Shown piece after piece: positions 1-64,000 of a stretch of DNA of 64,000 bases. The DNA comes from Parapedobacter defluvii (GTDB taxonomy: Bacteria > Bacteroidota > Bacteroidia > Sphingobacteriales > Sphingobacteriaceae), in contig NZ_BMIK01000003.1 of assembly GCF_014642075.1 (NCBI RefSeq), forward strand, positions 186,001-250,000, written 5' to 3'. The notes beneath the pieces were generated by a model. It saw only the letters and a program-made list of their open reading frames with translations. It was not told the DNA's origin and searched no databases. The stretch's first letter is position 1; every line of letters begins with the position of its first letter. Position numbers and translations under genes: made by a program.

Positions 1-507
1 CCCCCCGTTGCTATCCGTGTCCGTCACCAACAACGTGCCATTGGACGTATACATAATCGCGTAAGCCGCTGCATATCCGTCTTTATTTTTATTTTCCGTA
101 AGGGTTTTGACAAGCGACCAATTCCGGCCGCCATCCAGTGTCCGGAACACTTCGGCATAGCCGGTCAGCACGTAAAATTCGTCCCGGTTCCCCGTTTCGG
201 CGATACACGTGATGTCGTGATCCGTGGGTTTTGCCAGAAACCGCCAAGTGATCCCGTAGTTTTCGCTGATGAACAACTGCCCCCGGTTTGCTCCGCGCGT
301 CGCACATAAGATCACGCCATCTTCCAGCTGCCGGATCGCATCGATACGGCCTCCCTTGACGATTTCGTTGACCGTCCACTTTTTGAAGTGCGGCAAAATA
401 GTTTCTGAAACAACCGTACTGTCCAATGGTTGCTGTGCGGATACATTCGCTTCCAAACAACCCAGCAACGCGACAAGCAATCCTATTCTTTTTATCATTT
501 CTTTCAT
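1..507 (-). CDS. BNR/Asp-box repeat exported protein (3' part beyond the window)
   Basis: The frame is open from an ATG at 507 (a second ATG, in frame, is at 498) to the window edge, giving the first 169 residues. An N-terminal signal peptide (MIKRIGLLVALLGCLEANVS) ends near AQQ. Two Asp-box-like motifs are visible, SENYGITW (about residue 79) and TLDGGRNW (about residue 125). They are typical of the beta-propeller BNR repeats of sialidases and of the YCF48/Vps10 group. No catalytic residue of a GH33 sialidase can be judged because most of the gene is missing. The gene starts 11 bases after the SusD stop and is probably the last member of module 1, where it would act at the cell surface or in the periplasm. 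The propeller fold is likely; sialidase activity is only one possibility. Confidence 0.7.
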   Translation of the reverse strand, partial: MKEMIKRIGLLVALLGCLEANVSAQQPLDSTVVSETILPHFKKWTVNEIVKGGRIDAIRQLEDGVILCATRGANRGQLFISENYGITWRFLAKPTDHDITCIAETGNRDEFYVLTGYAEVFRTLDGGRNWSLVKTLTENKNKDGYAAAYAIMYTSNGTLLVTDTDSNGG

Positions 508-518
508 TACGGTCTATA

Positions 519-1955
519 TTAATTCTGCCACCACATTTTACCGTTCATGGTATCCCCTCCGATCCGTGAAGCAGCTTCCTCGTAATGTGACTGATTCAGT
601 GATTGCTCCGCCAGCGGATAAGGGATCCGGTTGGGTACCTTGCCATCATTCACATTGGTGGGTCCCGGAACCAGGAGTGGGTACCCGGTGCGGCGGTACT
701 CGCACCACGCTTCCATCCCCGTAAAAAACAGGGCAAAGAATTTTTGCAGATAGACTTTGGGCAGTTGTCCGTCAAATGCCACACCGGATTGCTGCAGATA
801 TGCCGGCGTAAATGGGGCATCCCAGTATTCAAATGAAGCCTGGATCGCCGATTCATACAGGGTCTTCGCATCCGCCGAATAAAAGCCTTTAATCGCTGCC
901 TCTGTCTTCAAAAACAAGACTTCAGACCAGGTCATCCAAATGGCAGGTTCTGTATTCGACTGGAAACGGGTACCCAGATACGACTGGAAATTATATCCGC
1001 CGTTGTAGTTGGCTGACTCAGATACCGGCAGCGCATTAGGCAGTCCTACGTATTCCGGATGATCCGTACCCATGCTCGCGTTGGTTGGCCGCGCATATTG
1101 AAACAACCGGCTATCGTTAAACTTAGATAACGAGTCGACGATAAATGCGCTGACAGATTTATACTTGAAATCAAAGTCTCTCACAAAATTCGGGGCCAGT
1201 GGATAAACATCCGGCAGGCTACCGCTGTACCGGTATACAAAATTATCGGCATTGCTTTCCATCAACGGAAACCGGTCCGGATTGGCTAACATTTCCCCGA
1301 TCAGCGTTTCTGTCGCAGGCGATTTTGCCGACATCCGCATCAAAAGCCGCAATCGGAGACTGTTTGCAAACTTCTTCCATTTCAGCATATCACCGCCGTA
1401 TATCGGATCACCTCCGTAAGCCAGCCCTCCGGAAACATCAACCCGTTCGGCCAGTTCCTGCAACCTGGCTACCATGTCCGAATAAATGCTTTCCTGCGTG
1501 TCGTATGCCGGTGTTAAAATCCTTTCGGAATCCGCCTTTCCCGCGTCTGTGTACGGGACATCCCCAAAGGTGTCGGTAATCACCGAAAAGATATAGATTT
1601 TGATGACCTCCGCGATAGTCGCGTAATTTGTTAACCCTTCACCTTGTCCACTCATGTCCACGATGTCATTCAAATCCCTTAGGCGCCCATACAACCCCCA
1701 TATTCCGTTGGAGTTTGCGGGTTGCAGCTTAAACCGCTGCACTTCAGTGAAGGTATTGTTCATGCAGGTATATTGAATCAACTCGTTGTTCAACTCAAAG
1801 GCATTGCCCACAAGTGTATTCGAAATGTTGTATAGTACCTGCGGCAAAACCACGCCGGGATTTACGTTTGCAGGCACATTCGGATTGATGTTGTCGATCT
1901 TTTCGCATCCACTTAACGAGAGGATGGCGAAACATACTAGAAAGGTCTTTCGCAT
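519..1955 (-). CDS. SusD/RagB-family lipoprotein (SusD-like_2 type), module 1
   Basis: The product is 478 residues with a lipoprotein signal ending in LSLSGC (Cys17). It belongs to the SusD-like_2 group, recognisable from the NPN/NVP-rich start after the lipid anchor, the KWKKFANSLRLRLLMRMS helix near residue 190, and the late MEAWCEYRRTGYP motif. SusD proteins are outer-membrane lipoproteins of helical TPR-like fold. They sit as a lid on the SusC barrel and deliver the ligand. The start is 10 bases after the SusC stop, so the two are co-transcribed. The SusD-like_2 type is often found with peptide or non-glycan SusC partners, and nothing here identifies a glycan substrate: the module carries no glycoside hydrolase in view. 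Confidence 0.95.
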   Translation of the reverse strand: MRKTFLVCFAILSLSGCEKIDNINPNVPANVNPGVVLPQVLYNISNTLVGNAFELNNELIQYTCMNNTFTEVQRFKLQPANSNGIWGLYGRLRDLNDIVDMSGQGEGLTNYATIAEVIKIYIFSVITDTFGDVPYTDAGKADSERILTPAYDTQESIYSDMVARLQELAERVDVSGGLAYGGDPIYGGDMLKWKKFANSLRLRLLMRMSAKSPATETLIGEMLANPDRFPLMESNADNFVYRYSGSLPDVYPLAPNFVRDFDFKYKSVSAFIVDSLSKFNDSRLFQYARPTNASMGTDHPEYVGLPNALPVSESANYNGGYNFQSYLGTRFQSNTEPAIWMTWSEVLFLKTEAAIKGFYSADAKTLYESAIQASFEYWDAPFTPAYLQQSGVAFDGQLPKVYLQKFFALFFTGMEAWCEYRRTGYPLLVPGPTNVNDGKVPNRIPYPLAEQSLNQSHYEEAASRIGGDTMNGKMWWQN

Positions 1956-1965
1956 CGCTGTTTTC

Positions 1966-4900
1966 TTATAACGTGATTTTAATATCTATTCCAAAACTCC
2001 GAGTCGATGGAATCTGTGCATTTTCTACACCGGGAACAACCGTACCGCCTGATACGAATGAGGTCTCCGGATCAATGTTCGGCACGTCGGTTAGCAACAA
2101 GAGATTCCTTCCAACCAGATTCACTTGGACGGACTGGAAAGGGCCGCGCCGAAGCAGCCGGTTAGGTAACCGATAGCCAAGGATAACCTCCCTGAGTTTG
2201 ATAAAAGAGGCATCAAATGTACTTGATTCCACATTTGGCCTTCTGTAATATCCGCGATAATAGGTATAGGCCGCCACCCGTTCGGTATTGGGCGAATAGG
2301 TTCCATCTGCGTTTCGCACAACACCATCGCCAATGATGCCGTCTTCCCGACCGGGAAGGGTATTTTCCAAGCTGCCTGCTTCTGTTCCAGTCACATAGGT
2401 GAAGGAATAAATATCCCCACCCAACCGGCCATCAAACAGGAATCCCAGCGACCAGTCTTTGTATTGGAAGTTATTCCGGATACCGGCAATCAGGTCCGGA
2501 TTATAGTTACCCACCTTCATCGTATTCGTGGTAAATACGGGCACGCCGCCTTGGTAAATCACTTTACCTTCCTCGTTTCTCGCTAATCCCACACCGTAAA
2601 TATCGCCCATGCGTCCGCCGATGCGGGCCTCCACCGTAGCACCCTGTGCGGAAGCCATCACATAGCTTTCCACACCGTCAGCGAGCTCTACGACTTTACT
2701 GCGGTTGGCTGACCCGGTGATCGATACATCCCACACCAACCTACGTTTGACTGGGGTTATCCGCAACAATGCCTCCCAGCCTTTATTCGTGATTTTGCCT
2801 GCATTCATCACCTGCGCGGAATAACCGGTGCTGACAGATAACGGACTGCGCAGGATCTGATTTTTACTTTCCGAAGCGTACCAGGTAAAGTCGACACCCA
2901 ACCGATCTTTGAAAAGCTTGAATTCCGTACCCAGCTCGAACGAACTGGTAATCTCAGGTTTCAAATCCGTGTTGGGCAGTGTTTCGGGCAAGCTAACGGC
3001 ACCGGGCAGTACGCTGTAATCATAATAGGGGTTGGTTTGGTAGGGATCCGTGTCATTGCCCACCTGTGCATACGATGTACGCAGCTTCCAGAAGTCCAGC
3101 CATGGAGAAGAAATCTTCAGCATATCCGACAAAATCGCACTTACGGACAACGAAGGGTAGAAGTAAGAATTATTTGATTCGGGTAACGCGCTTGACCAAT
3201 CGTTGCGGCCCGTCAACTGCAGAAAGAGTAGATTTTTGTAGTCAAAATCTGCTACGGCATACAGGCTGTTTACCCGTTTCCGTGTATTGGATTCCACGGT
3301 AGATGGACGGGTACTGGCGTTGCCCAGGTTATAAACAGCCGGTATAACCAGCCCATTCGCCGTCACGGTATTACTCGATGTGTTAATCTGCAGGTTATTC
3401 CCTCCTATACTGGCAGACCACTTAAAATTTTCGGTTGACGGGGCACCGTAGCTCAGCAGGAAGTCAGAGTTGCGTTCCAGGTAAGCAAGGTCCTGCCGCC
3501 GGTAGAGACCGTTGATGTTTACGGCAGAGCTCAACGGCCGTTGTGAATTCCGGAACTCTCCGGAATAGTCGATTCCTGTGCGCACCATCAGCTTGATACG
3601 GGGCGTGATGTCATAGTTGACAAATGCGTTCCCGAATACGCGGTTCCGTTTCATTCCATTCAGTTGCTCATACATCGTCATATACGGATTATCGCCCCAT
3701 GTGAAATAATAATCCTGTTTGATGCCTTCCTGACCTTTTATCCAATAGTTTTTGAACCAATTGATGTCGGCATTCCGCTCAAACCAGATAAAATTGTATG
3801 TAGGAGACGATCCGCCATAACCTACTACCGGTAGATTGTCACTATTGCTGTTAATATAATTGATGTTTGCATTAAAAGATACCTTAGACGTGATGTTGAT
3901 ATTTGAATTCAGATTGAACTGATGGCGTTTCAACTCCGTGTTCGGCATAATTCCGGATTGATCGTAATTGTTGTATGAGGCACGGAAATTGCCGATTTCA
4001 CCGGACTTATAGACCGAAACGTTGTTTATGAACGTCTTGCCCGTTTCATAAAAATCACGTACGTTGTTCGGGTAAGCTTTCCATGGAATGGGTATCCGGT
4101 TTCCGGCTTCGTCCAACGGCGAACCGAATTGGATAAACGACTGCCCCTGAAAAGGTGCTCCCCAATTATGTCCGGAGTTTGCCGTATTGGGGCCATCGGG
4201 GCCGTCGCCATACGAATAATAATCCAACCCAACGCCTGTTCCGCCACCGTATTTATTCTGAAAATCGGGAACCTTTAATACTTGGTCAAATGCGGTATTG
4301 GAACTTACCGTTATTCCCATGTTATTGGATGCCGAGGCACTCTTCGTTTTGATGATGATGACCCCATTGGCTGCCCTGGAGCCGTAAAGCGCCGCCGCAT
4401 TGGGTCCCTTCAGCACGCTGATGGATTCAATATCGTCGGGATTAATTTCTGCGCCCCCGCTGCCATAATCCACCGAAAGATCATTCGTGCTTGCTGTACC
4501 CAGGTTGTTGTTGATGGGCACGCCATCCACCACCACCATCGCGATGTTTTTGTTGATATTGAGGGAAGACTCCCCCCGCAACACGATACGGGTGGAATTG
4601 GCCAGGCCACCGGAAACCTGCGTCATGTTTAGGCCCGCAACCTTCCCCTGCAAGCTACTGAATACATTCCCTCCTTTTGCGGTATTGACTTCCTCGCCAC
4701 TGACTTCCTGAATGGCCGTTCCGATCTGTCTTTTCTCCCGGGTAATCCCGAGCGAAGTCACAACAACTTCCTCCAGTTCCCCCACCGCCTCTTCCAATAC
4801 AAAATTCACCGTCAGTCCCACTCCTTCTCCAACTGTGACATTTCGTTTATATTGGCTCGCATAGGACACATAGTTCGCTACCACAGTATACGTCCCCGGT

Positions 4901-5391
4901 TGCACCGAAATGGCAAAATTTCCCTCTTCATCCGTACCAAAACTGCGGTTCAGTTCCACAATTCGAATACTTGCCCCGGCCAAAGGCTCGCCCCGCTCAT
5001 TCGTAACCCGGCCGGTCATCTTACCCGGCTGTTGTAGTTTGTAGAGCGTTACGGTCCCCTGGACTTCCTCTTTGTACCCGATGTTTGTACCGGCCAATAA
5101 CCGGACCAGAATACGCTCCAACGGCTCGTTTTGGTAGCTCATGGAATTCACCCAAATGGCATCCATGCCAAGCCCGTGTGCATCATAAGCAAAATCGACC
5201 GCTGCCATACGTGTCAGTTGCCGTATGGCCTCGTTCAGTGTTTGTCGTTCAATCGATACATTGACCGGCTTATGGAGCACCTGCCCGTTGCTGCCTTCCG
5301 CAAGCAGCAGCTGCGAAAACGATAAAAGAATGCTATAAATTAAGATGGATATACGCATGATTCGTTGCCAATGCAGTATATGAATGTTCAT
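1966..5391 (-). CDS. SusC/RagA-family TonB-linked outer membrane receptor, module 1
   Basis: The 1141-residue protein has a signal peptide (about 1-38), an STN domain (about 44-118), a CarboxypepD_reg-like beta-sandwich (about 125-200), a TonB-box-like stretch (EEVVVTSLG, about 207-215), a plug with the family signature LKGPNAAALYGSRAANGV, and a C-terminal barrel ending in an aromatic/hydrophobic strand (FGIDIKITL). STN domains in FecA-like receptors contact the periplasmic part of FecR anti-sigmas, so this receptor can both import ligand and signal to the FecR/sigma pair encoded directly upstream. The leader carries a 10-bp inverted repeat and a candidate antisense RNA. The substrate is unknown. 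Confidence 0.96.
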   Translation of the reverse strand: MNIHILHWQRIMRISILIYSILLSFSQLLLAEGSNGQVLHKPVNVSIERQTLNEAIRQLTRMAAVDFAYDAHGLGMDAIWVNSMSYQNEPLERILVRLLAGTNIGYKEEVQGTVTLYKLQQPGKMTGRVTNERGEPLAGASIRIVELNRSFGTDEEGNFAISVQPGTYTVVANYVSYASQYKRNVTVGEGVGLTVNFVLEEAVGELEEVVVTSLGITREKRQIGTAIQEVSGEEVNTAKGGNVFSSLQGKVAGLNMTQVSGGLANSTRIVLRGESSLNINKNIAMVVVDGVPINNNLGTASTNDLSVDYGSGGAEINPDDIESISVLKGPNAAALYGSRAANGVIIIKTKSASASNNMGITVSSNTAFDQVLKVPDFQNKYGGGTGVGLDYYSYGDGPDGPNTANSGHNWGAPFQGQSFIQFGSPLDEAGNRIPIPWKAYPNNVRDFYETGKTFINNVSVYKSGEIGNFRASYNNYDQSGIMPNTELKRHQFNLNSNINITSKVSFNANINYINSNSDNLPVVGYGGSSPTYNFIWFERNADINWFKNYWIKGQEGIKQDYYFTWGDNPYMTMYEQLNGMKRNRVFGNAFVNYDITPRIKLMVRTGIDYSGEFRNSQRPLSSAVNINGLYRRQDLAYLERNSDFLLSYGAPSTENFKWSASIGGNNLQINTSSNTVTANGLVIPAVYNLGNASTRPSTVESNTRKRVNSLYAVADFDYKNLLFLQLTGRNDWSSALPESNNSYFYPSLSVSAILSDMLKISSPWLDFWKLRTSYAQVGNDTDPYQTNPYYDYSVLPGAVSLPETLPNTDLKPEITSSFELGTEFKLFKDRLGVDFTWYASESKNQILRSPLSVSTGYSAQVMNAGKITNKGWEALLRITPVKRRLVWDVSITGSANRSKVVELADGVESYVMASAQGATVEARIGGRMGDIYGVGLARNEEGKVIYQGGVPVFTTNTMKVGNYNPDLIAGIRNNFQYKDWSLGFLFDGRLGGDIYSFTYVTGTEAGSLENTLPGREDGIIGDGVVRNADGTYSPNTERVAAYTYYRGYYRRPNVESSTFDASFIKLREVILGYRLPNRLLRRGPFQSVQVNLVGRNLLLLTDVPNIDPETSFVSGGTVVPGVENAQIPSTRSFGIDIKITL

Positions 5392-5564
5392 ACTAAAGAG
5401 TTTGTTGGATAAAATTGGGATTATCCTGTACCAATTTTATACCTTTGAAAAACGTTACTTGATTAACACCTGTTGATGAAGTAGCTGTACAGCAATGGAT
5501 GAGGGTCCAAACTAATCACATTGTTGTACGACTTCCCGGATTTGTCCTTGGGCAAATCCGTTTT
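5392..5564. promoter_or_regulatory. susC leader of module 1 with inverted repeat
   Basis: This non-coding stretch between FecR and SusC contains a perfect 10-bp inverted repeat, ATAAAATTGG at 5409-5418 and CCAATTTTAT at 5431-5440, 17 bases ahead of the susC ATG. It also contains a plus-strand TACCTTTG box (5440-5447) that matches the Bacteroidota TAnnTTTG element, and a hairpin at 5537-5560. The inverted repeat may be an operator or an mRNA structure. The promoter used for susC itself cannot be placed with confidence. Confidence 0.5.
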
Positions 5565-5566
5565 TT
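5454..5566 (+). ncRNA. candidate cis-antisense RNA opposing the susC leader, module 1
   Basis: A plus-strand TAnnTTTG box lies at 5440-5447, with TTG at 5415-5417 as a loose -33 element (22-base spacing). A hairpin with arms CGGATTTG (5537-5544) and CAAATCCG (5553-5560) is followed by six Ts (5561-5566), a Rho-independent terminator on the plus strand. No plus-strand gene exists for it to serve. A transcript of about 113 nt would be complementary to the susC leader. Antisense RNAs placed like this (DonS type) repress SusC expression in Bacteroides. Both ends are inferred from motifs only. Confidence 0.45.
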
Positions 5567-6548
5567 AATAAATAATCACTTCATTGCTTTCCCTCCTGTA
5601 TTGATTTTGATGAATAGAACAGATAATCCGCAGGGTTTCGTCCAAGCGGTGCGAAGTGCGTATGGTTACACTATACTGATGGTCATCGACCTGCCGATCC
5701 GCCGCTTTTAATTCAACGCCATAGACGTTGTACATCGCCAATGCGACTTCTTCAAAGGATGCATTGGTCAACTGGATGGTTCCTTCCCGCCAGTTAGCTG
5801 CATTTGGTATGGTAAGGGTAGCCGTTATATACGTGCCCGTATGTGGATCATAAGCGAGTTGTTGTGCTTTCGTGAGTTCATTGGCCAACAGTCGTTGGTT
5901 GGTATCGATAACCCGTACACTGCCTTGCTGTACGTCTACGGTAATCCGGCTTAGCCGTTCGTAGTTACTGATATTAAAAGCAGTGCCCAACACCTGGGTG
6001 ACGATGCCACGGCTATACACGATGAATGGTTTTCCCGGATTTGGGGTTACTTCAAAAAAAGCCTCTCCCTCATCAAGGTACAGTTCACGTCCTGCCGCTC
6101 CGAACGATTCGGGAATGCGCAGCCGGCTCGAAGCATTCACCCATACAATGGAACTATCGGGCAGCGTAATCTTTTTTACCTGCCTTACCGCCGTGGTTAT
6201 CTCGCGATATCCTATACCGGCCTCAGCCGAAATCCGATTGGAGTCTGTCAGTCCGTGGTCGTTCTGCCCCCGGTGTACCAACCAGGCGATACTGACCAAC
6301 GCAAGTACCGCCGCAGCATATGCCAAGTGCTTCCCGTAACCGAGTTTACGAATCGGGTTCCAATATCCCGATAATCGTTCGCGCATCTGCGAGTTTATCC
6401 GGGACGCTTCTGCATCGCCATGGAATACTTCGGAATCGTCCAGTTCACGAAAAGATTCATACCAAGCATCAATGGTTTCCTTTTCGGTGTCGCTCGCCGC
6501 ACCGCTGAGGTAGCGGTGCAATAATTGTTTAAATTTCTCGCTGTCCAA
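5565..6548 (-). CDS. FecR-family anti-sigma factor, module 1
   Basis: The 327-residue protein has a cytoplasmic N-terminal region (about 1-70), one transmembrane segment (about 73-92, YAAAVLALVSIAWLV), a FecR domain (about 115-215, with the typical LPDSSIVWVNASSRLRIP and GEAFFEV motifs) and a DUF4974 C-terminal domain (about 255-327). Such proteins hold the cognate ECF sigma at the membrane and receive a signal from the STN domain of the SusC receptor. The start is a TTG at 6548. It is chosen because MDSEKFKQLLHRYLSG aligns with the paralogue start MDKHTFKQLMEGYLRG, and a purine-rich AAAAAGGA lies about 10 bases upstream. The gene follows its sigma factor by 76 bases. Confidence 0.93.
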   Translation of the reverse strand: MDSEKFKQLLHRYLSGAASDTEKETIDAWYESFRELDDSEVFHGDAEASRINSQMRERLSGYWNPIRKLGYGKHLAYAAAVLALVSIAWLVHRGQNDHGLTDSNRISAEAGIGYREITTAVRQVKKITLPDSSIVWVNASSRLRIPESFGAAGRELYLDEGEAFFEVTPNPGKPFIVYSRGIVTQVLGTAFNISNYERLSRITVDVQQGSVRVIDTNQRLLANELTKAQQLAYDPHTGTYITATLTIPNAANWREGTIQLTNASFEEVALAMYNVYGVELKAADRQVDDHQYSVTIRTSHRLDETLRIICSIHQNQYRRESNEVIIY

Positions 6549-6624
6549 GATTACGTATCCTTTTTAATAGGAAGTAACCGGAGACCGCCAAACCTACTTT
6601 GATTTACTGTTAATTATTTATGAG

Positions 6625-7218
6625 TTAATGGTTAACAAGGCTCAGAAAGACAGAAAGCCCAATTAAAAACTCGCCCCGGTGTTGGTGGGACAGCTTCTGC
6701 CTCAGCCGCCTGACAGCCTCGGAAAGGTTATTGGATACGGTTTGCTCGGCCAGCCCAAGTTTTTCAGCAATTTCTTTGATACTTAAGTTGTCGCAGCGCA
6801 GCAAGAAAGACTGCTTCATGTTTTCGGGCATGTCATACAACCCATTGTCCAAAGCGGCTTCCAGCACATCACGCGAAACACGGTCATGCTCATCGGTGAC
6901 AAATAATTCCATTTTTGCCAAAGCGAGATCTATAACGTGTTGCTTTACACGTTCGGACCTGAAATGATTCAGCACCTGAAACTTTATCGCTCCCAATAAA
7001 AATTGTTCCAGCGAAGTCCGGATGAGCAGATTTTCCCGTTTTTGCCACACACTGATGAAGACATCCTGCACGATATCTTTGGCGGCGTCTTCATCAGCTA
7101 CACGGCTATATGCTTTCTGGTAAAGTATTTTCCAATACCGATCGTATAATAGATCGTAAGCCTTGGGAGTTCCTAATCGTAGTGCATCGATTAACGCTAC
7201 TTCTGTCATCAGCATCAT
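6625..7218 (-). CDS. ECF RNA polymerase sigma factor, module 1
   Basis: The 197-residue protein has sigma-70 region 2 (about 19-88, with DAAKDIVQDVFISVWQKR) and region 4 (about 123-175, a helix-turn-helix with LSIKEIAEKLGLAEQTVSNNLSEAVRRLRQ). It would direct RNA polymerase to the promoter of its own SusCD module when freed by the neighbouring FecR. A short hydrophobic tail (LIGLSVFLSLV) follows region 4. ATG codons at 7218, 7215 and 7209 are all possible starts. The -7 box at 7232-7239 favours a short leader. Confidence 0.94.
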   Translation of the reverse strand: MMLMTEVALIDALRLGTPKAYDLLYDRYWKILYQKAYSRVADEDAAKDIVQDVFISVWQKRENLLIRTSLEQFLLGAIKFQVLNHFRSERVKQHVIDLALAKMELFVTDEHDRVSRDVLEAALDNGLYDMPENMKQSFLLRCDNLSIKEIAEKLGLAEQTVSNNLSEAVRRLRQKLSHQHRGEFLIGLSVFLSLVNH

Positions 7219-7231
7219 ACTAAACTAGTGA

Positions 7232-7259
7232 CAAAAATACCAAAGCAGTATTAAGGCAA
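7232..7259 (-). promoter_or_regulatory. promoter of ECF sigma gene, module 1
   Basis: Read on the minus strand, TATTTTTG (7239-7232) matches the Bacteroidota -7 consensus TAnnTTTG. TTG (7259-7257) lies 17 bases upstream as a -33 candidate. The expected transcription start is within about 10 bases of the sigma start codon. Confidence 0.5.
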
Positions 7260-7284
7260 CGTTATGTTTTTACGGGCGCTGGAT

Positions 7285-7470
7285 TTACCGTGCTATCGCA
7301 AAGATGGAGGTTAGCACCGTCGCGACCACGGCAATCCATACGACGATGCGTTGTTTGGCCTTTTGCGACGACAGCAGCGATTGCGTTTGGATGTGGTAAC
7401 GAAGACCGATAAGCAATTGCTGAATGATCAGGGGTTCTTCAGTAGGGCTCAGATTTTTCCTTTTTGTCAT
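7285..7470 (-). CDS. small single-pass membrane protein coupled to a truncated sigma-like gene
   Basis: The product is a 61-residue peptide with a polar, basic N-terminal half and a single hydrophobic helix near the C-terminus (about 44-59, IVVWIAVVATVLTSIFAI). The ATG overlaps the stop codon of the upstream gene as ATGA (7467-7470), a classic translational-coupling arrangement. I do not recognise a family. The pairing of a sigma-like cytosolic protein with a membrane peptide resembles a sigma/anti-sigma couple in miniature; this is an inference from layout alone. Confidence 0.6.
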   Translation of the reverse strand: MTKRKNLSPTEEPLIIQQLLIGLRYHIQTQSLLSSQKAKQRIVVWIAVVATVLTSIFAIAR

Positions 7471-7826
7471 TTGTACTTTAGATGTTTATCACGAAGAAGC
7501 AGGCCCAATGAAACCGGCAATTTCTGGATTTGTGAGATGGTGTCCAGCATAAAGTTGACCAAATTCAAATTGATGCGATTTCTCTCCGATTTTTCCAATC
7601 CATTGGCAACGATGTATTCCACAACCGTAGTCGATAGTTCAGGCAAGTGCTTACGTTTGTCCCAAAATTCCACAAACAATCCCTTTACCCGTTCGAATGC
7701 TTCGTCCTTGTTACTGGTTTCATTCAACAACGATAGATAGAGTGATTTCCAATGCCGATTACAGAATGCATAAAATGCATGTTCATCCGATCGGCGGATC
7801 CGGGCAATCAATTCGCTATCAATCAT
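7467..7826 (-). CDS. truncated ECF sigma-like protein (region 2 only)
   Basis: The product is about 119 residues from the ATG at 7826 (a GTG at 7835 would add three). The first 65-70 residues align by eye with ECF sigma region 2: EHAFYAFCNRHWKSLYLSLL, then an acidic helix and FVEFWDKRKHL, comparable to the AFxxLYxRYW...FxxVWxRR pattern of the five full sigma factors here. The usual DIVQD core-binding motif reads ERVKG. No region 4 helix-turn-helix follows; the tail is ISQIQKLPVSLGLLLRDKHLKYK. It could be a decaying sigma gene, but the frame is intact, it has its own TAnnTTTG box, and it is coupled to the next gene, which suggests a functional small protein such as a core-binding competitor. 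Confidence 0.65.
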   Translation of the reverse strand: MIDSELIARIRRSDEHAFYAFCNRHWKSLYLSLLNETSNKDEAFERVKGLFVEFWDKRKHLPELSTTVVEYIVANGLEKSERNRINLNLVNFMLDTISQIQKLPVSLGLLLRDKHLKYK

Positions 7827-7839
7827 GTTTTCCACATTA

Positions 7840-7847
7840 CAAAGTTA
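7840..7847 (-). promoter_or_regulatory. -7 element upstream of the truncated sigma-like gene
   Basis: Minus-strand TAACTTTG matches TAnnTTTG exactly. A TTTG (7866-7863) lies 15 bases upstream, a short spacing. The predicted transcript would begin only a few bases before the start codon, as for several full sigma genes in this window. Confidence 0.45.
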
Positions 7848-7902
7848 GTAGAGCATTGCAACCAAATCAGGTACAGGATGTTATGATTTTGTTAAAAAAC
7901 CA

Positions 7903-8535
7903 CTAACGAATTAATGTTCCCAAAAACTGACTATTTGAAAATCGACGATTATCCCGTTCGCCCACGCAAACGTATACTAACAATTGGCTCCCTGCGCGCT
8001 CGTCCGCAACATCCAGCGAAGCGATGCCGGCTTCACGTGAAGCCATGCCTATGGGCGCGACATGCTCCGTGGTATTGTATGCTACCAAATACACCACATC
8101 GTCTCCAAATGCGTCTTTCCTATTGATACGAGGCTCCCAATATAATCGGAGCTCGTTGTCTACGATCTCCATCCCGGTAATTTCCAGTCCTGCCAAAGAT
8201 CCCTGTGCTATCCGAACGGTTGCCGGATTGATGACGAAGTTTGGGTATTCTCCTTCCAATGCATGGTGATATACATAGGACACCGCCCGGTTCATCGCTG
8301 CTACCTTCGAGTCCTGCCCCCGTGGCAGCGCAAATCCCCTATGGATGGTGGGACGGAGCGGTTCCAGAAAATGCATCACTTGTTTCATCTTTTCCCTTGC
8401 CGCCAATTGATTGACCGAAGGCGGTTTGGAAGACTTCCGTGGGCGGCTGCGCACGTAAAAGCCGAACCGACCTTTGCACCCCACTAAATCGCCGATGGTT
8501 CCTGAAAATGCGAATAGTTCATTTAATTTTGCCAT
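7903..8535 (-). CDS. DUF6266 family protein
   Basis: The product is about 210 residues from the ATG at 8535 (MAKLNELFAFSGTIGDLVGC). The start is chosen because the family typically begins with a short polar segment leading into a G-S/T-GxxGx-V/L-G motif and because the upstream extension is low quality. The sequence is rich in beta-strand patterns (LEITGMEIVDNELRLYWEP, VVYLVAYN, SQLLVYVCVG) and has no signal peptide. DUF6266 proteins are common in Sphingobacteriaceae and have no known function. The gene stands alone between modules 2 and 1, with a divergent repeat-rich region upstream. TAGTTTG in the spacer (about 8560-8566, minus strand) is a possible -7 box. Confidence 0.75.
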   Translation of the reverse strand: MAKLNELFAFSGTIGDLVGCKGRFGFYVRSRPRKSSKPPSVNQLAAREKMKQVMHFLEPLRPTIHRGFALPRGQDSKVAAMNRAVSYVYHHALEGEYPNFVINPATVRIAQGSLAGLEITGMEIVDNELRLYWEPRINRKDAFGDDVVYLVAYNTTEHVAPIGMASREAGIASLDVADERAGSQLLVYVCVGERDNRRFSNSQFLGTLIR

Positions 8536-8632
8536 ATTGTTCTCTTTTAATTGATACAAACTAAAAAAACAATCCGCTTTAAACCAACACACTGACATCG
8601 ATTGTCAGGGTACTGACCGGTAAAACCCCATT

Positions 8633-8672
8633 TTGTCCGATTACTGTCCGGTAACTGTCCGATTACTGTCAT
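8633..8672 (+). repeat. four direct heptamers at 11-bp pitch (Pho-box-like)
   Basis: TTGTCCG (8633-8639), CTGTCCG (8644-8650), CTGTCCG (8655-8661) and CTGTCAT (8666-8672) are separated by four-base A/T-rich or mixed spacers (ATTA, GTAA, ATTA). The 7+4 geometry and the CTGTCAT unit are those of PhoB-binding Pho boxes of Proteobacteria. No Bacteroidota PhoB consensus is known to me, and there is no plus-strand gene downstream, so the functional reading is tentative; the repeat itself is certain. Confidence 0.6.
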
Positions 8673-8740
8673 GCTTCAGACAACCCATCAAGACCAAGCT
8701 GTCTCCGGCTTGGGAGGTATGATGCATCCCCATAGCAAGC

Positions 8741-8783
8741 GGATGCCACCTTGAAGCCAGTGATTGGCTTCAAGGTGGCATCC
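8741..8783. repeat. perfect 19-bp inverted repeat with 5-base loop
   Basis: The arms at 8741-8759 and 8765-8783 are exact reverse complements (left arm begins GGATGCCACC) around the loop GTGAT. Neither side has a T-tract, so a standard terminator is not supported, although it lies downstream of the module 2 phosphoesterase and could protect that mRNA 3' end. Confidence 0.75.
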
Positions 8784-8860
8784 AAATGGCTTGGAGTTGG
8801 CTCTAAAGTGGCTTTTGCCACCCAGTCCGTCTCCAAGCGGGGGAAAGACAGATTACAGGC

Positions 8861-10063
8861 CTATTTTGCCAAGGTAAATTCGTCAAACAGTTTGCCCGTC
8901 ACGGTATAGGATTTATAGGCCAACTGGCCACCGTCTATCTGAATAACCTGGAAAAGCTGGGTATCGGTGGTCGCTTTTTCCATCCAGGTCCCTTCTCCTT
9001 GTTTATACATTTTGGGGCCACTGACTGAAACGACGTAGACCGGCTTTTCCAATGCCGGGTTTCCGGTGCCACGCCCATAGGTATGGTCATGCCCCTGCAA
9101 CACCAGGTGCACCCCGTATTTTTCAAGCAAGGGTTTGATGAGTTCCCTGATTTCCGGATTATCACGTCCTTCTGCCGTGGAGTGGATGGGATGGTGAAAC
9201 GCCACAATCTTCCACTTGCCATCACTTTCGCGAAGAACCTTCTCCAACCATTGGGCTTCGGCAGTCCGCAGGTTGTCATCCAGATTCATCATTTGGGTAT
9301 TCAGCGTGATGACCCGGACACCGCGATAGTCCACGTAGTAGGAAGTTTCCTCCAATCCTTTGGGGCCATTGGCGGGTAAATTAAATCCGGGACGCCAATG
9401 CGGATCCAGCCGTACTACTCCTTGCTCATCTTTCTTGTATTCATGATTGCCGGGCGTAGCCATCACCGGAATGGTTGATGCAATAAACCCGCTCGCATAG
9501 TGCCACTCTCCCCATTCGTTATCTTCGCCCGACCGGTTGATCAGATCTCCGGTATGCAGGACGAAATCGGCTTCGGGAGCGGTGGCGTATGCCTTCCGTA
9601 TCGCACGTGACCACCTTGACTTTAGGTCGTTCTGTCCATCGCCCACATAGATAAACGTCAATTGATCCGGGGTATCGGCAGGCGTCTCAAATTGGAACCA
9701 CTCACTCCAATGCGTCCCCTGTCCCACCCGGTAGGTGTACGTGGTCGCCGGTGCCAGGCCATTCAATCGGACATTGAAATAATTCGCCGACCGGTCTTCT
9801 TCTGCAAGCGATTCAACGGATGCCCGTGCGCTGTCCAATCCCACAGACATATCGGGGCTGTCGTCGGCCTTTTTCCACTGTACCATCCCTTTGCCGGTAG
9901 CGGCATCGGTACGCCACGACAAGGCCACACTGTTTGTAGGCGTTTCCGTCACATTTAATACCACCCGGTCGGGATAGGCATTGGGCAGGAATTCCTGCGC
10001 GATACTCCACTGGCATAGCAGCAGCATGCCAATCGTCAATTTTACTTTATCCATCGTTATCAT
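8861..10063 (-). CDS. purple-acid-phosphatase-like metallophosphoesterase, module 2
   Basis: The protein is 400 residues, or 397 from the alternative ATG at 10054. A signal peptide ends about residue 23 (SIAQ). A fibronectin-III-like N-terminal domain (about 30-127) precedes a calcineurin-like domain with all metal-site motifs: GDGQ (141-144), GDLIN (172), GNHE (205-208), FHHPIH and GHDHTYG. This order is that of purple acid phosphatases, which hydrolyse phosphate monoesters and anhydrides outside the cytoplasm. It starts 9 bases after the SusD stop and would release phosphate or a small phosphate-bearing product for the SusCD pair. A close paralogue lies at 31110-32336. Confidence 0.9.
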   Translation of the reverse strand: MITMDKVKLTIGMLLLCQWSIAQEFLPNAYPDRVVLNVTETPTNSVALSWRTDAATGKGMVQWKKADDSPDMSVGLDSARASVESLAEEDRSANYFNVRLNGLAPATTYTYRVGQGTHWSEWFQFETPADTPDQLTFIYVGDGQNDLKSRWSRAIRKAYATAPEADFVLHTGDLINRSGEDNEWGEWHYASGFIASTIPVMATPGNHEYKKDEQGVVRLDPHWRPGFNLPANGPKGLEETSYYVDYRGVRVITLNTQMMNLDDNLRTAEAQWLEKVLRESDGKWKIVAFHHPIHSTAEGRDNPEIRELIKPLLEKYGVHLVLQGHDHTYGRGTGNPALEKPVYVVSVSGPKMYKQGEGTWMEKATTDTQLFQVIQIDGGQLAYKSYTVTGKLFDEFTLAK

Positions 10064-10072
10064 ATTAGTTGC

Positions 10073-11836
10073 TTACCAAGGGTTTCCGGTGCCCTGAATT
10101 AACCACATTTTCGACCACTGCTCGTTAGTGGCGGGCTCCAAACGGGACACCGCCGCTTCTGTATTGGACCGATTGTAGTTCAGTTCACTGTCTCCGTACA
10201 TGTACCGTACCGGAATTTTCTCTCCTTGCGGGCCGTTTACCAGATTCGTTCCAAGGCGCGGATAGCCGGTGCGTCGCCAGTCAAACCATCCTTCCATCGT
10301 CGTAAATGAAGCTGCCCATTTCTGCTGAAGAATGAGTTCTTCTTTATCGGTAGTCTCCTGAAACTCTTCTGTCAGTGCGGCACGGAAATCCGCCTGATCG
10401 AAATCCACCAGTTGATGAGTCTTCGTGTCGTAAACCTTAGCGCTTCCATCGGCGATGCCATATTGTTCCAGTGATGCAAAGATGCCGGCAAGGTAATCCT
10501 GTAGCACATCCCGCTGTATCCAACCCCGGTTGGCCGCCTCGGCCAGGGTAAAATGGATTTCCGCCGCCGACAACATGACAGACTTTACCAATGGATCGGC
10601 GTCTGCGCGATACATAGGAGCCAAATAGGACACAAACGGATTGGCTGCACCCCCGTTATAAATAGAAGGATCCAGTCCGTTGGCCTGGCTGAGCTGGGCA
10701 GCATCAAAGCCGTTGTAGGAATTCGGATCGGTCAGGGCAATTTTTAAGCCCACAAACAACGAGGTATCGATATCGGGCCGATAGGTCTTCAAAAAACGCT
10801 TCACCCGGCCGTCGGTGTCCTTTGCGATCACGACATCCGCTCCCTTATCCCGTACCAACGTCTGCACGGCTACCGGGCGGAACCAAACAGCCAACCGTGG
10901 ATCTCGCTGTTCCTCAAGAAAATCCACCAACGTAGCTCCCGCTTTTATCCGGTAAAACTCGTGGTCTGATGGGGAACCGAGTGGCCCCAGCGGGTACGAA
11001 TCACCGGCGTTGGTGCCAGGGAATGACAAGGACGCATTTTCCGCGCTGCTTACGATAATTGGGTAGGTCGCGGGATCCGACACCATTTTTTCAAATTCGC
11101 CGGGCACATCGATGCCTGCTGCCTGCATGTCGGCCACTTTCTCCGACAGGCGAAGGAGGTACCGGAGCCGCAGTGAATTGGCAAATTTCCGCCATAACAG
11201 TGCTTCGCCACCATAAAGCAAATCCGCATCCTGTACCGTCGAACTAACCGGACCGGAGACTTGCATGAGGTAACGATTCGCCTGTTCGAGATTATTCAGC
11301 AATCCCGCGAACACATCCTGCTGGGCATCAAAAACCGGCTGGAGGTAGGCACTGCCCTGATAGGCTTGGCTGTAGGGAATGTCTCCCCAAATACTGGTTT
11401 GCATGCCGTACCAGAAAGCCTGCATCGTCAGCGCAGCACCCTTCAAAAACAGGGAATCGGGGCTATCCTGCGCCCGTGTTTCCAGGTAACATGCGTTGGA
11501 CAGAGGCTGGTGCAATCCCCGGTAGTCCCACGAAATCGTATACCAGCCAAATTGGTTGGTCACTACAAACTCCAGGTAGTCACGCTGCGTGTATTGCATG
11601 GCTTGGGGAATGACACATTGCGTGACATTACCGGTAAAAGAAAGTTCCGCCAGGTTTCCGGTAGTCCCCGCAAGGATTCCAGTCAGTACAAAAGCGGGAT
11701 TAACTTTGTCATCCGTCAACGCATTGGGGTTTAGGTTGAGTTCAGAGAGATTTTCCTTACATGCGCCAAGCACTAAGGCAATCAGCATGCAGCTAAAAAC
11801 ACCGCACTTCTTGTTATATCGAATGATCGTTTCCAT
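10073..11836 (-). CDS. SusD/RagB-family lipoprotein (SusD-like_2 type), module 2
   Basis: The product is 587 residues from the ATG at 11836. A GTG further upstream would overlap susC and is less likely. The lipobox is LVLGAC (Cys26), followed by the ELNLNPNAL motif usual in SusD-like_2 proteins, LLWRKFANSLRLRYLLRLS in the middle and MEGWFDWRRTGYPRLG near the end. It would act as the outer-membrane lid of the SusC encoded 13 bases upstream. It is more than 100 residues longer than the module 1 SusD, mainly through longer connecting loops. Confidence 0.94.
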   Translation of the reverse strand: METIIRYNKKCGVFSCMLIALVLGACKENLSELNLNPNALTDDKVNPAFVLTGILAGTTGNLAELSFTGNVTQCVIPQAMQYTQRDYLEFVVTNQFGWYTISWDYRGLHQPLSNACYLETRAQDSPDSLFLKGAALTMQAFWYGMQTSIWGDIPYSQAYQGSAYLQPVFDAQQDVFAGLLNNLEQANRYLMQVSGPVSSTVQDADLLYGGEALLWRKFANSLRLRYLLRLSEKVADMQAAGIDVPGEFEKMVSDPATYPIIVSSAENASLSFPGTNAGDSYPLGPLGSPSDHEFYRIKAGATLVDFLEEQRDPRLAVWFRPVAVQTLVRDKGADVVIAKDTDGRVKRFLKTYRPDIDTSLFVGLKIALTDPNSYNGFDAAQLSQANGLDPSIYNGGAANPFVSYLAPMYRADADPLVKSVMLSAAEIHFTLAEAANRGWIQRDVLQDYLAGIFASLEQYGIADGSAKVYDTKTHQLVDFDQADFRAALTEEFQETTDKEELILQQKWAASFTTMEGWFDWRRTGYPRLGTNLVNGPQGEKIPVRYMYGDSELNYNRSNTEAAVSRLEPATNEQWSKMWLIQGTGNPW

Positions 11837-11849
11837 TGAATTTCGCTGT

Positions 11850-14800
11850 CTAAAATTGAACACTTAGTTTCACTCCCATGGTCATCGTCCAGGGATAAAA
11901 CGATGCGCGGTCGTATCCCATTTGGTAATTACTGCTCGAAGTAAACTGGCTATTGCTGTTTAGCATGGTCGACTCGGGGTCTATCTTATTCTTAGCTTTT
12001 GTCCAAACCATCAGATTCCGCATATACCAAGCGAGTGTCAGCCCGCGGGCGGCAATACGATCTGCCAGCCGGTCAGGCAACTGATATGCCACCGACACCT
12101 CTTTGAGTTTCAGGAATGACGCATCATAGATCCATGTCTGCACACCCCGGCTCCAGTAACCCGCACCCGGATCGGCAATCAGCTCACTCCGGAAGAACCG
12201 GGTTCCTTCATTGCCGAAGTTTTCGATATAGCCACCGGCTCCGTCGGCGATGACGCCGGGAAAAAATGCACCGTTGGCAAGGCCGTTGTTCCCGTATTCA
12301 AAGCCTCCCAAGTCGGCAGTTCTGCCCCCTACCCAAGTAAGGCCATCCATTGCATTGTACCGATCGGGATTGGACCTGATTTCATCGGCCAGCTGGCTGC
12401 CGCTTTCAAATGAATGGCTGTTCAGGATGCCCGTGAAGGTGCTTGAACCATCCCCTTTGTACCAGCTTTCGGCGCGGCCATCTCTAGCCAGCCGCTTCAT
12501 GCTCTCCGAATAATAGTCGCCCCCATGGCGCCAATCGAAACTTGCAGCGATCGAAACACGCTTATAGGAAAAATTAGTCTGGAATCCCAGGGTGAAATCG
12601 GGATTCACATTGCCCAATTTGATGTAATCGGAGCGCTGCTGAACATAACCGTTGTCATCCAGCAAAGGCCAGCCGGCATAAGGCCCTTCCGTAACACGCA
12701 GCACGTCCGGCCCCCAAAGGTCGCCTACGGTTCCATCGATCGTCGTTTGGCTGAATATATTATTGCGCTCCCAGAATTGATGGTTGCTTACCCCTTCCGG
12801 CAGTGCGGTGAGCTTGCTGCGTTCCTTGGTAAAATTAAAAGCCACATCCCACCGTAAATTGCTATGTTGAATGGGCACGCCGCGAAGCGTGATTTCCAGG
12901 CCTTCGTTTTTCACAATCCCTGCATTGACATTTGTAGCCGTATACCCTGTGGAGCCTGAAACGGAAATACGGGAGATCTGGTTTTTGTCTTCCAACTGGT
13001 AATAGGTAAGATCCAGCCCCAGCCGGTTCCTGAAAAAATCGCTATCAAAACCTACCTCTGACGAAATGATGCTTTCCGGAACCAGGTTCTGCGTAGGCAG
13101 TACTCCCGGCAACGAATAGGAAGTCTTTCCACCCCAGGTGGATTTAGACAAGGTCATCGAAAGCGCATAGGGATCCGTATCTTTCCCCACCTTTGCCCAT
13201 CCGCCTCTGAGCTTTACTAAATTGATGGCCTCCGGCAGATCCACCAGGTCCGAAATAACCGTGCTCAGCGAAACTGAGGGATAAAAATACGACCGGTTGT
13301 CTTCGGGCAGCGTGCTCGACCAGTCATTGCGACCCGAAAGCTCCACAAACAATGCATTCTTAAATCCGACCGTGGCCATACCGTATACGCTGTGGATCCG
13401 CTTGTCCGACTTTACGACACTGTATTCGACCGCGGAACGCGCAATATTGGCCGCCGTATAGAGGCCCGGCAATTCAAACCGCTGCCCTGCTATGGTAGCA
13501 AAGCTGTTGTCCTGAAAAAATAAATTGCCTCCAGCCGAAACGTCGAAGCTGAACTCCTTGATTTCCTTTTTATAGTTCAGCAGGAAGTCGGTGTTCAACT
13601 GCTGCAATTCACGGCCGATATACGCATACGCCCCCTCGGGAAAAGCCTTTTCGGACATCGCAGTCCGGTTTTGGGTTGTATATGACTCGTTAAAGCCGCC
13701 GATACGCGCCATCAGGCTCCATCCACCCGTCAAATCCCAGTCGATCTTCACATTGCCAAACGGCCGTACCTTTTTGAAGGTGTTGATATTTTCGTTCACG
13801 GTAAACCAGGGGTTGTTAAACCCGTTTGCCCATGTCAACTGGCTTGATCCCGGTTCTGCCCAGTAGTCTTTGAGGTCATTGATATCGATCCAGTTTGGGG
13901 TAAAATACAGGTCCTCATACGGATAATTGTCATAAGATAACCCCCGGTTGTTGTCCGACCCGGAATTCAGGTAATTAAAATTGCCGCTCACCTTCACCCT
14001 CTCACTGATGGCATATTGCGCGAAGATGCTGACGGCATCTTTGTACAAATTGGTCCCCGGATAGATGCCGGTAGACCGGGTATCTGACAAGGAGAGCGAA
14101 AGATTAAGTTTATCGGTGCTGTGCGACACCCCTAAATTGGTCACCACGCTGTTGCCGACGTCGGCAAAATCGCGCACATTATCCGGATGGGCCGTCAAGG
14201 GTGTCGACTCGCCATTGGTGCCGAACCGCGCGACGGATGTGCCCATCTCGGGCCCCCACCACAGGTTGCTCGTTTGGTCGAAATTGCCGTTCGAACCATT
14301 GGCAAACCGCTGTTGCTGGGGAATGAATTGGTAGGGAATACTGGCCGTATAGCCCATGTTGAAGTCGATGCCGAACCCGGGACGCGCACCCCCCTGTTTC
14401 GTGGTCACCAGGAGCACCCCACTGCCCGCCCTGGATCCGTATAGGGCAGCGGCACTGGGGCCTTTCAGTACACTGACGCTTTCAATATGATCTGCACTCA
14501 GATCGGATAATACACTGACATCCGTTCCGGTCGGCACGCCATCTACGACGATCAGCGGTGAATTATTGCCGGATAACGACGTGTATCCCCTGATTAAGAC
14601 AATCGGTTCGCTGTTCAGTTCGGGTGTCGGATTGATCACCCGCAGGCCCGTTACCCTGCCGGTAAGACCGTTGATGGCATTTTCCTGCGGTACGCGGGCC
14701 ATATCTGCTCCCTTCACCTCCCCAACGGCATATCCCAATGACCGGGCCTGCCGCTGGATACCCAACGCAGTGGTAATCACGACCTCATCCAGCTCATCCG

Positions 14801-15407
14801 TAACCGGAACAAGGATAACATCCCGCGTCACGCTTTGTCCCTCCTCAATTTCAACATCGCTAAGCCGTACTTTTGAATAGGATATATAGCTAAATTCGAT
14901 GGTATAGGTTCCCGGCCGCAAATCCACACGGTACTGACCGTTGCGGTCGGTCGTGAAGGTACGGTTAAGTTCCAGGATCGTCACCGTAGCACCTTGCAAA
15001 GGTGTGCCGTCATTGCTTGACACCCCACCGGACAGGCGACCCGGCTGCTGCTTTTTCGTCAATAGAATTATACCGTTTCCTTTTTCCTCAAAATCGATAT
15101 TGGTTCCGCGGAATAGACTTTTCAATACCGTTTCCAGCTTGGCGTCCCTGAAATCCAGTGTTCCTACCGTTTGGTCTTCCAAGCCGAGCAGGTGTTCATC
15201 AAATGCGAATCCGACATCCGCAGAAACCTCCAATTGCTTTATCGCTTCGTACAGCGAGGTGCCCGCAAAGGAGATATCCACCGATTTTCCAAGGGATTGC
15301 CCTTTTGACGGCGCAGCCATCAGCAGTTGCGAAAATGCGATGGTTACCGAGTAAATCAAAATTGTCGTACGCATGATCATCCGTATGAACAATGTGTTTT
15401 TATTCAT
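11850..15407 (-). CDS. SusC/RagA-family TonB-linked outer membrane receptor, module 2
   Basis: The 1185-residue protein has a signal peptide (about 1-38), an STN domain (about 43-118), a CarboxypepD_reg-like domain (about 125-200) with the LELNRTFTTDRNGQY motif shared with modules 1, 3 and 4, a TonB-box-like DELDEVVITTALG, a plug with LKGPSAAALYGSRAGSGV, and a barrel. The STN domain points to signalling through the FecR of the same module. A terminator-like hairpin (15490-15516) separates it from FecR, so it should have its own promoter. Confidence 0.96.
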   Translation of the reverse strand: MNKNTLFIRMIMRTTILIYSVTIAFSQLLMAAPSKGQSLGKSVDISFAGTSLYEAIKQLEVSADVGFAFDEHLLGLEDQTVGTLDFRDAKLETVLKSLFRGTNIDFEEKGNGIILLTKKQQPGRLSGGVSSNDGTPLQGATVTILELNRTFTTDRNGQYRVDLRPGTYTIEFSYISYSKVRLSDVEIEEGQSVTRDVILVPVTDELDEVVITTALGIQRQARSLGYAVGEVKGADMARVPQENAINGLTGRVTGLRVINPTPELNSEPIVLIRGYTSLSGNNSPLIVVDGVPTGTDVSVLSDLSADHIESVSVLKGPSAAALYGSRAGSGVLLVTTKQGGARPGFGIDFNMGYTASIPYQFIPQQQRFANGSNGNFDQTSNLWWGPEMGTSVARFGTNGESTPLTAHPDNVRDFADVGNSVVTNLGVSHSTDKLNLSLSLSDTRSTGIYPGTNLYKDAVSIFAQYAISERVKVSGNFNYLNSGSDNNRGLSYDNYPYEDLYFTPNWIDINDLKDYWAEPGSSQLTWANGFNNPWFTVNENINTFKKVRPFGNVKIDWDLTGGWSLMARIGGFNESYTTQNRTAMSEKAFPEGAYAYIGRELQQLNTDFLLNYKKEIKEFSFDVSAGGNLFFQDNSFATIAGQRFELPGLYTAANIARSAVEYSVVKSDKRIHSVYGMATVGFKNALFVELSGRNDWSSTLPEDNRSYFYPSVSLSTVISDLVDLPEAINLVKLRGGWAKVGKDTDPYALSMTLSKSTWGGKTSYSLPGVLPTQNLVPESIISSEVGFDSDFFRNRLGLDLTYYQLEDKNQISRISVSGSTGYTATNVNAGIVKNEGLEITLRGVPIQHSNLRWDVAFNFTKERSKLTALPEGVSNHQFWERNNIFSQTTIDGTVGDLWGPDVLRVTEGPYAGWPLLDDNGYVQQRSDYIKLGNVNPDFTLGFQTNFSYKRVSIAASFDWRHGGDYYSESMKRLARDGRAESWYKGDGSSTFTGILNSHSFESGSQLADEIRSNPDRYNAMDGLTWVGGRTADLGGFEYGNNGLANGAFFPGVIADGAGGYIENFGNEGTRFFRSELIADPGAGYWSRGVQTWIYDASFLKLKEVSVAYQLPDRLADRIAARGLTLAWYMRNLMVWTKAKNKIDPESTMLNSNSQFTSSSNYQMGYDRASFYPWTMTMGVKLSVQF

Positions 15408-15442
15408 ATTTTTGTAGTCTTAGTAGTGAATGAATTACTGAG

Positions 15443-15479
15443 CGGCTATGCGTCAGGGTCTCAAGCTATCGCATAACCG
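15443..15479. repeat. inverted repeat in susC leader, module 2
   Basis: CGGCTATGCG (15443-15452) and CGCATAACCG (15470-15479) pair over 10 bp with one G-T, around a 17-base loop, 36 bases ahead of the susC ATG. Possible operator or mRNA hairpin. Confidence 0.4.
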
Positions 15480-15489
15480 GTACTTTCCA

Positions 15490-15516
15490 AAACAGGCATC
15501 ACTTTGATGCCTGTTT
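15490..15516. terminator. hairpin between FecR and SusC, module 2
   Basis: AAACAGGCATC (15490-15500) and GATGCCTGTTT (15506-15516) form a perfect 11-bp stem with a 5-base loop. On the minus strand it ends in TTTT, so it can terminate the sigma-FecR transcript. On the plus strand it is followed by TTTC-TTGG-TTT. Confidence 0.6.
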
Positions 15517-15522
15517 CTTGGT

Positions 15523-16515
15523 TTATGGGTAAAGGGTTATTTCATTGCCTGTCCTCCTGTATGTTGTTTTATGGATACCACAGATCACGCCCATCGTTTC
15601 TTCCAACGGACGGTCTGCACGTAAACTCAGGTTGTAATGATGGTGCACGGTACGCGGATCTTTACTTTTCAACCGCACCCCGTATAGGTTGTATAAAGCT
15701 AACGCCAATTCGTCGAAACCGGCTTTCTCCAACGGCACTACACCGCTTATCCATCCGTTGGCATTTGCGTAGGCCACACCGGTGCTACGTACCTCGCCCA
15801 ACAGTTTATGGTAGACAAGTCCTTCATTTGCCGCGAGATCCCGCAATATGCGTGTGGTGTCCCTTACCCGCACCTTTCCATCGGTTACCGCTACCGTGAT
15901 ATCTTCCAAAGCATGGTATGATTTAACATTGAATGCCGTTCCCAATACTTCCACCTGCAAATCGGCCATCCGCACCACAAACGGCCGCTTAGGTTCCTGT
16001 GCCACCTCGAAGTATGCCTCGCCTTCATCCAACAACACTTCGCGTTTGTCATCCTCCATCCGTTCCGGAATACGGATCGCCGAATTGGCATTCACATGGA
16101 TCATGCTGCCGTCGGGAAGGACCAGTTTCTTTACCTGCCTTATTCCGGTTTTTACCTCGCGGAAAGCCAACTGTTGTACCGCCATGGCTTCCCCTGCGGT
16201 CTGCTGCCACCCCGCCGTCCACCAGATTGCACCGCCAAGCGTTACGATCAGTATAGCTGCTGCAGCGATCTGCTTCCAGGACATCCGCCGATGATACCGG
16301 GTTATGCCCACTGACGGATGTTCGATCACTTGACGTATGCGCGCATCAAGCTCATCGTGCAACCGCTGTACTGCGCGATCATCTTCCATGCCCGGCACTC
16401 CTATTTCCGATTCGCCAAATGAGTCGTACCAACGCTGCAAGAGTTCCTTGTCTTCGGTAGACAGGTCTCCCCTGAGGTATCCTTCCATCAACTGCTTGAA
16501 TGTATGTTTGTCCAT
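15523..16515 (-). CDS. FecR-family anti-sigma factor, module 2
   Basis: The 330-residue protein has a cytoplasmic N-terminal region, a single membrane helix (about 80-104, IAAAAILIVTLGGAIWWTAG), a FecR domain (LPDGSMIHVNANSAIRIP, GEAYFEV, VLGTAFNVKSY) and a C-terminal DUF4974 domain (PLEKAGFDELALALYNLYGV). It would sequester the sigma factor encoded upstream and relay the state of the module 2 SusC receptor. The ATG at 16515 is well supported by alignment of the N-terminus with its paralogues. Confidence 0.94.
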   Translation of the reverse strand: MDKHTFKQLMEGYLRGDLSTEDKELLQRWYDSFGESEIGVPGMEDDRAVQRLHDELDARIRQVIEHPSVGITRYHRRMSWKQIAAAAILIVTLGGAIWWTAGWQQTAGEAMAVQQLAFREVKTGIRQVKKLVLPDGSMIHVNANSAIRIPERMEDDKREVLLDEGEAYFEVAQEPKRPFVVRMADLQVEVLGTAFNVKSYHALEDITVAVTDGKVRVRDTTRILRDLAANEGLVYHKLLGEVRSTGVAYANANGWISGVVPLEKAGFDELALALYNLYGVRLKSKDPRTVHHHYNLSLRADRPLEETMGVICGIHKTTYRRTGNEITLYP

Positions 16516-16614
16516 TGAGCGCTTTCTGCGGCATGGCGTTCCATGCCCTTCTATAAGATGAGTAGCACTGGGGAGCGATGCATCCCCGCAAAACCGATTA
16601 AGAAATGTTGATGT

Positions 16615-17196
16615 TTAGGTTAACAAAAGGTAAAGCACGAAACAGACGGCGGAGAAGTCTTCGGGAAAGTCCTTGGATACCGCCTTGCGAAGCCGGTGCA
16701 ATCCCTTGGAAATATTATTCCGAACGGTCTTTTCAGCAATGTTGAGGGACTGAGCGATTTCATCCACCGTATAATCCCGTATGCGGAGTCTGAAAATTTC
16801 CCGCATGGTATCGGGCATTTGCTCCACTTCGCTGTTCAGGGTATTTGCCAGATCCTGTTCGGTTAGGATATCCCGCATGTGTTCTTCCACTTCCACCATC
16901 CGTTGGTACAGGTAGGCAAATGCCCGGTCATTGATATCCAATTTCCGGAAATGGGCGACAAGTTGGTATTGCAAAGCGGTACGGAGATAGGCTTCAGCGG
17001 ACGTGGTGATGCAGATAGCTTCCCGTTGTTGCCAGCAATAGACAAACACCTCCTGCACCATATCCTTCGCCACTTCCGCATCGTGCAACCGCCGGTAGGC
17101 AATTGCATAAAGTTTTCTCCAATGGGTATTGAAGATCGTGGTATAATTCTCTTCCGTAAAACGGAAAAGCTTTGCCTCCTGAGCCGATGAATCCAT
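16615..17196 (-). CDS. ECF RNA polymerase sigma factor, module 2
   Basis: The 193-residue protein has region 2 (about 18-85, EVAKDMVQEVFVYCWQQRE) and region 4 (about 122-178, YTVDEIAQSLNIAEKTVRNNISKGLHRLRK). The C-terminal tail is hydrophobic (FSAVCFVLYLLLT). The start codon lies inside the loop of a perfect 15-bp inverted repeat (17168-17227) that also contains the promoter -7 box, an arrangement that may control its own translation. It is followed by FecR after about 99 bases. Confidence 0.94.
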   Translation of the reverse strand: MDSSAQEAKLFRFTEENYTTIFNTHWRKLYAIAYRRLHDAEVAKDMVQEVFVYCWQQREAICITTSAEAYLRTALQYQLVAHFRKLDINDRAFAYLYQRMVEVEEHMRDILTEQDLANTLNSEVEQMPDTMREIFRLRIRDYTVDEIAQSLNIAEKTVRNNISKGLHRLRKAVSKDFPEDFSAVCFVLYLLLT

Positions 17197-17227
17197 GATG
17201 AGCTATTGGCGTTCAGGAGGCAAAGCT
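17168..17227 (-). promoter_or_regulatory. 15-bp inverted repeat spanning the -7 box and start codon of the sigma gene
   Basis: AGCTTTGCCTCCTGA (17168-17182, inside codons 5-10) and TCAGGAGGCAAAGCT (17213-17227, upstream) are perfect reverse complements. The upstream arm contains the minus-strand -7 box TAGCTTTG (17228-17221). The ATG (17196-17194) sits in the 30-base loop. Possible autoregulatory operator or start-codon hairpin. Confidence 0.6.
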
Positions 17228-17318
17228 ATAAATACAACGATTAGGTTACGCTAACGCAATGTTAAGTTGTCGTTAATTTCGTACAACGGGCGATAGGCTG
17301 TATCTGTCTTTTCAATCA

Positions 17319-18899
17319 CTAATATTTATCTTCTTCTATTCGGAAACTGCTCGTTTGTACAAATTGCCTGCCGTAATCATCCGTTGCCCGTACTTGGATG
17401 CGATGGGTACCGAGGGCGCGGTCGTTCGTGAGGGGCGCTACCCAAAGGTGCGAACAGTTGGCAGGCTCCGTAGGGCGCCGGCCACGGAAAAGCGTGTCCG
17501 CGGTGTCCCAACGGTACAACTCGGCCACATACGCAGGATCTGGCTCCAGCGTATGGCGCATCGGCTGCCAGTCTTCCTCGTCGATCCGGTACTCCACCTT
17601 GCTGTCTTTATGGCCCATGAAAAAGTTGGCGTAGATATGACCGCGCCCTTCCCACCAAATGGTTGCCAGCACTTTCCGATGAAAAAGCCCAATTTGATGG
17701 TCCTTGGGTTTCCCGGCGACCTTGAAATCTGCCGTATACCGATTGCCCGAAATATTCAGGTAAACATATCCCCTGGGGGTTCCGTCGCTCGCTGTGGCGT
17801 CCGCTACCCCCTGTTCATTGATCCGGCCTGAATTCCAGTTTCCGCACGACGCCCCAACATTAAACTCATGGAGGGGCGTCTCATTGGGCCATCCATCTTC
17901 TTTTCCATAAAAGAACTGTTGTTGCTGATGGGTATGGGCCGACAGCGCCAACACATTCGTATAACCACGAAAAAAACTGAACAATTGCTGTCGATCGGAT
18001 AGGCGCATGGAGTTGTCGTTAAGGTGTTTTAGCTGGATGTGATTGATCAATACGATCAACTGGTCCTTTGCCACATGTGCCAGATCATTCTTCACAAAAT
18101 CAAGCCGTTTTTGGCTATATCCAGACCACTGCCCACGACCGCCCCGCGGATCGGGCACCAAGTTATCGTCTAACACAATGAAGTGGGCTTTGCCGTAATT
18201 AAACGAATACGTTGCGGGTCCGAAATTCGCTTCGAAGGTTTCATCGTGCAACGAATCGGCGGGAGCATCCTGGTTCAGGTCATGGTTGCCGATCACGTTA
18301 TACCAAGGAACACCTACTTGAGCCATTAAGGAGATATAGTCGGGATACAAGTTCATGTCACTCTGTACCAAATCCCCTAACGTAATGCCCATCACCACAT
18401 CCTTGGCATTACGGATTTCGGACACGATACCGTGCTCGAAGTAACCCAGTTCGCGCTGATCCAATACTTGTGGATCGCCCAAGACCAGCATCCGGAAATC
18501 GTCGCTTTCAGCCTGCGGCACTAAGGCAAAGTCCACCGATTTCGGCAACGGGCCAGTAGGTGCTACGCCTTTGTACTCCATCGTAGGCGAACCGTTGGGT
18601 TTATGGATATAATAGTATTGCGGCTGATTCGCTGCATTGAGCCGAACCTGATAGCCTGCGGGTTTGATCACAAAAACAATATCGTCATTTCCGATTGGGA
18701 GTTCATAGCTTCCGGCATTATTGGTCAAAACCACTTCCCGCCCGTTACTGACGGCTATGCCAGCCAGTCCTTTTTCCCTCCGTTCCTTCATGCCGTTCTG
18801 ATTCGTATCTTCAAAGACAAAACCCTTTACCACGTCTTGGGCAGACGTGGTAAGGTTCCAAAGCATAAATACGATGCTTAAAAAAGTTGATGCGTTCAT
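17319..18899 (-). CDS. calcineurin-like phosphoesterase with N- and C-terminal accessory domains, module 3
   Basis: The product is about 526 residues from the ATG at 18899; the open frame continues upstream into susD, but MNASTFLSIVFMLWNL is a clear signal peptide. An N-terminal SdrD/Cna-like beta-sandwich (KGFVFEDTNQNGMKERREKGLAGIAVSNG, about 22-85 with the typical DxNxNG motif) precedes the metallophosphatase core with GDPQ, GDLVQ, GNHD, an NH motif and SAHTH. The C-terminal 150 residues form another beta-rich domain. This is the MetallophosN-Metallophos-MetallophosC arrangement, distinct from the purple-acid type of modules 2 and 4. It would act outside the cytoplasm on phosphoesters. It follows the SusD stop by 25 bases. 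Confidence 0.88.
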   Translation of the reverse strand: MNASTFLSIVFMLWNLTTSAQDVVKGFVFEDTNQNGMKERREKGLAGIAVSNGREVVLTNNAGSYELPIGNDDIVFVIKPAGYQVRLNAANQPQYYYIHKPNGSPTMEYKGVAPTGPLPKSVDFALVPQAESDDFRMLVLGDPQVLDQRELGYFEHGIVSEIRNAKDVVMGITLGDLVQSDMNLYPDYISLMAQVGVPWYNVIGNHDLNQDAPADSLHDETFEANFGPATYSFNYGKAHFIVLDDNLVPDPRGGRGQWSGYSQKRLDFVKNDLAHVAKDQLIVLINHIQLKHLNDNSMRLSDRQQLFSFFRGYTNVLALSAHTHQQQQFFYGKEDGWPNETPLHEFNVGASCGNWNSGRINEQGVADATASDGTPRGYVYLNISGNRYTADFKVAGKPKDHQIGLFHRKVLATIWWEGRGHIYANFFMGHKDSKVEYRIDEEDWQPMRHTLEPDPAYVAELYRWDTADTLFRGRRPTEPANCSHLWVAPLTNDRALGTHRIQVRATDDYGRQFVQTSSFRIEEDKY

Positions 18900-18924
18900 A
18901 AACTCAATATCAAAGTTAATTCGT

Positions 18925-20454
18925 TTAATAACCTGGATTTTGTTCCAACAAATCATTGTTGTTTAGCGCGGCTTCAGGAATAGGCCAAACGTACTGGTGC
19001 GATAAAAAGCGCTTATAGTCGCCCAGGATATTCTGGACGGTAGGCAGCACTGTTTCAATGATGCCCCATCGTTTCAAATCAAAATACCGGATTCCCTCAA
19101 AAGCCAATTCTATCTTGCGTTCCTGCCGGATCGCTTCGCGGAGCTGGACTTGTGTAAGTCCATCGTCCAACGCCGGTAACGCGGTGCTCGGCCGTTGCCG
19201 TACGGCATTGATCGCTTCCAATGCGGTGGAAGATGGCCCAGACGCTTCGTTTAGTGCCTCGGCATACATCAACAAGACATCTGCATAACGGATGACCACC
19301 CAATCTTGATCGCTCGGCTCGGCCGGGTTCTCCGTAGCGGGAAACCGGGATTCATTGAGAAACTTTTCAATGGCTAGTCCATTGGGTGTAAAATTAACGC
19401 CGAAACTAAATCCATCAAACCCATCAGGTTTACCGGGCCAAGGTTTGCCGAGATAGAGCACGCTCAAATCCAGCCGGGGGTCCCGATTTTCATAAGGCCT
19501 ATCCGGATTATACAAGGGCGACTCATCAATGGGCAACCCATCGATGCAACCAAAACTATCTACAAACGATTGGATGGGCAGTGCGGCTACCGAAAACCAA
19601 GTACCGAAATACACATCCATGCCCGTGCGTGCATCGTGTATGTTGTTGGGTGCCAGAAAGCGGATCGAAAACAAAATTTCGGGGGAGTTTTCCTGTGTGC
19701 CGTCAATGAAGACATCCTTCAGATTGGGATCCAAAGCAAAGTGACCGCCTGTGATAACTTGTTCCAAAGCGGTCGCAGCTCCAGGATAGTCTCCGTTGTA
19801 CAACAGTACTTTCCCTTTTAGCGCTTGCGCAGTACCCCTAACTGCATGCCCGTTATAAGCGATGTCCGGCAACAGACCAATGGCTTCATCCAGTTCAGCG
19901 AGTATAAAACTAACCACTTCTTCCTTGGAGCTGCGGGGTAGCTTGCTATTCTCCAGTGTCAACGGCTGATCGGTGATGACCACGCCTCCAAAAAACTCAC
20001 TCAACTGGAAATAACTGAGTGCACGAATAAACTTTACCTCACCGATAAAGGTGTTTTTGGTGGTCTCATCCATTGCAACCCGATCCACATTGGCCAAGAA
20101 AATATTGCAATCGCCAATCGCTTGGTAGATCGCCGTATAAATCCCCTGGATATTTCCATTGTTGGGTTCGATAATTCCTTGGGCCATCGTGGCATATGGC
20201 CCCCGATCCCCTTCGTCGCTCAACGCCGAAAAGTTGGGCGCCTGCCACGACAATGCGGCATACTGCAACCGTGCATATACGGATGACAATGCGAGGTTGA
20301 CATCGTTTTCGTCTTTCCAGAACGTTTCGGAAGACAATTCGGTAAGGGAGTCCTTGTCCAAAAACGAACTGCATGCGTTAAGCAGGAAACTGCTACACAG
20401 CAACAAAAAATACCATCTAAGAAGTATAAAAAAGCGATTTTTCATGATGTTCAA
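18925..20454 (-). CDS. SusD/RagB-family lipoprotein, module 3
   Basis: The product is 509 residues with lipobox LLNAC (Cys28). Unlike the SusD-like_2 proteins of modules 1, 2 and 4 it has the classic RagB/SusD layout: an N-terminal SusD-like region (SSETFWKDENDVNLALSSVY), internal TPR-like helices (EVKFIRALSYFQLSEFFGGV), and the C-terminal SusD domain with INAVRQRPS and the IRQERKIELAFEGIRYFDLKRW signature. It starts 11 bases after the SusC stop. Confidence 0.95.
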   Translation of the reverse strand: MNIMKNRFFILLRWYFLLLCSSFLLNACSSFLDKDSLTELSSETFWKDENDVNLALSSVYARLQYAALSWQAPNFSALSDEGDRGPYATMAQGIIEPNNGNIQGIYTAIYQAIGDCNIFLANVDRVAMDETTKNTFIGEVKFIRALSYFQLSEFFGGVVITDQPLTLENSKLPRSSKEEVVSFILAELDEAIGLLPDIAYNGHAVRGTAQALKGKVLLYNGDYPGAATALEQVITGGHFALDPNLKDVFIDGTQENSPEILFSIRFLAPNNIHDARTGMDVYFGTWFSVAALPIQSFVDSFGCIDGLPIDESPLYNPDRPYENRDPRLDLSVLYLGKPWPGKPDGFDGFSFGVNFTPNGLAIEKFLNESRFPATENPAEPSDQDWVVIRYADVLLMYAEALNEASGPSSTALEAINAVRQRPSTALPALDDGLTQVQLREAIRQERKIELAFEGIRYFDLKRWGIIETVLPTVQNILGDYKRFLSHQYVWPIPEAALNNNDLLEQNPGY

Positions 20455-20465
20455 TGAATGATAAC

Positions 20466-23400
20466 CTAAAATTGGATTTTGGCCCCTAACGTGTATACCT
20501 TATTCTGCGGATAGCGTACCCCGCCTCTGACCGAGTCATCCACCCGCTCAGGGTCAAACTTCTTGAATGGGCTCCAAGTGAATAGATTCTGTCCCGACAG
20601 GTAGATAACCAACGAATTTATGCCGATTTTGCCGATGGTACGTGCGGGCACACTATACGACAGATCGAGGCTCCTCAACCGGAAGTACGATGCGTCTTCC
20701 AGGAAAAAATCCGAACGTTCGGAAAGCGCTTTGTCGCCGGTTGGATAGATGCGCGGCATGGTGGTACTGGGGTTTTCGGGTGTCCACCGATTCCGCCACT
20801 CTGCGGGCGGGGGCGATCCCTGACGGAATGGCTCAAAACCCCACTGTCCGGTATAAAACTTGCGACCTTCCAATCCGTACCACAGGGAACTAAGCGAGAA
20901 GTTTTTGTAGTTGAGGCCAAAGTTGAGCGAATAATCAAAATCCGGATGTTTACCGTCCATGTATACACGGTCTGCGGAATTGATCACGTTATCGCCATTC
21001 TGATCCTTATACTTCAGGTCCCCCGGCTTCGGTTGGTTCGCTTGCGTGGCCGAATTGGCAATTTCATCTTCCGACTGGAAAATGCCCTCCACTTCCCACA
21101 GGTAATAGGTCTGTAACGGATGGCCCTCCTGGTTGATGTATGAGTCGCCAAAGGTAGTGGATCCATACCGAACCAACTTGTTACGGTAAGTAGACACAAA
21201 CGCGCCAAGGTCAAAGGTGAGTTCGTCCACGAGCCGCCCACGGGTATTGATGCCCAGCTCAAATCCTTTATTTTCAACGATGCCATCGTTGATAAGCGGT
21301 GCTGCCAATCCGACTTCCAACGGAATATCGGCATTTCTTAGGATGTCTGTGGTTCGCTTGTTGAAATAATCAAAAACGATATTCAGGCGTCCCTTGAATA
21401 GCGTGGCGTCCAACCCGAAATCGGTAATCGTGGTGGTCTCCCAAGAGATGTCCCGGTTATTGAGGCGGGTTTGCCGTACACCTGAAGAAAGCGTGTTAGT
21501 AAAGGGATAACTGCCTGCAAGGCTCAATAGCGCCTGGTAGGGATAATTGCTGATCTGTTGGTTGCCCAACTTGCCCCATGACCCACGAAGTTTCAATTCA
21601 TCCACCCAGTCGGCCTTGAAAAAAGCTTCATTGGAAAGCCGCCAACCAGCAGAAAAAGAAGGGAAAAAGCCCCATCTGTTTTCCTTCGCGAAACGTGAAG
21701 AACCATCATACCGCGCGTTGACTTCCAACAGGTAACGCTCGTCAAAATTATAGGAAGCACGCCCGAAATAAGACAACAGTGCCCACTCCTGGGTATTGCC
21801 GTAGTTTGTTTGGTTGTCAAGAGGCCCGGCATCGAGCTCTTCCAATGCGCTTGTTACAAACTCTGTACGTGCGGCACCCAACACACTTTGCTTATACGTC
21901 TCCAAACTGCTTCCGGCAACCAGACGAACTTGATGTGCGTCAAATGCGCGATCAAAATTCAGGTAGGAGTTGACGGTCGTTTGGTTATAGTTCGACCGTG
22001 ATTGGGTAAGGTTGTTATTCCCGAACACACCCACCTCTTCGCCCGTGGTGAAACTATAGAGTGGCGTCCTGTCATTCATACCTTTCGACTCGTCAAAGGA
22101 ACCCGAAACAGCCGCGGTACCCATCAGGTTGAGGTAGGGATTGAAATTCACTTTCAAGTATCCCTGGAGTTGGTACTCGCGGTTGGTCGTGTTATAGAGG
22201 TTTTCCGTGGAAACCAACAACATATTTTTGTTGTTGATTTCATTGGGGAACGCATTCAGCGTGTACCGTCCACTGCCGTCCGGCAACTGGGGTGCGTAGG
22301 TCGGTCGCTGCGCCAGCGTCGACAGCAAGGGATCCACGCCATCCCCGTTGCTATCACCGCTTGGATAGTCCCGGTTTTTGAAAATGACCGCCGCCTTCGT
22401 GCCGATCTCCAAGTACTTATTTAGTTTGGAATCCATATTGACCTGCACATTGGTGCGATCCATATGGTACCCTTTGAATGTACCCGGTTGATTGAGGTAG
22501 GCCAGCGCTATATAGTAGTTGGTGGTACCGCTCTGTCCGCTGGCCGTGATCGTGTGGCTATTCACGCTGCGGGGTTTAATCAGTTCATCCAGCCAGTTGA
22601 CATTGGGGTATTGCTTGGGATCCGACGGATTCCGGTAAAGGTTAATCTGTTCTTCCGTATAGGGTGTGCCGCCACTGTTGAAGTTTGCGATTGCCTCGTT
22701 CCATAGCTCCATATACTCGACAGAATTCCAAATCAGATCAGGCAATTGGGTCGCCTGATGGATTGCCGTGTTGCCGTGGTAGTTAAACAGTAATTTATCG
22801 GTTTCTTTACCCGTTTTTGTCTGGATCAAAATCACGCCATTAGCGGCCCTTGCACCGTAAATCGCTGCCGAGGCGGCATCCTTCAATACCGACATGCTTT
22901 CGATATTTTCGGGGTTGATCGCGTTGATGTCGCCACCGGCCACGCCATCGATGATCACCAACGGGCTTACGCCAGCTCCACTAAAAGTCCCATACCCCCG
23001 AATCCGGAGATTTGTACCTTCCGCACCCGGCGCACCCGAATTCTGCACGATCTGAAGGCCTGGGAATCTTCCCTGCATCAGCGTGGCGGCATTTGTAAAA
23101 TTGCCCTCAGCAATCCGTTTGGAGGAGATGGATGATACCGCACCCGTCAGGTTTTCTTTTCGCTGTGTTCCGTAACCCACGACGACGACCTCGTCAAGTG
23201 CTTCCTCCCCTGCGGTCAGTGAAAAGTCTAAGACGGCTTGCCCGTTTTCAGGTACGACCACTTCCCGGCGCTGGGTACCATGGGCTACGTAGCTAGCCTC
23301 TACGGTATACGTTCCCGCCTGTAAGCCGATGGTGTAATTACCTTGCTCATCCGCACTGACGCTTCGATTTACCTCAACGATCCTGATGTTCGCTCCACTT

Positions 23401-23834
23401 AACGGCTGACCGTGATTGTCCGTAATGTGTCCGGTGATCCTTCCCGCAATTTGCCGGGGATCCTTCGCTACCGCGATGATGTTGCTGTTTTGCGTAATTT
23501 TTAACTGAAAGGTAGCGGAGAGCAGTTCCAACAAATCATATAGATTGACCTTACGCCCAACAGCCAGGCCGCTGTTGGATAGGTTTGCAACTTCCTGCTC
23601 ATAGTAAAACCGGAACCCGGTTTGTTGTTCCAGTTCCTGGAAAAGGTCACCAAGTTTTTCTTGTTTTTTAACCTGTTGACCAAGGGTTACATTGACCTTA
23701 CGTAAATTTTGTGACAGCACATCTGATGCTAAAATGACGCCCGTGGCTGTACAGGATATCACCACAAGCAAAAACAGTAATCGTGACATATCACAAATTC
23801 TTTTTATTGCATTTTTATTTCTAATATTGTTCAT
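20466..23834 (-). CDS. SusC/RagA-family TonB-linked outer membrane receptor, module 3
   Basis: The 1122-residue protein has an N-terminal signal/anchor (about 16-40), an STN domain (about 48-124), a CarboxypepD_reg-like domain (about 133-205), a TonB-box stretch DEVVVVGYGTQRKENLTGAV, a plug with LKDAASAAIYGARAANGV, and a C-terminal barrel. The VGYG and LKDAASAAIYG forms mark the more common SusC clade, in line with its classic SusD partner. The STN domain ties it to the FecR at 24010-24978. Confidence 0.96.
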   Translation of the reverse strand: MNNIRNKNAIKRICDMSRLLFLLVVISCTATGVILASDVLSQNLRKVNVTLGQQVKKQEKLGDLFQELEQQTGFRFYYEQEVANLSNSGLAVGRKVNLYDLLELLSATFQLKITQNSNIIAVAKDPRQIAGRITGHITDNHGQPLSGANIRIVEVNRSVSADEQGNYTIGLQAGTYTVEASYVAHGTQRREVVVPENGQAVLDFSLTAGEEALDEVVVVGYGTQRKENLTGAVSSISSKRIAEGNFTNAATLMQGRFPGLQIVQNSGAPGAEGTNLRIRGYGTFSGAGVSPLVIIDGVAGGDINAINPENIESMSVLKDAASAAIYGARAANGVILIQTKTGKETDKLLFNYHGNTAIHQATQLPDLIWNSVEYMELWNEAIANFNSGGTPYTEEQINLYRNPSDPKQYPNVNWLDELIKPRSVNSHTITASGQSGTTNYYIALAYLNQPGTFKGYHMDRTNVQVNMDSKLNKYLEIGTKAAVIFKNRDYPSGDSNGDGVDPLLSTLAQRPTYAPQLPDGSGRYTLNAFPNEINNKNMLLVSTENLYNTTNREYQLQGYLKVNFNPYLNLMGTAAVSGSFDESKGMNDRTPLYSFTTGEEVGVFGNNNLTQSRSNYNQTTVNSYLNFDRAFDAHQVRLVAGSSLETYKQSVLGAARTEFVTSALEELDAGPLDNQTNYGNTQEWALLSYFGRASYNFDERYLLEVNARYDGSSRFAKENRWGFFPSFSAGWRLSNEAFFKADWVDELKLRGSWGKLGNQQISNYPYQALLSLAGSYPFTNTLSSGVRQTRLNNRDISWETTTITDFGLDATLFKGRLNIVFDYFNKRTTDILRNADIPLEVGLAAPLINDGIVENKGFELGINTRGRLVDELTFDLGAFVSTYRNKLVRYGSTTFGDSYINQEGHPLQTYYLWEVEGIFQSEDEIANSATQANQPKPGDLKYKDQNGDNVINSADRVYMDGKHPDFDYSLNFGLNYKNFSLSSLWYGLEGRKFYTGQWGFEPFRQGSPPPAEWRNRWTPENPSTTMPRIYPTGDKALSERSDFFLEDASYFRLRSLDLSYSVPARTIGKIGINSLVIYLSGQNLFTWSPFKKFDPERVDDSVRGGVRYPQNKVYTLGAKIQF

Positions 23835-23835
23835 T

Positions 23836-23915
23836 GTTTTAAAAATTCATTTTCGTAAAACGGGTTTTGAAAACACATAGGGCGGGGTGGTGAGAAGCTT
23901 CCGCTCTATTTTTTT
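23836..23915 (+). ncRNA. candidate cis-antisense RNA opposing the susC leader, module 3
   Basis: The plus-strand terminator is strong: ATAGGGCGG (23877-23885) pairs with CCGCTCTAT (23901-23909, one G-U) and runs into a T-tract to 23915. The promoter is weak: TAATATTG (23822-23829) misses TAnnTTTG by one base. The interpretation rests on analogy with modules 1 and 4. Confidence 0.3.
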
Positions 23916-24009
23916 CATTTGTCAAATACTGGATATGTTGTCGGCGCTGTGTACGTTATGCTTGCATCCTATTCCTCCTTTCCTTAGTTTGGGCATTATC
24001 TTTACTGAT

Positions 24010-24978
24010 CTATTTCCATATCCTCACGTGGTTTCCGCGTATTTCAAAACGGAAGTCTCCGGCCAGTGAAAGCATCTTGAGCACCGCTTGCAAGGGTTCG
24101 TCCTTTACCGATAAGGACAACTGCCGATTATTGACCGAAGGGGACGCAATCGTTATCGTCACGCCATACCAACGTTCGAGCTGCACCGCAATCTCGTCCA
24201 ACGACATATCCCTGAAAATCAGTTCTCCATCTTTCCAATTCAATGCCGCCGATAAATCAGTCTCTTGCATGACACCCTTTTTCGTCGCCAAATGGTAGCT
24301 AACCTGCTGACCCTTTTCCAGCATCCATTCCTGTCCGTCGTTTGTGGGCTTTACCGATACCTTTCCCGTGGCCACACTAACCGTCTGTACCCCTTCATCG
24401 CTATAGCTTTTTACGTTGAATGAAGTACCTAACACGCGGACATTCAGCCCACCGGTGTGTACCAAAAAGGGCCTGGTCGAATCCGGGCTCACTTCAAAAA
24501 AAGCTTGTCCTTCCAGAAAAACCTCCCGTTTGCCGGGTTGAAAGTCCTTCGGGTAACGGACAGTACTGACATTGCCCAACCATATACGCGAACCATCAGC
24601 GAGTGTCAATAATTTACGTTGTCCGGCAGTGGTGCTGTGTTCGGTATAAGCAAGCACTTGCGAACTCGTCTTCACTTCCGTGGGTTGTTGGTTATAGAAC
24701 CGGATGAGCAATGCTGTAACAGCAACTAACAGTACCACCACCGCACTGGCTACCCAAACAAATTTTCTTGCCCTTGATTGGATTGGTATCGGTGGCTTAA
24801 TTGCTTTCTGTAGTTCAGCGATGGAGCGTGCTTTCCATTCATCTGCTGCCTGTTCATCCATTCCTTCGTCCGTGTCCAATTGGTCAAGCCATCTTGCCAC
24901 CAATGCCTGTTCATCGGACGATGCCGCTCCTTCAATCACTTTTTGGTATAACCCCCTTAGTTTCCTGTCGTCTTTCAT
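24010..24978 (-). CDS. FecR-family anti-sigma factor, module 3
   Basis: The 322-residue protein has a cytoplasmic N-terminal region with a DUF4880-like pattern (QALVARWLDQLDTDEGM), a membrane helix (about 71-90, FVWVASAVVVLLVAVTALLI), a FecR domain (LADGSRIWLGNVSTVRYP, GQAFFEV, VLGTSFNVKSY) and a C-terminal DUF4974 domain (IFRDMSLDEIAVQLERWYGV). It would regulate the sigma factor at 25098-25730. The start ATG at 24978 is the only reasonable one. Confidence 0.94.
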   Translation of the reverse strand: MKDDRKLRGLYQKVIEGAASSDEQALVARWLDQLDTDEGMDEQAADEWKARSIAELQKAIKPPIPIQSRARKFVWVASAVVVLLVAVTALLIRFYNQQPTEVKTSSQVLAYTEHSTTAGQRKLLTLADGSRIWLGNVSTVRYPKDFQPGKREVFLEGQAFFEVSPDSTRPFLVHTGGLNVRVLGTSFNVKSYSDEGVQTVSVATGKVSVKPTNDGQEWMLEKGQQVSYHLATKKGVMQETDLSAALNWKDGELIFRDMSLDEIAVQLERWYGVTITIASPSVNNRQLSLSVKDEPLQAVLKMLSLAGDFRFEIRGNHVRIWK

Positions 24979-25097
24979 CGCTGGTTTCTTCGTTGCACTA
25001 ATGTCGCTGAGTCTACTATACTAAAGCACCAAATGCCCGAACATACCAGTGCTTGGGTATTAAGTTTCTATGAATAATGATTAATGATTTATTAACA

Positions 25098-25730
25098 CTA
25101 ACCCGATATAATCCACCAAAGCAATGCAACGCAAAGAGTGGATAGGTTTTGTGCTCCCAAAGATTTGCGGAGGCGTTTCATGGCAGCGTGGAGGTGATTA
25201 CGCACTGTATTGGGGGAAAGCCCGAGGCGATCGGCTATTTCGTTGATAGTAAACTGTTGTTCGCGATTCAGCAAAAAAACCTCCTGCATACGCTCCGGCA
25301 TTTGTGCAACCGCGAGTGCTATGGCATCCATAATGCTTTCAAACTGGCTTTCAAACACGTGATCTAACGATTCATTGGGTTGGACCACCGATTGTTCGCG
25401 TTCCATGAACAGTCTGAAATTTTCCAAATGCCGCTGCTGGAACCCTTGTGTCCTGAAATACGTGATCAGTTTATACCATAATCTTTTTTTCAGCCAGGCG
25501 ATCGATAAATCGTGTAACGGAAAAATATCCCGTTTATTCCAAAGTTCCAAAAATAATTCTTGCAACAGGTCATAAGCCTCGTCGCGGTCACCCAATTTCC
25601 GGCAGGCTATCTGAAATAACACCGACCAGGATGTTTCATGCAACCGCTCAAAAAGCTGTTCATCTGATGCTGGCGCATCGATTTGTGTACTCCCTTGCTT
25701 TGCTGTCTTCACGCAAGCAAAGTATAGCAT
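25098..25730 (-). CDS. ECF RNA polymerase sigma factor, module 3
   Basis: The 210-residue protein has region 2 (about 27-98, DEAYDLLQELFLELWNKRD) and region 4 (about 145-195, FTINEIADRLGLSPNTVRNHLHAAMKRLRK). The tail STLCVALLWWIISG is hydrophobic. The true start is uncertain: the ATG at 25730 lies upstream of a near-consensus -7 box (TATACTTTG, 25725-25717), and a GTG at 25712 would then give a nearly leaderless message. The FecR partner follows after about 120 bases. Confidence 0.93.
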   Translation of the reverse strand: MLYFACVKTAKQGSTQIDAPASDEQLFERLHETSWSVLFQIACRKLGDRDEAYDLLQELFLELWNKRDIFPLHDLSIAWLKKRLWYKLITYFRTQGFQQRHLENFRLFMEREQSVVQPNESLDHVFESQFESIMDAIALAVAQMPERMQEVFLLNREQQFTINEIADRLGLSPNTVRNHLHAAMKRLRKSLGAQNLSTLCVALLWWIISG

Positions 25731-25863
25731 TGAATATTTACTGAAAGCGAAGTTAAAAAGAACAAATTATTAAAGGAAGGGTACAATTGGCCAATACCAC
25801 GTGGGTTTGTAAAGATACAAACCCACGTGGTGTTGACTGAATAGATATCCGCTACGCTTCACG

Positions 25864-27477
25864 TCAGTTTCCGTTAGGGTGAATATCCCACCAAATCGGT
25901 GTGGAATAACGGTCCGGACCACCCAGTAATTCTACAGCGTGCTGCATTTCTTCCGGCTGCGAAATTTTTTCACTTTCGGGATAAACCATCCGCGTCATCA
26001 ATTGACCCTTTGCCAGATTTATATCCGTATTGAGTGTTTGCCGCCGTTTGTATAGCTTCGGCAGCCGGGTCCTCCTGTGTTCAGCCCAGGCTTCCCATGC
26101 ATCGGGATACAGGGCAAGCCATTTCTGGGTGATGATCTGTTCGTATTGTCTTTCGGCACCTTGTGCAAACTTCACCGGCGTATCCGACAACGCGCCATCC
26201 GTATACGGAAAACTTTGCGGATCTACCGGGAGGCTCCCTCCATTCGTGTAGGCATCGATGGCAGCCTGACTGATATCGGGTATCCATTGACGCAATGACA
26301 ATTCGATCCCTTTCTCGTACAGCTCCTTGGCCGGTGCTCCCATATTCCAGCCCCGCCAAGCACCTTCCGCCTTCAGAAAATACGTCTCCGCAGCAAATTT
26401 AACGGGCATGGGCACGGTAGTTGATACCACATTGGGCCCCCATTGGGGGCCGACCGGTGAATACATGCGGATATATGCTTCATCCGAAGCAGCATATCCC
26501 GGCATCAACCCGTGGAATCCCCCTATATTGGCTAATATCTCCGGTGGAGTACCGGGAATCGGAGCTGCTGTCACCGGCGAGAAATAAACAGGCATCCGTG
26601 GATCGGCAAACCCTTTCATATAGCTTTCTATGTCGGCACTCATCAACATGGATGTCCGGTTTCTGACCATGCCATTCTCCAGCCCGTTGAACGAAGGGAT
26701 GTCTACGATCCACGCATTGTCGTCGTTGCTATCCATGGTTGCGCCTTGGGCGGCTGCCTCAGCTTCCTGTTTGGCCCTTGCCGCATCGATGTTTGAAACA
26801 CGCATTGCCAGACGCAGGCGCATGGTATTTGCAAACTTGATCCATTTGGATACGTCTCCCTCGTAGATAATATCTCCTGCACCAAAGACATTCAGTGCCG
26901 GATTGGCTTGCACTTCCGGTGTCAAATAGGTCACCGCAGCTGCCAGTTCTTGAAAGATATGATCGTAAATAGCCTCTACACTTTCATAAGCAACGGTGCT
27001 TTTTCCGCTACCTGCTTCGGTATATGGCAGCGGGCCCCACACGTCGGCCAGCTGATACATCACATAGGCTTTCCATATGGTTGCCACATGGTAGGCGACA
27101 GGATTTGTCTCCTTGCTCTTTTCCTGAATGACCACCGCAGCGGGAATGGATCTGCCAAAAAAAGCATTCTGAACGGTAGTGATGTGGTCGTAGTTGATGA
27201 CCAACTGCTCCGAGCTGAATCCGCTTGTTACAAAATATCCGGACAACGGATTTGCCCAGTTGCGGGTTGCACGTCCGTATTGGTCACCAGAAAGCCAAGC
27301 TACGCCATGTATTTGTGCACGGGAAAACAAGCCCGCCAGTTCTTTCTCTGCCACATCCATGATCTGGGTCTTATTGGAATTGAAGGAATCAAACTCACTC
27401 GTACATCCTGCATTACCTAACAATGCGACGGTTAGTACGATCAGGTAGGATAGCTTATTGATAAATAGCGCTTTCAT
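25864..27477 (-). CDS. SusD/RagB-family lipoprotein (SusD-like_2 type), module 4
   Basis: The product is 537 residues from the ATG at 27477; the open frame extends upstream into susC but lacks a signal there, whereas MKALFINKLSYLIVLTVALLGNAGC is a clear lipoprotein signal (Cys25). SusD-like_2 marks include SKWIKFANTMRLRLAMRVS and the late DAWEAWAEHRRTRLPKLYKRR. It pairs with the SusC whose stop lies 19 bases upstream. No gene of this module follows it: the next feature downstream is the sigma factor of module 3. Confidence 0.94.
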   Translation of the reverse strand: MKALFINKLSYLIVLTVALLGNAGCTSEFDSFNSNKTQIMDVAEKELAGLFSRAQIHGVAWLSGDQYGRATRNWANPLSGYFVTSGFSSEQLVINYDHITTVQNAFFGRSIPAAVVIQEKSKETNPVAYHVATIWKAYVMYQLADVWGPLPYTEAGSGKSTVAYESVEAIYDHIFQELAAAVTYLTPEVQANPALNVFGAGDIIYEGDVSKWIKFANTMRLRLAMRVSNIDAARAKQEAEAAAQGATMDSNDDNAWIVDIPSFNGLENGMVRNRTSMLMSADIESYMKGFADPRMPVYFSPVTAAPIPGTPPEILANIGGFHGLMPGYAASDEAYIRMYSPVGPQWGPNVVSTTVPMPVKFAAETYFLKAEGAWRGWNMGAPAKELYEKGIELSLRQWIPDISQAAIDAYTNGGSLPVDPQSFPYTDGALSDTPVKFAQGAERQYEQIITQKWLALYPDAWEAWAEHRRTRLPKLYKRRQTLNTDINLAKGQLMTRMVYPESEKISQPEEMQHAVELLGGPDRYSTPIWWDIHPNGN

Positions 27478-27496
27478 TATTGAAATGTCTATGTTA

Positions 27497-30400
27497 TTAC
27501 AGTGATAATTTAATGTTGATCCCCAATGTCCGCGTCCCCGGCATGAATGCATTTTCCGCACCCTGACCATTCGCGTCTGTATCGTAGGTGGTATCGGGGT
27601 CAAACCACTTGGTTCCATTGTATATGAAGAATAGATTTCTTCCAACAGCCGATATTCGCAGTGCTTTCATGAGGCCTAACTGTTTCAACGGAAAGGAATA
27701 GCCAATGGACAGCTCGCGCAAGCGGGCGTTGGTCGCATCGTGGCTATAAAGCTCCACGGGAACACCGTTGGAACTGCGACCACCCACAGTCTGTCCGTAT
27801 TGTTGGGCCGTGATGACCACATCGTTGGGCGAACCGTCTTGCTTTACCCCGTCGAAAATGAACCCATCCCGTCCATGCAGCGTTGCCTTGCTGTTTCCAA
27901 ATGCCATCAATTGGGATTCAGTGGCCGATTGTCGCACACCGCCGTAATTCAAGTCGACAAGGAAACTGGCATGCCAACGTTTAAAACGAAAGGCATTGGT
28001 AATCCCGCTTTGCCAATCGTAGTTGAAATTACCCAAATAGTTATCGTCCCGTTCCGTAATGAGCGGTATTCCGGTATCACTCACGATAATACGGCCTGCC
28101 TCATCGCGTAGGAAAGCCCTGCCATATAGCTCTCCATAGGGACGGCCTGCCATCACGTACGCATTGCCCAACGCTAAATCAGCCATGCTGAGTGCATACC
28201 GCGGTATGTCTTTATACAGTTCTTTCACCACATTGCGATTGCGGGAAAATACCCCATAGGCATCCCAACTAAAATTTTCCCGTTCCATCAACCTTGCATT
28301 GATCATCAGCTCAATCCCCCGGTTTTGGATGTTCCCGGTATTGATCTGGGTGGCGGTATATCCCGATGTGGGGGGAGAAGTAATGCTGATCAGCTGGTTC
28401 AGCGTATTTGATTGGTACCAGGTGAAATCCAGCGACAAACGATTTGCCCAAAACCGGAGTTCGGCTCCGGCTTCCCACGATTTAGAGCGTTCGGGCACAA
28501 GGTCTTCCGCCACTTTTGTCGATGACGTGGTGATTTGTCCGATCGGCCCATCCGTGGTTCTTCCATACGTCTGGAAAATGGATGCAAATCCGACGCCGTT
28601 GCCTACTTCGGCATATGACCCCCTCAGTTTGGCGAAGGAAACGATCGCAGGCAATTTGACCATATCAGAGAGAATGGCACTGACGCCTACTGAGGGGTAG
28701 AAATAGTCGTAGGGCGGGGGCAGTGTCGAATTCCAGTCGTTGCGGGCAGTTACATCCACGTACAACATCGACTTGTACCCAACTTGCGCCGTACCATATA
28801 CGCTTTGTACCTGCGTGTGCGATTCCCTATCTGTCGTTGTGTTGGCCGCGCCATAGTCCATCGCAAATTTGTTTTCGACGGTCAAGCCGTTCGTTGTAGC
28901 CGACTGCGACCTCCCTTGGTTATCCCTTATTTCACTGCCGACAAGCGCACTGACTTCTATCCCGTTCTCAAAGGCTTTATGGAAGTTAATCATTGCATCT
29001 CCGGTCAGCGCCCGGCTATTTGAAAAGGCTGTATAGTAGTTGCCTTTCCCTGCGTTTACATATAACGCGTCCCAATAGATTTTTTCTTCCGCATCGTCGT
29101 GTATGTTGTCCAACGACACCCTGCCCTGTACAGACAACCAATCCGTGAAATCATATCGGAGCGAAGCAAATGACGTCACACGTTCCCTGTTGGTCGGCGC
29201 GATGCGGCGGTATATCGACCAATACGGGTTGCTCAACCCAGTAGACCCTTCCGGAAGCCAGAAATTCTCTTTCAACGATCCGTCTTCCGCGTAGTACTCG
29301 TAATTTCCGATATCCGCGGTCCGGAGGCTACGGGGCATGCGGATCATGCTTTGCATCGGACTGAAATAATTGTCACCGGTTGGTGTCCGGCTGGCCATGC
29401 GTTGGTTAAAATACGTGATTTTGAAATCCAGGTTCAACTTTGGCAACAATTCCGTTGTCAATCGAAGATTCAGGTTATTCCGCTGCAATTTATCTGTCGC
29501 AATCAGTCCCTTAGAGGAGGTATTGGCGTATGAAAAATATGCGGTAGACTTTTCACCTGTGGTGTTGTAGGATAGGGAGTTGGTGAAACTATATCCATTT
29601 GCGAAGAAGTCCCGCACGTTGTTTGCCTGCGGAGAAAAGGGTTGTTCCACCCCGGTCCAGTCTGTCACCAATTGACCATCCATCCGAGGCCCCCAACTTC
29701 CACCGGCTACCGTCGTCGAAAATTCGCCTCCCGTACCTTGGCCGTACTCGTTTTGAAAATCGGGATACATGTAAGGAAGATCAACCGTGGAAATGGAATT
29801 AAACTGCACTTTGGGTGTTCCGACCTTCGCCTTTTTGGTTGTAATCAGCAATACTCCGTTGCTGGCAGCCGAGCCGTATAATGCCGCGGCGGCGGGACCT
29901 TTCAACACATTGATACTTTCTATGTCGTCCGCGTTGATATTGGAAAAACCATCAAAAGAATCCACGTCCCAATCGCCTACGCCTGCACTTATCAATCCCT
30001 TACTGTTATTATACGGAACACCGTCAACGACAATCAACGCCTGATTGTTGCCATTAATGGAGCGGTTCCCCCGGATAACGATCCGAGAACTTGCACCGAC
30101 ACCCTGGGTAGCGGAAGCACTGGATATGGCAACACCCGCTACCTTACCCGACAGCGAACTGGCTAAACTCGGATCCCGGACATCCGAAATCGATTCCATC
30201 TTTACCTGTTCGGTCGCATAGCTTAGGCTGCGCTTGGCCTTTTCGATACCCAACGCCGTCACCACCACTTCGTTCAGTTCGCCGACATCTTCCTGCAACG
30301 TGAAATTTGCCGATGTACTTCCTCCCTCCACCACGGATACTCCTGCTTTCTGTTGGGTCAAATACGAGATGTAGGAAACCTCCAGCCGGTAGTTTCCGGG

Positions 30401-30886
30401 CGGCACGCTAACCGAGAAATTACCATCTTCATCCGTGGTGATGCTCCGGTTCAACTCTATAATACGGATGCTTGCCCCAGCCAAAGGCTGTCCTTTTTCA
30501 TCAGTAACGCGGCCGATGATACGTCCGGGTGCCTGCATCGGATACAGCCTCACCGTGCCCGATTTTTCCTCGAAGTTTATTTCATTCTGGTAGAGGATGG
30601 CTTTTAAAATATCCCCCAGTTTTTCATTTTCAAAACGTAGGTTCGTTACCATAATCTTTTCCAGCCCCAGCTTATCCGTAAAGGCGATTTCAACAGCCGC
30701 TTTCCGCTGAATATCCGTGATTACCGTATATAAGTTTGCTTTCCGGTATGTCAGATCAACGCGTTTATCCAAAACTTGTCCCGAAGAACGTGCTGCCAAC
30801 AGCAGTTGCGCGGTAATAAGAACAGCTATGGTCATGATCAACGTGATACGCATAATCTTCTGCAATAGCAGTATTTGTCGTTTCAT
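27497..30886 (-). CDS. SusC/RagA-family TonB-linked outer membrane receptor, module 4
   Basis: The 1129-residue protein has a signal peptide (about 1-36), an STN domain (about 42-115), a CarboxypepD_reg-like domain (about 122-197) very similar to module 1 (SIRIIELNRSITTDEDGNF), a TonB-box-like NEVVVTALG, a plug with LKGPAAAALYGSAASNGV, and a barrel ending TLGINIKLSL. It is separated from the upstream phosphoesterase by a 223-base leader with several repeats, so it probably has its own promoter and regulation. Confidence 0.96.
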   Translation of the reverse strand: MKRQILLLQKIMRITLIMTIAVLITAQLLLAARSSGQVLDKRVDLTYRKANLYTVITDIQRKAAVEIAFTDKLGLEKIMVTNLRFENEKLGDILKAILYQNEINFEEKSGTVRLYPMQAPGRIIGRVTDEKGQPLAGASIRIIELNRSITTDEDGNFSVSVPPGNYRLEVSYISYLTQQKAGVSVVEGGSTSANFTLQEDVGELNEVVVTALGIEKAKRSLSYATEQVKMESISDVRDPSLASSLSGKVAGVAISSASATQGVGASSRIVIRGNRSINGNNQALIVVDGVPYNNSKGLISAGVGDWDVDSFDGFSNINADDIESINVLKGPAAAALYGSAASNGVLLITTKKAKVGTPKVQFNSISTVDLPYMYPDFQNEYGQGTGGEFSTTVAGGSWGPRMDGQLVTDWTGVEQPFSPQANNVRDFFANGYSFTNSLSYNTTGEKSTAYFSYANTSSKGLIATDKLQRNNLNLRLTTELLPKLNLDFKITYFNQRMASRTPTGDNYFSPMQSMIRMPRSLRTADIGNYEYYAEDGSLKENFWLPEGSTGLSNPYWSIYRRIAPTNRERVTSFASLRYDFTDWLSVQGRVSLDNIHDDAEEKIYWDALYVNAGKGNYYTAFSNSRALTGDAMINFHKAFENGIEVSALVGSEIRDNQGRSQSATTNGLTVENKFAMDYGAANTTTDRESHTQVQSVYGTAQVGYKSMLYVDVTARNDWNSTLPPPYDYFYPSVGVSAILSDMVKLPAIVSFAKLRGSYAEVGNGVGFASIFQTYGRTTDGPIGQITTSSTKVAEDLVPERSKSWEAGAELRFWANRLSLDFTWYQSNTLNQLISITSPPTSGYTATQINTGNIQNRGIELMINARLMERENFSWDAYGVFSRNRNVVKELYKDIPRYALSMADLALGNAYVMAGRPYGELYGRAFLRDEAGRIIVSDTGIPLITERDDNYLGNFNYDWQSGITNAFRFKRWHASFLVDLNYGGVRQSATESQLMAFGNSKATLHGRDGFIFDGVKQDGSPNDVVITAQQYGQTVGGRSSNGVPVELYSHDATNARLRELSIGYSFPLKQLGLMKALRISAVGRNLFFIYNGTKWFDPDTTYDTDANGQGAENAFMPGTRTLGINIKLSL

Positions 30887-31109
30887 TTATTTATTGTTCC
30901 TGTCGCCCCAAAACCGGAAGGAAATTTCCTTACTTTTCCTATTTTTGGGCATTAGTTATTACTCATGTTAATGACTACAAGTGGTAGTACCGTGGCCAAA
31001 CGCAACTACTACTTTTTACAGGCACAGGGCTGCACTTTGCAGTACCTGTGCTTTTTTTATTTCCTATTATTTTCTTTTTGACCTCCTTACTTTCATTTCG
31101 TGCGTGTAT
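30887..31109. promoter_or_regulatory. susC leader of module 4 with palindrome, inverted repeat and terminator
   Basis: The leader holds a perfect 14-bp palindrome AAGGAAATTTCCTT (30918-30931), an inverted repeat AAGTGGTAGT/ACTACTACTT (30979-30988 and 31005-31014, one G-T pair, 16-base loop), and a compound hairpin at 31022-31051. Part of it, the words TTAATGACTAC, GGCC and CTGCACTTTGCAGT in the same order, recurs upstream of the phosphoesterase gene at 32354-32402. Confidence 0.5.
30954..31058 (+). ncRNA. candidate cis-antisense RNA opposing the susC leader, module 4
   Basis: A plus-strand TATTTTTG box (30940-30947) matches TAnnTTTG. The terminator has outer arms GCACAGG (31022-31028) and CCTGTGC (31045-31051), an inner stem CTGCA/TGCAG (31030-31034 and 31038-31042), and seven Ts directly after. 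The predicted transcript is about 105 nt. The motif is the clearest of the five but the -33 element is not seen. Confidence 0.45.
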
Positions 31110-32336
31110 TTATTTGGTCAGCTCAAACGAATCGAAGAGTTCGCCCGATGCTTTATATGCCTTAACTACCAGTTTGCCGCTGGTAACGGTAATGGTTTGA
31201 TACAATTGCGTTTTTTCCAGTGCAACATCCATCCAGCGGTCGGAATCCGAAACATACATCTTTGGCCCGGCAACGGATAGCATGTACACCGGTCCCTTGG
31301 CGACGGCGTTCGGTCCCTTGCCTCTGGCATAGGTATGATCGTGGCCCTGCAATACCAAATCCACTCCATACTGATCATACAATGCTTTGAGGCGTTCTTT
31401 TACCTGCATGTCTTCACTTTCCCTGCGCTTTGCCGTCGTATACATGGGGTGGTGCAACGTGATCACCGTCCACTTCATCGGATTGTTTTTCAGTACGTCT
31501 TCGAGCCACTTTGCCTGCGAATCCAGTGCTTGGGGGTCTTTTCCCATCGTTTGCGAATTGAGGGAAATGATTCGTACCCCCTGGTAATCCACGTAATAAA
31601 CAGCCTCCTCGGGACCGTTGTCCGGCAAGGTAAACTGCGTGGTCCAATGCGGATCAAGGGTAGGTCTGTTCAACGAATCCCTTCCTCCTTGTTCGTGATT
31701 GCCCGGTGTGGGAAACACCGGGATCATCGCGTGGATGAACCCCGCTCCATAGTGCCATTCCCCCCATTCGGTGTCCGTATTAGCGTTATTGATTAAATCG
31801 CCTGCGTGAATGATGAAGCGAGCGTCCGGCTGTTGCCTGAAGGATTGCCGGATGACCCTCGACCATTCGGATTTGATGTCGTTCTGTGCGTCGCCCAGAT
31901 AAATGAATGAAAATGGCTCGGTGTCATTTGAGGCCGTTCTAAATTGAAACCATTCGCTCCAATGCTCGCCGTCCCCCACCCGATATGCATAAACGTGGGC
32001 GGGCTCCAGCTGGTCAAATACAACATGGTGATATAGGTCTGTTCTGCCGTCTTTGCCTTTCAGCGTTTTTGTAGCGGCTGCGATTTCCCGTATTGCTGCA
32101 TTCTGGATGGGTGTCCCGTTGTCAAGGCATACCTGGGCTTTCGAAGTTAAAACGGACGAGTCCGTACGCCAGGTGACTGTTTGAGTCCTTACCGGATCTT
32201 TTGATATCGTAAGGGTAATTCGATCCGGATATTCGGAGGAGACGAATGATTGGGCAGAAACACACTGGACAAAGAACGACGCAATAACTATCAGTAAGGT
32301 ACAAGTAAGCTTCTGCAATAGTATACTCAATTTCAT
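31110..32336 (-). CDS. purple-acid-phosphatase-like metallophosphoesterase, module 4
   Basis: The 408-residue protein has a signal peptide (ends about 28, VSAQ), a fibronectin-III-like N-terminal domain, then a calcineurin-like core with GDAQND, GDLIN, GNHE, LHHPMYT and GHDHTYARG, so the metal-binding set is complete. It is a close paralogue of the module 2 enzyme over its whole length (same YPDRxxLxxxxxP start, same DNEWGEWHYxxGFI segment). Its place differs: it lies between FecR and SusC instead of after SusD, with a leader hairpin of its own, so it may be expressed separately from the SusCD pair. Confidence 0.9.
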   Translation of the reverse strand: MKLSILLQKLTCTLLIVIASFFVQCVSAQSFVSSEYPDRITLTISKDPVRTQTVTWRTDSSVLTSKAQVCLDNGTPIQNAAIREIAAATKTLKGKDGRTDLYHHVVFDQLEPAHVYAYRVGDGEHWSEWFQFRTASNDTEPFSFIYLGDAQNDIKSEWSRVIRQSFRQQPDARFIIHAGDLINNANTDTEWGEWHYGAGFIHAMIPVFPTPGNHEQGGRDSLNRPTLDPHWTTQFTLPDNGPEEAVYYVDYQGVRIISLNSQTMGKDPQALDSQAKWLEDVLKNNPMKWTVITLHHPMYTTAKRRESEDMQVKERLKALYDQYGVDLVLQGHDHTYARGKGPNAVAKGPVYMLSVAGPKMYVSDSDRWMDVALEKTQLYQTITVTSGKLVVKAYKASGELFDSFELTK

Positions 32337-32385
32337 GTTATGGTATTAATTTTATTAATGACTACTTAACTGGCCGTAACACAGG

Positions 32386-32414
32386 GGCTGCACTTTGCAG
32401 TGGCTATGTTTTTC
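32386..32414 (+). terminator. plus-strand terminator-like hairpin before the module 4 phosphoesterase
   Basis: Core stem CTGCA/TGCAG around CTT, with imperfect outer pairing, followed by TTTTT on the plus strand. Sequence and position mirror the hairpin at 31022-31058, pointing to a duplicated leader element. No plus-strand promoter box was found for it. Confidence 0.35.
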
Positions 32415-33384
32415 AGTAAATGCTTACATTTCCGTTGTCCTCCTTTTTATAGTTTTTACGCAATATGGAACAGATGAGTTCCATAGCTTCTTCCTGTCGA
32501 AAGTTAGATTGTAAGGTGAGGTTGTATCGATAGGACGCGACCTGCTTGTCGGCAGTCATCAACTGCACGCCATAAAAATTGTGGAATACCTGGACCAACT
32601 CTTCGAAGCTTGCTCTGTCAAGCACTACTTTTCCTACTCGCCATGCATAACTATTTGCTTCAGCCACGTTGTCTACTCGGTATGATCCATTCGCTTTCCG
32701 ATAAGCCAACTGCTGTCCCCCATTCAATACGGAAAGCCTCCGGGACGTTGTATCGGCTACCAGCACTTTACCGGTGCTTACCGTTACTTTCACCTCCTGC
32801 ACATCATCATACGATTGGATATTGAACGAAGTACCTAACACCGTAACAGTAATGCCATTCATCTTTACAAAAAATGGTTGAACAACTGCCCCCTTTACCT
32901 CAAAAAAAGCTTCACCCGACAAATGGATACGCCGCTCGCCGTTACCGTAACCCGGTAGCACCTCCAGTCTTGAATTGGCGTTGAGCCACACCTGTGTGCT
33001 ATCCGGCAACTTCACCTGTTTCAGTTGCCTGCTACCCGTTGTGATGATACCCGAAAGCTCCCCCGTTCTGACAACCTGATCCGTTTGTCGCCCGATGCGA
33101 TCTTTGATGATATACAACCAAATAGAAATCGATAATGCCAATGCTACACCGGCAGCTATCCTGAATCCGCTACGTTTAAACCAAGGAATGTATCTGCTTT
33201 GGTTCGGAATACCTTGCCATATCCGCGATTTCAGCGCTGCTTTTTGGGTTTCGCTCTCCAGGCCGGGGGGGACCTTTGAGTTCGCAAAAGATTCGTACCA
33301 TCGGTCTACCACATATTGCTCGGCCTCAGTGGCCGTGCCGTCATGGTATTTCTTTAATAGTTTCTGTAATGTAGCTAACTTCAC
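32413..33384 (-). CDS. FecR-family anti-sigma factor, module 4
   Basis: The 323-residue protein has the N-terminal KLLKKYHDGTATEAEQYVVDRWYESF pattern of this group, a membrane helix (about 72-91, IAAGVALALSISIWLYII), a FecR domain (LPDSTQVWLNANSRLEVLP, GEAFFEV, VLGTSFNIQSY) and DUF4974 (LDRASFEELVQVFHNFYGV). The start is a GTG at 33384, chosen because no ATG follows before the conserved helix. It follows its sigma factor by 72 bases. Confidence 0.93.
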   Translation of the reverse strand: MKLATLQKLLKKYHDGTATEAEQYVVDRWYESFANSKVPPGLESETQKAALKSRIWQGIPNQSRYIPWFKRSGFRIAAGVALALSISIWLYIIKDRIGRQTDQVVRTGELSGIITTGSRQLKQVKLPDSTQVWLNANSRLEVLPGYGNGERRIHLSGEAFFEVKGAVVQPFFVKMNGITVTVLGTSFNIQSYDDVQEVKVTVSTGKVLVADTTSRRLSVLNGGQQLAYRKANGSYRVDNVAEANSYAWRVGKVVLDRASFEELVQVFHNFYGVQLMTADKQVASYRYNLTLQSNFRQEEAMELICSILRKNYKKEDNGNVSIY

Positions 33385-33456
33385 CTGTTTACCTTGTTAC
33401 ACTTGCATAGTGCACAAGCGAGCCGTCAGGTACTTCAACAAATCGTTGTTAAATTG

Positions 33457-34059
33457 TTAACTTTTGATAAACAATGTCAGAAGGAGATAGAAAGACGGAG
33501 GAATATCTGGATGCTTTTGGGCTAGTACCACCCGCAGGCGACGCAAGGCGTCTGTGGTATTGTTTTTAACCGTTTGTTCGGATAGTCCAAGCGCCGTTGC
33601 GATTTCAGCGACTGTAAATTCCTCTGCCCGCATCAGAAAAATCCGACGCATATTTTCGGGAAATCGCTGAACAGCTTCATGCAGTGTACGATTGATTTCA
33701 CCAGCCGCCATCATATCCATCACAGAAGCTTCAATGGTTTCCATCCGGTGCAGCAAATGCGCCATGGCCTGCTGTTGCAGATCGGCCCTGCTCGCTCGTT
33801 TGATGAGCTGGTATTTCAACGCTCCCCGCAAATAAGTACGAATTGACGTTTTTATGGCAAGCGAATGCCGACGGCTCCAGACATCGGTGAAAATATCCTG
33901 CACGATGTCTTCCGCCTCACTTTGGACATGCAGGCGATGATATGCCAACCGATACAGATCTTCCCAGTGGGTATTAAAAAGCTGCTCAAATGTGCCGGGA
34001 ACATCATTCCTGACACCTTCAAGCAGCTCCGATTCTGTTCTGTTGCCGTCTCCCTGCAT
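33457..34059 (-). CDS. ECF RNA polymerase sigma factor, module 4
   Basis: The product is about 200 residues from the ATG at 34059; a GTG at 34077 lies within the -7 region and is unlikely. It has region 2 (SEAEDIVQDIFTDVWSRR) and region 4 (FTVAEIATALGLSEQTVKNNTTDALRRLR), with a hydrophobic tail (SFYLLLTLFI). Its promoter box ends only five bases before the ATG, so the message is probably leaderless or nearly so. It lies 41 bases downstream of the DUF6528 gene of module 5 and may also receive read-through. Confidence 0.93.
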   Translation of the reverse strand: MQGDGNRTESELLEGVRNDVPGTFEQLFNTHWEDLYRLAYHRLHVQSEAEDIVQDIFTDVWSRRHSLAIKTSIRTYLRGALKYQLIKRASRADLQQQAMAHLLHRMETIEASVMDMMAAGEINRTLHEAVQRFPENMRRIFLMRAEEFTVAEIATALGLSEQTVKNNTTDALRRLRVVLAQKHPDIPPSFYLLLTLFIKS

Positions 34060-34064
34060 GTAAG

Positions 34065-34072
34065 CAAAGATA
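34065..34072 (-). promoter_or_regulatory. -7 element of the module 4 sigma gene
   Basis: Minus-strand TATCTTTG is an exact TAnnTTTG match, ending five bases upstream of the ATG at 34059. Confidence 0.5.
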
Positions 34073-34100
34073 GACACACTATATTATGCTAATATTAATT

Positions 34101-35006
34101 CTAAGGCACACGCACTTTATACATATTGATTTGCGGTACTTCCACTACCCCGTCAGGATGCCCGGAGTAAATGTGGTGCGTCCACCAGCTGATTTCGGCC
34201 TTCGTATAAATAAGCCGTTGTGTTGCTTCGTTGTAGGATACCGATTTCACATCGTGCATCCCTTCCAACGGCCCAAATGGCCCAAACGTTTCGTTGTCGA
34301 GATCGAACAGCCACACATTTCCATGAGTAGATAGCAGTAAGCTGCTTCCCGAAACCCGGGAAAGGTCATGCCCGTCTTTATCGGGCAACGCCCATTTTCC
34401 CGCCAACACCAGTTTCGGCGCGTCCGTATCCCAATCGGCCAGTGCATAGGCTCTCAGTTCGTCATACCCCAGCGCATACAACCTATTTTTTTCCGGCACC
34501 CACGCCACACCATGTCCGGAATACAAGCTATCGGAAAACAGGACTTCATCGGGTTTGCTGCGGTCGTAAAGCGCTATCCGGTTACCTCCAGGGGCGATAG
34601 ATAACGCTACGGCAATCCGGTTTCCCGGGAGGGCCTCAATGGAATGTGCGTTGGCTGCCTTCGCATAAAACAACGCTTTCTTCGTGCTCCGTTCCAACAC
34701 CAATGCGGCCCCGGAAGAGGAAGTCAACAATAGTTCGTTGCCGTTCTCGATGGGTTTGCAGTCATCCATGGTTTTCAGCAAGGACAAATATTCACCCGGT
34801 AATCCGACGGTCTCAGAAGCCCGCCATGTCCAAACGGTATCCACTTTCTGAAAGCTGGAGTCGACCGCTAGCATCAGAACCTGATCGTCGCCACATGCGA
34901 ATAATTCGATGCCATCGGGTTTCTTGTCTGTTTGCTGTGCCTCGCAGGCAAAACAGCCAATCACCCATAAAAATGAAAGTTTTACAAATCCTGTGTACGT
35001 GTTCAT
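34101..35006 (-). CDS. DUF6528-type beta-propeller-like surface protein, module 5
   Basis: The product is 301 residues with an N-terminal export signal, probably a lipoprotein (Cys21, CFACEAQ). The sequence has repeating short blades with W or H anchors (IELFACGDDQVLML, SIEALPGNRIAVA, GHGVAWVPEKNRLYALG, HDLSRVSGSSLLLSTHGNVWLF), consistent with a WD40/propeller fold and with DUF6528, which I recognise with moderate confidence. The function is unknown. It is the last gene of module 5 (11 bases after the DUF1735 gene) and is likely an accessory ligand-binding or enzyme subunit at the surface. Confidence 0.75.
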   Translation of the reverse strand: MNTYTGFVKLSFLWVIGCFACEAQQTDKKPDGIELFACGDDQVLMLAVDSSFQKVDTVWTWRASETVGLPGEYLSLLKTMDDCKPIENGNELLLTSSSGAALVLERSTKKALFYAKAANAHSIEALPGNRIAVALSIAPGGNRIALYDRSKPDEVLFSDSLYSGHGVAWVPEKNRLYALGYDELRAYALADWDTDAPKLVLAGKWALPDKDGHDLSRVSGSSLLLSTHGNVWLFDLDNETFGPFGPLEGMHDVKSVSYNEATQRLIYTKAEISWWTHHIYSGHPDGVVEVPQINMYKVRVP

Positions 35007-35017
35007 CGATGCTATTT

Positions 35018-36355
35018 TTAGTTACCTAAGGTGAAAAACTCGGCCATATTAGAAGTATTATTTCGATTGGACGCCGTGATGTATATCCGCACGTACCGGC
35101 ACGTTGCCGGCTCGCAGTAGAAATACAAAGGCCCTTCATTTTTATTATTAACGTCACCGCAATCAAATGGGGTTGCCTGTTTCCAGCTTATCCCATCGGT
35201 CGACACTTCGAACACACCGCCTCTTAGGTCGGAAGCATACGTTCCGGGACGGCGCCAAAGTTCAAATCCTTCGAGGGTGGTTTGCGCTCCCATATCGACA
35301 ACGACGGTAAATGGAAGCGTTGTCGTTCCGAAATGGGATGCATTCCAGGCGGGCTGCCAAAATGAACCGGCGTCGCCATCCAACATTTTTTCCGGTACAT
35401 CCGTCGCCCCATACGAGTCAAAAAAGCTGATGCTCCACGCCGACCGGTCCAATCGTTGGGTCGTGCTGCCATTGTTGATCCGGATGATGCCGATATTGTC
35501 AGCATCAATGCCAATCGATCTGCCGTCTATGTCGCCGCTTTGCAGCTTGACCGCGATTGCATAGACGCCCGCAGGCACGTCTGCCTTACGCAGGGAAAAC
35601 GTGACGTCTGCCGACGACACGCCCGCGGACAGAGAAGTAGCGGATTCCAACGTGTAGGCCTGCTCCGGCAACGCGCGGTAATTTGTTTGGTGGGCGGCAT
35701 TATACTCATCCAATACGGCTTGTCCTTCTATCAACTCAAAGTTGATGTCCCATCGGCTTTCAAAACCGGCAGACACCGTAAAACGGTATTCCGGCGTTTC
35801 CGGAGCATCGGGCAGCCTTACCTCGGTAACGCCCGCACCATCCAATGCCAATTGAGCTTCCAACATATGGGGCTGGACAATCAAGAGGGATTGTTCGCCG
35901 ATCGCTTCCGGCTGACTGCCGCTCAACCTGATCGGTAAAACATACTGGCTTGGATTTTCCAACTGCCCGAACGCCTCGCAGTCAAACACCACCAAAAATG
36001 GGTGCGTTCTGTGGGAGGCGGTCACTTTGCCGGAAACCTGCTCCAACGCATAACATGACGGGGGCAGCAGTTGGTAGTCCGTTCCATTGCTTTCGTTATA
36101 AGCGCCCAGCCCGGTTTCGTCGACAGCGACAGTCACGTCAATATCGGCGGGTATCTCGAACCCTGCATTCGTGACATAAAATGTGTCGGTATGCACACCC
36201 TCCACGTCGTAGAACTCGGAGATCCGTAGTCCGGCTCTGGAAAAATTAACGACCGAAGCCGGAATGTTGTCATCGATATGCCGTTTTTCACAAGAAAAGA
36301 ATAGGGCCATAAATAGCAATGCCGCTATTCCTGTTGATATATTGCGCATGTTCAT
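35018..36355 (-). CDS. DUF1735/discoidin-domain lipoprotein, module 5
   Basis: The product is about 445 residues from the ATG at 36355, with lipobox FFSC (Cys22). Two BT_3987-like/DUF1735 beta-sandwich repeats are visible, each with a YNxxNxTxYxxLPxxxYxLE motif (YNESNGTDYQLLPPSCYALE and YNAAHQTNYRALPEQAYTLE), followed by a C-terminal F5/8 type C (discoidin) domain (DRSAWSISFFDSYG to the end, with LDGDAGSFWQPAW). Proteins of this build are common surface ligand-binding subunits next to SusCD pairs in glycan loci, often with GH18-like partners. Here no glycosidase is encoded, so the ligand is open. Confidence 0.88.
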   Translation of the reverse strand: MNMRNISTGIAALLFMALFFSCEKRHIDDNIPASVVNFSRAGLRISEFYDVEGVHTDTFYVTNAGFEIPADIDVTVAVDETGLGAYNESNGTDYQLLPPSCYALEQVSGKVTASHRTHPFLVVFDCEAFGQLENPSQYVLPIRLSGSQPEAIGEQSLLIVQPHMLEAQLALDGAGVTEVRLPDAPETPEYRFTVSAGFESRWDINFELIEGQAVLDEYNAAHQTNYRALPEQAYTLESATSLSAGVSSADVTFSLRKADVPAGVYAIAVKLQSGDIDGRSIGIDADNIGIIRINNGSTTQRLDRSAWSISFFDSYGATDVPEKMLDGDAGSFWQPAWNASHFGTTTLPFTVVVDMGAQTTLEGFELWRRPGTYASDLRGGVFEVSTDGISWKQATPFDCGDVNNKNEGPLYFYCEPATCRYVRIYITASNRNNTSNMAEFFTLGN

Positions 36356-36396
36356 TCGATTTTCGTTCAACTAGTTAATTTTTTAATCCTTGCGAT

Positions 36397-38244
36397 TTAC
36401 CATCCGAGATTTTGCGTAAAATCCATGAGTGTCACGTCTTTTTCCGGAAAAGGAAACAGGTAGCATTTAGGCGTAAAAATCCGGATTCCGGTATATCCAC
36501 CCTCCTGTTGCACCACCGTACGTTTCCAAAAATCACTGGTAGGCAGGTGGTTGGATGCCCCCCATATATTCATACCGTATATGGGTCCGTTGTTTTCCTC
36601 CTCCGCGATCATCCATGTGCGGGTATCAAAAAATCGGTTGTTCTCAAAACAAAGTTCAATAAAGCGCTCGTGCCGGATCAGCTCCCGCATGTGCTGTTGG
36701 TTGCCCACAGCATCGGGATATATCTCCTCGATATTGGGCACGCCAGCTCTTCTCCTCACTTTGTTGAGGTAGAAAAGTATATCGGCATGCTGGGGATCGT
36801 ACTCGTTCAATGCTTCCACGTAGTTGAGCAGGGTCTCTGCGTACCGGAATACCGGCCATGACAAGATTCCCCAGTTGTCTGACCGGTAGCTGACCGTCGG
36901 GTCGATAAACTTCTGCCCGGTATATCCCGTGGGCGGGTAGTTGTGGCTCGTGCCGGGGCCGGAGTTGCCGTTGCGGTAAAATTGGATATCATCAATCTTC
37001 CGGGCACCGTTTCCATCGATCCATGGCAACCCGCTCCAGAAAATATTCCGGTAAAACCGGGGTTCCCGGTTCTGATACATCTTAAAGGTATTGAGTTCAA
37101 CTCCGAAAATCGGGTGCCTGAACATCGAAAAGCCCGTTTCCGAGTAATTTGATTGGGGATCGATGACGGGAACCGCCCCGCTGTTGGTATACCCCGTAAT
37201 GGGATAACGCCCATTGTCCATGGCAAATGCATCCACCAATTTCTGTGTAAGGCCCACACCTCCGTAGCCCTGTACCACCTGCGGGGATGAATTTCTCCTA
37301 AACCCGTAGGCCGATCCTTCCATCGTGAAGATGTACTCCGTGTTCTCGCCTGTTCGGGTGTTGTACAGATCATGCAGTGCCGCATAGGGGTCGTAATCGG
37401 CATTATCCATCTCCCTTTCGCCCATGAGTGAGTAACGCCCTAGATCAATAACAGCTTTATTGGCCGCGGCCGCCAGTTGCCACTTGCCGGCGTCATAACC
37501 GGTCGGAAACAGCGGTCCGTTCCGGCCGATCACGCCCTTATAGATGTCGGCCCCATTAAACAGCGGCCGGGCTGCATAGAGAAGCAACCGGGCTTTGGTG
37601 GCCATAGCCGCGCCTTTAGTAGCCCGTCCCCACCATTCTGCCCCCCACGATGCCGGCAATTGCTCGGCACTGGCATCCAATTCAGCAACCACAAAGTTGA
37701 CGCACTCATCCCATGTATTCCGTTCGCGATCGCCCAGGTTGGGATCATTGAAATCGACCAGTTCATCGCCAAGCAGAAAGACCGGTCCATACAGACGCAT
37801 CAAATTGTAATAATAAAATGCGCGGAGAAATCGGGCTTCGCTGTACCAGATGGCTGCCTCAGTCTCGCTAAGCGGGCTTTCAAATACATGCTGCATGAAA
37901 TAGGTAGCCTCCCGGATGCCTTTGTAGTATTGATCGTAAAAGCGGTTGCTATAGTTGTTGCTCGATGGAGACCACAGATCTTGATTGATGGCGGCAAATG
38001 GCCTTCCGATGTAGGCAATCGTTGCTTCATCGGATGACCCCTCCCAGGGATGAAAATCGCCATTGTGTTCATTTTCCCGGGGCATGTAGGAATACACATT
38101 CATCAGGTATTCCCGGGTCGATTCTTCTTTCAGGAAGATGTCTGCTGCCGTCAATGCATCGTCGGGCTGCCTCTCTAAGTATTTCTCGCAGCCGGAGAGC
38201 GCCAACAAACCGAAGAAAACGAGGTATATAAAGATACGTTTCAT
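36397..38244 (-). CDS. SusD/RagB-family lipoprotein, module 5
   Basis: The product is 615 residues from the ATG at 38244; the frame extends into susC but MKRIFIYLVFFGLLALSGC is the lipoprotein signal (Cys19). It is a classic large SusD with CEKYLERQPDDALTAADIFLKEESTREYL at the start and VRRRAGVPNIEE and IRHERFIELCFENNRFFDTRTW near the end. It pairs with the SusC encoded 8 bases upstream and is the longest SusD here. Confidence 0.95.
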   Translation of the reverse strand: MKRIFIYLVFFGLLALSGCEKYLERQPDDALTAADIFLKEESTREYLMNVYSYMPRENEHNGDFHPWEGSSDEATIAYIGRPFAAINQDLWSPSSNNYSNRFYDQYYKGIREATYFMQHVFESPLSETEAAIWYSEARFLRAFYYYNLMRLYGPVFLLGDELVDFNDPNLGDRERNTWDECVNFVVAELDASAEQLPASWGAEWWGRATKGAAMATKARLLLYAARPLFNGADIYKGVIGRNGPLFPTGYDAGKWQLAAAANKAVIDLGRYSLMGEREMDNADYDPYAALHDLYNTRTGENTEYIFTMEGSAYGFRRNSSPQVVQGYGGVGLTQKLVDAFAMDNGRYPITGYTNSGAVPVIDPQSNYSETGFSMFRHPIFGVELNTFKMYQNREPRFYRNIFWSGLPWIDGNGARKIDDIQFYRNGNSGPGTSHNYPPTGYTGQKFIDPTVSYRSDNWGILSWPVFRYAETLLNYVEALNEYDPQHADILFYLNKVRRRAGVPNIEEIYPDAVGNQQHMRELIRHERFIELCFENNRFFDTRTWMIAEEENNGPIYGMNIWGASNHLPTSDFWKRTVVQQEGGYTGIRIFTPKCYLFPFPEKDVTLMDFTQNLGW

Positions 38245-38252
38245 GTCTTGTG

Positions 38253-41200
38253 TTATAAACTCATGTTTAATCCTATATTGAAAATCCGATTCGGTGGGAA
38301 CGTGGTGGCTCCGGTTTGTAAATCGGGATCCCATAGCTTAAAGTTGGCAAACGTCAATAGGTTCACACCTGATACGTAAATCCGCAACCCCTTGATCCGG
38401 GCCTTCTGCATGAGCCTTTCGGGGAGGAGATAACCCAATTCGGCATTTTTCAGCCGAAGGTACGATCCGTCCGCCATCCAGAAGGAGGATGCTACGTTGT
38501 TGTTGGGGTTGGGAGCCGTAGTCAGGCGCGGGTATTTGGCATCCGGATTCTCCGGAGTCCAGTAGTTGTCGACCACGTCTGCAAAAATACCCGATTCATT
38601 CATATTACGTGCCGTAATCGGGTTGGTCAGGTCTGATTGGAACAGGAAGTTCACGTTGCCATTTCCCTGAAAGAAGAGCGACGCATCGAAGGCTTTCCAG
38701 CGTGCCGACAGGCCAAAGCCGTACACTACCTCCGGCACGTTGGTATAACCAATCGCCTTCCGGTCGAAGGTATTCACCACACCGTCTCCGTTCAGGTCCA
38801 GGTATTTGATATCACCCGGCTGCACCTGCCCGCCCACATTTTGTACAGGCCACGCATCGATTTCCTCCTGATTTTGGAACAGCCCTGCGGCAATGTATCC
38901 AAATTGCTGCCAGCGTGCCTGCCCGGTGCTGTACAGATAAGGATCGTCATATTCCGGTTGGTCCTGGTTCAGAACGATGTTGCGCGCGAACGTATAGTTA
39001 GCCAATCCGGAAAGAAAGACCTCACCCAATGTCTGGTTGTACCGAAGCGACAGATCGACCCCGGAGTTGCGCATTTCACCGATATTGACGTAGGGTGTGG
39101 TGCTGATCCCGACATAAGAAGGAATGGTGCCCCGTTGCAGGAAAATACCCGTCCGGTTCTCCCGGAAATAATCGGCCTGCAGGTTCAGAGCATTGAAAAA
39201 CGACAAATCCACACCGACGTTCAGTTTCCGGGCCTTTTCCCAGCTTACATTGTCATTGGCCCAATCGCCCACAGCATAAGTGGGTTGTGCTCCCGCTCCT
39301 TCTCCGAATCCGATCCCGGAATTTCCTGAATTGATAGTCTCTAAATAAATAAAGCGCCGGTTACCACCGATTTCATTGTTGCCCACAGTACCCAGGGAGC
39401 CCCTCAGTTTGAACATGCTGACCACGTCGGTGAGTGGGCTAAAAAACGGTTCATTGGAGATCATCCACCCCAGGGCTATCGATGGGAAGAACCCGAATCG
39501 CTTGCCCGGAGAGAAATTTTCCGACCCATTGTACCCGAAATTGCCCTCGATGAAATACCTGTTGGCGTAGTCGTATGTCAACCGGGCCGCAATTCCCTGG
39601 TTTTTGTAAGGGAGGGCCAACTGAGACGTAGCCACGCCCACCTCGTTGCGCTGGGATTGCTGGTAAAGCAGCAGTCCGCCCAAATTGTGCTCTCCGAAAC
39701 TGCGCGCGTAATTTGCAGAAGCCTCCAGATAAAACCTTCTCGTACCCGTACGGGTTTCGGAATAGTTGAGTGTCTGCTGTCCTTCCACACGTCTCACCAT
39801 CTCCAATTCACCGTTTTCATCCCTTCCTGTAGCGATCCATTGCTCGGCTGTGCGCGTACGGTTGTGTGCGCTGTAATTCAACGCGTCAAACGAAGCTTTC
39901 AGATTCAAAGACAGGCCTTTGGTCACATACTCACCCAGATCCTGGGTAATACCAAACAACGACTGTGCATTATTCCAGAATGCTTCCCGGTAGCCGGTTT
40001 GCGTGAGCAGTGCATAGGGGTTATATCCCTGCATGTCTCCCGGCCCGGGAAATAACCCGTTGGAATATACCATGGGAAACGAATTGGGGGTCGTTTTAAG
40101 CGCATAGTCCCAGATCGTACCACTGGCCGAACCGGGATCGTTTTTCCGCTCAAACTTGGTCGTCAGGTTGATGTTCAGTTTAGTATACTTAAAAATCTGT
40201 ACATCTACGTTGGAACGGAAATTGTAAGCCCGGTAGAAGTTGGAGGTGTTGTAAGCTTTCAGGTTGTCTGCCTTAAAAAGGCCGTTTTCACCATAATAGC
40301 CACCCGACACATAGTAGTTGACCGTGTTGGACCCACCGCTCACATTGAGGTTGACCCGGTTATTGTTTGAATAATTCTTGTATAATTCGTTTATCCAATC
40401 GACATTGGGATACAGGTCGGGATCCGAACCCGTCCGGTAGGCTTCAACGGCTGCTGCGGGGAAATAGTCAAATCCACTGGCTGCATTGTACATTTCCGCA
40501 AACTGCACGGAATTAGCCATTTCCGGAATATTTGTAGGACTGAGAAAGCCCTGCTCGGCCTTTACAGAAATCTGTGGCTGACCGATTTTCCCCGACCGCG
40601 TGGTAATCAATACAACGCCATTGGCTCCCCTGACCCCGTAGACAGCCGTCGCGGCGGCATCTTTTAAGATGGAAAATTCCTGGATGTCTTCCGGATCCAC
40701 CAGGTCAATATCCCGTTCGATCCCATCCACCAGTACCAGCGGATTGGCCGTTCCCAATGTACTGACCCCACGGATCCAAAAGGTAGACCCCGCTCCGGGC
40801 TCCCCGCTTCGCTGGATGGCGATGACCCCGGACAGTTTGCCGGCCAAACTGCTCGACACTTTGGAAACCGGCGCCAACAGCAGGTCTTTTGAAACTGTCG
40901 ATATTGCACCGATCACACTTGCTTTCTTCTGCACGCCGTATCCCACAACCACCACTTCGTCCAAATCGGCCGCACCGGGCGCTAAAACAATGTCAAGGTC
41001 CCGGGATTGGGTTACCTGAATCGTTTGTTTCTGGTAGCCCACCATGGAAAACACCAACGTTGCCGAAGCAGCCGGCACCTGCACAATGTACATCCCGTTG
41101 GCGTCTGTATAGGTGCCGGCCGTTGGATGATCCTCCACGGCAACGGAAACCCCTTGCATGGGATTTCCCAATGAGTCCATGACCGATCCCTTGACCTCAA

Positions 41201-41621
41201 TCTTTTCCTGCGCCAACGTAGCATTGTACTGCCGGCTGGCATAGACCACCACTTTTCCGTTGACCTCTTTATAAACCAAGGGAAGGCCAGACAATAATTT
41301 CACTAATACCCGCTCTACAGATTCCGAACGGGATGATACGCTTACCCGAAACTGATTTAGTTGTTCTTCGTTATAGGTGAAGGACAAGCCGGACAGCTGT
41401 GCAAGTTGCTTAATCGTTTGCCCCAATGGTTGATTAACCACAGAAAAGCTTACTTTGTTTTTTTTCAGGTGCTGCGCATGGGCCGGTGAGGCCGACAACA
41501 ATTGGAATACCGTACTGAATGTGGCGATAAGTATCAAAAAGGTACGCATGAGGAGGGTACGTTTGCTTGATAGCTGTCGTAGAAAAAAAGCAATAGTTTT
41601 CCCACGAGATGATTTTTTCAT
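38253..41621 (-). CDS. SusC/RagA-family TonB-linked outer membrane receptor, module 5
   Basis: The 1122-residue protein has a long basic N-terminus before the signal peptide (about 23-50, ending PAHAQ), an STN domain (about 56-125), a CarboxypepD_reg-like domain (about 137-208) of the common type (GNPMQGVSVAVEDHPTAGTYTDANG) rather than the LNRS type of modules 1-4, a TonB box DEVVVVGYGVQKKASVIGAI, a plug with LKDAAATAVYGVRGANGV, and a barrel. Together with its large SusD this marks module 5 as a different lineage from the other four. Confidence 0.96.
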   Translation of the reverse strand: MKKSSRGKTIAFFLRQLSSKRTLLMRTFLILIATFSTVFQLLSASPAHAQHLKKNKVSFSVVNQPLGQTIKQLAQLSGLSFTYNEEQLNQFRVSVSSRSESVERVLVKLLSGLPLVYKEVNGKVVVYASRQYNATLAQEKIEVKGSVMDSLGNPMQGVSVAVEDHPTAGTYTDANGMYIVQVPAASATLVFSMVGYQKQTIQVTQSRDLDIVLAPGAADLDEVVVVGYGVQKKASVIGAISTVSKDLLLAPVSKVSSSLAGKLSGVIAIQRSGEPGAGSTFWIRGVSTLGTANPLVLVDGIERDIDLVDPEDIQEFSILKDAAATAVYGVRGANGVVLITTRSGKIGQPQISVKAEQGFLSPTNIPEMANSVQFAEMYNAASGFDYFPAAAVEAYRTGSDPDLYPNVDWINELYKNYSNNNRVNLNVSGGSNTVNYYVSGGYYGENGLFKADNLKAYNTSNFYRAYNFRSNVDVQIFKYTKLNINLTTKFERKNDPGSASGTIWDYALKTTPNSFPMVYSNGLFPGPGDMQGYNPYALLTQTGYREAFWNNAQSLFGITQDLGEYVTKGLSLNLKASFDALNYSAHNRTRTAEQWIATGRDENGELEMVRRVEGQQTLNYSETRTGTRRFYLEASANYARSFGEHNLGGLLLYQQSQRNEVGVATSQLALPYKNQGIAARLTYDYANRYFIEGNFGYNGSENFSPGKRFGFFPSIALGWMISNEPFFSPLTDVVSMFKLRGSLGTVGNNEIGGNRRFIYLETINSGNSGIGFGEGAGAQPTYAVGDWANDNVSWEKARKLNVGVDLSFFNALNLQADYFRENRTGIFLQRGTIPSYVGISTTPYVNIGEMRNSGVDLSLRYNQTLGEVFLSGLANYTFARNIVLNQDQPEYDDPYLYSTGQARWQQFGYIAAGLFQNQEEIDAWPVQNVGGQVQPGDIKYLDLNGDGVVNTFDRKAIGYTNVPEVVYGFGLSARWKAFDASLFFQGNGNVNFLFQSDLTNPITARNMNESGIFADVVDNYWTPENPDAKYPRLTTAPNPNNNVASSFWMADGSYLRLKNAELGYLLPERLMQKARIKGLRIYVSGVNLLTFANFKLWDPDLQTGATTFPPNRIFNIGLNMSL

Positions 41622-41634
41622 ATCTTAGTCACTG

Positions 41635-41709
41635 TTTTTAAATGATTTTCGAACGATTATTTAAAACGTGGGCATGCGCCGGCTTTCCTCCGGTTCATGC
41701 CGTTTTTTT
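41635..41709 (+). ncRNA. candidate cis-antisense RNA opposing the susC leader, module 5
   Basis: A strong plus-strand terminator is present: GGCATG (41671-41676) with CATGCC (41696-41701) and inner CCGG/CCGG, followed by G and seven Ts (41703-41709). The nearest promoter-like box, TATCTTAG (41621-41628), misses the consensus by one base. The hairpin is also followed by TTTT on the minus strand and so may serve both directions, ending the sigma-FecR transcript as well. Confidence 0.3.
41671..41709. terminator. probable bidirectional terminator between FecR and SusC, module 5
   Basis: The stem-loop at 41671-41701 is flanked by a T-tract on the plus strand (41703-41709) and, on the minus strand, by CACG then TTTT (41666-41663). 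It lies 52 bases past the FecR stop. Confidence 0.6.
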
Positions 41710-41760
41710 ATTGTCAGGGTTATGTTATTTCCATCGTATCTCCTTCCATATATTTTTTGA

Positions 41761-42771
41761 TTAATTTGTTTCCGCGCATCCGCCACCGGTGATGACGATC
41801 CGATTTCTTTTAACCTGATACGTAAACTGGTTGACCAAACTGACGACACTCAACAATTCCTCCCAGGTTTCATCTCCGGCCAGCGTATGGGTGATACGGC
41901 ATCTACGTAAATCGTTGTTGGTGAATTCGAGTTTCATATCATACCGTTTGGCAATGAAATCCGCCAATTCAGCCATCGTGATGTTGGTTAGCTCGAAAGT
42001 TTGAGGTTTCCAAGTTAACAGCGATGCAACGTCTTTCCTTTCTTTGCTGAATGAGTTGCTGTCTGCTCCGCGTATAGCAAATTCACCGGGCTCCAACGTA
42101 AGCTGTTGTGACCGATGGAGTACCTGCACTTTACCTGTCAGCAAGCCTACTGATTGTTCGGAAGCCGCGCTTTTTGCTATAAATGTTGTGCCCAGCACCT
42201 GTATGGTCATTTGCCTGCCATTTATGACAAATGGCTGCCGGGCATCGTGGGCTACGTCGAAATACCCTTCTCCTTCCAAACTGACATGACGGTTATCCTG
42301 GCCGAATCCTGCGGCTAACCGCAATTCACTGTTCCGGTTAAGGGACACCAACGTACCATCGGGAAGTAATACCTGCCTTATTCCGTCATGACTGGCGAAT
42401 ACTTCCCCCACATACTGTATTTCTTTGTGGCCGCTGTTGTTGACAGATAATATCTTTCGATTGATCATGAAATAGCATGCAAAACCGGAAACTAACAGCA
42501 AGCAGGCTACCAGGCCAAGGTATTTTTTGGGCCAAGCCGCCTTTTTTTGTTCATGCGGAGGGTGCGTTGGGTGCATCATTGTTGTAGAAAGCGTCTGTTC
42601 CAGCCGCTCTTTGATTTCTTCCACGCGGGCTTCGGGCAGTTCATCAAGTATGGCATCCCGGCTATCAAAAGCATCGAAATAACTATCCAAAAGCGCCTGC
42701 TCTTCCTTAGACAACGGGATACCCTGCACGTATTTATCGATCAGTTGTTCGAATGCTTTTCTTTTCTCCAT
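41761..42771 (-). CDS. FecR-family anti-sigma factor, module 5
   Basis: The 336-residue protein has a cytoplasmic N-terminus (FEQLIDKYVQGIPLSKEEQALLDSYFDAF), a membrane helix (about 84-104, LGLVACLLLVSGFACYFMI), a FecR domain (LPDGTLVSLNRNSELRLAAGFG, GEGYFDVAHDARQPFVING, VLGTTFIAKS) and a DUF4974-like end (LTNITMAELADFIAKRYDMKLEF). It is the most divergent of the five FecR proteins, in keeping with the different lineage of module 5. It would control the sigma factor at 42862-43413. Confidence 0.93.
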   Translation of the reverse strand: MEKRKAFEQLIDKYVQGIPLSKEEQALLDSYFDAFDSRDAILDELPEARVEEIKERLEQTLSTTMMHPTHPPHEQKKAAWPKKYLGLVACLLLVSGFACYFMINRKILSVNNSGHKEIQYVGEVFASHDGIRQVLLPDGTLVSLNRNSELRLAAGFGQDNRHVSLEGEGYFDVAHDARQPFVINGRQMTIQVLGTTFIAKSAASEQSVGLLTGKVQVLHRSQQLTLEPGEFAIRGADSNSFSKERKDVASLLTWKPQTFELTNITMAELADFIAKRYDMKLEFTNNDLRRCRITHTLAGDETWEELLSVVSLVNQFTYQVKRNRIVITGGGCAETN

Positions 42772-42861
42772 CTTGCCGGATCAAGTGGCCGTACCACCAT
42801 CTTCCCTTTTTATAAAGACATACCGCAAAGTGGATTTCTTCCCGAAAAAATTTTTACTTTT

Positions 42862-43413
42862 TTATAATAATAGGGATAAGAGCTTGGTTTTTAAGTCGAG
42901 GTGGGTGAGCGACAATTGGTTTTGGACGGTCTTCTGCGAAATGTTCATGATGCCCGCAATTTCAGAGGTACTTTTTTCTTCTTCATACCGCATCTTGAAC
43001 AGTCGCCGTTTATTGTCAGGCAGTTTAGCGAGCCACTGGTGGAGCCTTTCATGAAGCTCTTTTTCAAGGAGCGATACATCCGCTGCGGCCGTGTTGGACA
43101 GCCGCTCGAACCGCTCGAAAAACTGCGCAGTGGACTTGCCTTTGCGAATGGCCTTATATACCTGAAATTTCACCGCTTGGTGGAGGTATGCAGGTAAATG
43201 AGGGATCTCCAGTTCAAACCGCCTTGCCCAAAGATCGCAATAGATTTCCTGTACAATATCAAATGCCAGTTCATAATCCATCAGCCGCTTGTACGCCTTA
43301 TTATACAATTCCCGCCAATACCGCTCGTAAATTAATGTAAATGCACTTTCATTGCCTTCCCGGAGCCGGGATACCAATTCGCTATCACAGATTTGAGTAT
43401 CGCTTCTTTTCAT
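42862..43413 (-). CDS. ECF RNA polymerase sigma factor, module 5
   Basis: The product is about 183 residues from the ATG at 43413 (MKRSDTQICDSELVSRL), or nine more from the ATG at 43440; neither has a clear ribosome site. It has region 2 (YELAFDIVQEIYCDLWARR) and region 4 (KSTSEIAGIMNISQKTVQNQLSLTHLDLKTKL). The C-terminal tail is very short (LSLLL). A TAnnTTTG box lies at 43514-43521, leaving a leader of about 70-100 bases, longer than for the other sigma genes. Confidence 0.92.
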   Translation of the reverse strand: MKRSDTQICDSELVSRLREGNESAFTLIYERYWRELYNKAYKRLMDYELAFDIVQEIYCDLWARRFELEIPHLPAYLHQAVKFQVYKAIRKGKSTAQFFERFERLSNTAAADVSLLEKELHERLHQWLAKLPDNKRRLFKMRYEEEKSTSEIAGIMNISQKTVQNQLSLTHLDLKTKLLSLLL

Positions 43414-43513
43414 TCGAACGTTGTTTAACGTAGCCCTCATGCAACCGATATACTGTAATTTCAACAAGCCTATTGCAGTTACGATAGAATCCGGGCGGCA
43501 ACCACGACGCGTA

Positions 43514-43521
43514 CAAACTTA
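43514..43521 (-). promoter_or_regulatory. -7 element of the module 5 sigma gene
   Basis: Minus-strand TAAGTTTG fits TAnnTTTG. No -33 TTG/TTTG is seen at the usual distance. Confidence 0.4.
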
Positions 43522-43767
43522 CTATTGGGATATCACCCTAATATTAAATTATTGTTAGTCATTTATGTCGTTCTCAGTTATAGGACGTTGTTGGAAGAAA
43601 GGATGGCATGTACTATTACCGATAGGAAACAGAAGAAATCTGTAATATAAAATCAAAATTACTATTAAAAAACAAGTAATATTATAAATAATTAATAGGT
43701 ATAAAAACCTTATAATCCCTTATAAATTCCCTAGAAAACCCCTAGTAAATATGTAAAAGTTTAAGGC

Positions 43768-43783
43768 AAACTATAGTTTGCTT
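43768..43783. repeat. 16-bp perfect palindrome downstream of the acyltransferase gene
   Basis: GCAAACTATAGTTTGC is self-complementary over its full length. It may be a weak terminator stem or a protein-binding site. Confidence 0.5.
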
Positions 43784-43793
43784 ATTTATCGGT

Positions 43794-45590
43794 TCAAGAT
43801 GGTTTAACCGCTTCCTCCCGGGATTCAGTACCACCGTTAGCAGACCCGAAAAATCGTCTCTCCATCGCAGCGTCCATTTTAGTACGATCGAATACGATTA
43901 ACCCATCCAGACAGTAATTGAATTTCGGATCCACATTAAAAGCGATGATTTTGGCTTCAAGGCGTAGGTAATGTCTAAGCAACACAGGAAAACGCAGGCT
44001 GGGTTTTTCGACGTCCATGATCAATTTTTCCAAGGATGAGAGCGAAGTCGGGTTATCTAGCAGGGCGTCGATATTCATTTTCATTAAAGTGGGTTTGAAC
44101 TTTTTCCGCGGTTGCACCAGGGCGGCCAGCGTTTCATCGTAACAGTTGCGCCGGATAAACGCGACAATCACTGAGCGGGAAAAGCGAGAAAAGTCGCCAC
44201 TGATGCTGACAGGGCCAATCAGGTAACGATACGTCGGATATTTTTCCAGACAGCAGGCAATGCCTTTCCACAATAAGTACAGCGGCATCGCCGATTGCTG
44301 GTACTGTTCGCGTATCCAACTGCGGCCCAGTTCCATGCTTTCTTTTAAGAGGGGTAAGAGCCCCTTATCAATTTTGAATAACTGCGAGAGGTAAAGTCCC
44401 CGTTTGCCATGGCTGTACAACAATTCTTCGCCCAAGCCTACGCGGTAAGCCCCCACCAGCTGCTGCTTGCTCCGGTCCCATACAAACAAATGGCGGTAGT
44501 ATAGGTCAAAAACATCCAGATCGATCGCCCGGTTGCTTCCCTCGCCCACCCCCCTGAAGGTAAGCTCCCGCAGTCGCCCGATCTCTCGCATAAGGAAAGG
44601 GATCCGCTGTGCTTCTGCCAGAAAAACATCGAAGTTACTCACGGAAAGCAGTTTCCGGTCCTCCAGTCCCTGGATTTCCTGCACGATAGCCGCTGACGGC
44701 ACGGGCTGAACAACAGCTTCCGGCTTTTTGGGCAGTTTGAAAATGCCCCGTTCCAGCCATTCCCATCTGCCCTTGGGGATGTCCGTTCCCAGCGCATACG
44801 TCCGGGCACGTACATAATCCAGTATGGCTTTGGGCTGAATATACTCCAGCAACTTCTTCGGGATGATGGGCATACCGATCCGCATATGCACCGTATGCCC
44901 GTTCTTGTTAAAAAGCTCCGCCGGTAAACGGGCCGTCCGCAGCTTCGGATGAACCAACCCCAGGATATTGAACAGCAAGCTGTTGTGGCCGTGAAAGAAA
45001 ACCGGTATCACGGGCACATCCGCTTTGATCAGCAATTTGCCAACCACCGGATGCCAGCGCTTGTCCGCAACCTGTTGCAAAGCGGGTTGGTAGGAAGACA
45101 CCTCGCCGGCTGGAAATACCACCACGGGTATTCCTTTTTTTACCGATGCCAATACTTGCCGGATAGCCGCAACATTGGAGGGGTGTGCTTCTTCATGGAA
45201 GGGATTGATCCCAATGAAATAGTTGTTCAGATTCGGGATATGCTGCAGCAGGAAATTCGCCATCACCTTCGTTTCGGGCCGTACCGCGCCGAGAATTTTG
45301 AGCAGAATCAGTCCTTCTATTCCTCCATAGGGATGATTGGCCACTACGATGAATGATCCGGATCGGGGTACCCTTTCGAGATCGGCCTGGCTGATATCGA
45401 CGTGTATACCCAACAGCTCAAGCACGCCGTCGATAAAATCGGAGCCCTGTAGGTGGCGCACTTTATCGAATTCAACATTAAAACGATCGAGTTGCATCAA
45501 AGACATCAACAGACGATCGAGTCCGGGAACGGGCAGCTTGTCTATTCCAGCTGCTTTAGCAACTACTTCCCTGTTGATCAATGGCTCCAT
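43794..45590 (-). CDS. bifunctional acyltransferase, OlsF-like (PlsC-type plus GNAT-type domains)
   Basis: The 598-residue protein has an N-terminal lysophospholipid-acyltransferase (PlsC/OlsA-like) domain (about 40-275) with the active-site block NHPYGGIEG (85-93) and FPAGEVSS. It is followed by a C-terminal GNAT-like acyltransferase domain of the OlsB/hemolysin type (about 320-480, with FVWDRSKQQLVGAYRVGLG, GLYLSQLFKID and LYLLWKGIACCLEKYP). Fused enzymes of this type (OlsF) make ornithine lipids: one domain N-acylates the amino acid with a 3-hydroxy fatty acid and the other O-acylates the product. In Bacteroides, separate homologues make glycine lipids, so the amino acid here is uncertain. 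Such phosphorus-free lipids can replace phospholipids under phosphate shortage, which fits the neighbourhood. No membrane-spanning segment is obvious. Confidence 0.85.
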   Translation of the reverse strand: MEPLINREVVAKAAGIDKLPVPGLDRLLMSLMQLDRFNVEFDKVRHLQGSDFIDGVLELLGIHVDISQADLERVPRSGSFIVVANHPYGGIEGLILLKILGAVRPETKVMANFLLQHIPNLNNYFIGINPFHEEAHPSNVAAIRQVLASVKKGIPVVVFPAGEVSSYQPALQQVADKRWHPVVGKLLIKADVPVIPVFFHGHNSLLFNILGLVHPKLRTARLPAELFNKNGHTVHMRIGMPIIPKKLLEYIQPKAILDYVRARTYALGTDIPKGRWEWLERGIFKLPKKPEAVVQPVPSAAIVQEIQGLEDRKLLSVSNFDVFLAEAQRIPFLMREIGRLRELTFRGVGEGSNRAIDLDVFDLYYRHLFVWDRSKQQLVGAYRVGLGEELLYSHGKRGLYLSQLFKIDKGLLPLLKESMELGRSWIREQYQQSAMPLYLLWKGIACCLEKYPTYRYLIGPVSISGDFSRFSRSVIVAFIRRNCYDETLAALVQPRKKFKPTLMKMNIDALLDNPTSLSSLEKLIMDVEKPSLRFPVLLRHYLRLEAKIIAFNVDPKFNYCLDGLIVFDRTKMDAAMERRFFGSANGGTESREEAVKPS

Positions 45591-45665
45591 TAAATAATCG
45601 CGTTATCCATACAAAGCTACCCTTGCCGCGTTAAGCCATCATTAAGTGAAAATGAATATAGCTCG

Positions 45666-46655
45666 TTATTTTAGGGCAAGCCGGAAAACCGCCCAGACGG
45701 GTAAGTGGTCAGAAATCTGGCCAGCCTCCGTGACTACCCGGCCTGTTACCAGTTCAAGCGCATCGTTATAAAAGATATAGTCCAGCCTGGAAGTAGGATT
45801 GTCACTGCTGTAAGTATACGGAATCTTAAAAACGTTGCCCAGGTCGACCGTACCCAAATTTTCCCGAAGCATCGTGCTGATCGTTGGATTGACCTCATCG
45901 GGGCTGCTATTAAAATCGCCTACCATCACGGTAGGATACTGGTTACTGTACTGCTGGTACAATTGCAGCACAGCGTGGGTATGCTGATCGCGCGTATCCC
46001 GATCAAATGCTTCCAAATGCACGTTGATGACAATTACTTCGCTACCCTGTATCAATAACTTGGCTACCTGTGCCAGCCGATTCAGGTAAAAAGCACGGTA
46101 ATAAAATGGCGCCGAAGCTACGGCAGCCAATGTATCCACCGAATGCCCCCACATCGGAAATTTAGATAGGATGGATTGACCCGAAATGACTTTGCCAAAA
46201 TGCATGCTGGGGGGCCAATAGGGAAAGGGTACATATCGCTTATCCCAATTGACCGCCCTCGCTACGAATGGGTATATGGTATCGGCCAGCGTCTCCTCTT
46301 GATCAACCTGATAGCTCCGGCTGCTTCCGTAATCAATTTCCTGCAGGCATACCACATCCGGGGAAAGGTCGGCCAATAGGTTTCGGGCCTTCTGAAGATT
46401 ACCGTCAAACAGGGATTGTTCCCGTTTCACCGCTTCATTATTGGTCATCCCACTGAGGTAGCCGATGTTATAGGTTAGGATGGAAAACACGGTATCCCTA
46501 TCCGTTACTCCGACAGCCAGATAGCTGCTGTCTGCACGCAACATCACGTGGTCGGCCTTGGAAAGATTGGGCTGCTGCCCCCAGAAGTAGAACCCGGCTA
46601 CCATCCCGCAAATAAGCAGGAGAATACCCAGCGCAACCCGGAAGACCGTTTTCAT
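45666..46655 (-). CDS. endonuclease/exonuclease/phosphatase-family protein
   Basis: The 329-residue protein has an N-terminal membrane anchor or signal (about 5-28, VALGILLLICGMVAGFYFWG) followed by an EEP-fold domain with the characteristic ILTYNIGYL, CLQEID, VNVHLEAF, VGDFNSSP, SRLDYIF and ISDHLPV motifs; all catalytic positions look intact. Members hydrolyse phosphodiesters in nucleic acids, phosphoinositides or sphingomyelin; the sequence alone does not say which. The ATG is one base past the stop of the TonB-dependent receptor gene, so the two form an operon, and the enzyme may process the imported compound in the periplasm. Confidence 0.9.
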   Translation of the reverse strand: MKTVFRVALGILLLICGMVAGFYFWGQQPNLSKADHVMLRADSSYLAVGVTDRDTVFSILTYNIGYLSGMTNNEAVKREQSLFDGNLQKARNLLADLSPDVVCLQEIDYGSSRSYQVDQEETLADTIYPFVARAVNWDKRYVPFPYWPPSMHFGKVISGQSILSKFPMWGHSVDTLAAVASAPFYYRAFYLNRLAQVAKLLIQGSEVIVINVHLEAFDRDTRDQHTHAVLQLYQQYSNQYPTVMVGDFNSSPDEVNPTISTMLRENLGTVDLGNVFKIPYTYSSDNPTSRLDYIFYNDALELVTGRVVTEAGQISDHLPVWAVFRLALK

Positions 46656-46656
46656 G

Positions 46657-49410
46657 TTAGAATGTTATCCTGACCTGTGCACCGACGATGCTTCTGCTTC
46701 CGCCAATGTAGGTGGGAAAACCAATGGTGTCGCCACTGTTTCCCGCGTCAATCATGTAGCGGGTATCAAACACATTTTTGCCATATGCGCCTATCTCATA
46801 GCCGATACGATTCACAGCAAACCGGTATCCGGCCGTGAAGTTCGCCAGTCCGTATCCTTCCTGATACAAGTCGTCGCGGTTGTTGTCTTCAAAATATACG
46901 CCGGACTTATAGGAATACGTTGGTCTCAAATAGACGGATGACCGGCCATTGAGCGGTACGTCTGCATCGACACCGATGGCGAAACTGTGATCGGGCGTCA
47001 GCCGGAAACGATTACCTGCATATTCCTGTGGGTTTCCGTTTTCATCTGTGTCGTTAAATTTCCCATCGATATACGCATAATTGCCAAAAACATTGACCGT
47101 GGGGGTGATGAAGTATCGCAGGCCGGTTTCAATGCCGAAACTATGCGCTTTGCCACCATCATCGGCCAGCAATTGCGGCGCAATACTTCCCGGTATCTGC
47201 TGCAACGACAGGGTCTGAAAGTTGGACCAGTCGTAATAATAGGTGCTTAGTTCGTATCCTAGTTTCCCGTCAGCTACCAACCCCTTCAATCCTGCTTCAT
47301 AGCTCCATACTACTTCCGGCTTTAAATACGTAGTTTCTGAAGGAATGATCGAAATAACCCCCGGCCTCCGACCCCGTGACACACTGCCATAAATATTGTT
47401 GCGACCGAATACGTAGTTCAACGCCAGCCGCCCTACATACGAATAGTAATTTTTGCTGGCATATATCGTCCCGTCGGATACGGGGTTCAATAAATTGGGC
47501 GAACCGTTATTAGCAATCATACCAAACACGCTTGGCGGCGAAGCAGCATCAGCCCGATAACCGCCCCGTTGGGCTTCATACGTGCCACGAAGACCTGCGG
47601 TAAGCTTCAACTGCTCGGTCAGGTCAAATGTGCCATCCGCAAATAGTTCAACCGCCTGATTTCTGCCGTAGGTGGTATACGTCTCGTTATGTGCGTGATT
47701 GATGGGGCTGCCGTCTAGCAGGGTGACCAACCCGATCAGTTGCTCGGGCAATACACCTTCGGGTAACATGCCCGACTGAAGCAGTTGCTGCCATGTGATG
47801 CCCGGGGGCAAGCCTCCCGGTATCAGTTGGTTGATCAAACCCAATGCCAGCGGTTGCAGGTCAGGCAGGTTTTCCACCAGCTGGGGTCGTCCATTTGCGA
47901 TGACCGGTTCGGTATGAAAAAGCTGCTGTATCTGCTGGGTGAGCGCCTGCACCTGCGCATCCGGCAATCCGAGGGATGCACCGAGCTGGCCGACCTGGCC
48001 GGATAACTGACTGTTCAGTATCGGGGCAATGTAAGCCGGATATAATACCTGTTCGTTTACCCGCATCGGCACTTCCTGTGAAGAGTTTTCGTAAAAATAA
48101 CCGGCTCCGAGGAATCCGGAAAACCGGTTATTATTTTCATAGGTAAATCGAAATTCCTGGCTATACTGCGTTCCTTTCGCTAGTTCAGAAAGCCACAACA
48201 GTTGGGCCGGAGTGCCGTCGGCATCAAAAGATTCGTCACTGTCAAAGGCCCGGAAACCCGAAAGGGACGACAAGCGCCATGCATCTCCCAAGCGGTGGTC
48301 TACCAACAGGGTGGCCCCACCCACATGCCGTTTTATATACAGGTCTTCGCCCTGCTCCAGATCGGCAAATGTGTTGGGATCGGTATCCCCGCCCGCCGGG
48401 GCAAAACGCTTGCTCTTGAAGCTGGTACCCGGATAATTGTCGTACTGATAATTCAGGATCAGATCGGCCGTTGTATTCGTTCCGCCCCATAAACGGGTGC
48501 TGTTGCGCAGTGCGATGACTTCCTTCCCGTTGAGCCGGCCGCCGGAAAGGTTTCGGATAAATCCATCCCTCCCTTCGTAGTTGAACGCGAATCGGTTCGC
48601 TAACTTGCCCGCAACGATCGGGGTGTTGAGATAACCATTGACAAACCGATGGTTGTATGCCCCGTATCCTCCATTTACCTCGGCTCCCAGCCGATCCTGT
48701 GCCTTATTTTGAATGATGTGCAGCGCACCGATCTGGGCTCCCCGTCCGAAGAGCGTACCCTGAGGCCCTTTGGCCACTTCCACCCGTTCGATATCGAACA
48801 ACTCGACCACCGAGGCCCGCGAACGCGAAATGGAAATTCCATCCTGAAAAATGGAAATGCGCGGCTGCGTACGCGAATCGCCATCGTCCGAAGTAATACC
48901 CCGGATCACATAGCCCGGATTATTGGGGCTTTGCAACTGTACTTCCATGCCGGGAATAAATGCGGACATCTCATCCATTTGCCGCATGTTGAGCCGGTTG
49001 AGGGTTGCACCCGACAGAGTACTCACCGTAATGGGTACTTCGATGCTGGTTTGTGTTCGGCGCTGTGTGCTGACCACAACCTCGCCCAATGATATTTGCC
49101 GCGTACTGAGCACGATGTCGTCAAGCTGTTGATGGCCATCGCCCACCGTTAGCTCGACGTTGTATCCCACGTGGCCTTGATAGGTCACCGTAAGCCGGTA
49201 AGATCCGGGAACCAATCGATCGAAACGAAACGTACCATCGGCTTGGGTTTGGGTAAGCTGATTCGTCCCTTCCAGCGATACGGTTGCACCAACTAAGGGG
49301 AAACCGGCTTCGTCCGCTACTTTGCCGGAAACGCTGCCTTGCTGGGCATATGCCGACATGCAAAAACCAAGGGAGAATAAAAGGATAAAGGAGGTAAAAA
49401 TAGCACGCAT
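46657..49410 (-). CDS. TonB-dependent receptor (non-SusC type) with carboxypeptidase-like N-terminal domain
   Basis: The product is about 917 residues from the ATG at 49410 (a TTG further upstream overlaps the -7 box). After a signal peptide (ends SAYAQQ) come a CarboxypepD_reg domain (about 25-105), a TonB-box region GEVVVSTQRRTQTSIEVPITV, a plug with VRGI/IRGI and EVAKGPQGTLFGRGAQIGAL, and a barrel ending RSIVGAQVRITF. There is no STN domain and no SusD partner. A roughly 100-residue Gln/Leu/Pro-rich insertion (about 480-580) lies in the barrel region, probably an extracellular loop. It is co-transcribed with the EEP-family protein, and both lie between the phosphonate operon and the acyltransferase. 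The ligand is unknown. Confidence 0.92.
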   Translation of the reverse strand: MRAIFTSFILLFSLGFCMSAYAQQGSVSGKVADEAGFPLVGATVSLEGTNQLTQTQADGTFRFDRLVPGSYRLTVTYQGHVGYNVELTVGDGHQQLDDIVLSTRQISLGEVVVSTQRRTQTSIEVPITVSTLSGATLNRLNMRQMDEMSAFIPGMEVQLQSPNNPGYVIRGITSDDGDSRTQPRISIFQDGISISRSRASVVELFDIERVEVAKGPQGTLFGRGAQIGALHIIQNKAQDRLGAEVNGGYGAYNHRFVNGYLNTPIVAGKLANRFAFNYEGRDGFIRNLSGGRLNGKEVIALRNSTRLWGGTNTTADLILNYQYDNYPGTSFKSKRFAPAGGDTDPNTFADLEQGEDLYIKRHVGGATLLVDHRLGDAWRLSSLSGFRAFDSDESFDADGTPAQLLWLSELAKGTQYSQEFRFTYENNNRFSGFLGAGYFYENSSQEVPMRVNEQVLYPAYIAPILNSQLSGQVGQLGASLGLPDAQVQALTQQIQQLFHTEPVIANGRPQLVENLPDLQPLALGLINQLIPGGLPPGITWQQLLQSGMLPEGVLPEQLIGLVTLLDGSPINHAHNETYTTYGRNQAVELFADGTFDLTEQLKLTAGLRGTYEAQRGGYRADAASPPSVFGMIANNGSPNLLNPVSDGTIYASKNYYSYVGRLALNYVFGRNNIYGSVSRGRRPGVISIIPSETTYLKPEVVWSYEAGLKGLVADGKLGYELSTYYYDWSNFQTLSLQQIPGSIAPQLLADDGGKAHSFGIETGLRYFITPTVNVFGNYAYIDGKFNDTDENGNPQEYAGNRFRLTPDHSFAIGVDADVPLNGRSSVYLRPTYSYKSGVYFEDNNRDDLYQEGYGLANFTAGYRFAVNRIGYEIGAYGKNVFDTRYMIDAGNSGDTIGFPTYIGGSRSIVGAQVRITF

Positions 49411-49425
49411 AAATAGTTGTTTCTG

Positions 49426-49433
49426 CAAAGCTA
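49426..49433 (-). promoter_or_regulatory. -7 element of the TonB-receptor/EEP operon
   Basis: Minus-strand TAGCTTTG matches TAnnTTTG, 15 bases upstream of the ATG at 49410. It lies just after the terminator at 49473-49506, supporting an independent transcription unit. Confidence 0.5.
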
Positions 49434-49472
49434 TTGATACCCCGTTAAATCATCGTTAACATACAATAAACA

Positions 49473-49506
49473 AACGCCGAGGTGATCCTATCACCTTAGG
49501 GGCGTT
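49473..49506 (-). terminator. terminator of the phosphonate operon
   Basis: The stem is built from AACGCC/GGCGTT (49473-49478 and 49501-49506) and GGTGAT/ATCACC (49481-49486 and 49490-49495). On the minus strand it is followed by the U-rich TTGTTTATTG. It overlaps the stop codon of the FAD oxidoreductase gene. Confidence 0.7.
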
Positions 49507-50653
49507 ACAGCCCCATCCGCTTCCCGATGATGTATTCCGCCAATCCGAATGACAACGTCATCCCAGCGCCGCTGAGTGCATTGAATACAAACACATTACT
49601 TTCGGGCTGTTCAAAAACGTAACTTTCACCATTGGTCATTTTCGCATATACACCGTTCCAGGACTGGGATAACCGGCGGTCTTTGAACCTGGCAAATGTA
49701 CCGAGGTAGTCTATGATTAACTGATTGATCAGTTGCCGGTCAAATGGATCGGGGCTAAGTCCATATTCATGCGAATCGCCGATCGTGAGCTCCCCGTTTC
49801 CGTGCTGGGATACCATCACATGGATACCCCATTTGAGATATTCGGCCATTTCCTGCTCGGCCCATTGCCGGAGCGCATGAATGGATGCAGCGGCTTGAAA
49901 CGATCCGTAGTGCAATAACGAAAGACCACCACATAACGGCGGCCCGATGCGCCAGTCGTTGGGCTGAGGTACCAAGCGCATCATCTGCAATTTACATTTG
50001 GTAATCGGCAATGACGCAAATAAATTGGGATACAGGGTTTCGAAGTCCGCACCGCTGCACAACAGGACCAAATCGGCTTTCTGGACTGCCTTTCCGCCTA
50101 CATAGATCGTCGAATCGGATATCTGGTTAATGCAGGTATTCCACCGAAATACCACACTGCACCGTTCTTCAAGATAAGCTGCGACGCCACCGATGGCTTC
50201 CCTCGGATCCACGATGACCTCTTCGGCGCTCCACAATGCTCCTTTCAGTCCGGAAGGGTTTGATGCGGGCGACTTCTGGATAACCTGTTCAGGGGTGAGC
50301 ACGGCGCAATCGCGATCCCGACCGTACAGCGATACGTAATCTTCCATCACAGCGAGTTCCGTATCGGAATACGCCAGGTGCAGCGAACCCGTTTGTTCGT
50401 GCCAGATTCCTGCTGTCGAACAGATGTCTTTCCAGGTATCGCGTGAACGGATCGCCCATTGGTAAGGCAAGCCCGCAGGCTGACCAACCGGCCAAACCAT
50501 TCCGAAATTACGGATGGACGCCCCCAATGCCCGCGGGTGACGTTCGTATACGGTTACCTGAAAATTCCGTTCTGCCAACGCCTTTGCGGCGGCTAACCCA
50601 ACAATGCCGGCACCCACAACGACAGCAGTTGGCTTTATCATTCCATTACTCAT
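49505..50653 (-). CDS. TIGR03364-type FAD-dependent oxidoreductase of phosphonate clusters
   Basis: The 382-residue protein has an N-terminal Rossmann FAD site (VVVGAGIVGLAAAKALAERN, about 12-31) and a DAO-type (glycine/sarcosine oxidase-like) fold with the C-terminal FNALSGAGMTLSFGLAEYI segment that closes on FAD. It resembles the TIGR03364 family, repeatedly found beside phosphonatase genes. Members (PbfC) are reported to oxidise N-methyl-2-aminoethylphosphonate or related amines to phosphonoacetaldehyde. The ATG overlaps the stop of the transporter gene as ATGA (50650-50653), so translation is coupled. It is the last gene of the operon. Confidence 0.82.
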   Translation of the reverse strand: MSNGMIKPTAVVVGAGIVGLAAAKALAERNFQVTVYERHPRALGASIRNFGMVWPVGQPAGLPYQWAIRSRDTWKDICSTAGIWHEQTGSLHLAYSDTELAVMEDYVSLYGRDRDCAVLTPEQVIQKSPASNPSGLKGALWSAEEVIVDPREAIGGVAAYLEERCSVVFRWNTCINQISDSTIYVGGKAVQKADLVLLCSGADFETLYPNLFASLPITKCKLQMMRLVPQPNDWRIGPPLCGGLSLLHYGSFQAAASIHALRQWAEQEMAEYLKWGIHVMVSQHGNGELTIGDSHEYGLSPDPFDRQLINQLIIDYLGTFARFKDRRLSQSWNGVYAKMTNGESYVFEQPESNVFVFNALSGAGMTLSFGLAEYIIGKRMGL

Positions 50654-51978
50654 ATATTCGAATAACTAATTGTTTCAATCAACGGAGGCTTGTCCTTCCC
50701 CTCCCGATGCTTCCATTTCCGGCGGAAATAGCCCAGGGACAATCCCACGAAGAGCATGCCCAGTCCGGCAGCTACCATCAATGCTTGTTCGTAAAATGTG
50801 CCCCAACTTAAACGAACGAATCCCAATTCCCTGACGATAAGCACACTCACGCTACCCAGGTAACCAACAGCGTCTGCTATATACATCACAAAACCAATAT
50901 TGCCCCGATGTTGGAAGCTGGCGAGCATACGCTCGAAAAAAATAGCATTGTAAGGTATGTAAACCATGTATAGCCCTAAACCTGCAACAGACATCCAACC
51001 GATGCCACCGATCATCCCTTGCTGGAAAAGCCAGGTAGAAATACCGGCACACAAACACCCGCCAATGACCATGAAATGGATCAATATAAACGCTTTCCGG
51101 TTGTTTTTCACAAAGATCAACAGTCCCATCATGAGCAAAACAACCAAAGAAATTGCCGTATCTGTCTGCACATAGATGTGTTTATCTGATATTCCGATCG
51201 CTGACCAAATTTCAACTTCGAAGTTATCGCGTACATCACGGATTACCGTGAATAGCAGATATGCGCTCACGGTAAGCACCAAACCAGGCAGATAAGCCTG
51301 AACAAAAGCATGTCGCTCTTTACGGTCCATGGCCTTCCGTTCTGTACGCAGGGCCTTGTCCCGGGCGTCTGGCAAGGGCAGCCACTCCAGCAACAGCGTG
51401 CAGATCAATAGTGGGATCACGAAAAGCAGGCCTGTACAAAAAGGCATCCATATTTCGGGAATGTGGTGGTTCTCAATCAGCGTACGGCCCGTGGTTTTGA
51501 CAAATCCGGATGCAAAAACGAGGCTTACGCTCATTACCGCGCCCAGAAACTCGGTGGCCCTGCGCCCTTCAAGGTAGGAAAAAACCAATCCCCAGATCAT
51601 GCCAAGCGGTAATCCATTGATAAACAGAAATACAATGTTATAGGGTGCCGGCACCATGGCGAATCCCAACAATGCCAACCAGGCGATACCCACAAGTGTG
51701 ACGATCTTATACCCCCTGCCACGCGCTCCCAACTCGGCGATAAACCGGATACCGTAGAATTTACTCAGCATGTATCCGAATACCTGTGCAATGACCAGCC
51801 AAACTTTGTAATCAACTCCCAACAGGGAGGCTCCCTCGAAGGTACCGGCGGTAAATGCCTTGCGGAAAGCATACATGCTGGTATAACAGCCAAAGGCCGC
51901 CAGCGCCATCAACACCATCGCATAGCGGTAAGGCAATTGCGCTACTTTTGTCCGTATTGTGCCGACCCAATGTCGCAT
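50650..51978 (-). CDS. DUF5690-family MFS-like transporter
   Basis: The 442-residue integral membrane protein has about 12 hydrophobic segments in two halves (YAMVLMALAAFGCYTSMYAFRK at the start; NIGFVMYIADAVGYLGSVSVLIV near the end), with a charged central loop (RDKALRTERKAMDRKERHA). The pattern is that of MFS carriers, and the sequence matches what I know of DUF5690. Its start is one base past the PhnX-like gene stop and it overlaps the oxidoreductase gene, so it probably imports the phosphonate or its product across the inner membrane. The substrate is inferred from context only. Confidence 0.85.
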   Translation of the reverse strand: MRHWVGTIRTKVAQLPYRYAMVLMALAAFGCYTSMYAFRKAFTAGTFEGASLLGVDYKVWLVIAQVFGYMLSKFYGIRFIAELGARGRGYKIVTLVGIAWLALLGFAMVPAPYNIVFLFINGLPLGMIWGLVFSYLEGRRATEFLGAVMSVSLVFASGFVKTTGRTLIENHHIPEIWMPFCTGLLFVIPLLICTLLLEWLPLPDARDKALRTERKAMDRKERHAFVQAYLPGLVLTVSAYLLFTVIRDVRDNFEVEIWSAIGISDKHIYVQTDTAISLVVLLMMGLLIFVKNNRKAFILIHFMVIGGCLCAGISTWLFQQGMIGGIGWMSVAGLGLYMVYIPYNAIFFERMLASFQHRGNIGFVMYIADAVGYLGSVSVLIVRELGFVRLSWGTFYEQALMVAAGLGMLFVGLSLGYFRRKWKHREGKDKPPLIETISYSNI

Positions 51979-51979
51979 A

Positions 51980-52663
51980 TCAGGCAGATACGATGTCCAC
52001 TACGTCACCGATGTCATCAATGATGTGGGTCGGATGATACTCTTCAAGCTGCTCGCGGGTATATGCACCGGTCGTTACACCGATCACATACCGGCAGCCT
52101 ACATTTTTTCCTTCGTTGACATCCACCTCCGTGTCCCCTACCTTGGCTACCTGCGATGCATCGGCAATACCGGCACGCTTCATCAGTTCGCGGATCATGT
52201 CGGGGTACGGCCTTCCCTGCGGCACTTCATCCGATGCAACCATATAATCGATTAATTCCCGGTCAAACCAACCCAGCTTTTCGACGATGACATCGGCAAT
52301 ATTGCGGGAGAACCCGGTATTGAGTGCAATTTTGATCCCCATGTTGCGTAACCGGGCAAACGTTTCCTCCACATTCGGCAGGGGCTGAATATCTTTGGTT
52401 TCGTAGTACCGCACCATACGGCCGACGAACGACCGGTGAATGGCGGCCACATGATGTGCATCGATTACTTCCGTATCGCCCTGATGGGCTTTCAGGATTT
52501 CCCGGATCGCCTTATTCTTTTCGTAACCCATGTACGGATTGATCTGGTCTAACGGAATCTGGTAACCGAATTTATCCAGTGCCGCCTGAAACGCTTCACC
52601 CACGTTATCGTTGTCCCTCACAGTTGTGCCGGCAATATCAAAAACTACTAATGCAATGCTCAT
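51980..52663 (-). CDS. PhnX-like HAD hydrolase (phosphonoacetaldehyde hydrolase-like)
   Basis: The product is 227 residues. Motif I is DIAGTT (9-14), the DxAGT variant typical of phosphonatase and unlike the usual HAD DxDxT. Lys49 in MGYEKNKAI aligns with the Schiff-base lysine of PhnX (MGxxK). In motif III an Arg (GRPYPDMI) replaces the usual Lys, also as in PhnX. Motif IV is KVGDTEVDVNEGKNVGC. PhnX cleaves the C-P bond of phosphonoacetaldehyde to acetaldehyde and phosphate. The retained lysine makes C-P cleavage credible. The gene is preceded by a heptamer tandem repeat (52682-52711). Assigned to the phosphonatase-like group (TIGR03351); the exact substrate is not certain. Confidence 0.85.
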   Translation of the reverse strand: MSIALVVFDIAGTTVRDNDNVGEAFQAALDKFGYQIPLDQINPYMGYEKNKAIREILKAHQGDTEVIDAHHVAAIHRSFVGRMVRYYETKDIQPLPNVEETFARLRNMGIKIALNTGFSRNIADVIVEKLGWFDRELIDYMVASDEVPQGRPYPDMIRELMKRAGIADASQVAKVGDTEVDVNEGKNVGCRYVIGVTTGAYTREQLEEYHPTHIIDDIGDVVDIVSA

Positions 52664-52681
52664 CGCTCTCTTCTGCTTTTT

Positions 52682-52711
52682 ATTTTTTACTTTTTACTTT
52701 TTACTTTTTAC
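52682..52711. repeat. heptanucleotide tandem repeat upstream of the PhnX-like gene
   Basis: On the minus strand GTAAAAA is repeated four times and followed by the variant ATAAAAA. The array begins right at the stop codon of the upstream gene and ends about 18 bases before the PhnX-like ATG, filling the position of the ribosome-binding region. Slipped-strand changes of copy number are possible. Confidence 0.7.
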
Positions 52712-53638
52712 TTAGTAAGCTGGTTCTTCAAACCCCATGAAAGCAGGCTTGATGGGCCGACCGACCCACGCATACGGCTGCGTAACTCCCAATGCCAACG
52801 CTGCTGTTGCCGCAATGTCATAGGTATAAGTGGGTTGCTGCACCACATATCCAGCCTTTACTCCCTGCCCGGCAATTAGGATGGGAATTGTCACTTCTTC
52901 CGGATGCTCACCTCCGTGTCCATGACCGATGCCACCATGATCAGAAGAGATGATGAGCAATGTCTGATCGGCAATACCTGCCTGGGCAATTCCCTCCAGG
53001 ATGTGTGCGATCAGGGAATCTGCATGAGTGATGGCGGCCAGGTATTCCTTGGTCATATGTCCATAATGATGACCAGCGCCGTCTACATGGTCTAATTGGA
53101 TAAATGCGAATACAGGTTTCCGGGTCGCGATGTATTGGCTAAACGCTTCCGCCGTGGAATCCGGTGTATCGAAATGCGCATCGTAATTGACGGACGCCTT
53201 ATCGTACAGGCGGCCAAAGCCACCCCATTCGTAGACAGATCCAATTTCAGCATCGGGCAGTTGCGCACGTACTACATCGAATATGGACGGAAAGCGTCCG
53301 TTTTCGCGCTGTACGACAGGCGGAAGCCGGACGCTGTCCAATTCCCACTCATTGCTCGTTATTCCGTGTGCCTCCGGTCCTGCGCCGTGCATCATGGAAG
53401 CCCAATTCGGGCTGCTGACCGATGGGAGAACTGTACGCGCATTCCAAACGGCGCTACCCTGCGCAACCAAGCTGTCCATGGTCGGGGTAGCAGCCTTACG
53501 CAATCCTGCGCTACTCAATCCGTCAATGCCAATGATAATTACGTGCTGGATGCCCTGGGGTGTTTTTTGTGAGCCGGCCGTGCAGCTTACTGCCAAAAAC
53601 ACGACGGCCATCAATAGGTATTGTTGTGATCGCTTCAT
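52712..53638 (-). CDS. alkaline-phosphatase-superfamily lipoprotein (type I phosphodiesterase-like)
   Basis: The product is 308 residues with a lipoprotein signal (LAVSC, Cys19). The fold of nucleotide pyrophosphatase/phosphonoacetate hydrolase-type enzymes is shown by GIDGLSSAG (metal ligand), a nucleophile loop PSVSSPNWASMMHGA with Ser in place of the usual Thr, LDHVDGAGHHYGHM, SDHGGIGHGHGG and EVTIPILIAGQG; all metal ligands appear present. It would act in the periplasm or at the surface on a phosphodiester, phosphomonoester or phosphonate. Its place in the phosphonate operon (one base after the preceding gene stop) raises the possibility of a phosphonate substrate, but nothing in the sequence decides it. 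Confidence 0.85.
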   Translation of the reverse strand: MKRSQQYLLMAVVFLAVSCTAGSQKTPQGIQHVIIIGIDGLSSAGLRKAATPTMDSLVAQGSAVWNARTVLPSVSSPNWASMMHGAGPEAHGITSNEWELDSVRLPPVVQRENGRFPSIFDVVRAQLPDAEIGSVYEWGGFGRLYDKASVNYDAHFDTPDSTAEAFSQYIATRKPVFAFIQLDHVDGAGHHYGHMTKEYLAAITHADSLIAHILEGIAQAGIADQTLLIISSDHGGIGHGHGGEHPEEVTIPILIAGQGVKAGYVVQQPTYTYDIAATAALALGVTQPYAWVGRPIKPAFMGFEEPAY

Positions 53639-53639
53639 C

Positions 53640-55010
53640 TTATAATTTTATCTTGTTAAATGCATGTTCAAATACGGATAGTATGGTATCGCATTGCGTT
53701 TTGGTAATGGTCAACGCCGGGCGGATGGTCGCGACATTGCCTTCGATGACTTTAAAGGCTACGCCATTTTCCATGCAGGCATACATCACCTGCTCGGCGT
53801 AAAAGATGGCGCGTTCCTTTGTTGCGCTATCCGTAACCAGGTCAAGACCAATATGCAGTCCCTTTCCGGCCACGTGGCCGATAACCGGGAAGCGTTGTTG
53901 CATATCACGGAATCCCTCCAGCAGATAGGCTCCCATCGCAGCGGCATTCTCGATGAGCCTGTGTGCTTCCAGATAGTGGATGGCAGCAAGGCCTGCCGTG
54001 GCACTCAACGGATTCTTCTCATGCGTATAATGGCCAATGGAACGATGGCTCACAACGTTGAATTGCTCCTTGGTGACAATGCCCGCAAGCGGCAATACCC
54101 CGCCGCCCAGGGACTTCCCAAGCACCAACACATCCGGTATGACGTAATGCTCGCAGGCAAACCAGCGGCCGGTTCTTCCCAGCCCTTCGATGATTTCGTC
54201 GAAAATCAGAAAGATACCATGCCGATCACAGCATTCGCGCACACGCTCCCAATAGTACCTTGAAGGGACAACGGGTGTCGCGGATATGGGTTCGGCTACC
54301 AAGGCTGCGACATCCGGGTGCCGCTGCAAAATCACGTCCAACTGCCGGATGTACTGTTCGTCAATGGCTTCCGTATCGGTCAGTCCCCAAGGGTTTCGGT
54401 AGTAATTGGGAAATTCCACATGGAAGGCGCCGGGAACCATCGGACCGTTACCGCCTGTGAAATGCTCTTCGCCACCTATACTTGCGGCCTGAAACCCGTT
54501 GCCGTGGTAAGAATCCCAATAGGAAAGCGTCTTCCACCGTCCGGTGACCTGTTTGGCCAGCGTGACGGCCATCTCAATAGCTTCTGATCCCCCGGGGCAG
54601 AATAAGACGCGGGTAAGGGGTTCCGGTGTAATCGCAACCAGCTTTTGTGCAAGCCGGATGGCCGGGATGTTTGTATAACGACGGGGCGTAAAGGCCAACT
54701 GAGACTGCAATTGCTGAATGACCGCCGTTAGTACCTCCGGATTGGAAAATCCCGCGTTATGGACGCCGTTACCATGTAAATCGAGGTATTCGTTACCCCT
54801 TAGATCGTAGATGCAAGCACCTTCGGTTTTGGACAAGACGTTCATAACCGGCGTGGAGAGCGCCTGGTGCAGGAAGACAGCGGCATCTGCCTCTATCCAG
54901 TCCCGGGTTTGCGCGTCGAGCCCCGAAAGATATCGGTTACGCAGTTCACTGGCGTTGATATCTCCTTGTTCACGGGAGATGGGATCGTTCGTGATTTGTA
55001 TGACACTCAT
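53640..55010 (-). CDS. class III PLP-dependent enzyme, PbfA-like
   Basis: The 456-residue protein has a class III aminotransferase fold. The PLP lysine is Lys299 (LVLGKSLGGGVLP), the pyridine-nitrogen aspartate is Asp271 (IFDEIIEGLGRTG), and the phosphate-binding turn is PGGSEA (139-144). In phosphonate clusters this family includes PbfA, an ammonia-lyase that turns (R)-1-hydroxy-2-aminoethylphosphonate into phosphonoacetaldehyde, the PhnX substrate, as well as true transaminases. It is cytoplasmic. A same-length paralogue lies at 56888-58258. Its ATG is one base past the phosphoesterase stop. Confidence 0.82.
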   Translation of the reverse strand: MSVIQITNDPISREQGDINASELRNRYLSGLDAQTRDWIEADAAVFLHQALSTPVMNVLSKTEGACIYDLRGNEYLDLHGNGVHNAGFSNPEVLTAVIQQLQSQLAFTPRRYTNIPAIRLAQKLVAITPEPLTRVLFCPGGSEAIEMAVTLAKQVTGRWKTLSYWDSYHGNGFQAASIGGEEHFTGGNGPMVPGAFHVEFPNYYRNPWGLTDTEAIDEQYIRQLDVILQRHPDVAALVAEPISATPVVPSRYYWERVRECCDRHGIFLIFDEIIEGLGRTGRWFACEHYVIPDVLVLGKSLGGGVLPLAGIVTKEQFNVVSHRSIGHYTHEKNPLSATAGLAAIHYLEAHRLIENAAAMGAYLLEGFRDMQQRFPVIGHVAGKGLHIGLDLVTDSATKERAIFYAEQVMYACMENGVAFKVIEGNVATIRPALTITKTQCDTILSVFEHAFNKIKL

Positions 55011-55011
55011 A

Positions 55012-56877
55012 TTACCTCTTTTTCTGTATGGCTAAGTAATCCTTCAGGTTTCCGGTTACGTCGTATACGTTCAGCCTCAGCGTATCGCCAACAACCTGTA
55101 CCATGCAATAATGATGACCACGGTAGGTCTTGGCGCTGTACCATGCGCGTGTGGGTGTGAAATCCTCTAAATTGCCCCCAGCGCCACCTGCCTGGACATA
55201 GGTCACCCCGCCCTGTTCGATACGCCCTTCGCGTATCGGATAAGTACGCTGGTAGGTATGCAAGTGGCCATAAAAAACGAAGTCTACCCCGTAGCGTTCG
55301 TACAGCGTCGTCAACTGCTGCAGGTTGGTATCGCCCAACGCAGATGGTCCGGTCCACGAATTACCATAGTCATCGTCGTCGGCAGAATAAATGGCATGGT
55401 GATGCGCGACGAATTTCCACCGCGCAGTGGATGCTTTCAGTGCTTCTTCCAGCCATTGGTACTGTTTTCCTCCCGGTTGTAAATCCATCGGTTTATTGGT
55501 GTCCAGCATGAAAAATTCCGCATCGCCATAAACGAACCGGTAATAACCTTCGGTATCGGCAGGTAATGTGTGATAACGCCCATACCAGTAGAGGTCATCT
55601 TCACCATTGCCCGGCACGGGGTAAAAAGGAATCCGCTCCAGTAACTGTCCCATTCCGGTGAAATACTCGTAGTTCCACTGATACTTATTATCCCTGACGC
55701 CATCGTCGGTGATGTCGCCAAGATGGAGGGCAAAATCGGGGCGTTCATCCCAAGCGAGTTTCGCAATCCGGTTGTTGATGTGCGGGCGCGCTTCGGTATC
55801 ACCGATGACCGCAAAAGCGTACGCCTGTGTATCGGATCGGACGGTCGCAAATGTGCAGGTACCCGAACTTAGGGTCGTGCCCGCGGCATCTGTCGCTTCA
55901 ATTTCATAGAAGTAGGCCGTGCCGGGGCGAAGCCCATCAATCTTTACGTTGCGGATGTAGCTCCGTATGCCTCCCTCGTGGAGTTCCCCTGTTTCCGGTT
56001 GCAGTACCACAGAATCCGCCAGCGGCAGCCGTTCACCATATCGCACCACTGACCGTGCCGGCCGGTCGGTTTCCCAAACCACTTGGATGCTTTCTTCCTT
56101 GACGTTATTGAGGTATGGGCCCGCATTGAAGTGAAACCGGTCAGGTAACAGCCGCCCGCCCTCCACCATATCCTGAAGCAATTTAAAGCGGGCGCTGATC
56201 TCAGATTGCCCGAGTGCACCATCCAGCAGCCGGACATTCTTCATCAAATCGCCGAGCTGCATATCCGGTTCTTTTCCAAAATATCCGGCTAGTTCCAGGG
56301 CATCATCGAATAGAAACGTCTTATCGGTTTCGAGCTTACGTTTATCAACCAACTCGCCGTTGACATACAGACACAACCTCCCGTCCTGATAAGTGCCCAC
56401 CACATGCCACCATCGGTCTTTCCAACCCTCCCCGTCCAACAAATATTCAATTGTAGCAGACTGAACAGAAAACCATACCCGGTCATGATGATAGCCCAGC
56501 ACCCAGGAGCGTCCGGCGCCCGATTGCCCATCCGGCATGTATAAAAGGGCACCTACGGGTTGGTTTACATGGTTGATTAACCAGCACTCCACAGTAAATC
56601 CATCCGTTGACCGGTACCCGGTCGGGATCGGTACCGTCAGGCAGTCAGTCGGAGAAACTCCCAGCAACCGATAACGTGACCGGTCGGAAGCCAGCAATGC
56701 AACCGGTAAACTATCCCGTTGCAGCTGATACACCTTGGGGTTCCGCGCCTGTTGCCCCAATGTATAGTCCGGCCATAGCCATTGATCGACCCATACCCCT
56801 CGGTCTTGCGCATATCCGTAGGTCAGCAAAGACAGCATGAAATAGCCCAAAAAAGCAAAAGATAGTTTACTCATCAT
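55012..56877 (-). CDS. LamG / FN3 / metallophosphoesterase fusion
   Basis: The product is about 621 residues from the ATG at 56877, with a signal peptide (ends YGYAQ). The LamG/concanavalin domain spans about 86-235 (GFTVECWLINH, WWHVVGTYQDGRLCLYVNGEL), the fibronectin-III-like purple-acid N domain about 250-345, and the phosphoesterase core about 352-600 with GDT (359-361), GDIT (387-390), HHHAIYS and GHLHTYQRTYP. The third motif reads GNGE (423-426) instead of GNHE, losing the usual catalytic histidine. The LamG domain probably binds a surface carbohydrate or polymer. It lies between the two PbfA-like genes in the same operon. Confidence 0.87.
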   Translation of the reverse strand: MMSKLSFAFLGYFMLSLLTYGYAQDRGVWVDQWLWPDYTLGQQARNPKVYQLQRDSLPVALLASDRSRYRLLGVSPTDCLTVPIPTGYRSTDGFTVECWLINHVNQPVGALLYMPDGQSGAGRSWVLGYHHDRVWFSVQSATIEYLLDGEGWKDRWWHVVGTYQDGRLCLYVNGELVDKRKLETDKTFLFDDALELAGYFGKEPDMQLGDLMKNVRLLDGALGQSEISARFKLLQDMVEGGRLLPDRFHFNAGPYLNNVKEESIQVVWETDRPARSVVRYGERLPLADSVVLQPETGELHEGGIRSYIRNVKIDGLRPGTAYFYEIEATDAAGTTLSSGTCTFATVRSDTQAYAFAVIGDTEARPHINNRIAKLAWDERPDFALHLGDITDDGVRDNKYQWNYEYFTGMGQLLERIPFYPVPGNGEDDLYWYGRYHTLPADTEGYYRFVYGDAEFFMLDTNKPMDLQPGGKQYQWLEEALKASTARWKFVAHHHAIYSADDDDYGNSWTGPSALGDTNLQQLTTLYERYGVDFVFYGHLHTYQRTYPIREGRIEQGGVTYVQAGGAGGNLEDFTPTRAWYSAKTYRGHHYCMVQVVGDTLRLNVYDVTGNLKDYLAIQKKR

Positions 56878-56887
56878 CTGTGATTCC

Positions 56888-58258
56888 TTATGAATTGGAT
56901 CGAAACGCATCCTCAAGTATATCCAGCGCTTCGTGCAGCTTCTGCTCGGAGATGACCAATGGCGGGTAAAGGGACAGCACATTCCCACCGGACACCTTGA
57001 AGCTTAATCCACGGCCAAGGCAGTGGTATAAAACACGCTCTGCCAGCACAGGGTCGGGCGTCTTGGTTTCCCTGTCTTTCACCAACTCCACTCCCCATAG
57101 TAAACCCACACCCCGTACATCGCCGATGGCTTCATACGCTGCTTTCATTGCTTCAAGGCGGTTAGCCATCAGTTGCCCCATCCGGTCGACATGCGGCAGG
57201 ACGCCGTGTGCATCCATGTAATCCAGTCCCGCCAACGCAGCGGCAGCACCCAACGGACTTTTTTCGTGGGTGAAATGCCCGAGCGAAACCTGCGCCGCGA
57301 TATTTAATTCGTCTTTACAGAGCATGGCTGCCATCGGCATAATGCCTGCTCCCAGTCCTTTGCCCAACACAAGCATGTCGGGCACGATGCCGTAGTGCTG
57401 GTAAGCAAAAGACTTACCTGTACGCCCCATGCCGATCGGGATTTCGTCAAAAACCAACAGTACGCCATGTTGATCACACAGTTCCCGGATACGCCGCCAA
57501 TAGGCCTGCGAAGGAACGTGTACCGTAGTGCTTCGTACGGTTTCCGCCACCAATACGCCGATATCTCCTTCTTTCTCCAATACATACTCCAGGTAGTCCG
57601 CGTAAGCCATGTCCCCGTCCTGATCGTTCGGGTTAAACCACATGCCCCGGTAACTATCCACGGGCGGCACGTGCACACTCCCCGCCATCAACGGACCCAG
57701 CCCCTGCTGGAAAACATACTCCCCGCCCAGTGAAATGCTATCCATCGACGCACCGTGAAAGGAGTCGTACATGGCCAATGTTTTAAACTTACCGGTATGG
57801 ATGCGGGCCAGTTTCAACGCCATCCCAATGGCCGACGTACCCCCCGGTGCGAAAAGCACTCTATTCAACCGGTGTTCGGTCAGCGCCGCCAGCCGCTCCG
57901 CCAGCTCGATGGCCGGCAGGTTGGTAAATCGCCGTGGACAGAATGCCAGGATATCCAGCTGCTGCTTCACGCGATCGATGACAAAGGAATTGTTGTATCC
58001 CAACTGGTGCACGTTGTTGCCATGAAAATCGATATAGGTCTTACCCGCAAGACTCGTCAGCTGCGCCCCGTCGCTCGATGCAAGTACATCGAGGCAGGGA
58101 GTGGAAAGTGCCTGATGCAGGAAATGGTCGGCATCCCGCTGCAAAGCATCCCGGGTTGCGTCGTCGGTGAGCGCGTCATGCCATAGCTTACGTTGCCCGC
58201 TTACATTAAGATCCCCCTCTTCAACTAAATGCTTTGCTGTATTTTTGTTATCGCCCAT
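56888..58258 (-). CDS. class III PLP-dependent enzyme, PbfA-like (first gene of the phosphonate operon)
   Basis: The product is 456 residues from the ATG at 58258 (the open frame runs further upstream through an AT-rich spacer and is not credible there). The PLP lysine is Lys300 (LVLGKGLGAGIMP), the aspartate Asp271 (VFDEIPIGMGRTG) and the turn PGGTSAIG (138-145). It aligns end to end with the enzyme at 53640-55010 (shared FLHQALSTP, RRxTNLPAI, GHxTHEKxPL), but the PGG-turn residues differ (TSAIGM versus SEAIEM), suggesting different substrates. Either could be a lyase of the PbfA type or an aminoethylphosphonate transaminase. Confidence 0.82.
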   Translation of the reverse strand: MGDNKNTAKHLVEEGDLNVSGQRKLWHDALTDDATRDALQRDADHFLHQALSTPCLDVLASSDGAQLTSLAGKTYIDFHGNNVHQLGYNNSFVIDRVKQQLDILAFCPRRFTNLPAIELAERLAALTEHRLNRVLFAPGGTSAIGMALKLARIHTGKFKTLAMYDSFHGASMDSISLGGEYVFQQGLGPLMAGSVHVPPVDSYRGMWFNPNDQDGDMAYADYLEYVLEKEGDIGVLVAETVRSTTVHVPSQAYWRRIRELCDQHGVLLVFDEIPIGMGRTGKSFAYQHYGIVPDMLVLGKGLGAGIMPMAAMLCKDELNIAAQVSLGHFTHEKSPLGAAAALAGLDYMDAHGVLPHVDRMGQLMANRLEAMKAAYEAIGDVRGVGLLWGVELVKDRETKTPDPVLAERVLYHCLGRGLSFKVSGGNVLSLYPPLVISEQKLHEALDILEDAFRSNS

Positions 58259-58273
58259 CGAGTCGCTCCAAAA

Positions 58274-58290
58274 GTTTAGCAATACTAAAC
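58274..58290. promoter_or_regulatory. inverted repeat upstream of the phosphonate operon
   Basis: GTTTAG (58274-58279) and CTAAAC (58285-58290) flank CAATA, 16 bases ahead of the first ATG. It may be an operator; TAGTATTG on the minus strand here is one base off TAnnTTTG. Confidence 0.35.
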
Positions 58291-58340
58291 ATTGTTTATT
58301 AACAAAATCTGCAATTGGAATTAAGAAATCGTTAACACAA

Positions 58341-58376
58341 AAGCGGGGTGCCTTGAACGAACAAGGCACCCCGCTT
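58341..58376 (-). terminator. strong terminator after the LamG/phosphoesterase operon
   Basis: A perfect 15-bp stem (58341-58355 with 58362-58376, arm AAGCGGGGTGCCTTG) has a 6-base loop, and TTTT follows on the minus strand. It lies 13 bases past the stop of the phosphoesterase gene and separates the two right-hand operons. Confidence 0.85.
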
Positions 58377-58389
58377 AAATTTAGGGCGA

Positions 58390-59568
58390 TTACTGGCTTT
58401 GTTTTTTTAATAAGAGCTGATCAAATACCTGTCCGTGGATGTCAATGGCTTGAAAATGCAATTCATCTCCTGCCACGCGCACGTAGCCAAAGTGATGTCC
58501 ATATTTCAGTTTGTTTGTAAACCACGAGCGCAGCGGTGCCGGTGTCTCTAAACCACCGCCGTTACCGCCGATCTGTATATAGGTGATTCCATTGCGATTA
58601 TCCACCCCGTTGTTCCGTATCGGCCAGGTACGTTCGTAGGTATGAACGTGGCCGTAGAATACCAGATCCACGCCGTATTTTTCATACAACGCCGGCAAAT
58701 GGGCTAATTCTGGGATGCCTAATGTGGACTTGCCCACTTGGGTATTGCCATGATCGTCGTTATCCGACGAATAAATGCAGTGGTGGTGGACCACAATCTT
58801 CCACCGGGCAGTCGATTTCGCCAGTTCGGCTTCCAACTCCTTGTAATGTTCACTACCGACCGATAGATCCTGATTGGAATCGAAGAAGATGACCTGGGTA
58901 TTTCCATAGGTCACGGTAAAGGTCCGCTTGTTTTCGGGATGGCCGAGGTATTTATGGAAGTACGGTGCATCCCGCTCGTGGTTACCGAGCGTGGCATAGA
59001 CAGCATACTTGCTCATAAACGGTTGTCCCTGCGGAAGGAACTGCCCTACCCAATCGCTGAGACGATAGCCATTGTCTACCTGATCTCCGGCGTGGACGGC
59101 AAAATCGGGCCGCTCCGACTCAGCCAGCGTAGCAATCTGGCCCCACACATTTGGATTGGGCCTTCCCTGTGAATCGGAAAACACAATAAAGCCGATCGGG
59201 GTACCCTCGTTTACCGCGGTTTTGAATGGATACACTTCGCTATAAAGGGTATCGCCTTGCTGGCTTACACTCACTGTCCGGTAAAAGTACTCGGTCTGCG
59301 CCTGTAGACCTGTCAGCTGCACGGTATGGAAAGCCGTATCGGCATCAACGCTACTCATGCGTGAAAGATTGGGTTTCTTTGCGTCAAACTCGGCGGGTCC
59401 GTATTGCACCCATCCTGCGGTCGGATGCTCCGTTTCCCACTTGACCACTATGCTCGTCTGGGTAGCCCACTGCAAATAGGGAAGCACAACGAAGCTTGGC
59501 TTATCTGCGGCAAACCCTGCCTGCCAAGCCATCAGTAACATACAAAATTGAAAAACCTGCTTAATCAT
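58390..59568 (-). CDS. purple-acid-phosphatase-like metallophosphoesterase
   Basis: The 392-residue protein has a signal peptide (ends GFAADK), a fibronectin-III-like N domain (about 24-120, TSIVVKWETEHPTAGWVQYG), and a phosphoesterase core with FSDSQG in place of the first GD-type motif, GDQVDN, GNHE, HHHCIYS and GHVHTYERTWPI. It is close in its second half to the LamG fusion at 55012-56877, but keeps GNHE and lacks LamG. Secreted phosphomonoesterase activity is likely. It is the last gene of its operon, 15 bases after the Ig/LamG gene. Confidence 0.88.
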   Translation of the reverse strand: MIKQVFQFCMLLMAWQAGFAADKPSFVVLPYLQWATQTSIVVKWETEHPTAGWVQYGPAEFDAKKPNLSRMSSVDADTAFHTVQLTGLQAQTEYFYRTVSVSQQGDTLYSEVYPFKTAVNEGTPIGFIVFSDSQGRPNPNVWGQIATLAESERPDFAVHAGDQVDNGYRLSDWVGQFLPQGQPFMSKYAVYATLGNHERDAPYFHKYLGHPENKRTFTVTYGNTQVIFFDSNQDLSVGSEHYKELEAELAKSTARWKIVVHHHCIYSSDNDDHGNTQVGKSTLGIPELAHLPALYEKYGVDLVFYGHVHTYERTWPIRNNGVDNRNGITYIQIGGNGGGLETPAPLRSWFTNKLKYGHHFGYVRVAGDELHFQAIDIHGQVFDQLLLKKQSQ

Positions 59569-59583
59569 CGCTATTTTTATCAG

Positions 59584-61116
59584 TTAATCGTTGTACAATG
59601 CGGCCACTTCCGCCGCTGTAAGCGCTTTTTTATAGAGGCGCAGTTCGTCCATAAAGCCGGTCAGCGCCTTACGGGTATCGTCACCCGCATTGTAATCGCC
59701 GGTTCCGCCTTCCCAAAGTGTGAATGGATAGTCGTTGACCTCATCCCATAATGGCCCGACAAGTGTACTCAGGTCGTCACTGGAGGGATTCCCTTCCTGT
59801 GCATAGGCGATACCGTCAATATATACCTGCAACCGTTTTTCGGTTTGGTTGATCACCATGGTAACCATGTGCCACTCATTGTCTGACAATGCAGGAGCCG
59901 GCGGATTGGTCTGCCCTGCCCGCCAATCGATACGGGTACTGGTGGTTGCATCACTGCCGGCCACTTTCACGATCCAGCCTCTCCCGGTTTCCGGCGTACC
60001 ATTATAGGTAGCGCCGCCATCGGTGCATAGCACCAATCCCGGATTACCTCCGCTATCCCAATCGGAATTCGAAAACAAGACGGGGTCAGAACCGATTCCC
60101 TGAAGTTTGACCCAAAGGTTGATGCTGAAGTTTTGGGTAGCTGAGGGCCGCAACAAATCGTGCCTGGGCAAGACCGCATAGGACCCGGCTCTAAACTCGA
60201 CGACTTTACCGCGGATGGGATCCTGCACAAAGCCTGCTTCTGCCGTCGCCTTCGCTCCCAATTTAGCATCGAATTTATTGCCGCTGGCATCGGTCAGGTC
60301 GTCATCCAAAGGCAGATAAACCACCACATCGTCGGTGCTGCCTGCCGTAGTCGTAAATGCCCAAGGCGATGCTTCGTCAAACCCTTTAAATGCTTTGCCA
60401 TTGATATCGACAAAAACGCCTTCATCGATGGTCACGCGGTAATCCGTGGCAAACGCAAGTGGTGCCGGTAAATTAATGGCTACTTCACCGCCATTAATTA
60501 CTACTTGCTGGCTGGCCACGGGTAAATCGGTGATCGTGTTGCCATCCGGCCCGAAAATCCGGATATTTCCGTCGCCCTTGCTGACTGTTGAGGCAAATGC
60601 CAGGTGAAGGTCAAACAGCGATGCCTCTGTGCCCCCATTTTCCGGCACCATGGATAGTAAGGGCAGACCGCTTTCTCCTGCGGTGGTGAATGTCCAGGAA
60701 GTGCCCTCGGGCAACCCCATGAATTCATTGTTCAACAGATCCATTACGATACCCCGGTCCAATGTGACGGAATACGCTTCATCCGCGTTGAATTCCGATG
60801 GAACGATCGTGACAATCCGCTCATCTTCCCCGATTGTCACGTTATCGGAAGTGACATCGATTACCTGCATGCTGCCCGATTCCCCGGTGATGGTAATGTT
60901 GCCCTTGCCTTTTTTGACAAACTCGTCAAATGTTAATATCAGCCTGCTATCAATCGCAACACCTTCCACCCCGGATACCGGGTTATAACTGATAACGGTG
61001 GGATTCGCCGTGTCGATGGTGTGGTCAAAATCTTCTTTGCACGCACTCAGGCAAGCCAACGCCGCAACGATCAACGTCAGCCGCGCCCGCCTATCCCTGT
61101 AATTGTTTGTCTTCAT
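59584..61116 (-). CDS. Ig-like/LamG surface lipoprotein
   Basis: The product is 510 residues with lipobox LSAC (Cys26). Two bacterial Ig-like (Big_5-type) repeats follow, about 38-142 and 148-258. Each has the pattern of a loading sequence, P-x-x-x-x-x-V, then LxLxFxxxVxKGxGNIxIxG, and ends in WxFTTxxGxxG. A C-terminal LamG/concanavalin-like domain (about 266-505, FSINLWVKLQG, NEWHMVTMVINQTEKRLQVYIDG) completes it. No catalytic domain is seen. It probably binds a polymer at the cell surface, bringing the neighbouring phosphatases to it; this is inferred from domain content. Confidence 0.87.
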   Translation of the reverse strand: MKTNNYRDRRARLTLIVAALACLSACKEDFDHTIDTANPTVISYNPVSGVEGVAIDSRLILTFDEFVKKGKGNITITGESGSMQVIDVTSDNVTIGEDERIVTIVPSEFNADEAYSVTLDRGIVMDLLNNEFMGLPEGTSWTFTTAGESGLPLLSMVPENGGTEASLFDLHLAFASTVSKGDGNIRIFGPDGNTITDLPVASQQVVINGGEVAINLPAPLAFATDYRVTIDEGVFVDINGKAFKGFDEASPWAFTTTAGSTDDVVVYLPLDDDLTDASGNKFDAKLGAKATAEAGFVQDPIRGKVVEFRAGSYAVLPRHDLLRPSATQNFSINLWVKLQGIGSDPVLFSNSDWDSGGNPGLVLCTDGGATYNGTPETGRGWIVKVAGSDATTSTRIDWRAGQTNPPAPALSDNEWHMVTMVINQTEKRLQVYIDGIAYAQEGNPSSDDLSTLVGPLWDEVNDYPFTLWEGGTGDYNAGDDTRKALTGFMDELRLYKKALTAAEVAALYND

Positions 61117-61166
61117 ATTTGATCATATTATTAGTTCTTCTTCAAAAGGCTAGGATTGCCTCCCCA

Positions 61167-61646
61167 TTATTTCCTTGTCAGTGTCACGCTGAAATCGCCT
61201 TCTCCTTTTTCGCCCGTATCAGTATTTTCCCACCCCATGTAAAATGAAAGCGTCAACGAGGTAGCGGATACGTTGATCGTGAATTCATCAACTGGCCCTA
61301 CCTCAGACAAGGCGACTTGTGCGGCATCCGCTGTTCCGGTAACAGACCAAGTTCCCGCCGCGGACCCAAAGACAATCGGACAATCCTTTGCGGAAAATTG
61401 CGCCGGATATCCATCGGCGTCGGTTGTAAACACCAAACGCATGTTTCCGAAAATTTCACCGGGAATGTCGTCAGGCGTAACGATTGCCGTCGGATCTCCC
61501 CACGTGCCGTCCAGCCTTCCGGCGACCAGCTGTTCAGCATTCAGCCCGTGGTCGCGCACGAGATCCTTCTCGCAGGCCCCCAAGGCCAGGCAGCACACCA
61601 CCACCAGGGCAAATAGGCTGCGTTTAAAAATAAGTTGTGTTCGCAT
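61167..61646 (-). CDS. small lipoprotein of unknown function
   Basis: The product is 159 residues with a lipoprotein signal (LALGAC, Cys25). The mature part is beta-rich with alternating hydrophobic residues (MRLVFTTDADG, GTWSVTGTADAAQVALSE, EFTINVSATSLTLSFYM, GDFSVTLTR), similar in feel to the lipocalin-like lipoproteins common near SusCD loci. I do not recognise a named family. It lies between the alkaline-phosphatase/LamG and Ig/LamG genes in one operon. Confidence 0.75.
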   Translation of the reverse strand: MRTQLIFKRSLFALVVVCCLALGACEKDLVRDHGLNAEQLVAGRLDGTWGDPTAIVTPDDIPGEIFGNMRLVFTTDADGYPAQFSAKDCPIVFGSAAGTWSVTGTADAAQVALSEVGPVDEFTINVSATSLTLSFYMGWENTDTGEKGEGDFSVTLTRK

Positions 61647-61659
61647 TGTATTCGGAGGA

Positions 61660-63297
61660 TTAGTTCACTTTAAATAGACGGTAAGGGACATTGGACTTCA
61701 ACGCGTTTCCTTCCAATCCCCAACTGCCATCGATGTTCAGCCCCAAATGTCCCATGATGTTGACGGCTACGTCGGTAAGGCCGATGGGATAGTACGGGTG
61801 GCGCTGTGTGGCATTGCCCACCAGCTCACCATGATGGCCCTTGCCACTGAAATCGCGGATCTGATTACCCCGTGTCTCATCCAGCTTCAGGTAGAGGTTT
61901 AACGACGATAGATTGGGATGGTTGCTATTTTCCACGTTTCGCAAATACATGTAGCTCCTGATCGTCTCGGTAGAAAGCACGTCGGTCCATATGCGCACCT
62001 CGTTAAACGCTCCCGACCAGTTCGGGCTTCCCCCACTGTACTGTTGAGTCCCCTCTTGGGCAAAGCAGATGTAAGTATACGGCGAGGTCATGTTGTCCTC
62101 GGGTTTGTAAGTGAGCGGCGAAGAGTTTACCAACTCACCATCCTGATAGACACGGCATTCCTTGGTTTTGTCAAACGTCACCGCCAGGTGATGCCAGCGA
62201 CCGTCCTCGATCGGCTTGCTCGAACCGATGTCATACCGCTCGCTTTTCTGGTTGGCAAAATTGATTTTCCAGGTGGATCCGCTCCGACAAAGGATAAACC
62301 CGGGATTGCCTCCAGAATCCCAATCTTTATCGCCCATAATGGATGGGTCGCTGCTGTTATCACTGCCTGCTTTCACCCAAAGCTCAATCGTATACCGCTC
62401 CATCCCCTGCAAGGCGGTTCCTGCAATGGGAACCCGGATGTAGGTACGATCGCCCGACGGGTTTTTACGAATGTCCAGTACATTGTCTGCATTTTCGCGG
62501 GGGCTCAATGCTGTGCCGACCAGCTCCTTGTTATCCAGATTGGCACCCGAAAGAATGATGGGTACATTGATCTCTTCTTCGCTGTTATTGGTGTATGCAC
62601 CGGATTCTGTTCCGCCATGGGACGACACTAGAAAAATGGCCCAATCCTCATCCGCATAATTTTGCCGCGATTGGATGGCCGCATGCAGCTTCGAAACATA
62701 TTCGTCGATCTTTTGGATCGCCTGCACGTACCGCGCCTCCCGTAGTTGGAATCCCGCATCTTCGCCGACTTCCTCCGGACTGCTGAATTGCACAAACAGC
62801 ACATCGACACCGGCCTGTTGCAACAGCTCTTCCGATTTGGCAAAGACCTCCTCGTCGGAAGCGAAATGAAACTTTTCGTCGGCCGCGCCATTCAGTAAAT
62901 CGTTGATCGATGCGTTACGTACAACGGACGCTACCGAAATACCGGGATTGGCCGACTTGATACGGGTTACCACCGATGGGTAAAGGTTGAACTGGTTGCC
63001 TTCAAAAGAGTGATTCGAAGCCACCTGGTGTTTGCCTACCGAAACCCCGGTCAGCAGTGTGGCCCAACCCGTCGACGCATAGGCCGGTACGCCGCTGAAG
63101 CCATTCATGCTATAAGAGGCATCGGCAATCAATTTGTCAATACCGGGTGTTGTCGCATAGTCTATGGCGGTATTGATGATTCCATCGACGCCAATCACCA
63201 AAATTTTCTTTGTTCCATTGGTTTGCGCCCATGATACCCCGGATATCCCGATACTCAAGGTCAGTGCCACCATGGAAAATCTCAAAAACGTTCTCAT
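61660..63297 (-). CDS. alkaline-phosphatase-fold protein fused to LamG
   Basis: The product is 545 residues with a signal peptide (ends SWAQ). The N-terminal half (about 28-265) has the alkaline phosphatase superfamily fold (KKILVIGVDGI, GVPAYASTGWATLLTGVSVGKH, FLVSSHGGTE, NVPIILSG); the C-terminal part (about 290-490) is a LamG domain (YTIELWVKAG, DGRWHHLAVTFDKTKECRVYQDGEL). Two metal-ligand blocks are altered: the usual SDHG is SSHG, and the DxxGHxxG block reads SSPEEVGEDAGF. It may therefore be inactive or have changed metal use. Its paralogue at 52712-53638 keeps both. The gene is in the operon that enters from the right edge. Confidence 0.86.
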   Translation of the reverse strand: MRTFLRFSMVALTLSIGISGVSWAQTNGTKKILVIGVDGIINTAIDYATTPGIDKLIADASYSMNGFSGVPAYASTGWATLLTGVSVGKHQVASNHSFEGNQFNLYPSVVTRIKSANPGISVASVVRNASINDLLNGAADEKFHFASDEEVFAKSEELLQQAGVDVLFVQFSSPEEVGEDAGFQLREARYVQAIQKIDEYVSKLHAAIQSRQNYADEDWAIFLVSSHGGTESGAYTNNSEEEINVPIILSGANLDNKELVGTALSPRENADNVLDIRKNPSGDRTYIRVPIAGTALQGMERYTIELWVKAGSDNSSDPSIMGDKDWDSGGNPGFILCRSGSTWKINFANQKSERYDIGSSKPIEDGRWHHLAVTFDKTKECRVYQDGELVNSSPLTYKPEDNMTSPYTYICFAQEGTQQYSGGSPNWSGAFNEVRIWTDVLSTETIRSYMYLRNVENSNHPNLSSLNLYLKLDETRGNQIRDFSGKGHHGELVGNATQRHPYYPIGLTDVAVNIMGHLGLNIDGSWGLEGNALKSNVPYRLFKVN

Positions 63298-63307
63298 TCC
63301 GTGATAT

Positions 63308-64000
63308 TTATTTATATAGCCGAATTACATAACTTCCCTCGCGACCCAACACGAAATTGAATTCCGCATTTTCATACGTATCGGTCTCGGCCCCCCCTTC
63401 GTTTGTCGTGACTTTCCAATTGCAGTAGGTCGTGGACTCCTTGACGGGAAAGTCGACGTTCCAGATTTCACCTTGTTCGGTATCGTCCACGAAGGTTCCT
63501 TTAAATCCCAATGCCCGGCTTTGGGTAAAATCAATCCGGTTGCCGTGGAGGGGTACACCATCCCGGTAACCGACAAACAGGATCTGATTGGGGGCATCGC
63601 CAACGCGTTCGATCTCCGGAGCCTTTGTCATTCCCGACCAGGATTTCAGCTCATATTCGGCAAACTCAATGACGAGTGCGTCCTTCAACAGCCTTGTCCC
63701 AGATGAATTGGACACTTTGATATCGAAATGATATTCCCCTGCCCGGATGTTATTCCCTTCCAGGATCTGGAGGCGTCCGGTGTGCTGATTAATGGTAACC
63801 GCCGGAACCCGCGCCGTGTCTGTCTTAAGGGCAAGCTCTTCGTCCGTCTCGTCGCCGACGATGGGTTTGGTATACTGGATTACCGGAATTTCCTGTAGCA
63901 GGGCCGATACGTCGTTGCCATTCGTTTCGGTGATGTTCGCGATCTCGAAATACAGCGGTAACGTCGATGTAGATACCTGAAAATCCCCGATTGACTGCGC
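63308..64000 (-). CDS. C-terminal part of a beta-rich surface protein (5' end beyond the window)
   Basis: The frame is open without a stop from 63308 to the window edge, giving 230 residues of the C-terminus. A GTG at 63715 is not the real start, because coding sequence with the same composition continues upstream. The visible part contains a cadherin/Ig-like strand pattern (VPAVTINQHTGRLQILEG, AGEYHFDIKVSNSSGTR) and a final beta-rich section (YGNRxDF-like, EGSYVIRLYK). No family is recognised with confidence. It precedes the alkaline-phosphatase/LamG gene by 10 bases, in the same operon. Confidence 0.65.
   Translation of the reverse strand, partial: AQSIGDFQVSTSTLPLYFEIANITETNGNDVSALLQEIPVIQYTKPIVGDETDEELALKTDTARVPAVTINQHTGRLQILEGNNIRAGEYHFDIKVSNSSGTRLLKDALVIEFAEYELKSWSGMTKAPEIERVGDAPNQILFVGYRDGVPLHGNRIDFTQSRALGFKGTFVDDTEQGEIWNVDFPVKESTTYCNWKVTTNEGGAETDTYENAEFNFVLGREGSYVIRLYK

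Follow-up and report, generated by a model that had tools for sequence, protein, structure and literature searches.

The window, by which we mean the whole 64,000-nucleotide stretch of Parapedobacter defluvii DNA that was analysed, contains seven open reading frames at 49505-58258, all of them on the minus strand (Table 1). In operon order, they are separated by gaps of 10, 1, 1, 48, and 1 bases, and the last two genes share a 4-base ATGA overlap. An earlier, sequence-only reading had described the same seven genes, and its coordinates, spacing, one-strand order, and overlap all agree with the sequence. The heptamer repeat that it described as filling the 48-base gap is also real (CTTTTTA x5.4), and a three-copy stretch of CTTTTTA occurs nowhere else in the genome. 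On the other hand, its limits of 49505 and 58258 are too narrow for the locus. Beyond the oxidase, a TonB-dependent receptor and then an Exo_endo_phos gene continue on the minus strand to 45666. This receptor is perhaps part of the catabolic operon's unit, and it could have its own promoter. At the other end, same-strand genes run from 58390 to 63297 and past the window. None of these flanking genes were mentioned in that reading.

Table 1. Features of the locus, numbered from the first base of the window.
Feature	Position	Strand	Basis or remark
Exo_endo_phos family protein	45666..46655	-	PF03372; 1 base after TonB-dependent receptor
TonB-dependent receptor	46657..49410	-	PF13620, PF07715, PF13715; ATG read from sequence
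PbfD-family FAD oxidase (TIGR03364)	49505..50653	-	TIGR03364, 411.4 bits
DUF5690 MFS-fold carrier, proposed aminophosphonate importer	50650..51978	-	PF18943, 547.4 bits
PhnX-like C-P hydrolase, TIGR03351 type	51980..52663	-	TIGR03351, 214.3 bits
Heptamer repeat CTTTTTA x5.4, in 48-base gap	52676..52713		Repeat search
NPP-type alkaline phosphatase superfamily lipoprotein (AlkP-type)	52712..53638	-	PF01663, 105.6 bits
PbfA2, divergent PbfA-family paralog	53640..55010	-	NF049939
LamG-like domain + purple-acid-phosphatase-type metallophosphoesterase	55012..56877	-	PF13385, PF16656, PF00149
PbfA1	56888..58258	-	NF049939
Palindrome TGTTTAGTATTGCTAAAC, proposed operator of XRE-cupin regulator	58274..58291	-	15 bp before pbfA1 start
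Terminator-like hairpin	58341..58376	-	15-bp perfect stem, then TTGTGTTAAC
Purple-acid-phosphatase-like metallophosphoesterase	58390..59568	-	PF16656, PF00149
Big_5 + LamG protein	59584..61116	-	Domain search
159-aa lipoprotein-like protein	61167..61646	-	No Pfam match
NPP-type phosphodiesterase domain + LamG	61660..63297	-	Domain search

Past the window, the adjoining unit encodes DUF5007, fasciclin, SusD, and SusC-like receptor proteins, a second SusD with a TonB-plug receptor, and an XRE-cupin regulator. A SusC/SusD pair and phosphoesterases therefore stand in one strand-consistent locus, which is the arrangement of a PUS- or PUL-like system. In L145, a 164-aa gene occupies the position that corresponds to the 159-aa lipoprotein-like gene.

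The palindrome and the hairpin upstream of pbfA1 were both absent from the sequence-only reading. The hairpin would end the upstream unit; its stem is the longest of 22 terminator-like sites in the region, a class that is not enriched (20.1 expected). A second copy of the palindrome, between the XRE gene and the first SusC-type gene, matches the copy before pbfA1 at 31 of 33 bases. Among the 69 nearest phosphonate loci, 30 have the motif (with at most one mismatch) in an intergenic position, versus 4.0 expected, and it also lies before DUF5690 in 1/12 and 1/11 non-phosphonate loci. We propose that this shared site is the operator to which the XRE-cupin regulator would bind.

Both PbfA proteins match NF049939 over their full length and above its cut-off of 525 bits (678.6 bits for PbfA1 and 633.6 bits for PbfA2), and they are 44% identical to each other. 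PbfA1 falls in a clade with the copy from Sphingobacterium SGR-19, which adjoins DUF5690. PbfA2 falls in a separate clade with two copies (in L134 and L137) that are both outside phosphonate clusters; their neighbors are an ADH-family gene and a CN_hydrolase gene. The oxidase is well above the TIGR03364 cut-off of 285.1 bits, as expected for the TIGR03364-type oxidoreductase originally described, and the family has already been published as PbfD. According to PMC10590968, PbfD proteins are O2-dependent oxidases of N-methyl-AEP and AEP (published for two members), one characterised PbfD belongs to TIGR03364, and PbfD was proposed to replace PhnW. In this genome, no PhnW is above the cut-off (the best score is 38.3 bits and the cut-off is 400.8) and Phn-HD has no match. 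Because the TIGR03364 gene belongs to the family of the proposed substitute, the missing PhnW is not a gap. PhnJ of the C-P lyase system (PF06007) has no match in the genome at E ≤ 0.001. With two PbfA proteins and a PbfD above their NCBIfam cut-offs, plus a PhnX-like hydrolase, phosphonate catabolism is supported as the role of the operon, and so is the view that PbfA feeds the hydrolase.

The hydrolase itself scores 4.6 bits below the TIGR03351 cut-off of 218.9. Proteins matching TIGR03351 at E ≤ 1e-50 are found in 27 genomes from the phylum, and 18 of these 27, including this one, are below the model's cut-off. Against the PhnX model (TIGR01422), it has 120.3 bits, which is under the cut-off of 220. 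The sequence-only reading had noted that the Schiff-base lysine is kept, and Lys49 does align with Lys53 of PhnX. In an alignment of 70 proteins, Asp9, Lys49, Asp177, and Asp181 are found in all 70 and Ala11 in 69; Arg151 is invariant, as are the Mg-site aspartates, and the position two after the nucleophile is alanine, as in PhnX. Compared to PhnX from Bacillus cereus (1fez, 1rql, 2iof), the protein shares the HAD family, the nucleophile, the Schiff-base lysine, the GRPYP motif, and the DxxxD metal site, but the positions of His56 and Tyr128 are replaced, by Ala52 (alanine in 64/70 aligned proteins) and Phe118 (phenylalanine in 54/70). His56 is a catalytic residue of PhnX (PMC11203657). Because this position is alanine, Lys49 is not a sufficient mark of PhnX, and the hydrolase cannot be called PhnX from that lysine alone.

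The carrier is a clear member of DUF5690 (the cut-off for PF18943 is 25 bits), and its predicted structure is an MFS-type carrier (pLDDT 88.6). The top six Foldseek matches are all to G6PT/SLC37A4, a glucose-6-phosphate/phosphate antiporter. VIA-align also places SLC37A4 first (Z 31.8), with URAT1 tied (Z 30.9) and NorA close (30.4). At the sequence level, the carrier is not among the genome's matches to the OPA model TIGR00881 at E ≤ 0.001, and hhalign against three GlpT-like carriers gives a probability of 1.3%, so no kinship to GlpT was detected. In three genomes that contain PbfD but not DUF5690, a GlpT-like carrier lies at DUF5690's end of the cluster. The best matches of these carriers are to TIGR00881/GlpT, at 163-248 bits, under the cut-off of 407.75. 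Because these relatives score so low, a second GlpT-like carrier is possible in our genome, which has 15 weak matches to TIGR00881 (the best, at 110.8 bits, is on another contig). No phosphonate-binding protein in the genome is above the cut-off, which agrees with the original suggestion that DUF5690 is the operon's carrier in place of the known importers. Gene association, fold, and the place that it shares with GlpT-like carriers indicate that DUF5690 is likely an importer of aminophosphonates, a role not named for it in the literature that we searched. A similar role is known for AepP from Pseudomonas putida BIRD-1, another MFS carrier and a genetically proven AEP importer whose orthologs adjoin AEP catabolic genes, as DUF5690 does (PMC8316502). 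AepP is related to GlpT, whereas no sequence relationship could be detected between DUF5690 and either the OPA model or the three GlpT-like carriers.

To describe the distribution of these genes, we used a sample of 395 genomes from the phylum. DUF5690 is present in 43 of them, or about one in ten, and is over the cut-off in 42. It is found in 30/33 genomes with PbfD (p = 5.7e-32), 26/27 with the PhnX-like hydrolase (p = 1.2e-28), and 12/15 with PbfA (p = 1.6e-10), where the p values ignore shared ancestry. In 25 of the 30 genomes with both, DUF5690 and PbfD are no more than 10 kb apart, and the same is true of DUF5690 and the PhnX-like gene in 23 of 26; if a genome had several copies of DUF5690, the copy on the same contig was used. 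PbfD is the most frequent direct neighbor of DUF5690. After removing one false call, another phosphonate gene is found at 33/46 DUF5690 loci, and the other 13 have none nearby; these two groups do not form separate clades. In L070, DUF5690 is found with PhnA (TIGR02335), PhnY (TIGR03250), and a PhnW-cluster gene. Among the 80 nearest DUF5690 loci, which were chosen for closeness and are mutually related, 69 have another phosphonate gene. Because the gene set recurs across the sample, it is not due to chance. The composition had been described as unusual, but the operon is a version of a locus that is widespread in Bacteroidota.

Envelope genes also recur. Phosphoesterases or phospholipase C (PLC) are found at 20/33 phosphonate DUF5690 loci and 0/13 others, an enrichment that is partly circular because the phosphoesterase models derive from genes that recur at these very loci; the corresponding counts are 16/33 and 0/13 for SusC/D and 20/33 and 0/13 for XRE. 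The contrasts are weaker in the 80 nearest loci: 47/69 versus 3/11 for phosphoesterases or PLC (p = 0.016), 46/69 versus 5/11 for SusC/D (p = 0.19), and 43/69 versus 6/11 for XRE. PLC genes are present at 21 of the 69. Within the operon, the LamG-metallophosphoesterase (with an ATG read from the sequence and, as judged by eye, a putative signal peptide) matches three solved chains, two from purple acid phosphatases and one from a diphosphonucleotide phosphatase. The AlkP-type lipoprotein, whose lipobox was also judged by eye, matches NPP/ENPP structures and, more weakly, phosphonate monoester hydrolase. The view that phosphoesterases would work ahead of uptake, as first suggested, is the natural one; for the esterified substrate, the only support is gene content. 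Phosphoesterases, and sometimes phospholipase C, recurring in relatives favor an esterified source without proving it.

Our main reading, to which we give a probability of about two in three, is a PUL-like aminophosphonate utilisation locus for capture, release, import, and breakdown for phosphate. SusC/SusD-type and TonB-dependent receptors would bind phosphonate-bearing material at the surface, and the LamG-linked and NPP- or purple-acid-type phosphoesterases would cut the ester bond to give free aminophosphonate, which DUF5690 would move across the inner membrane. As published for other members, PbfA would convert R-1-hydroxy-AEP to phosphonoacetaldehyde and PbfD would convert N-methyl-AEP and AEP to the same product. 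The PhnX-like protein would then split its C-P bond via a Schiff base on Lys49, yielding acetaldehyde and phosphate. The XRE-cupin regulator would act on the palindrome before both transcription units.

Instead, an operon for free aminophosphonates (AEP, HAEP, N-methyl-AEP) might sit beside unrelated organophosphate scavenging, with phosphoesterases and SusC/D-type units that target common phosphate esters (phospholipids or nucleotides, for example). We consider this unlikely: one phosphoesterase lies between the two pbfA genes, with gaps of 10 and 1 bases, a second follows pbfA2 by 1 base, inside the catabolic unit, and near-identical palindromes precede both units. The excess of phosphoesterases or PLC at phosphonate loci points the same way, with the circularity noted above. 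In favor of unrelated scavenging, enzymes of the NPP and purple acid phosphatase families hydrolyse a wide range of phosphate esters, a terminator-like hairpin stands between the two units, and 13/33 phosphonate DUF5690 loci lack a phosphoesterase or PLC by the models used. Also, phosphate and phosphonate genes occur together in the PusCD loci of Flavobacterium (PMC8115612).

Another idea is that DUF5690 exports or exchanges a product (such as phosphate, an acetaldehyde-derived acid, or methylamine) and does not import aminophosphonates. OPA carriers exchange organic phosphate for phosphate, and the genome encodes other weak OPA-like MFS proteins. Also, 13/46 DUF5690 loci are away from phosphonate genes, which could mean that the family's ligand is a more common one. 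We still think that export or exchange is quite unlikely, given that no phosphonate-binding protein was found in the genome, that GlpT-like carriers hold DUF5690's place in three PbfD genomes, and that AepP, a GlpT relative, is a proven AEP importer (PMC8316502). Finally, the replaced His56 and Tyr128 positions, and the clade that PbfA2 has to itself, would fit if the PhnX-like protein and PbfA2 act on another phosphono-aldehyde or aminophosphonate, with an end substrate rarer than AEP or HAEP. This seems quite improbable: none of Lys49, Asp9, Arg151, and the Mg-site aspartates varies among the 70 proteins, the +2 alanine is like PhnX, and DUF5690 has as its most frequent direct neighbor PbfD, whose product in the published cases is phosphonoacetaldehyde.

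The locus also resembles known systems as a whole. It shares the PbfA and PbfD families and a PhnW-independent route to phosphonoacetaldehyde with the PbfD-PhnX and PhnWX pathways with PbfA, and there are published reports of PbfD accompanied by phnX alone and of PbfD in the FCB group (PMC8154272 and PMC10590968). It differs in having a TIGR03351-like hydrolase without His56 in place of PhnX, a DUF5690 carrier, an envelope set of SusC/D-type proteins and phosphoesterases, and two PbfA paralogs. The PUS (phosphate utilisation system) loci with PusCD of Flavobacterium likewise combine a SusC/D-like pair with phosphoesterases (PMC8115612). For our locus, the catabolic set, carrier family, XRE-cupin regulator, and shared palindrome are described as well.

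More broadly, and at somewhat less than even odds, we suggest that the DUF5690 proteins are aminophosphonate importers that have gone unrecognised as a family, and that DUF5690 marks an XRE-cupin-controlled, PUL-like locus that is widespread in Bacteroidota. Phosphonolipids or phosphonoglycans would be captured by SusC/D, and the head group would be freed by NPP, LamG-linked, or phospholipase C enzymes and imported. AEP, N-methyl-AEP, and HAEP would be mineralised by a Schiff-base hydrolase lacking the PhnX histidine, together with PbfD, PbfA, or a PhnZ-like enzyme. No enzymes that free phosphonates from lipids or glycans in Bacteroidota were named in the literature searched, as judged by titles and abstract openings, and if the source is esterified, then this locus would point to such enzymes. 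If the broader proposal is correct, it would provide DUF5690, which about a tenth of the Bacteroidota-type genomes in the sample encode, with a function that can be tested; it would explain how members without PhnW or a phosphonate-binding protein could use aminophosphonates; and it would carry the glycan-harvesting PUL design over to compounds with C-P bonds.

The seven genes of the locus lie on the minus strand in the order PbfA1, LamG-phosphoesterase, PbfA2, AlkP-type lipoprotein, PhnX-like hydrolase, DUF5690 carrier, and PbfD, at the coordinates given by the sequence-only reading. They are separated by 10, 1, 1, 48, and 1 bases, with one ATGA overlap. Both PbfA-like enzymes exceed the NCBIfam cut-off of 525 bits (678.6 and 633.6 bits), and the TIGR03364-type oxidoreductase (PbfD) scores 411.4 bits (cut-off 285.1). 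The carrier matches the DUF5690 profile (PF18943) over its full length, and the hydrolase is 4.6 bits short of the cut-off for TIGR03351. Most of the 48-base gap, which is between the PhnX-like and AlkP genes, is filled by a heptamer array; no second three-copy stretch of the heptamer was found anywhere in the genome. If this tract varies in length, it could tune expression.

Features in and around the phosphonate locus
Feature	Position	Remarks
Repeats of similar gene runs	5565-33384	apparent; judged by ORF size only
Sigma factor/FecR/SusC-type/SusD set with BT_3987-like and DUF6528 proteins	34101-43467	
GNAT (Acetyltransf_5)-acyltransferase fusion	43794-45590	immediately downstream of the locus
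TonB-dependent receptor, then Exo_endo_phos protein	to 45666	downstream, same strand as the seven genes
DUF5690	50650-51978	MFS fold
Heptamer array, CTTTTTA x5.4	52676-52713	
PbfA2	53640-55010	
PbfA1	56888-58258	
Palindrome TGTTTAGTATTGCTAAAC	58274-58291	15 bp from its end to the start of pbfA1
Perfect-stem hairpin, 15 bp	58341-58376	between the purple-acid-phosphatase-like gene and pbfA1
Purple-acid-phosphatase-like, Big_5/LamG, small lipoprotein-like, NPP-type phosphodiesterase with LamG	58390-63297	upstream, same strand
DUF5007, fasciclin, SusD, SusC-like receptor of 1022 aa	past window edge	same strand
Second SusD, 801-aa TonB plug-domain protein, XRE-cupin regulator	further past window edge	same strand

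Because of the hairpin, the upstream limit first proposed for the operon is likely a transcription boundary. A scan for sigma-70-like promoters gave no information (19 sites versus 21.2 expected). The TonB receptor and Exo_endo_phos genes could have a promoter of their own. The gene order is nearly the same in Sphingobacterium sp. SGR-19 (L145): SusC, SusD, fasciclin, DUF5007, AlkP-LamG, a 164-aa gene, PAP, PbfA, and DUF5690, followed by PbfD and PhnX-like on the opposite strand, and XRE.

How might phosphonates be broken down? PhnW has no match above cut-off in the genome (best 38.3 bits), and Phn-HD and PhnJ are unmatched. PbfD is reported to use O2 to convert N-methyl-AEP, and less efficiently 2-aminoethylphosphonate (AEP), to phosphonoacetaldehyde, and a PbfD-PhnX route without PhnW was proposed in the same paper (PMC10590968). 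PbfA is described as forming phosphonoacetaldehyde from R-1-hydroxy-AEP (PMC8154272, PMC12366243). PbfA2 belongs to a separate clade whose other members adjoin CN_hydrolase and alcohol-dehydrogenase-family genes, so it may act on another substrate. The PbfA2-like genes L134:8836-10194 and L137:8966-10324 lie beside such genes and not in phosphonate clusters.

In phosphatases of the hydrolase's superfamily, an acid/base aspartate occupies the position that matches Ala11 of the PhnX-like protein. Among 70 aligned PhnX-like proteins, Ala11 is present in 69, and Asp9, Arg151, Asp177, and Asp181 are invariant. The Schiff-base lysine, Lys49, is also invariant (70/70), but the position of PhnX's Tyr128, which we take to be important, is Phe in 54/70, and that of His56 is Ala in 64/70. 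His56 is described as catalytic in PhnX (PMC11203657). This protein therefore probably works in the manner of PhnX, yet is not PhnX itself.

The composition of the locus had been called unusual, which does not hold: the gene set recurs throughout a sample of 395 genomes spread over the phylum. Of these genomes, 43 have a DUF5690 match (42 above cut-off) and 33 a TIGR03364 match (E ≤ 1e-70); PhnX-like matches occur in 27 at E ≤ 1e-50, and 15 contain PbfA (E ≤ 1e-120). DUF5690 above cut-off accompanies PbfD in 30/33 genomes (p = 5.7e-32), PhnX-like in 26/27 (p = 1.2e-28), and PbfA in 12/15 (p = 1.6e-10), with shared ancestry ignored in all three p values. The genomes without DUF5690 are G215, G258, and G352, which have PbfD and PbfA, and G179, which has PhnX-like. 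Where both genes are present, PbfD is within 10 kb of DUF5690 in 25/30 genomes and PhnX-like in 23/26.

We also read 46 DUF5690 loci, each across 13.9-19.5 kb, with labels from models built from these loci (sample members were checked against NCBIfam). Another phosphonate gene was present in 33 of them: PhnX-like in 24, PbfD in 23, Phn-HD in 13, PhnW in 8, and PbfA in 6. Among the nearest 80 named loci, 69 had a phosphonate gene (PbfD in 65, PhnX-like in 43, Phn-HD in 38). One of the 80, from Dyella sp. (L217), is outside the phylum by its title; its PhnX-like neighbor scores 203.4 bits. PbfA and Phn-HD share no locus in these sets (6 and 13 among the 33; 1 and 38 among the 80), but genome G126 carries both at different loci, so we do not treat them as mutually exclusive. 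We disregarded two PbfA candidates: the gene in L076 is nearest to GABA transaminases, so this locus was moved to the non-phosphonate group, and the second copy in L132, which would have paralleled the window's pair, is nearest to HemL-type models.

The other 13 of the 46 loci contain no phosphonate gene (L043, L048, L059, L063, L066-L068, L071-L073, L076, L078, and L081). On a tree of 56 DUF5690 proteins (45 sampled, the window's, and 10 chosen named ones, with L076 still labelled as phosphonate), phosphonate context takes 10 changes, versus a shuffled mean of 16.8. Context is thus clustered but mixed, and a single phosphonate-linked clade is not supported. Because these 13 loci lack phosphonate genes and the tree leaves the two groups unseparated, the DUF5690 family may not be confined to a single function. 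In L068, an Exo_endo_phos gene adjoins DUF5690, and other roles for the family are possible. In five Chitinophaga loci (L191-L195), DUF5690 is immediately 3' of SusC-SusD, and three of the loci (L191, L192, and L195) also encode an XRE-cupin protein; our models detect no phosphonate catabolic gene within 10 kb in these five. The position immediately before DUF5690 is taken by a PHP-domain gene in L049 (8430-9275, HisJ-like) and L061 (10874-11731), and by genes of ~282 aa in L209, L218, and L221. The control genome, Caulobacter vibrioides, has one DUF5690 protein above cut-off.

Is DUF5690 the importer? An AlphaFold2 model from 46 sequences (mean pLDDT 88.6, pTM 0.86) had as its best six Foldseek hits in the PDB G6PT/SLC37A4, a glucose-6-phosphate/phosphate antiporter. 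In VIA-align, SLC37A4 was on top (Z 31.8, rmsd 3.1, 358 residues), but URAT1 was tied (30.9) and NorA was close (30.4), so the model says MFS and only leans towards the organophosphate:Pi antiporter (OPA) family. We rejected OPA membership by sequence, as profiles find no relationship: neither the 46-protein profile (even at E = 10) nor a single sequence matched PDB sequences, hhalign failed to relate DUF5690 to GlpT-like carriers, and a TIGR00881 search found no link to OPA. A YxxxYxxRKxF spacing shared by DUF5690 (Y32, Y36, R39, K40, F42) and the carrier of L132 was seen by eye and is unsupported by alignment.

A stronger argument than the fold is replacement by GlpT-like carriers. In the genomes with PbfD and PbfA that lack DUF5690, an MFS protein adjoins PbfD (G215, G258) or is one gene after it (G352), and its best NCBIfam match is TIGR00881, then GlpT (163-248 bits, below the cut-off of 407.75). 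AepP, a relative of GlpT, is reported to be an AEP permease by deletion and complementation (PMC8316502). The window's genome may have another GlpT-like carrier elsewhere: there are 15 weak matches to TIGR00881 (best 110.8 bits), although no OPA carrier is above cut-off. The genome also has no match to a phosphonate-binding protein.

On the envelope side, a phosphoesterase or phospholipase C (PLC) is present in 20/33 phosphonate-linked DUF5690 loci versus 0/13 others, SusC/D in 16/33 versus 0/13, and XRE in 20/33 versus 0/13, and these contrasts are partly circular because the models derive from recurrent neighbors of these same loci. With a looser threshold, before L076 was corrected, the counts were 20/34 versus 0/12 for phosphoesterases and 22/34 versus 2/12 for SusC/D or TonB receptors. 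The contrasts are weaker among the 80 named loci: 47/69 versus 3/11 for phosphoesterase or PLC (p = 0.016), 46/69 versus 5/11 for SusC/D (p = 0.19), and 43/69 versus 6/11 for XRE. The sole PLC scanned was the family protein of L155 (PF04185 plus PF05506); similar genes are in 21/69 named phosphonate loci, 1/34 sampled ones, and no others. PLC chemistry releases AEP from phosphonolipid in one step, and the PLC in these loci would, by analogy, do the same. The window's AlkP lipoprotein is closest to NPP/ENPP among solved structures (1.2e-13), with phosphonate monoester hydrolase weaker (1.9e-8).

The palindrome before pbfA1 has a second copy (31/33 bases the same) at L225:10383-10399, beyond the window, between XRE and the first SusC-type gene and 171 bp before that reading frame. 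We scanned for its arms with at most one mismatch, and computed the expected number of loci with any match after shuffling. The arms are intergenic in 30/69 named phosphonate loci, mostly from Pedobacter, Mucilaginibacter, and kin and not independent, versus 4.0 expected; in 16 of these 30, they end 14-19 bp before a PhnX-like or DUF5690 frame. The sampled set has them in 6/34 loci (1.4 expected), and the non-phosphonate loci in 1/12 (1.0 expected) and 1/11 (0.2 expected), both before DUF5690. The promoter itself may make up part of the motif.

Published work already covers the catabolic enzymes and the route that bypasses PhnW, and one sentence of PMC8115612 places PusCD loci beside phosphonate-degrading enzymes and organophosphate transporters. 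Beyond the cited papers, we saw no apparent description of this locus at the level of titles and abstract openings, and we found no paper on DUF5690 (PF18943) or TIGR03351 in the literature collection searched. What appears to be new is the assignment of DUF5690 as the carrier, the layout of the locus with its regulator and palindrome, and a His56-less hydrolase family as the usual C-P cleaving enzyme of the locus.
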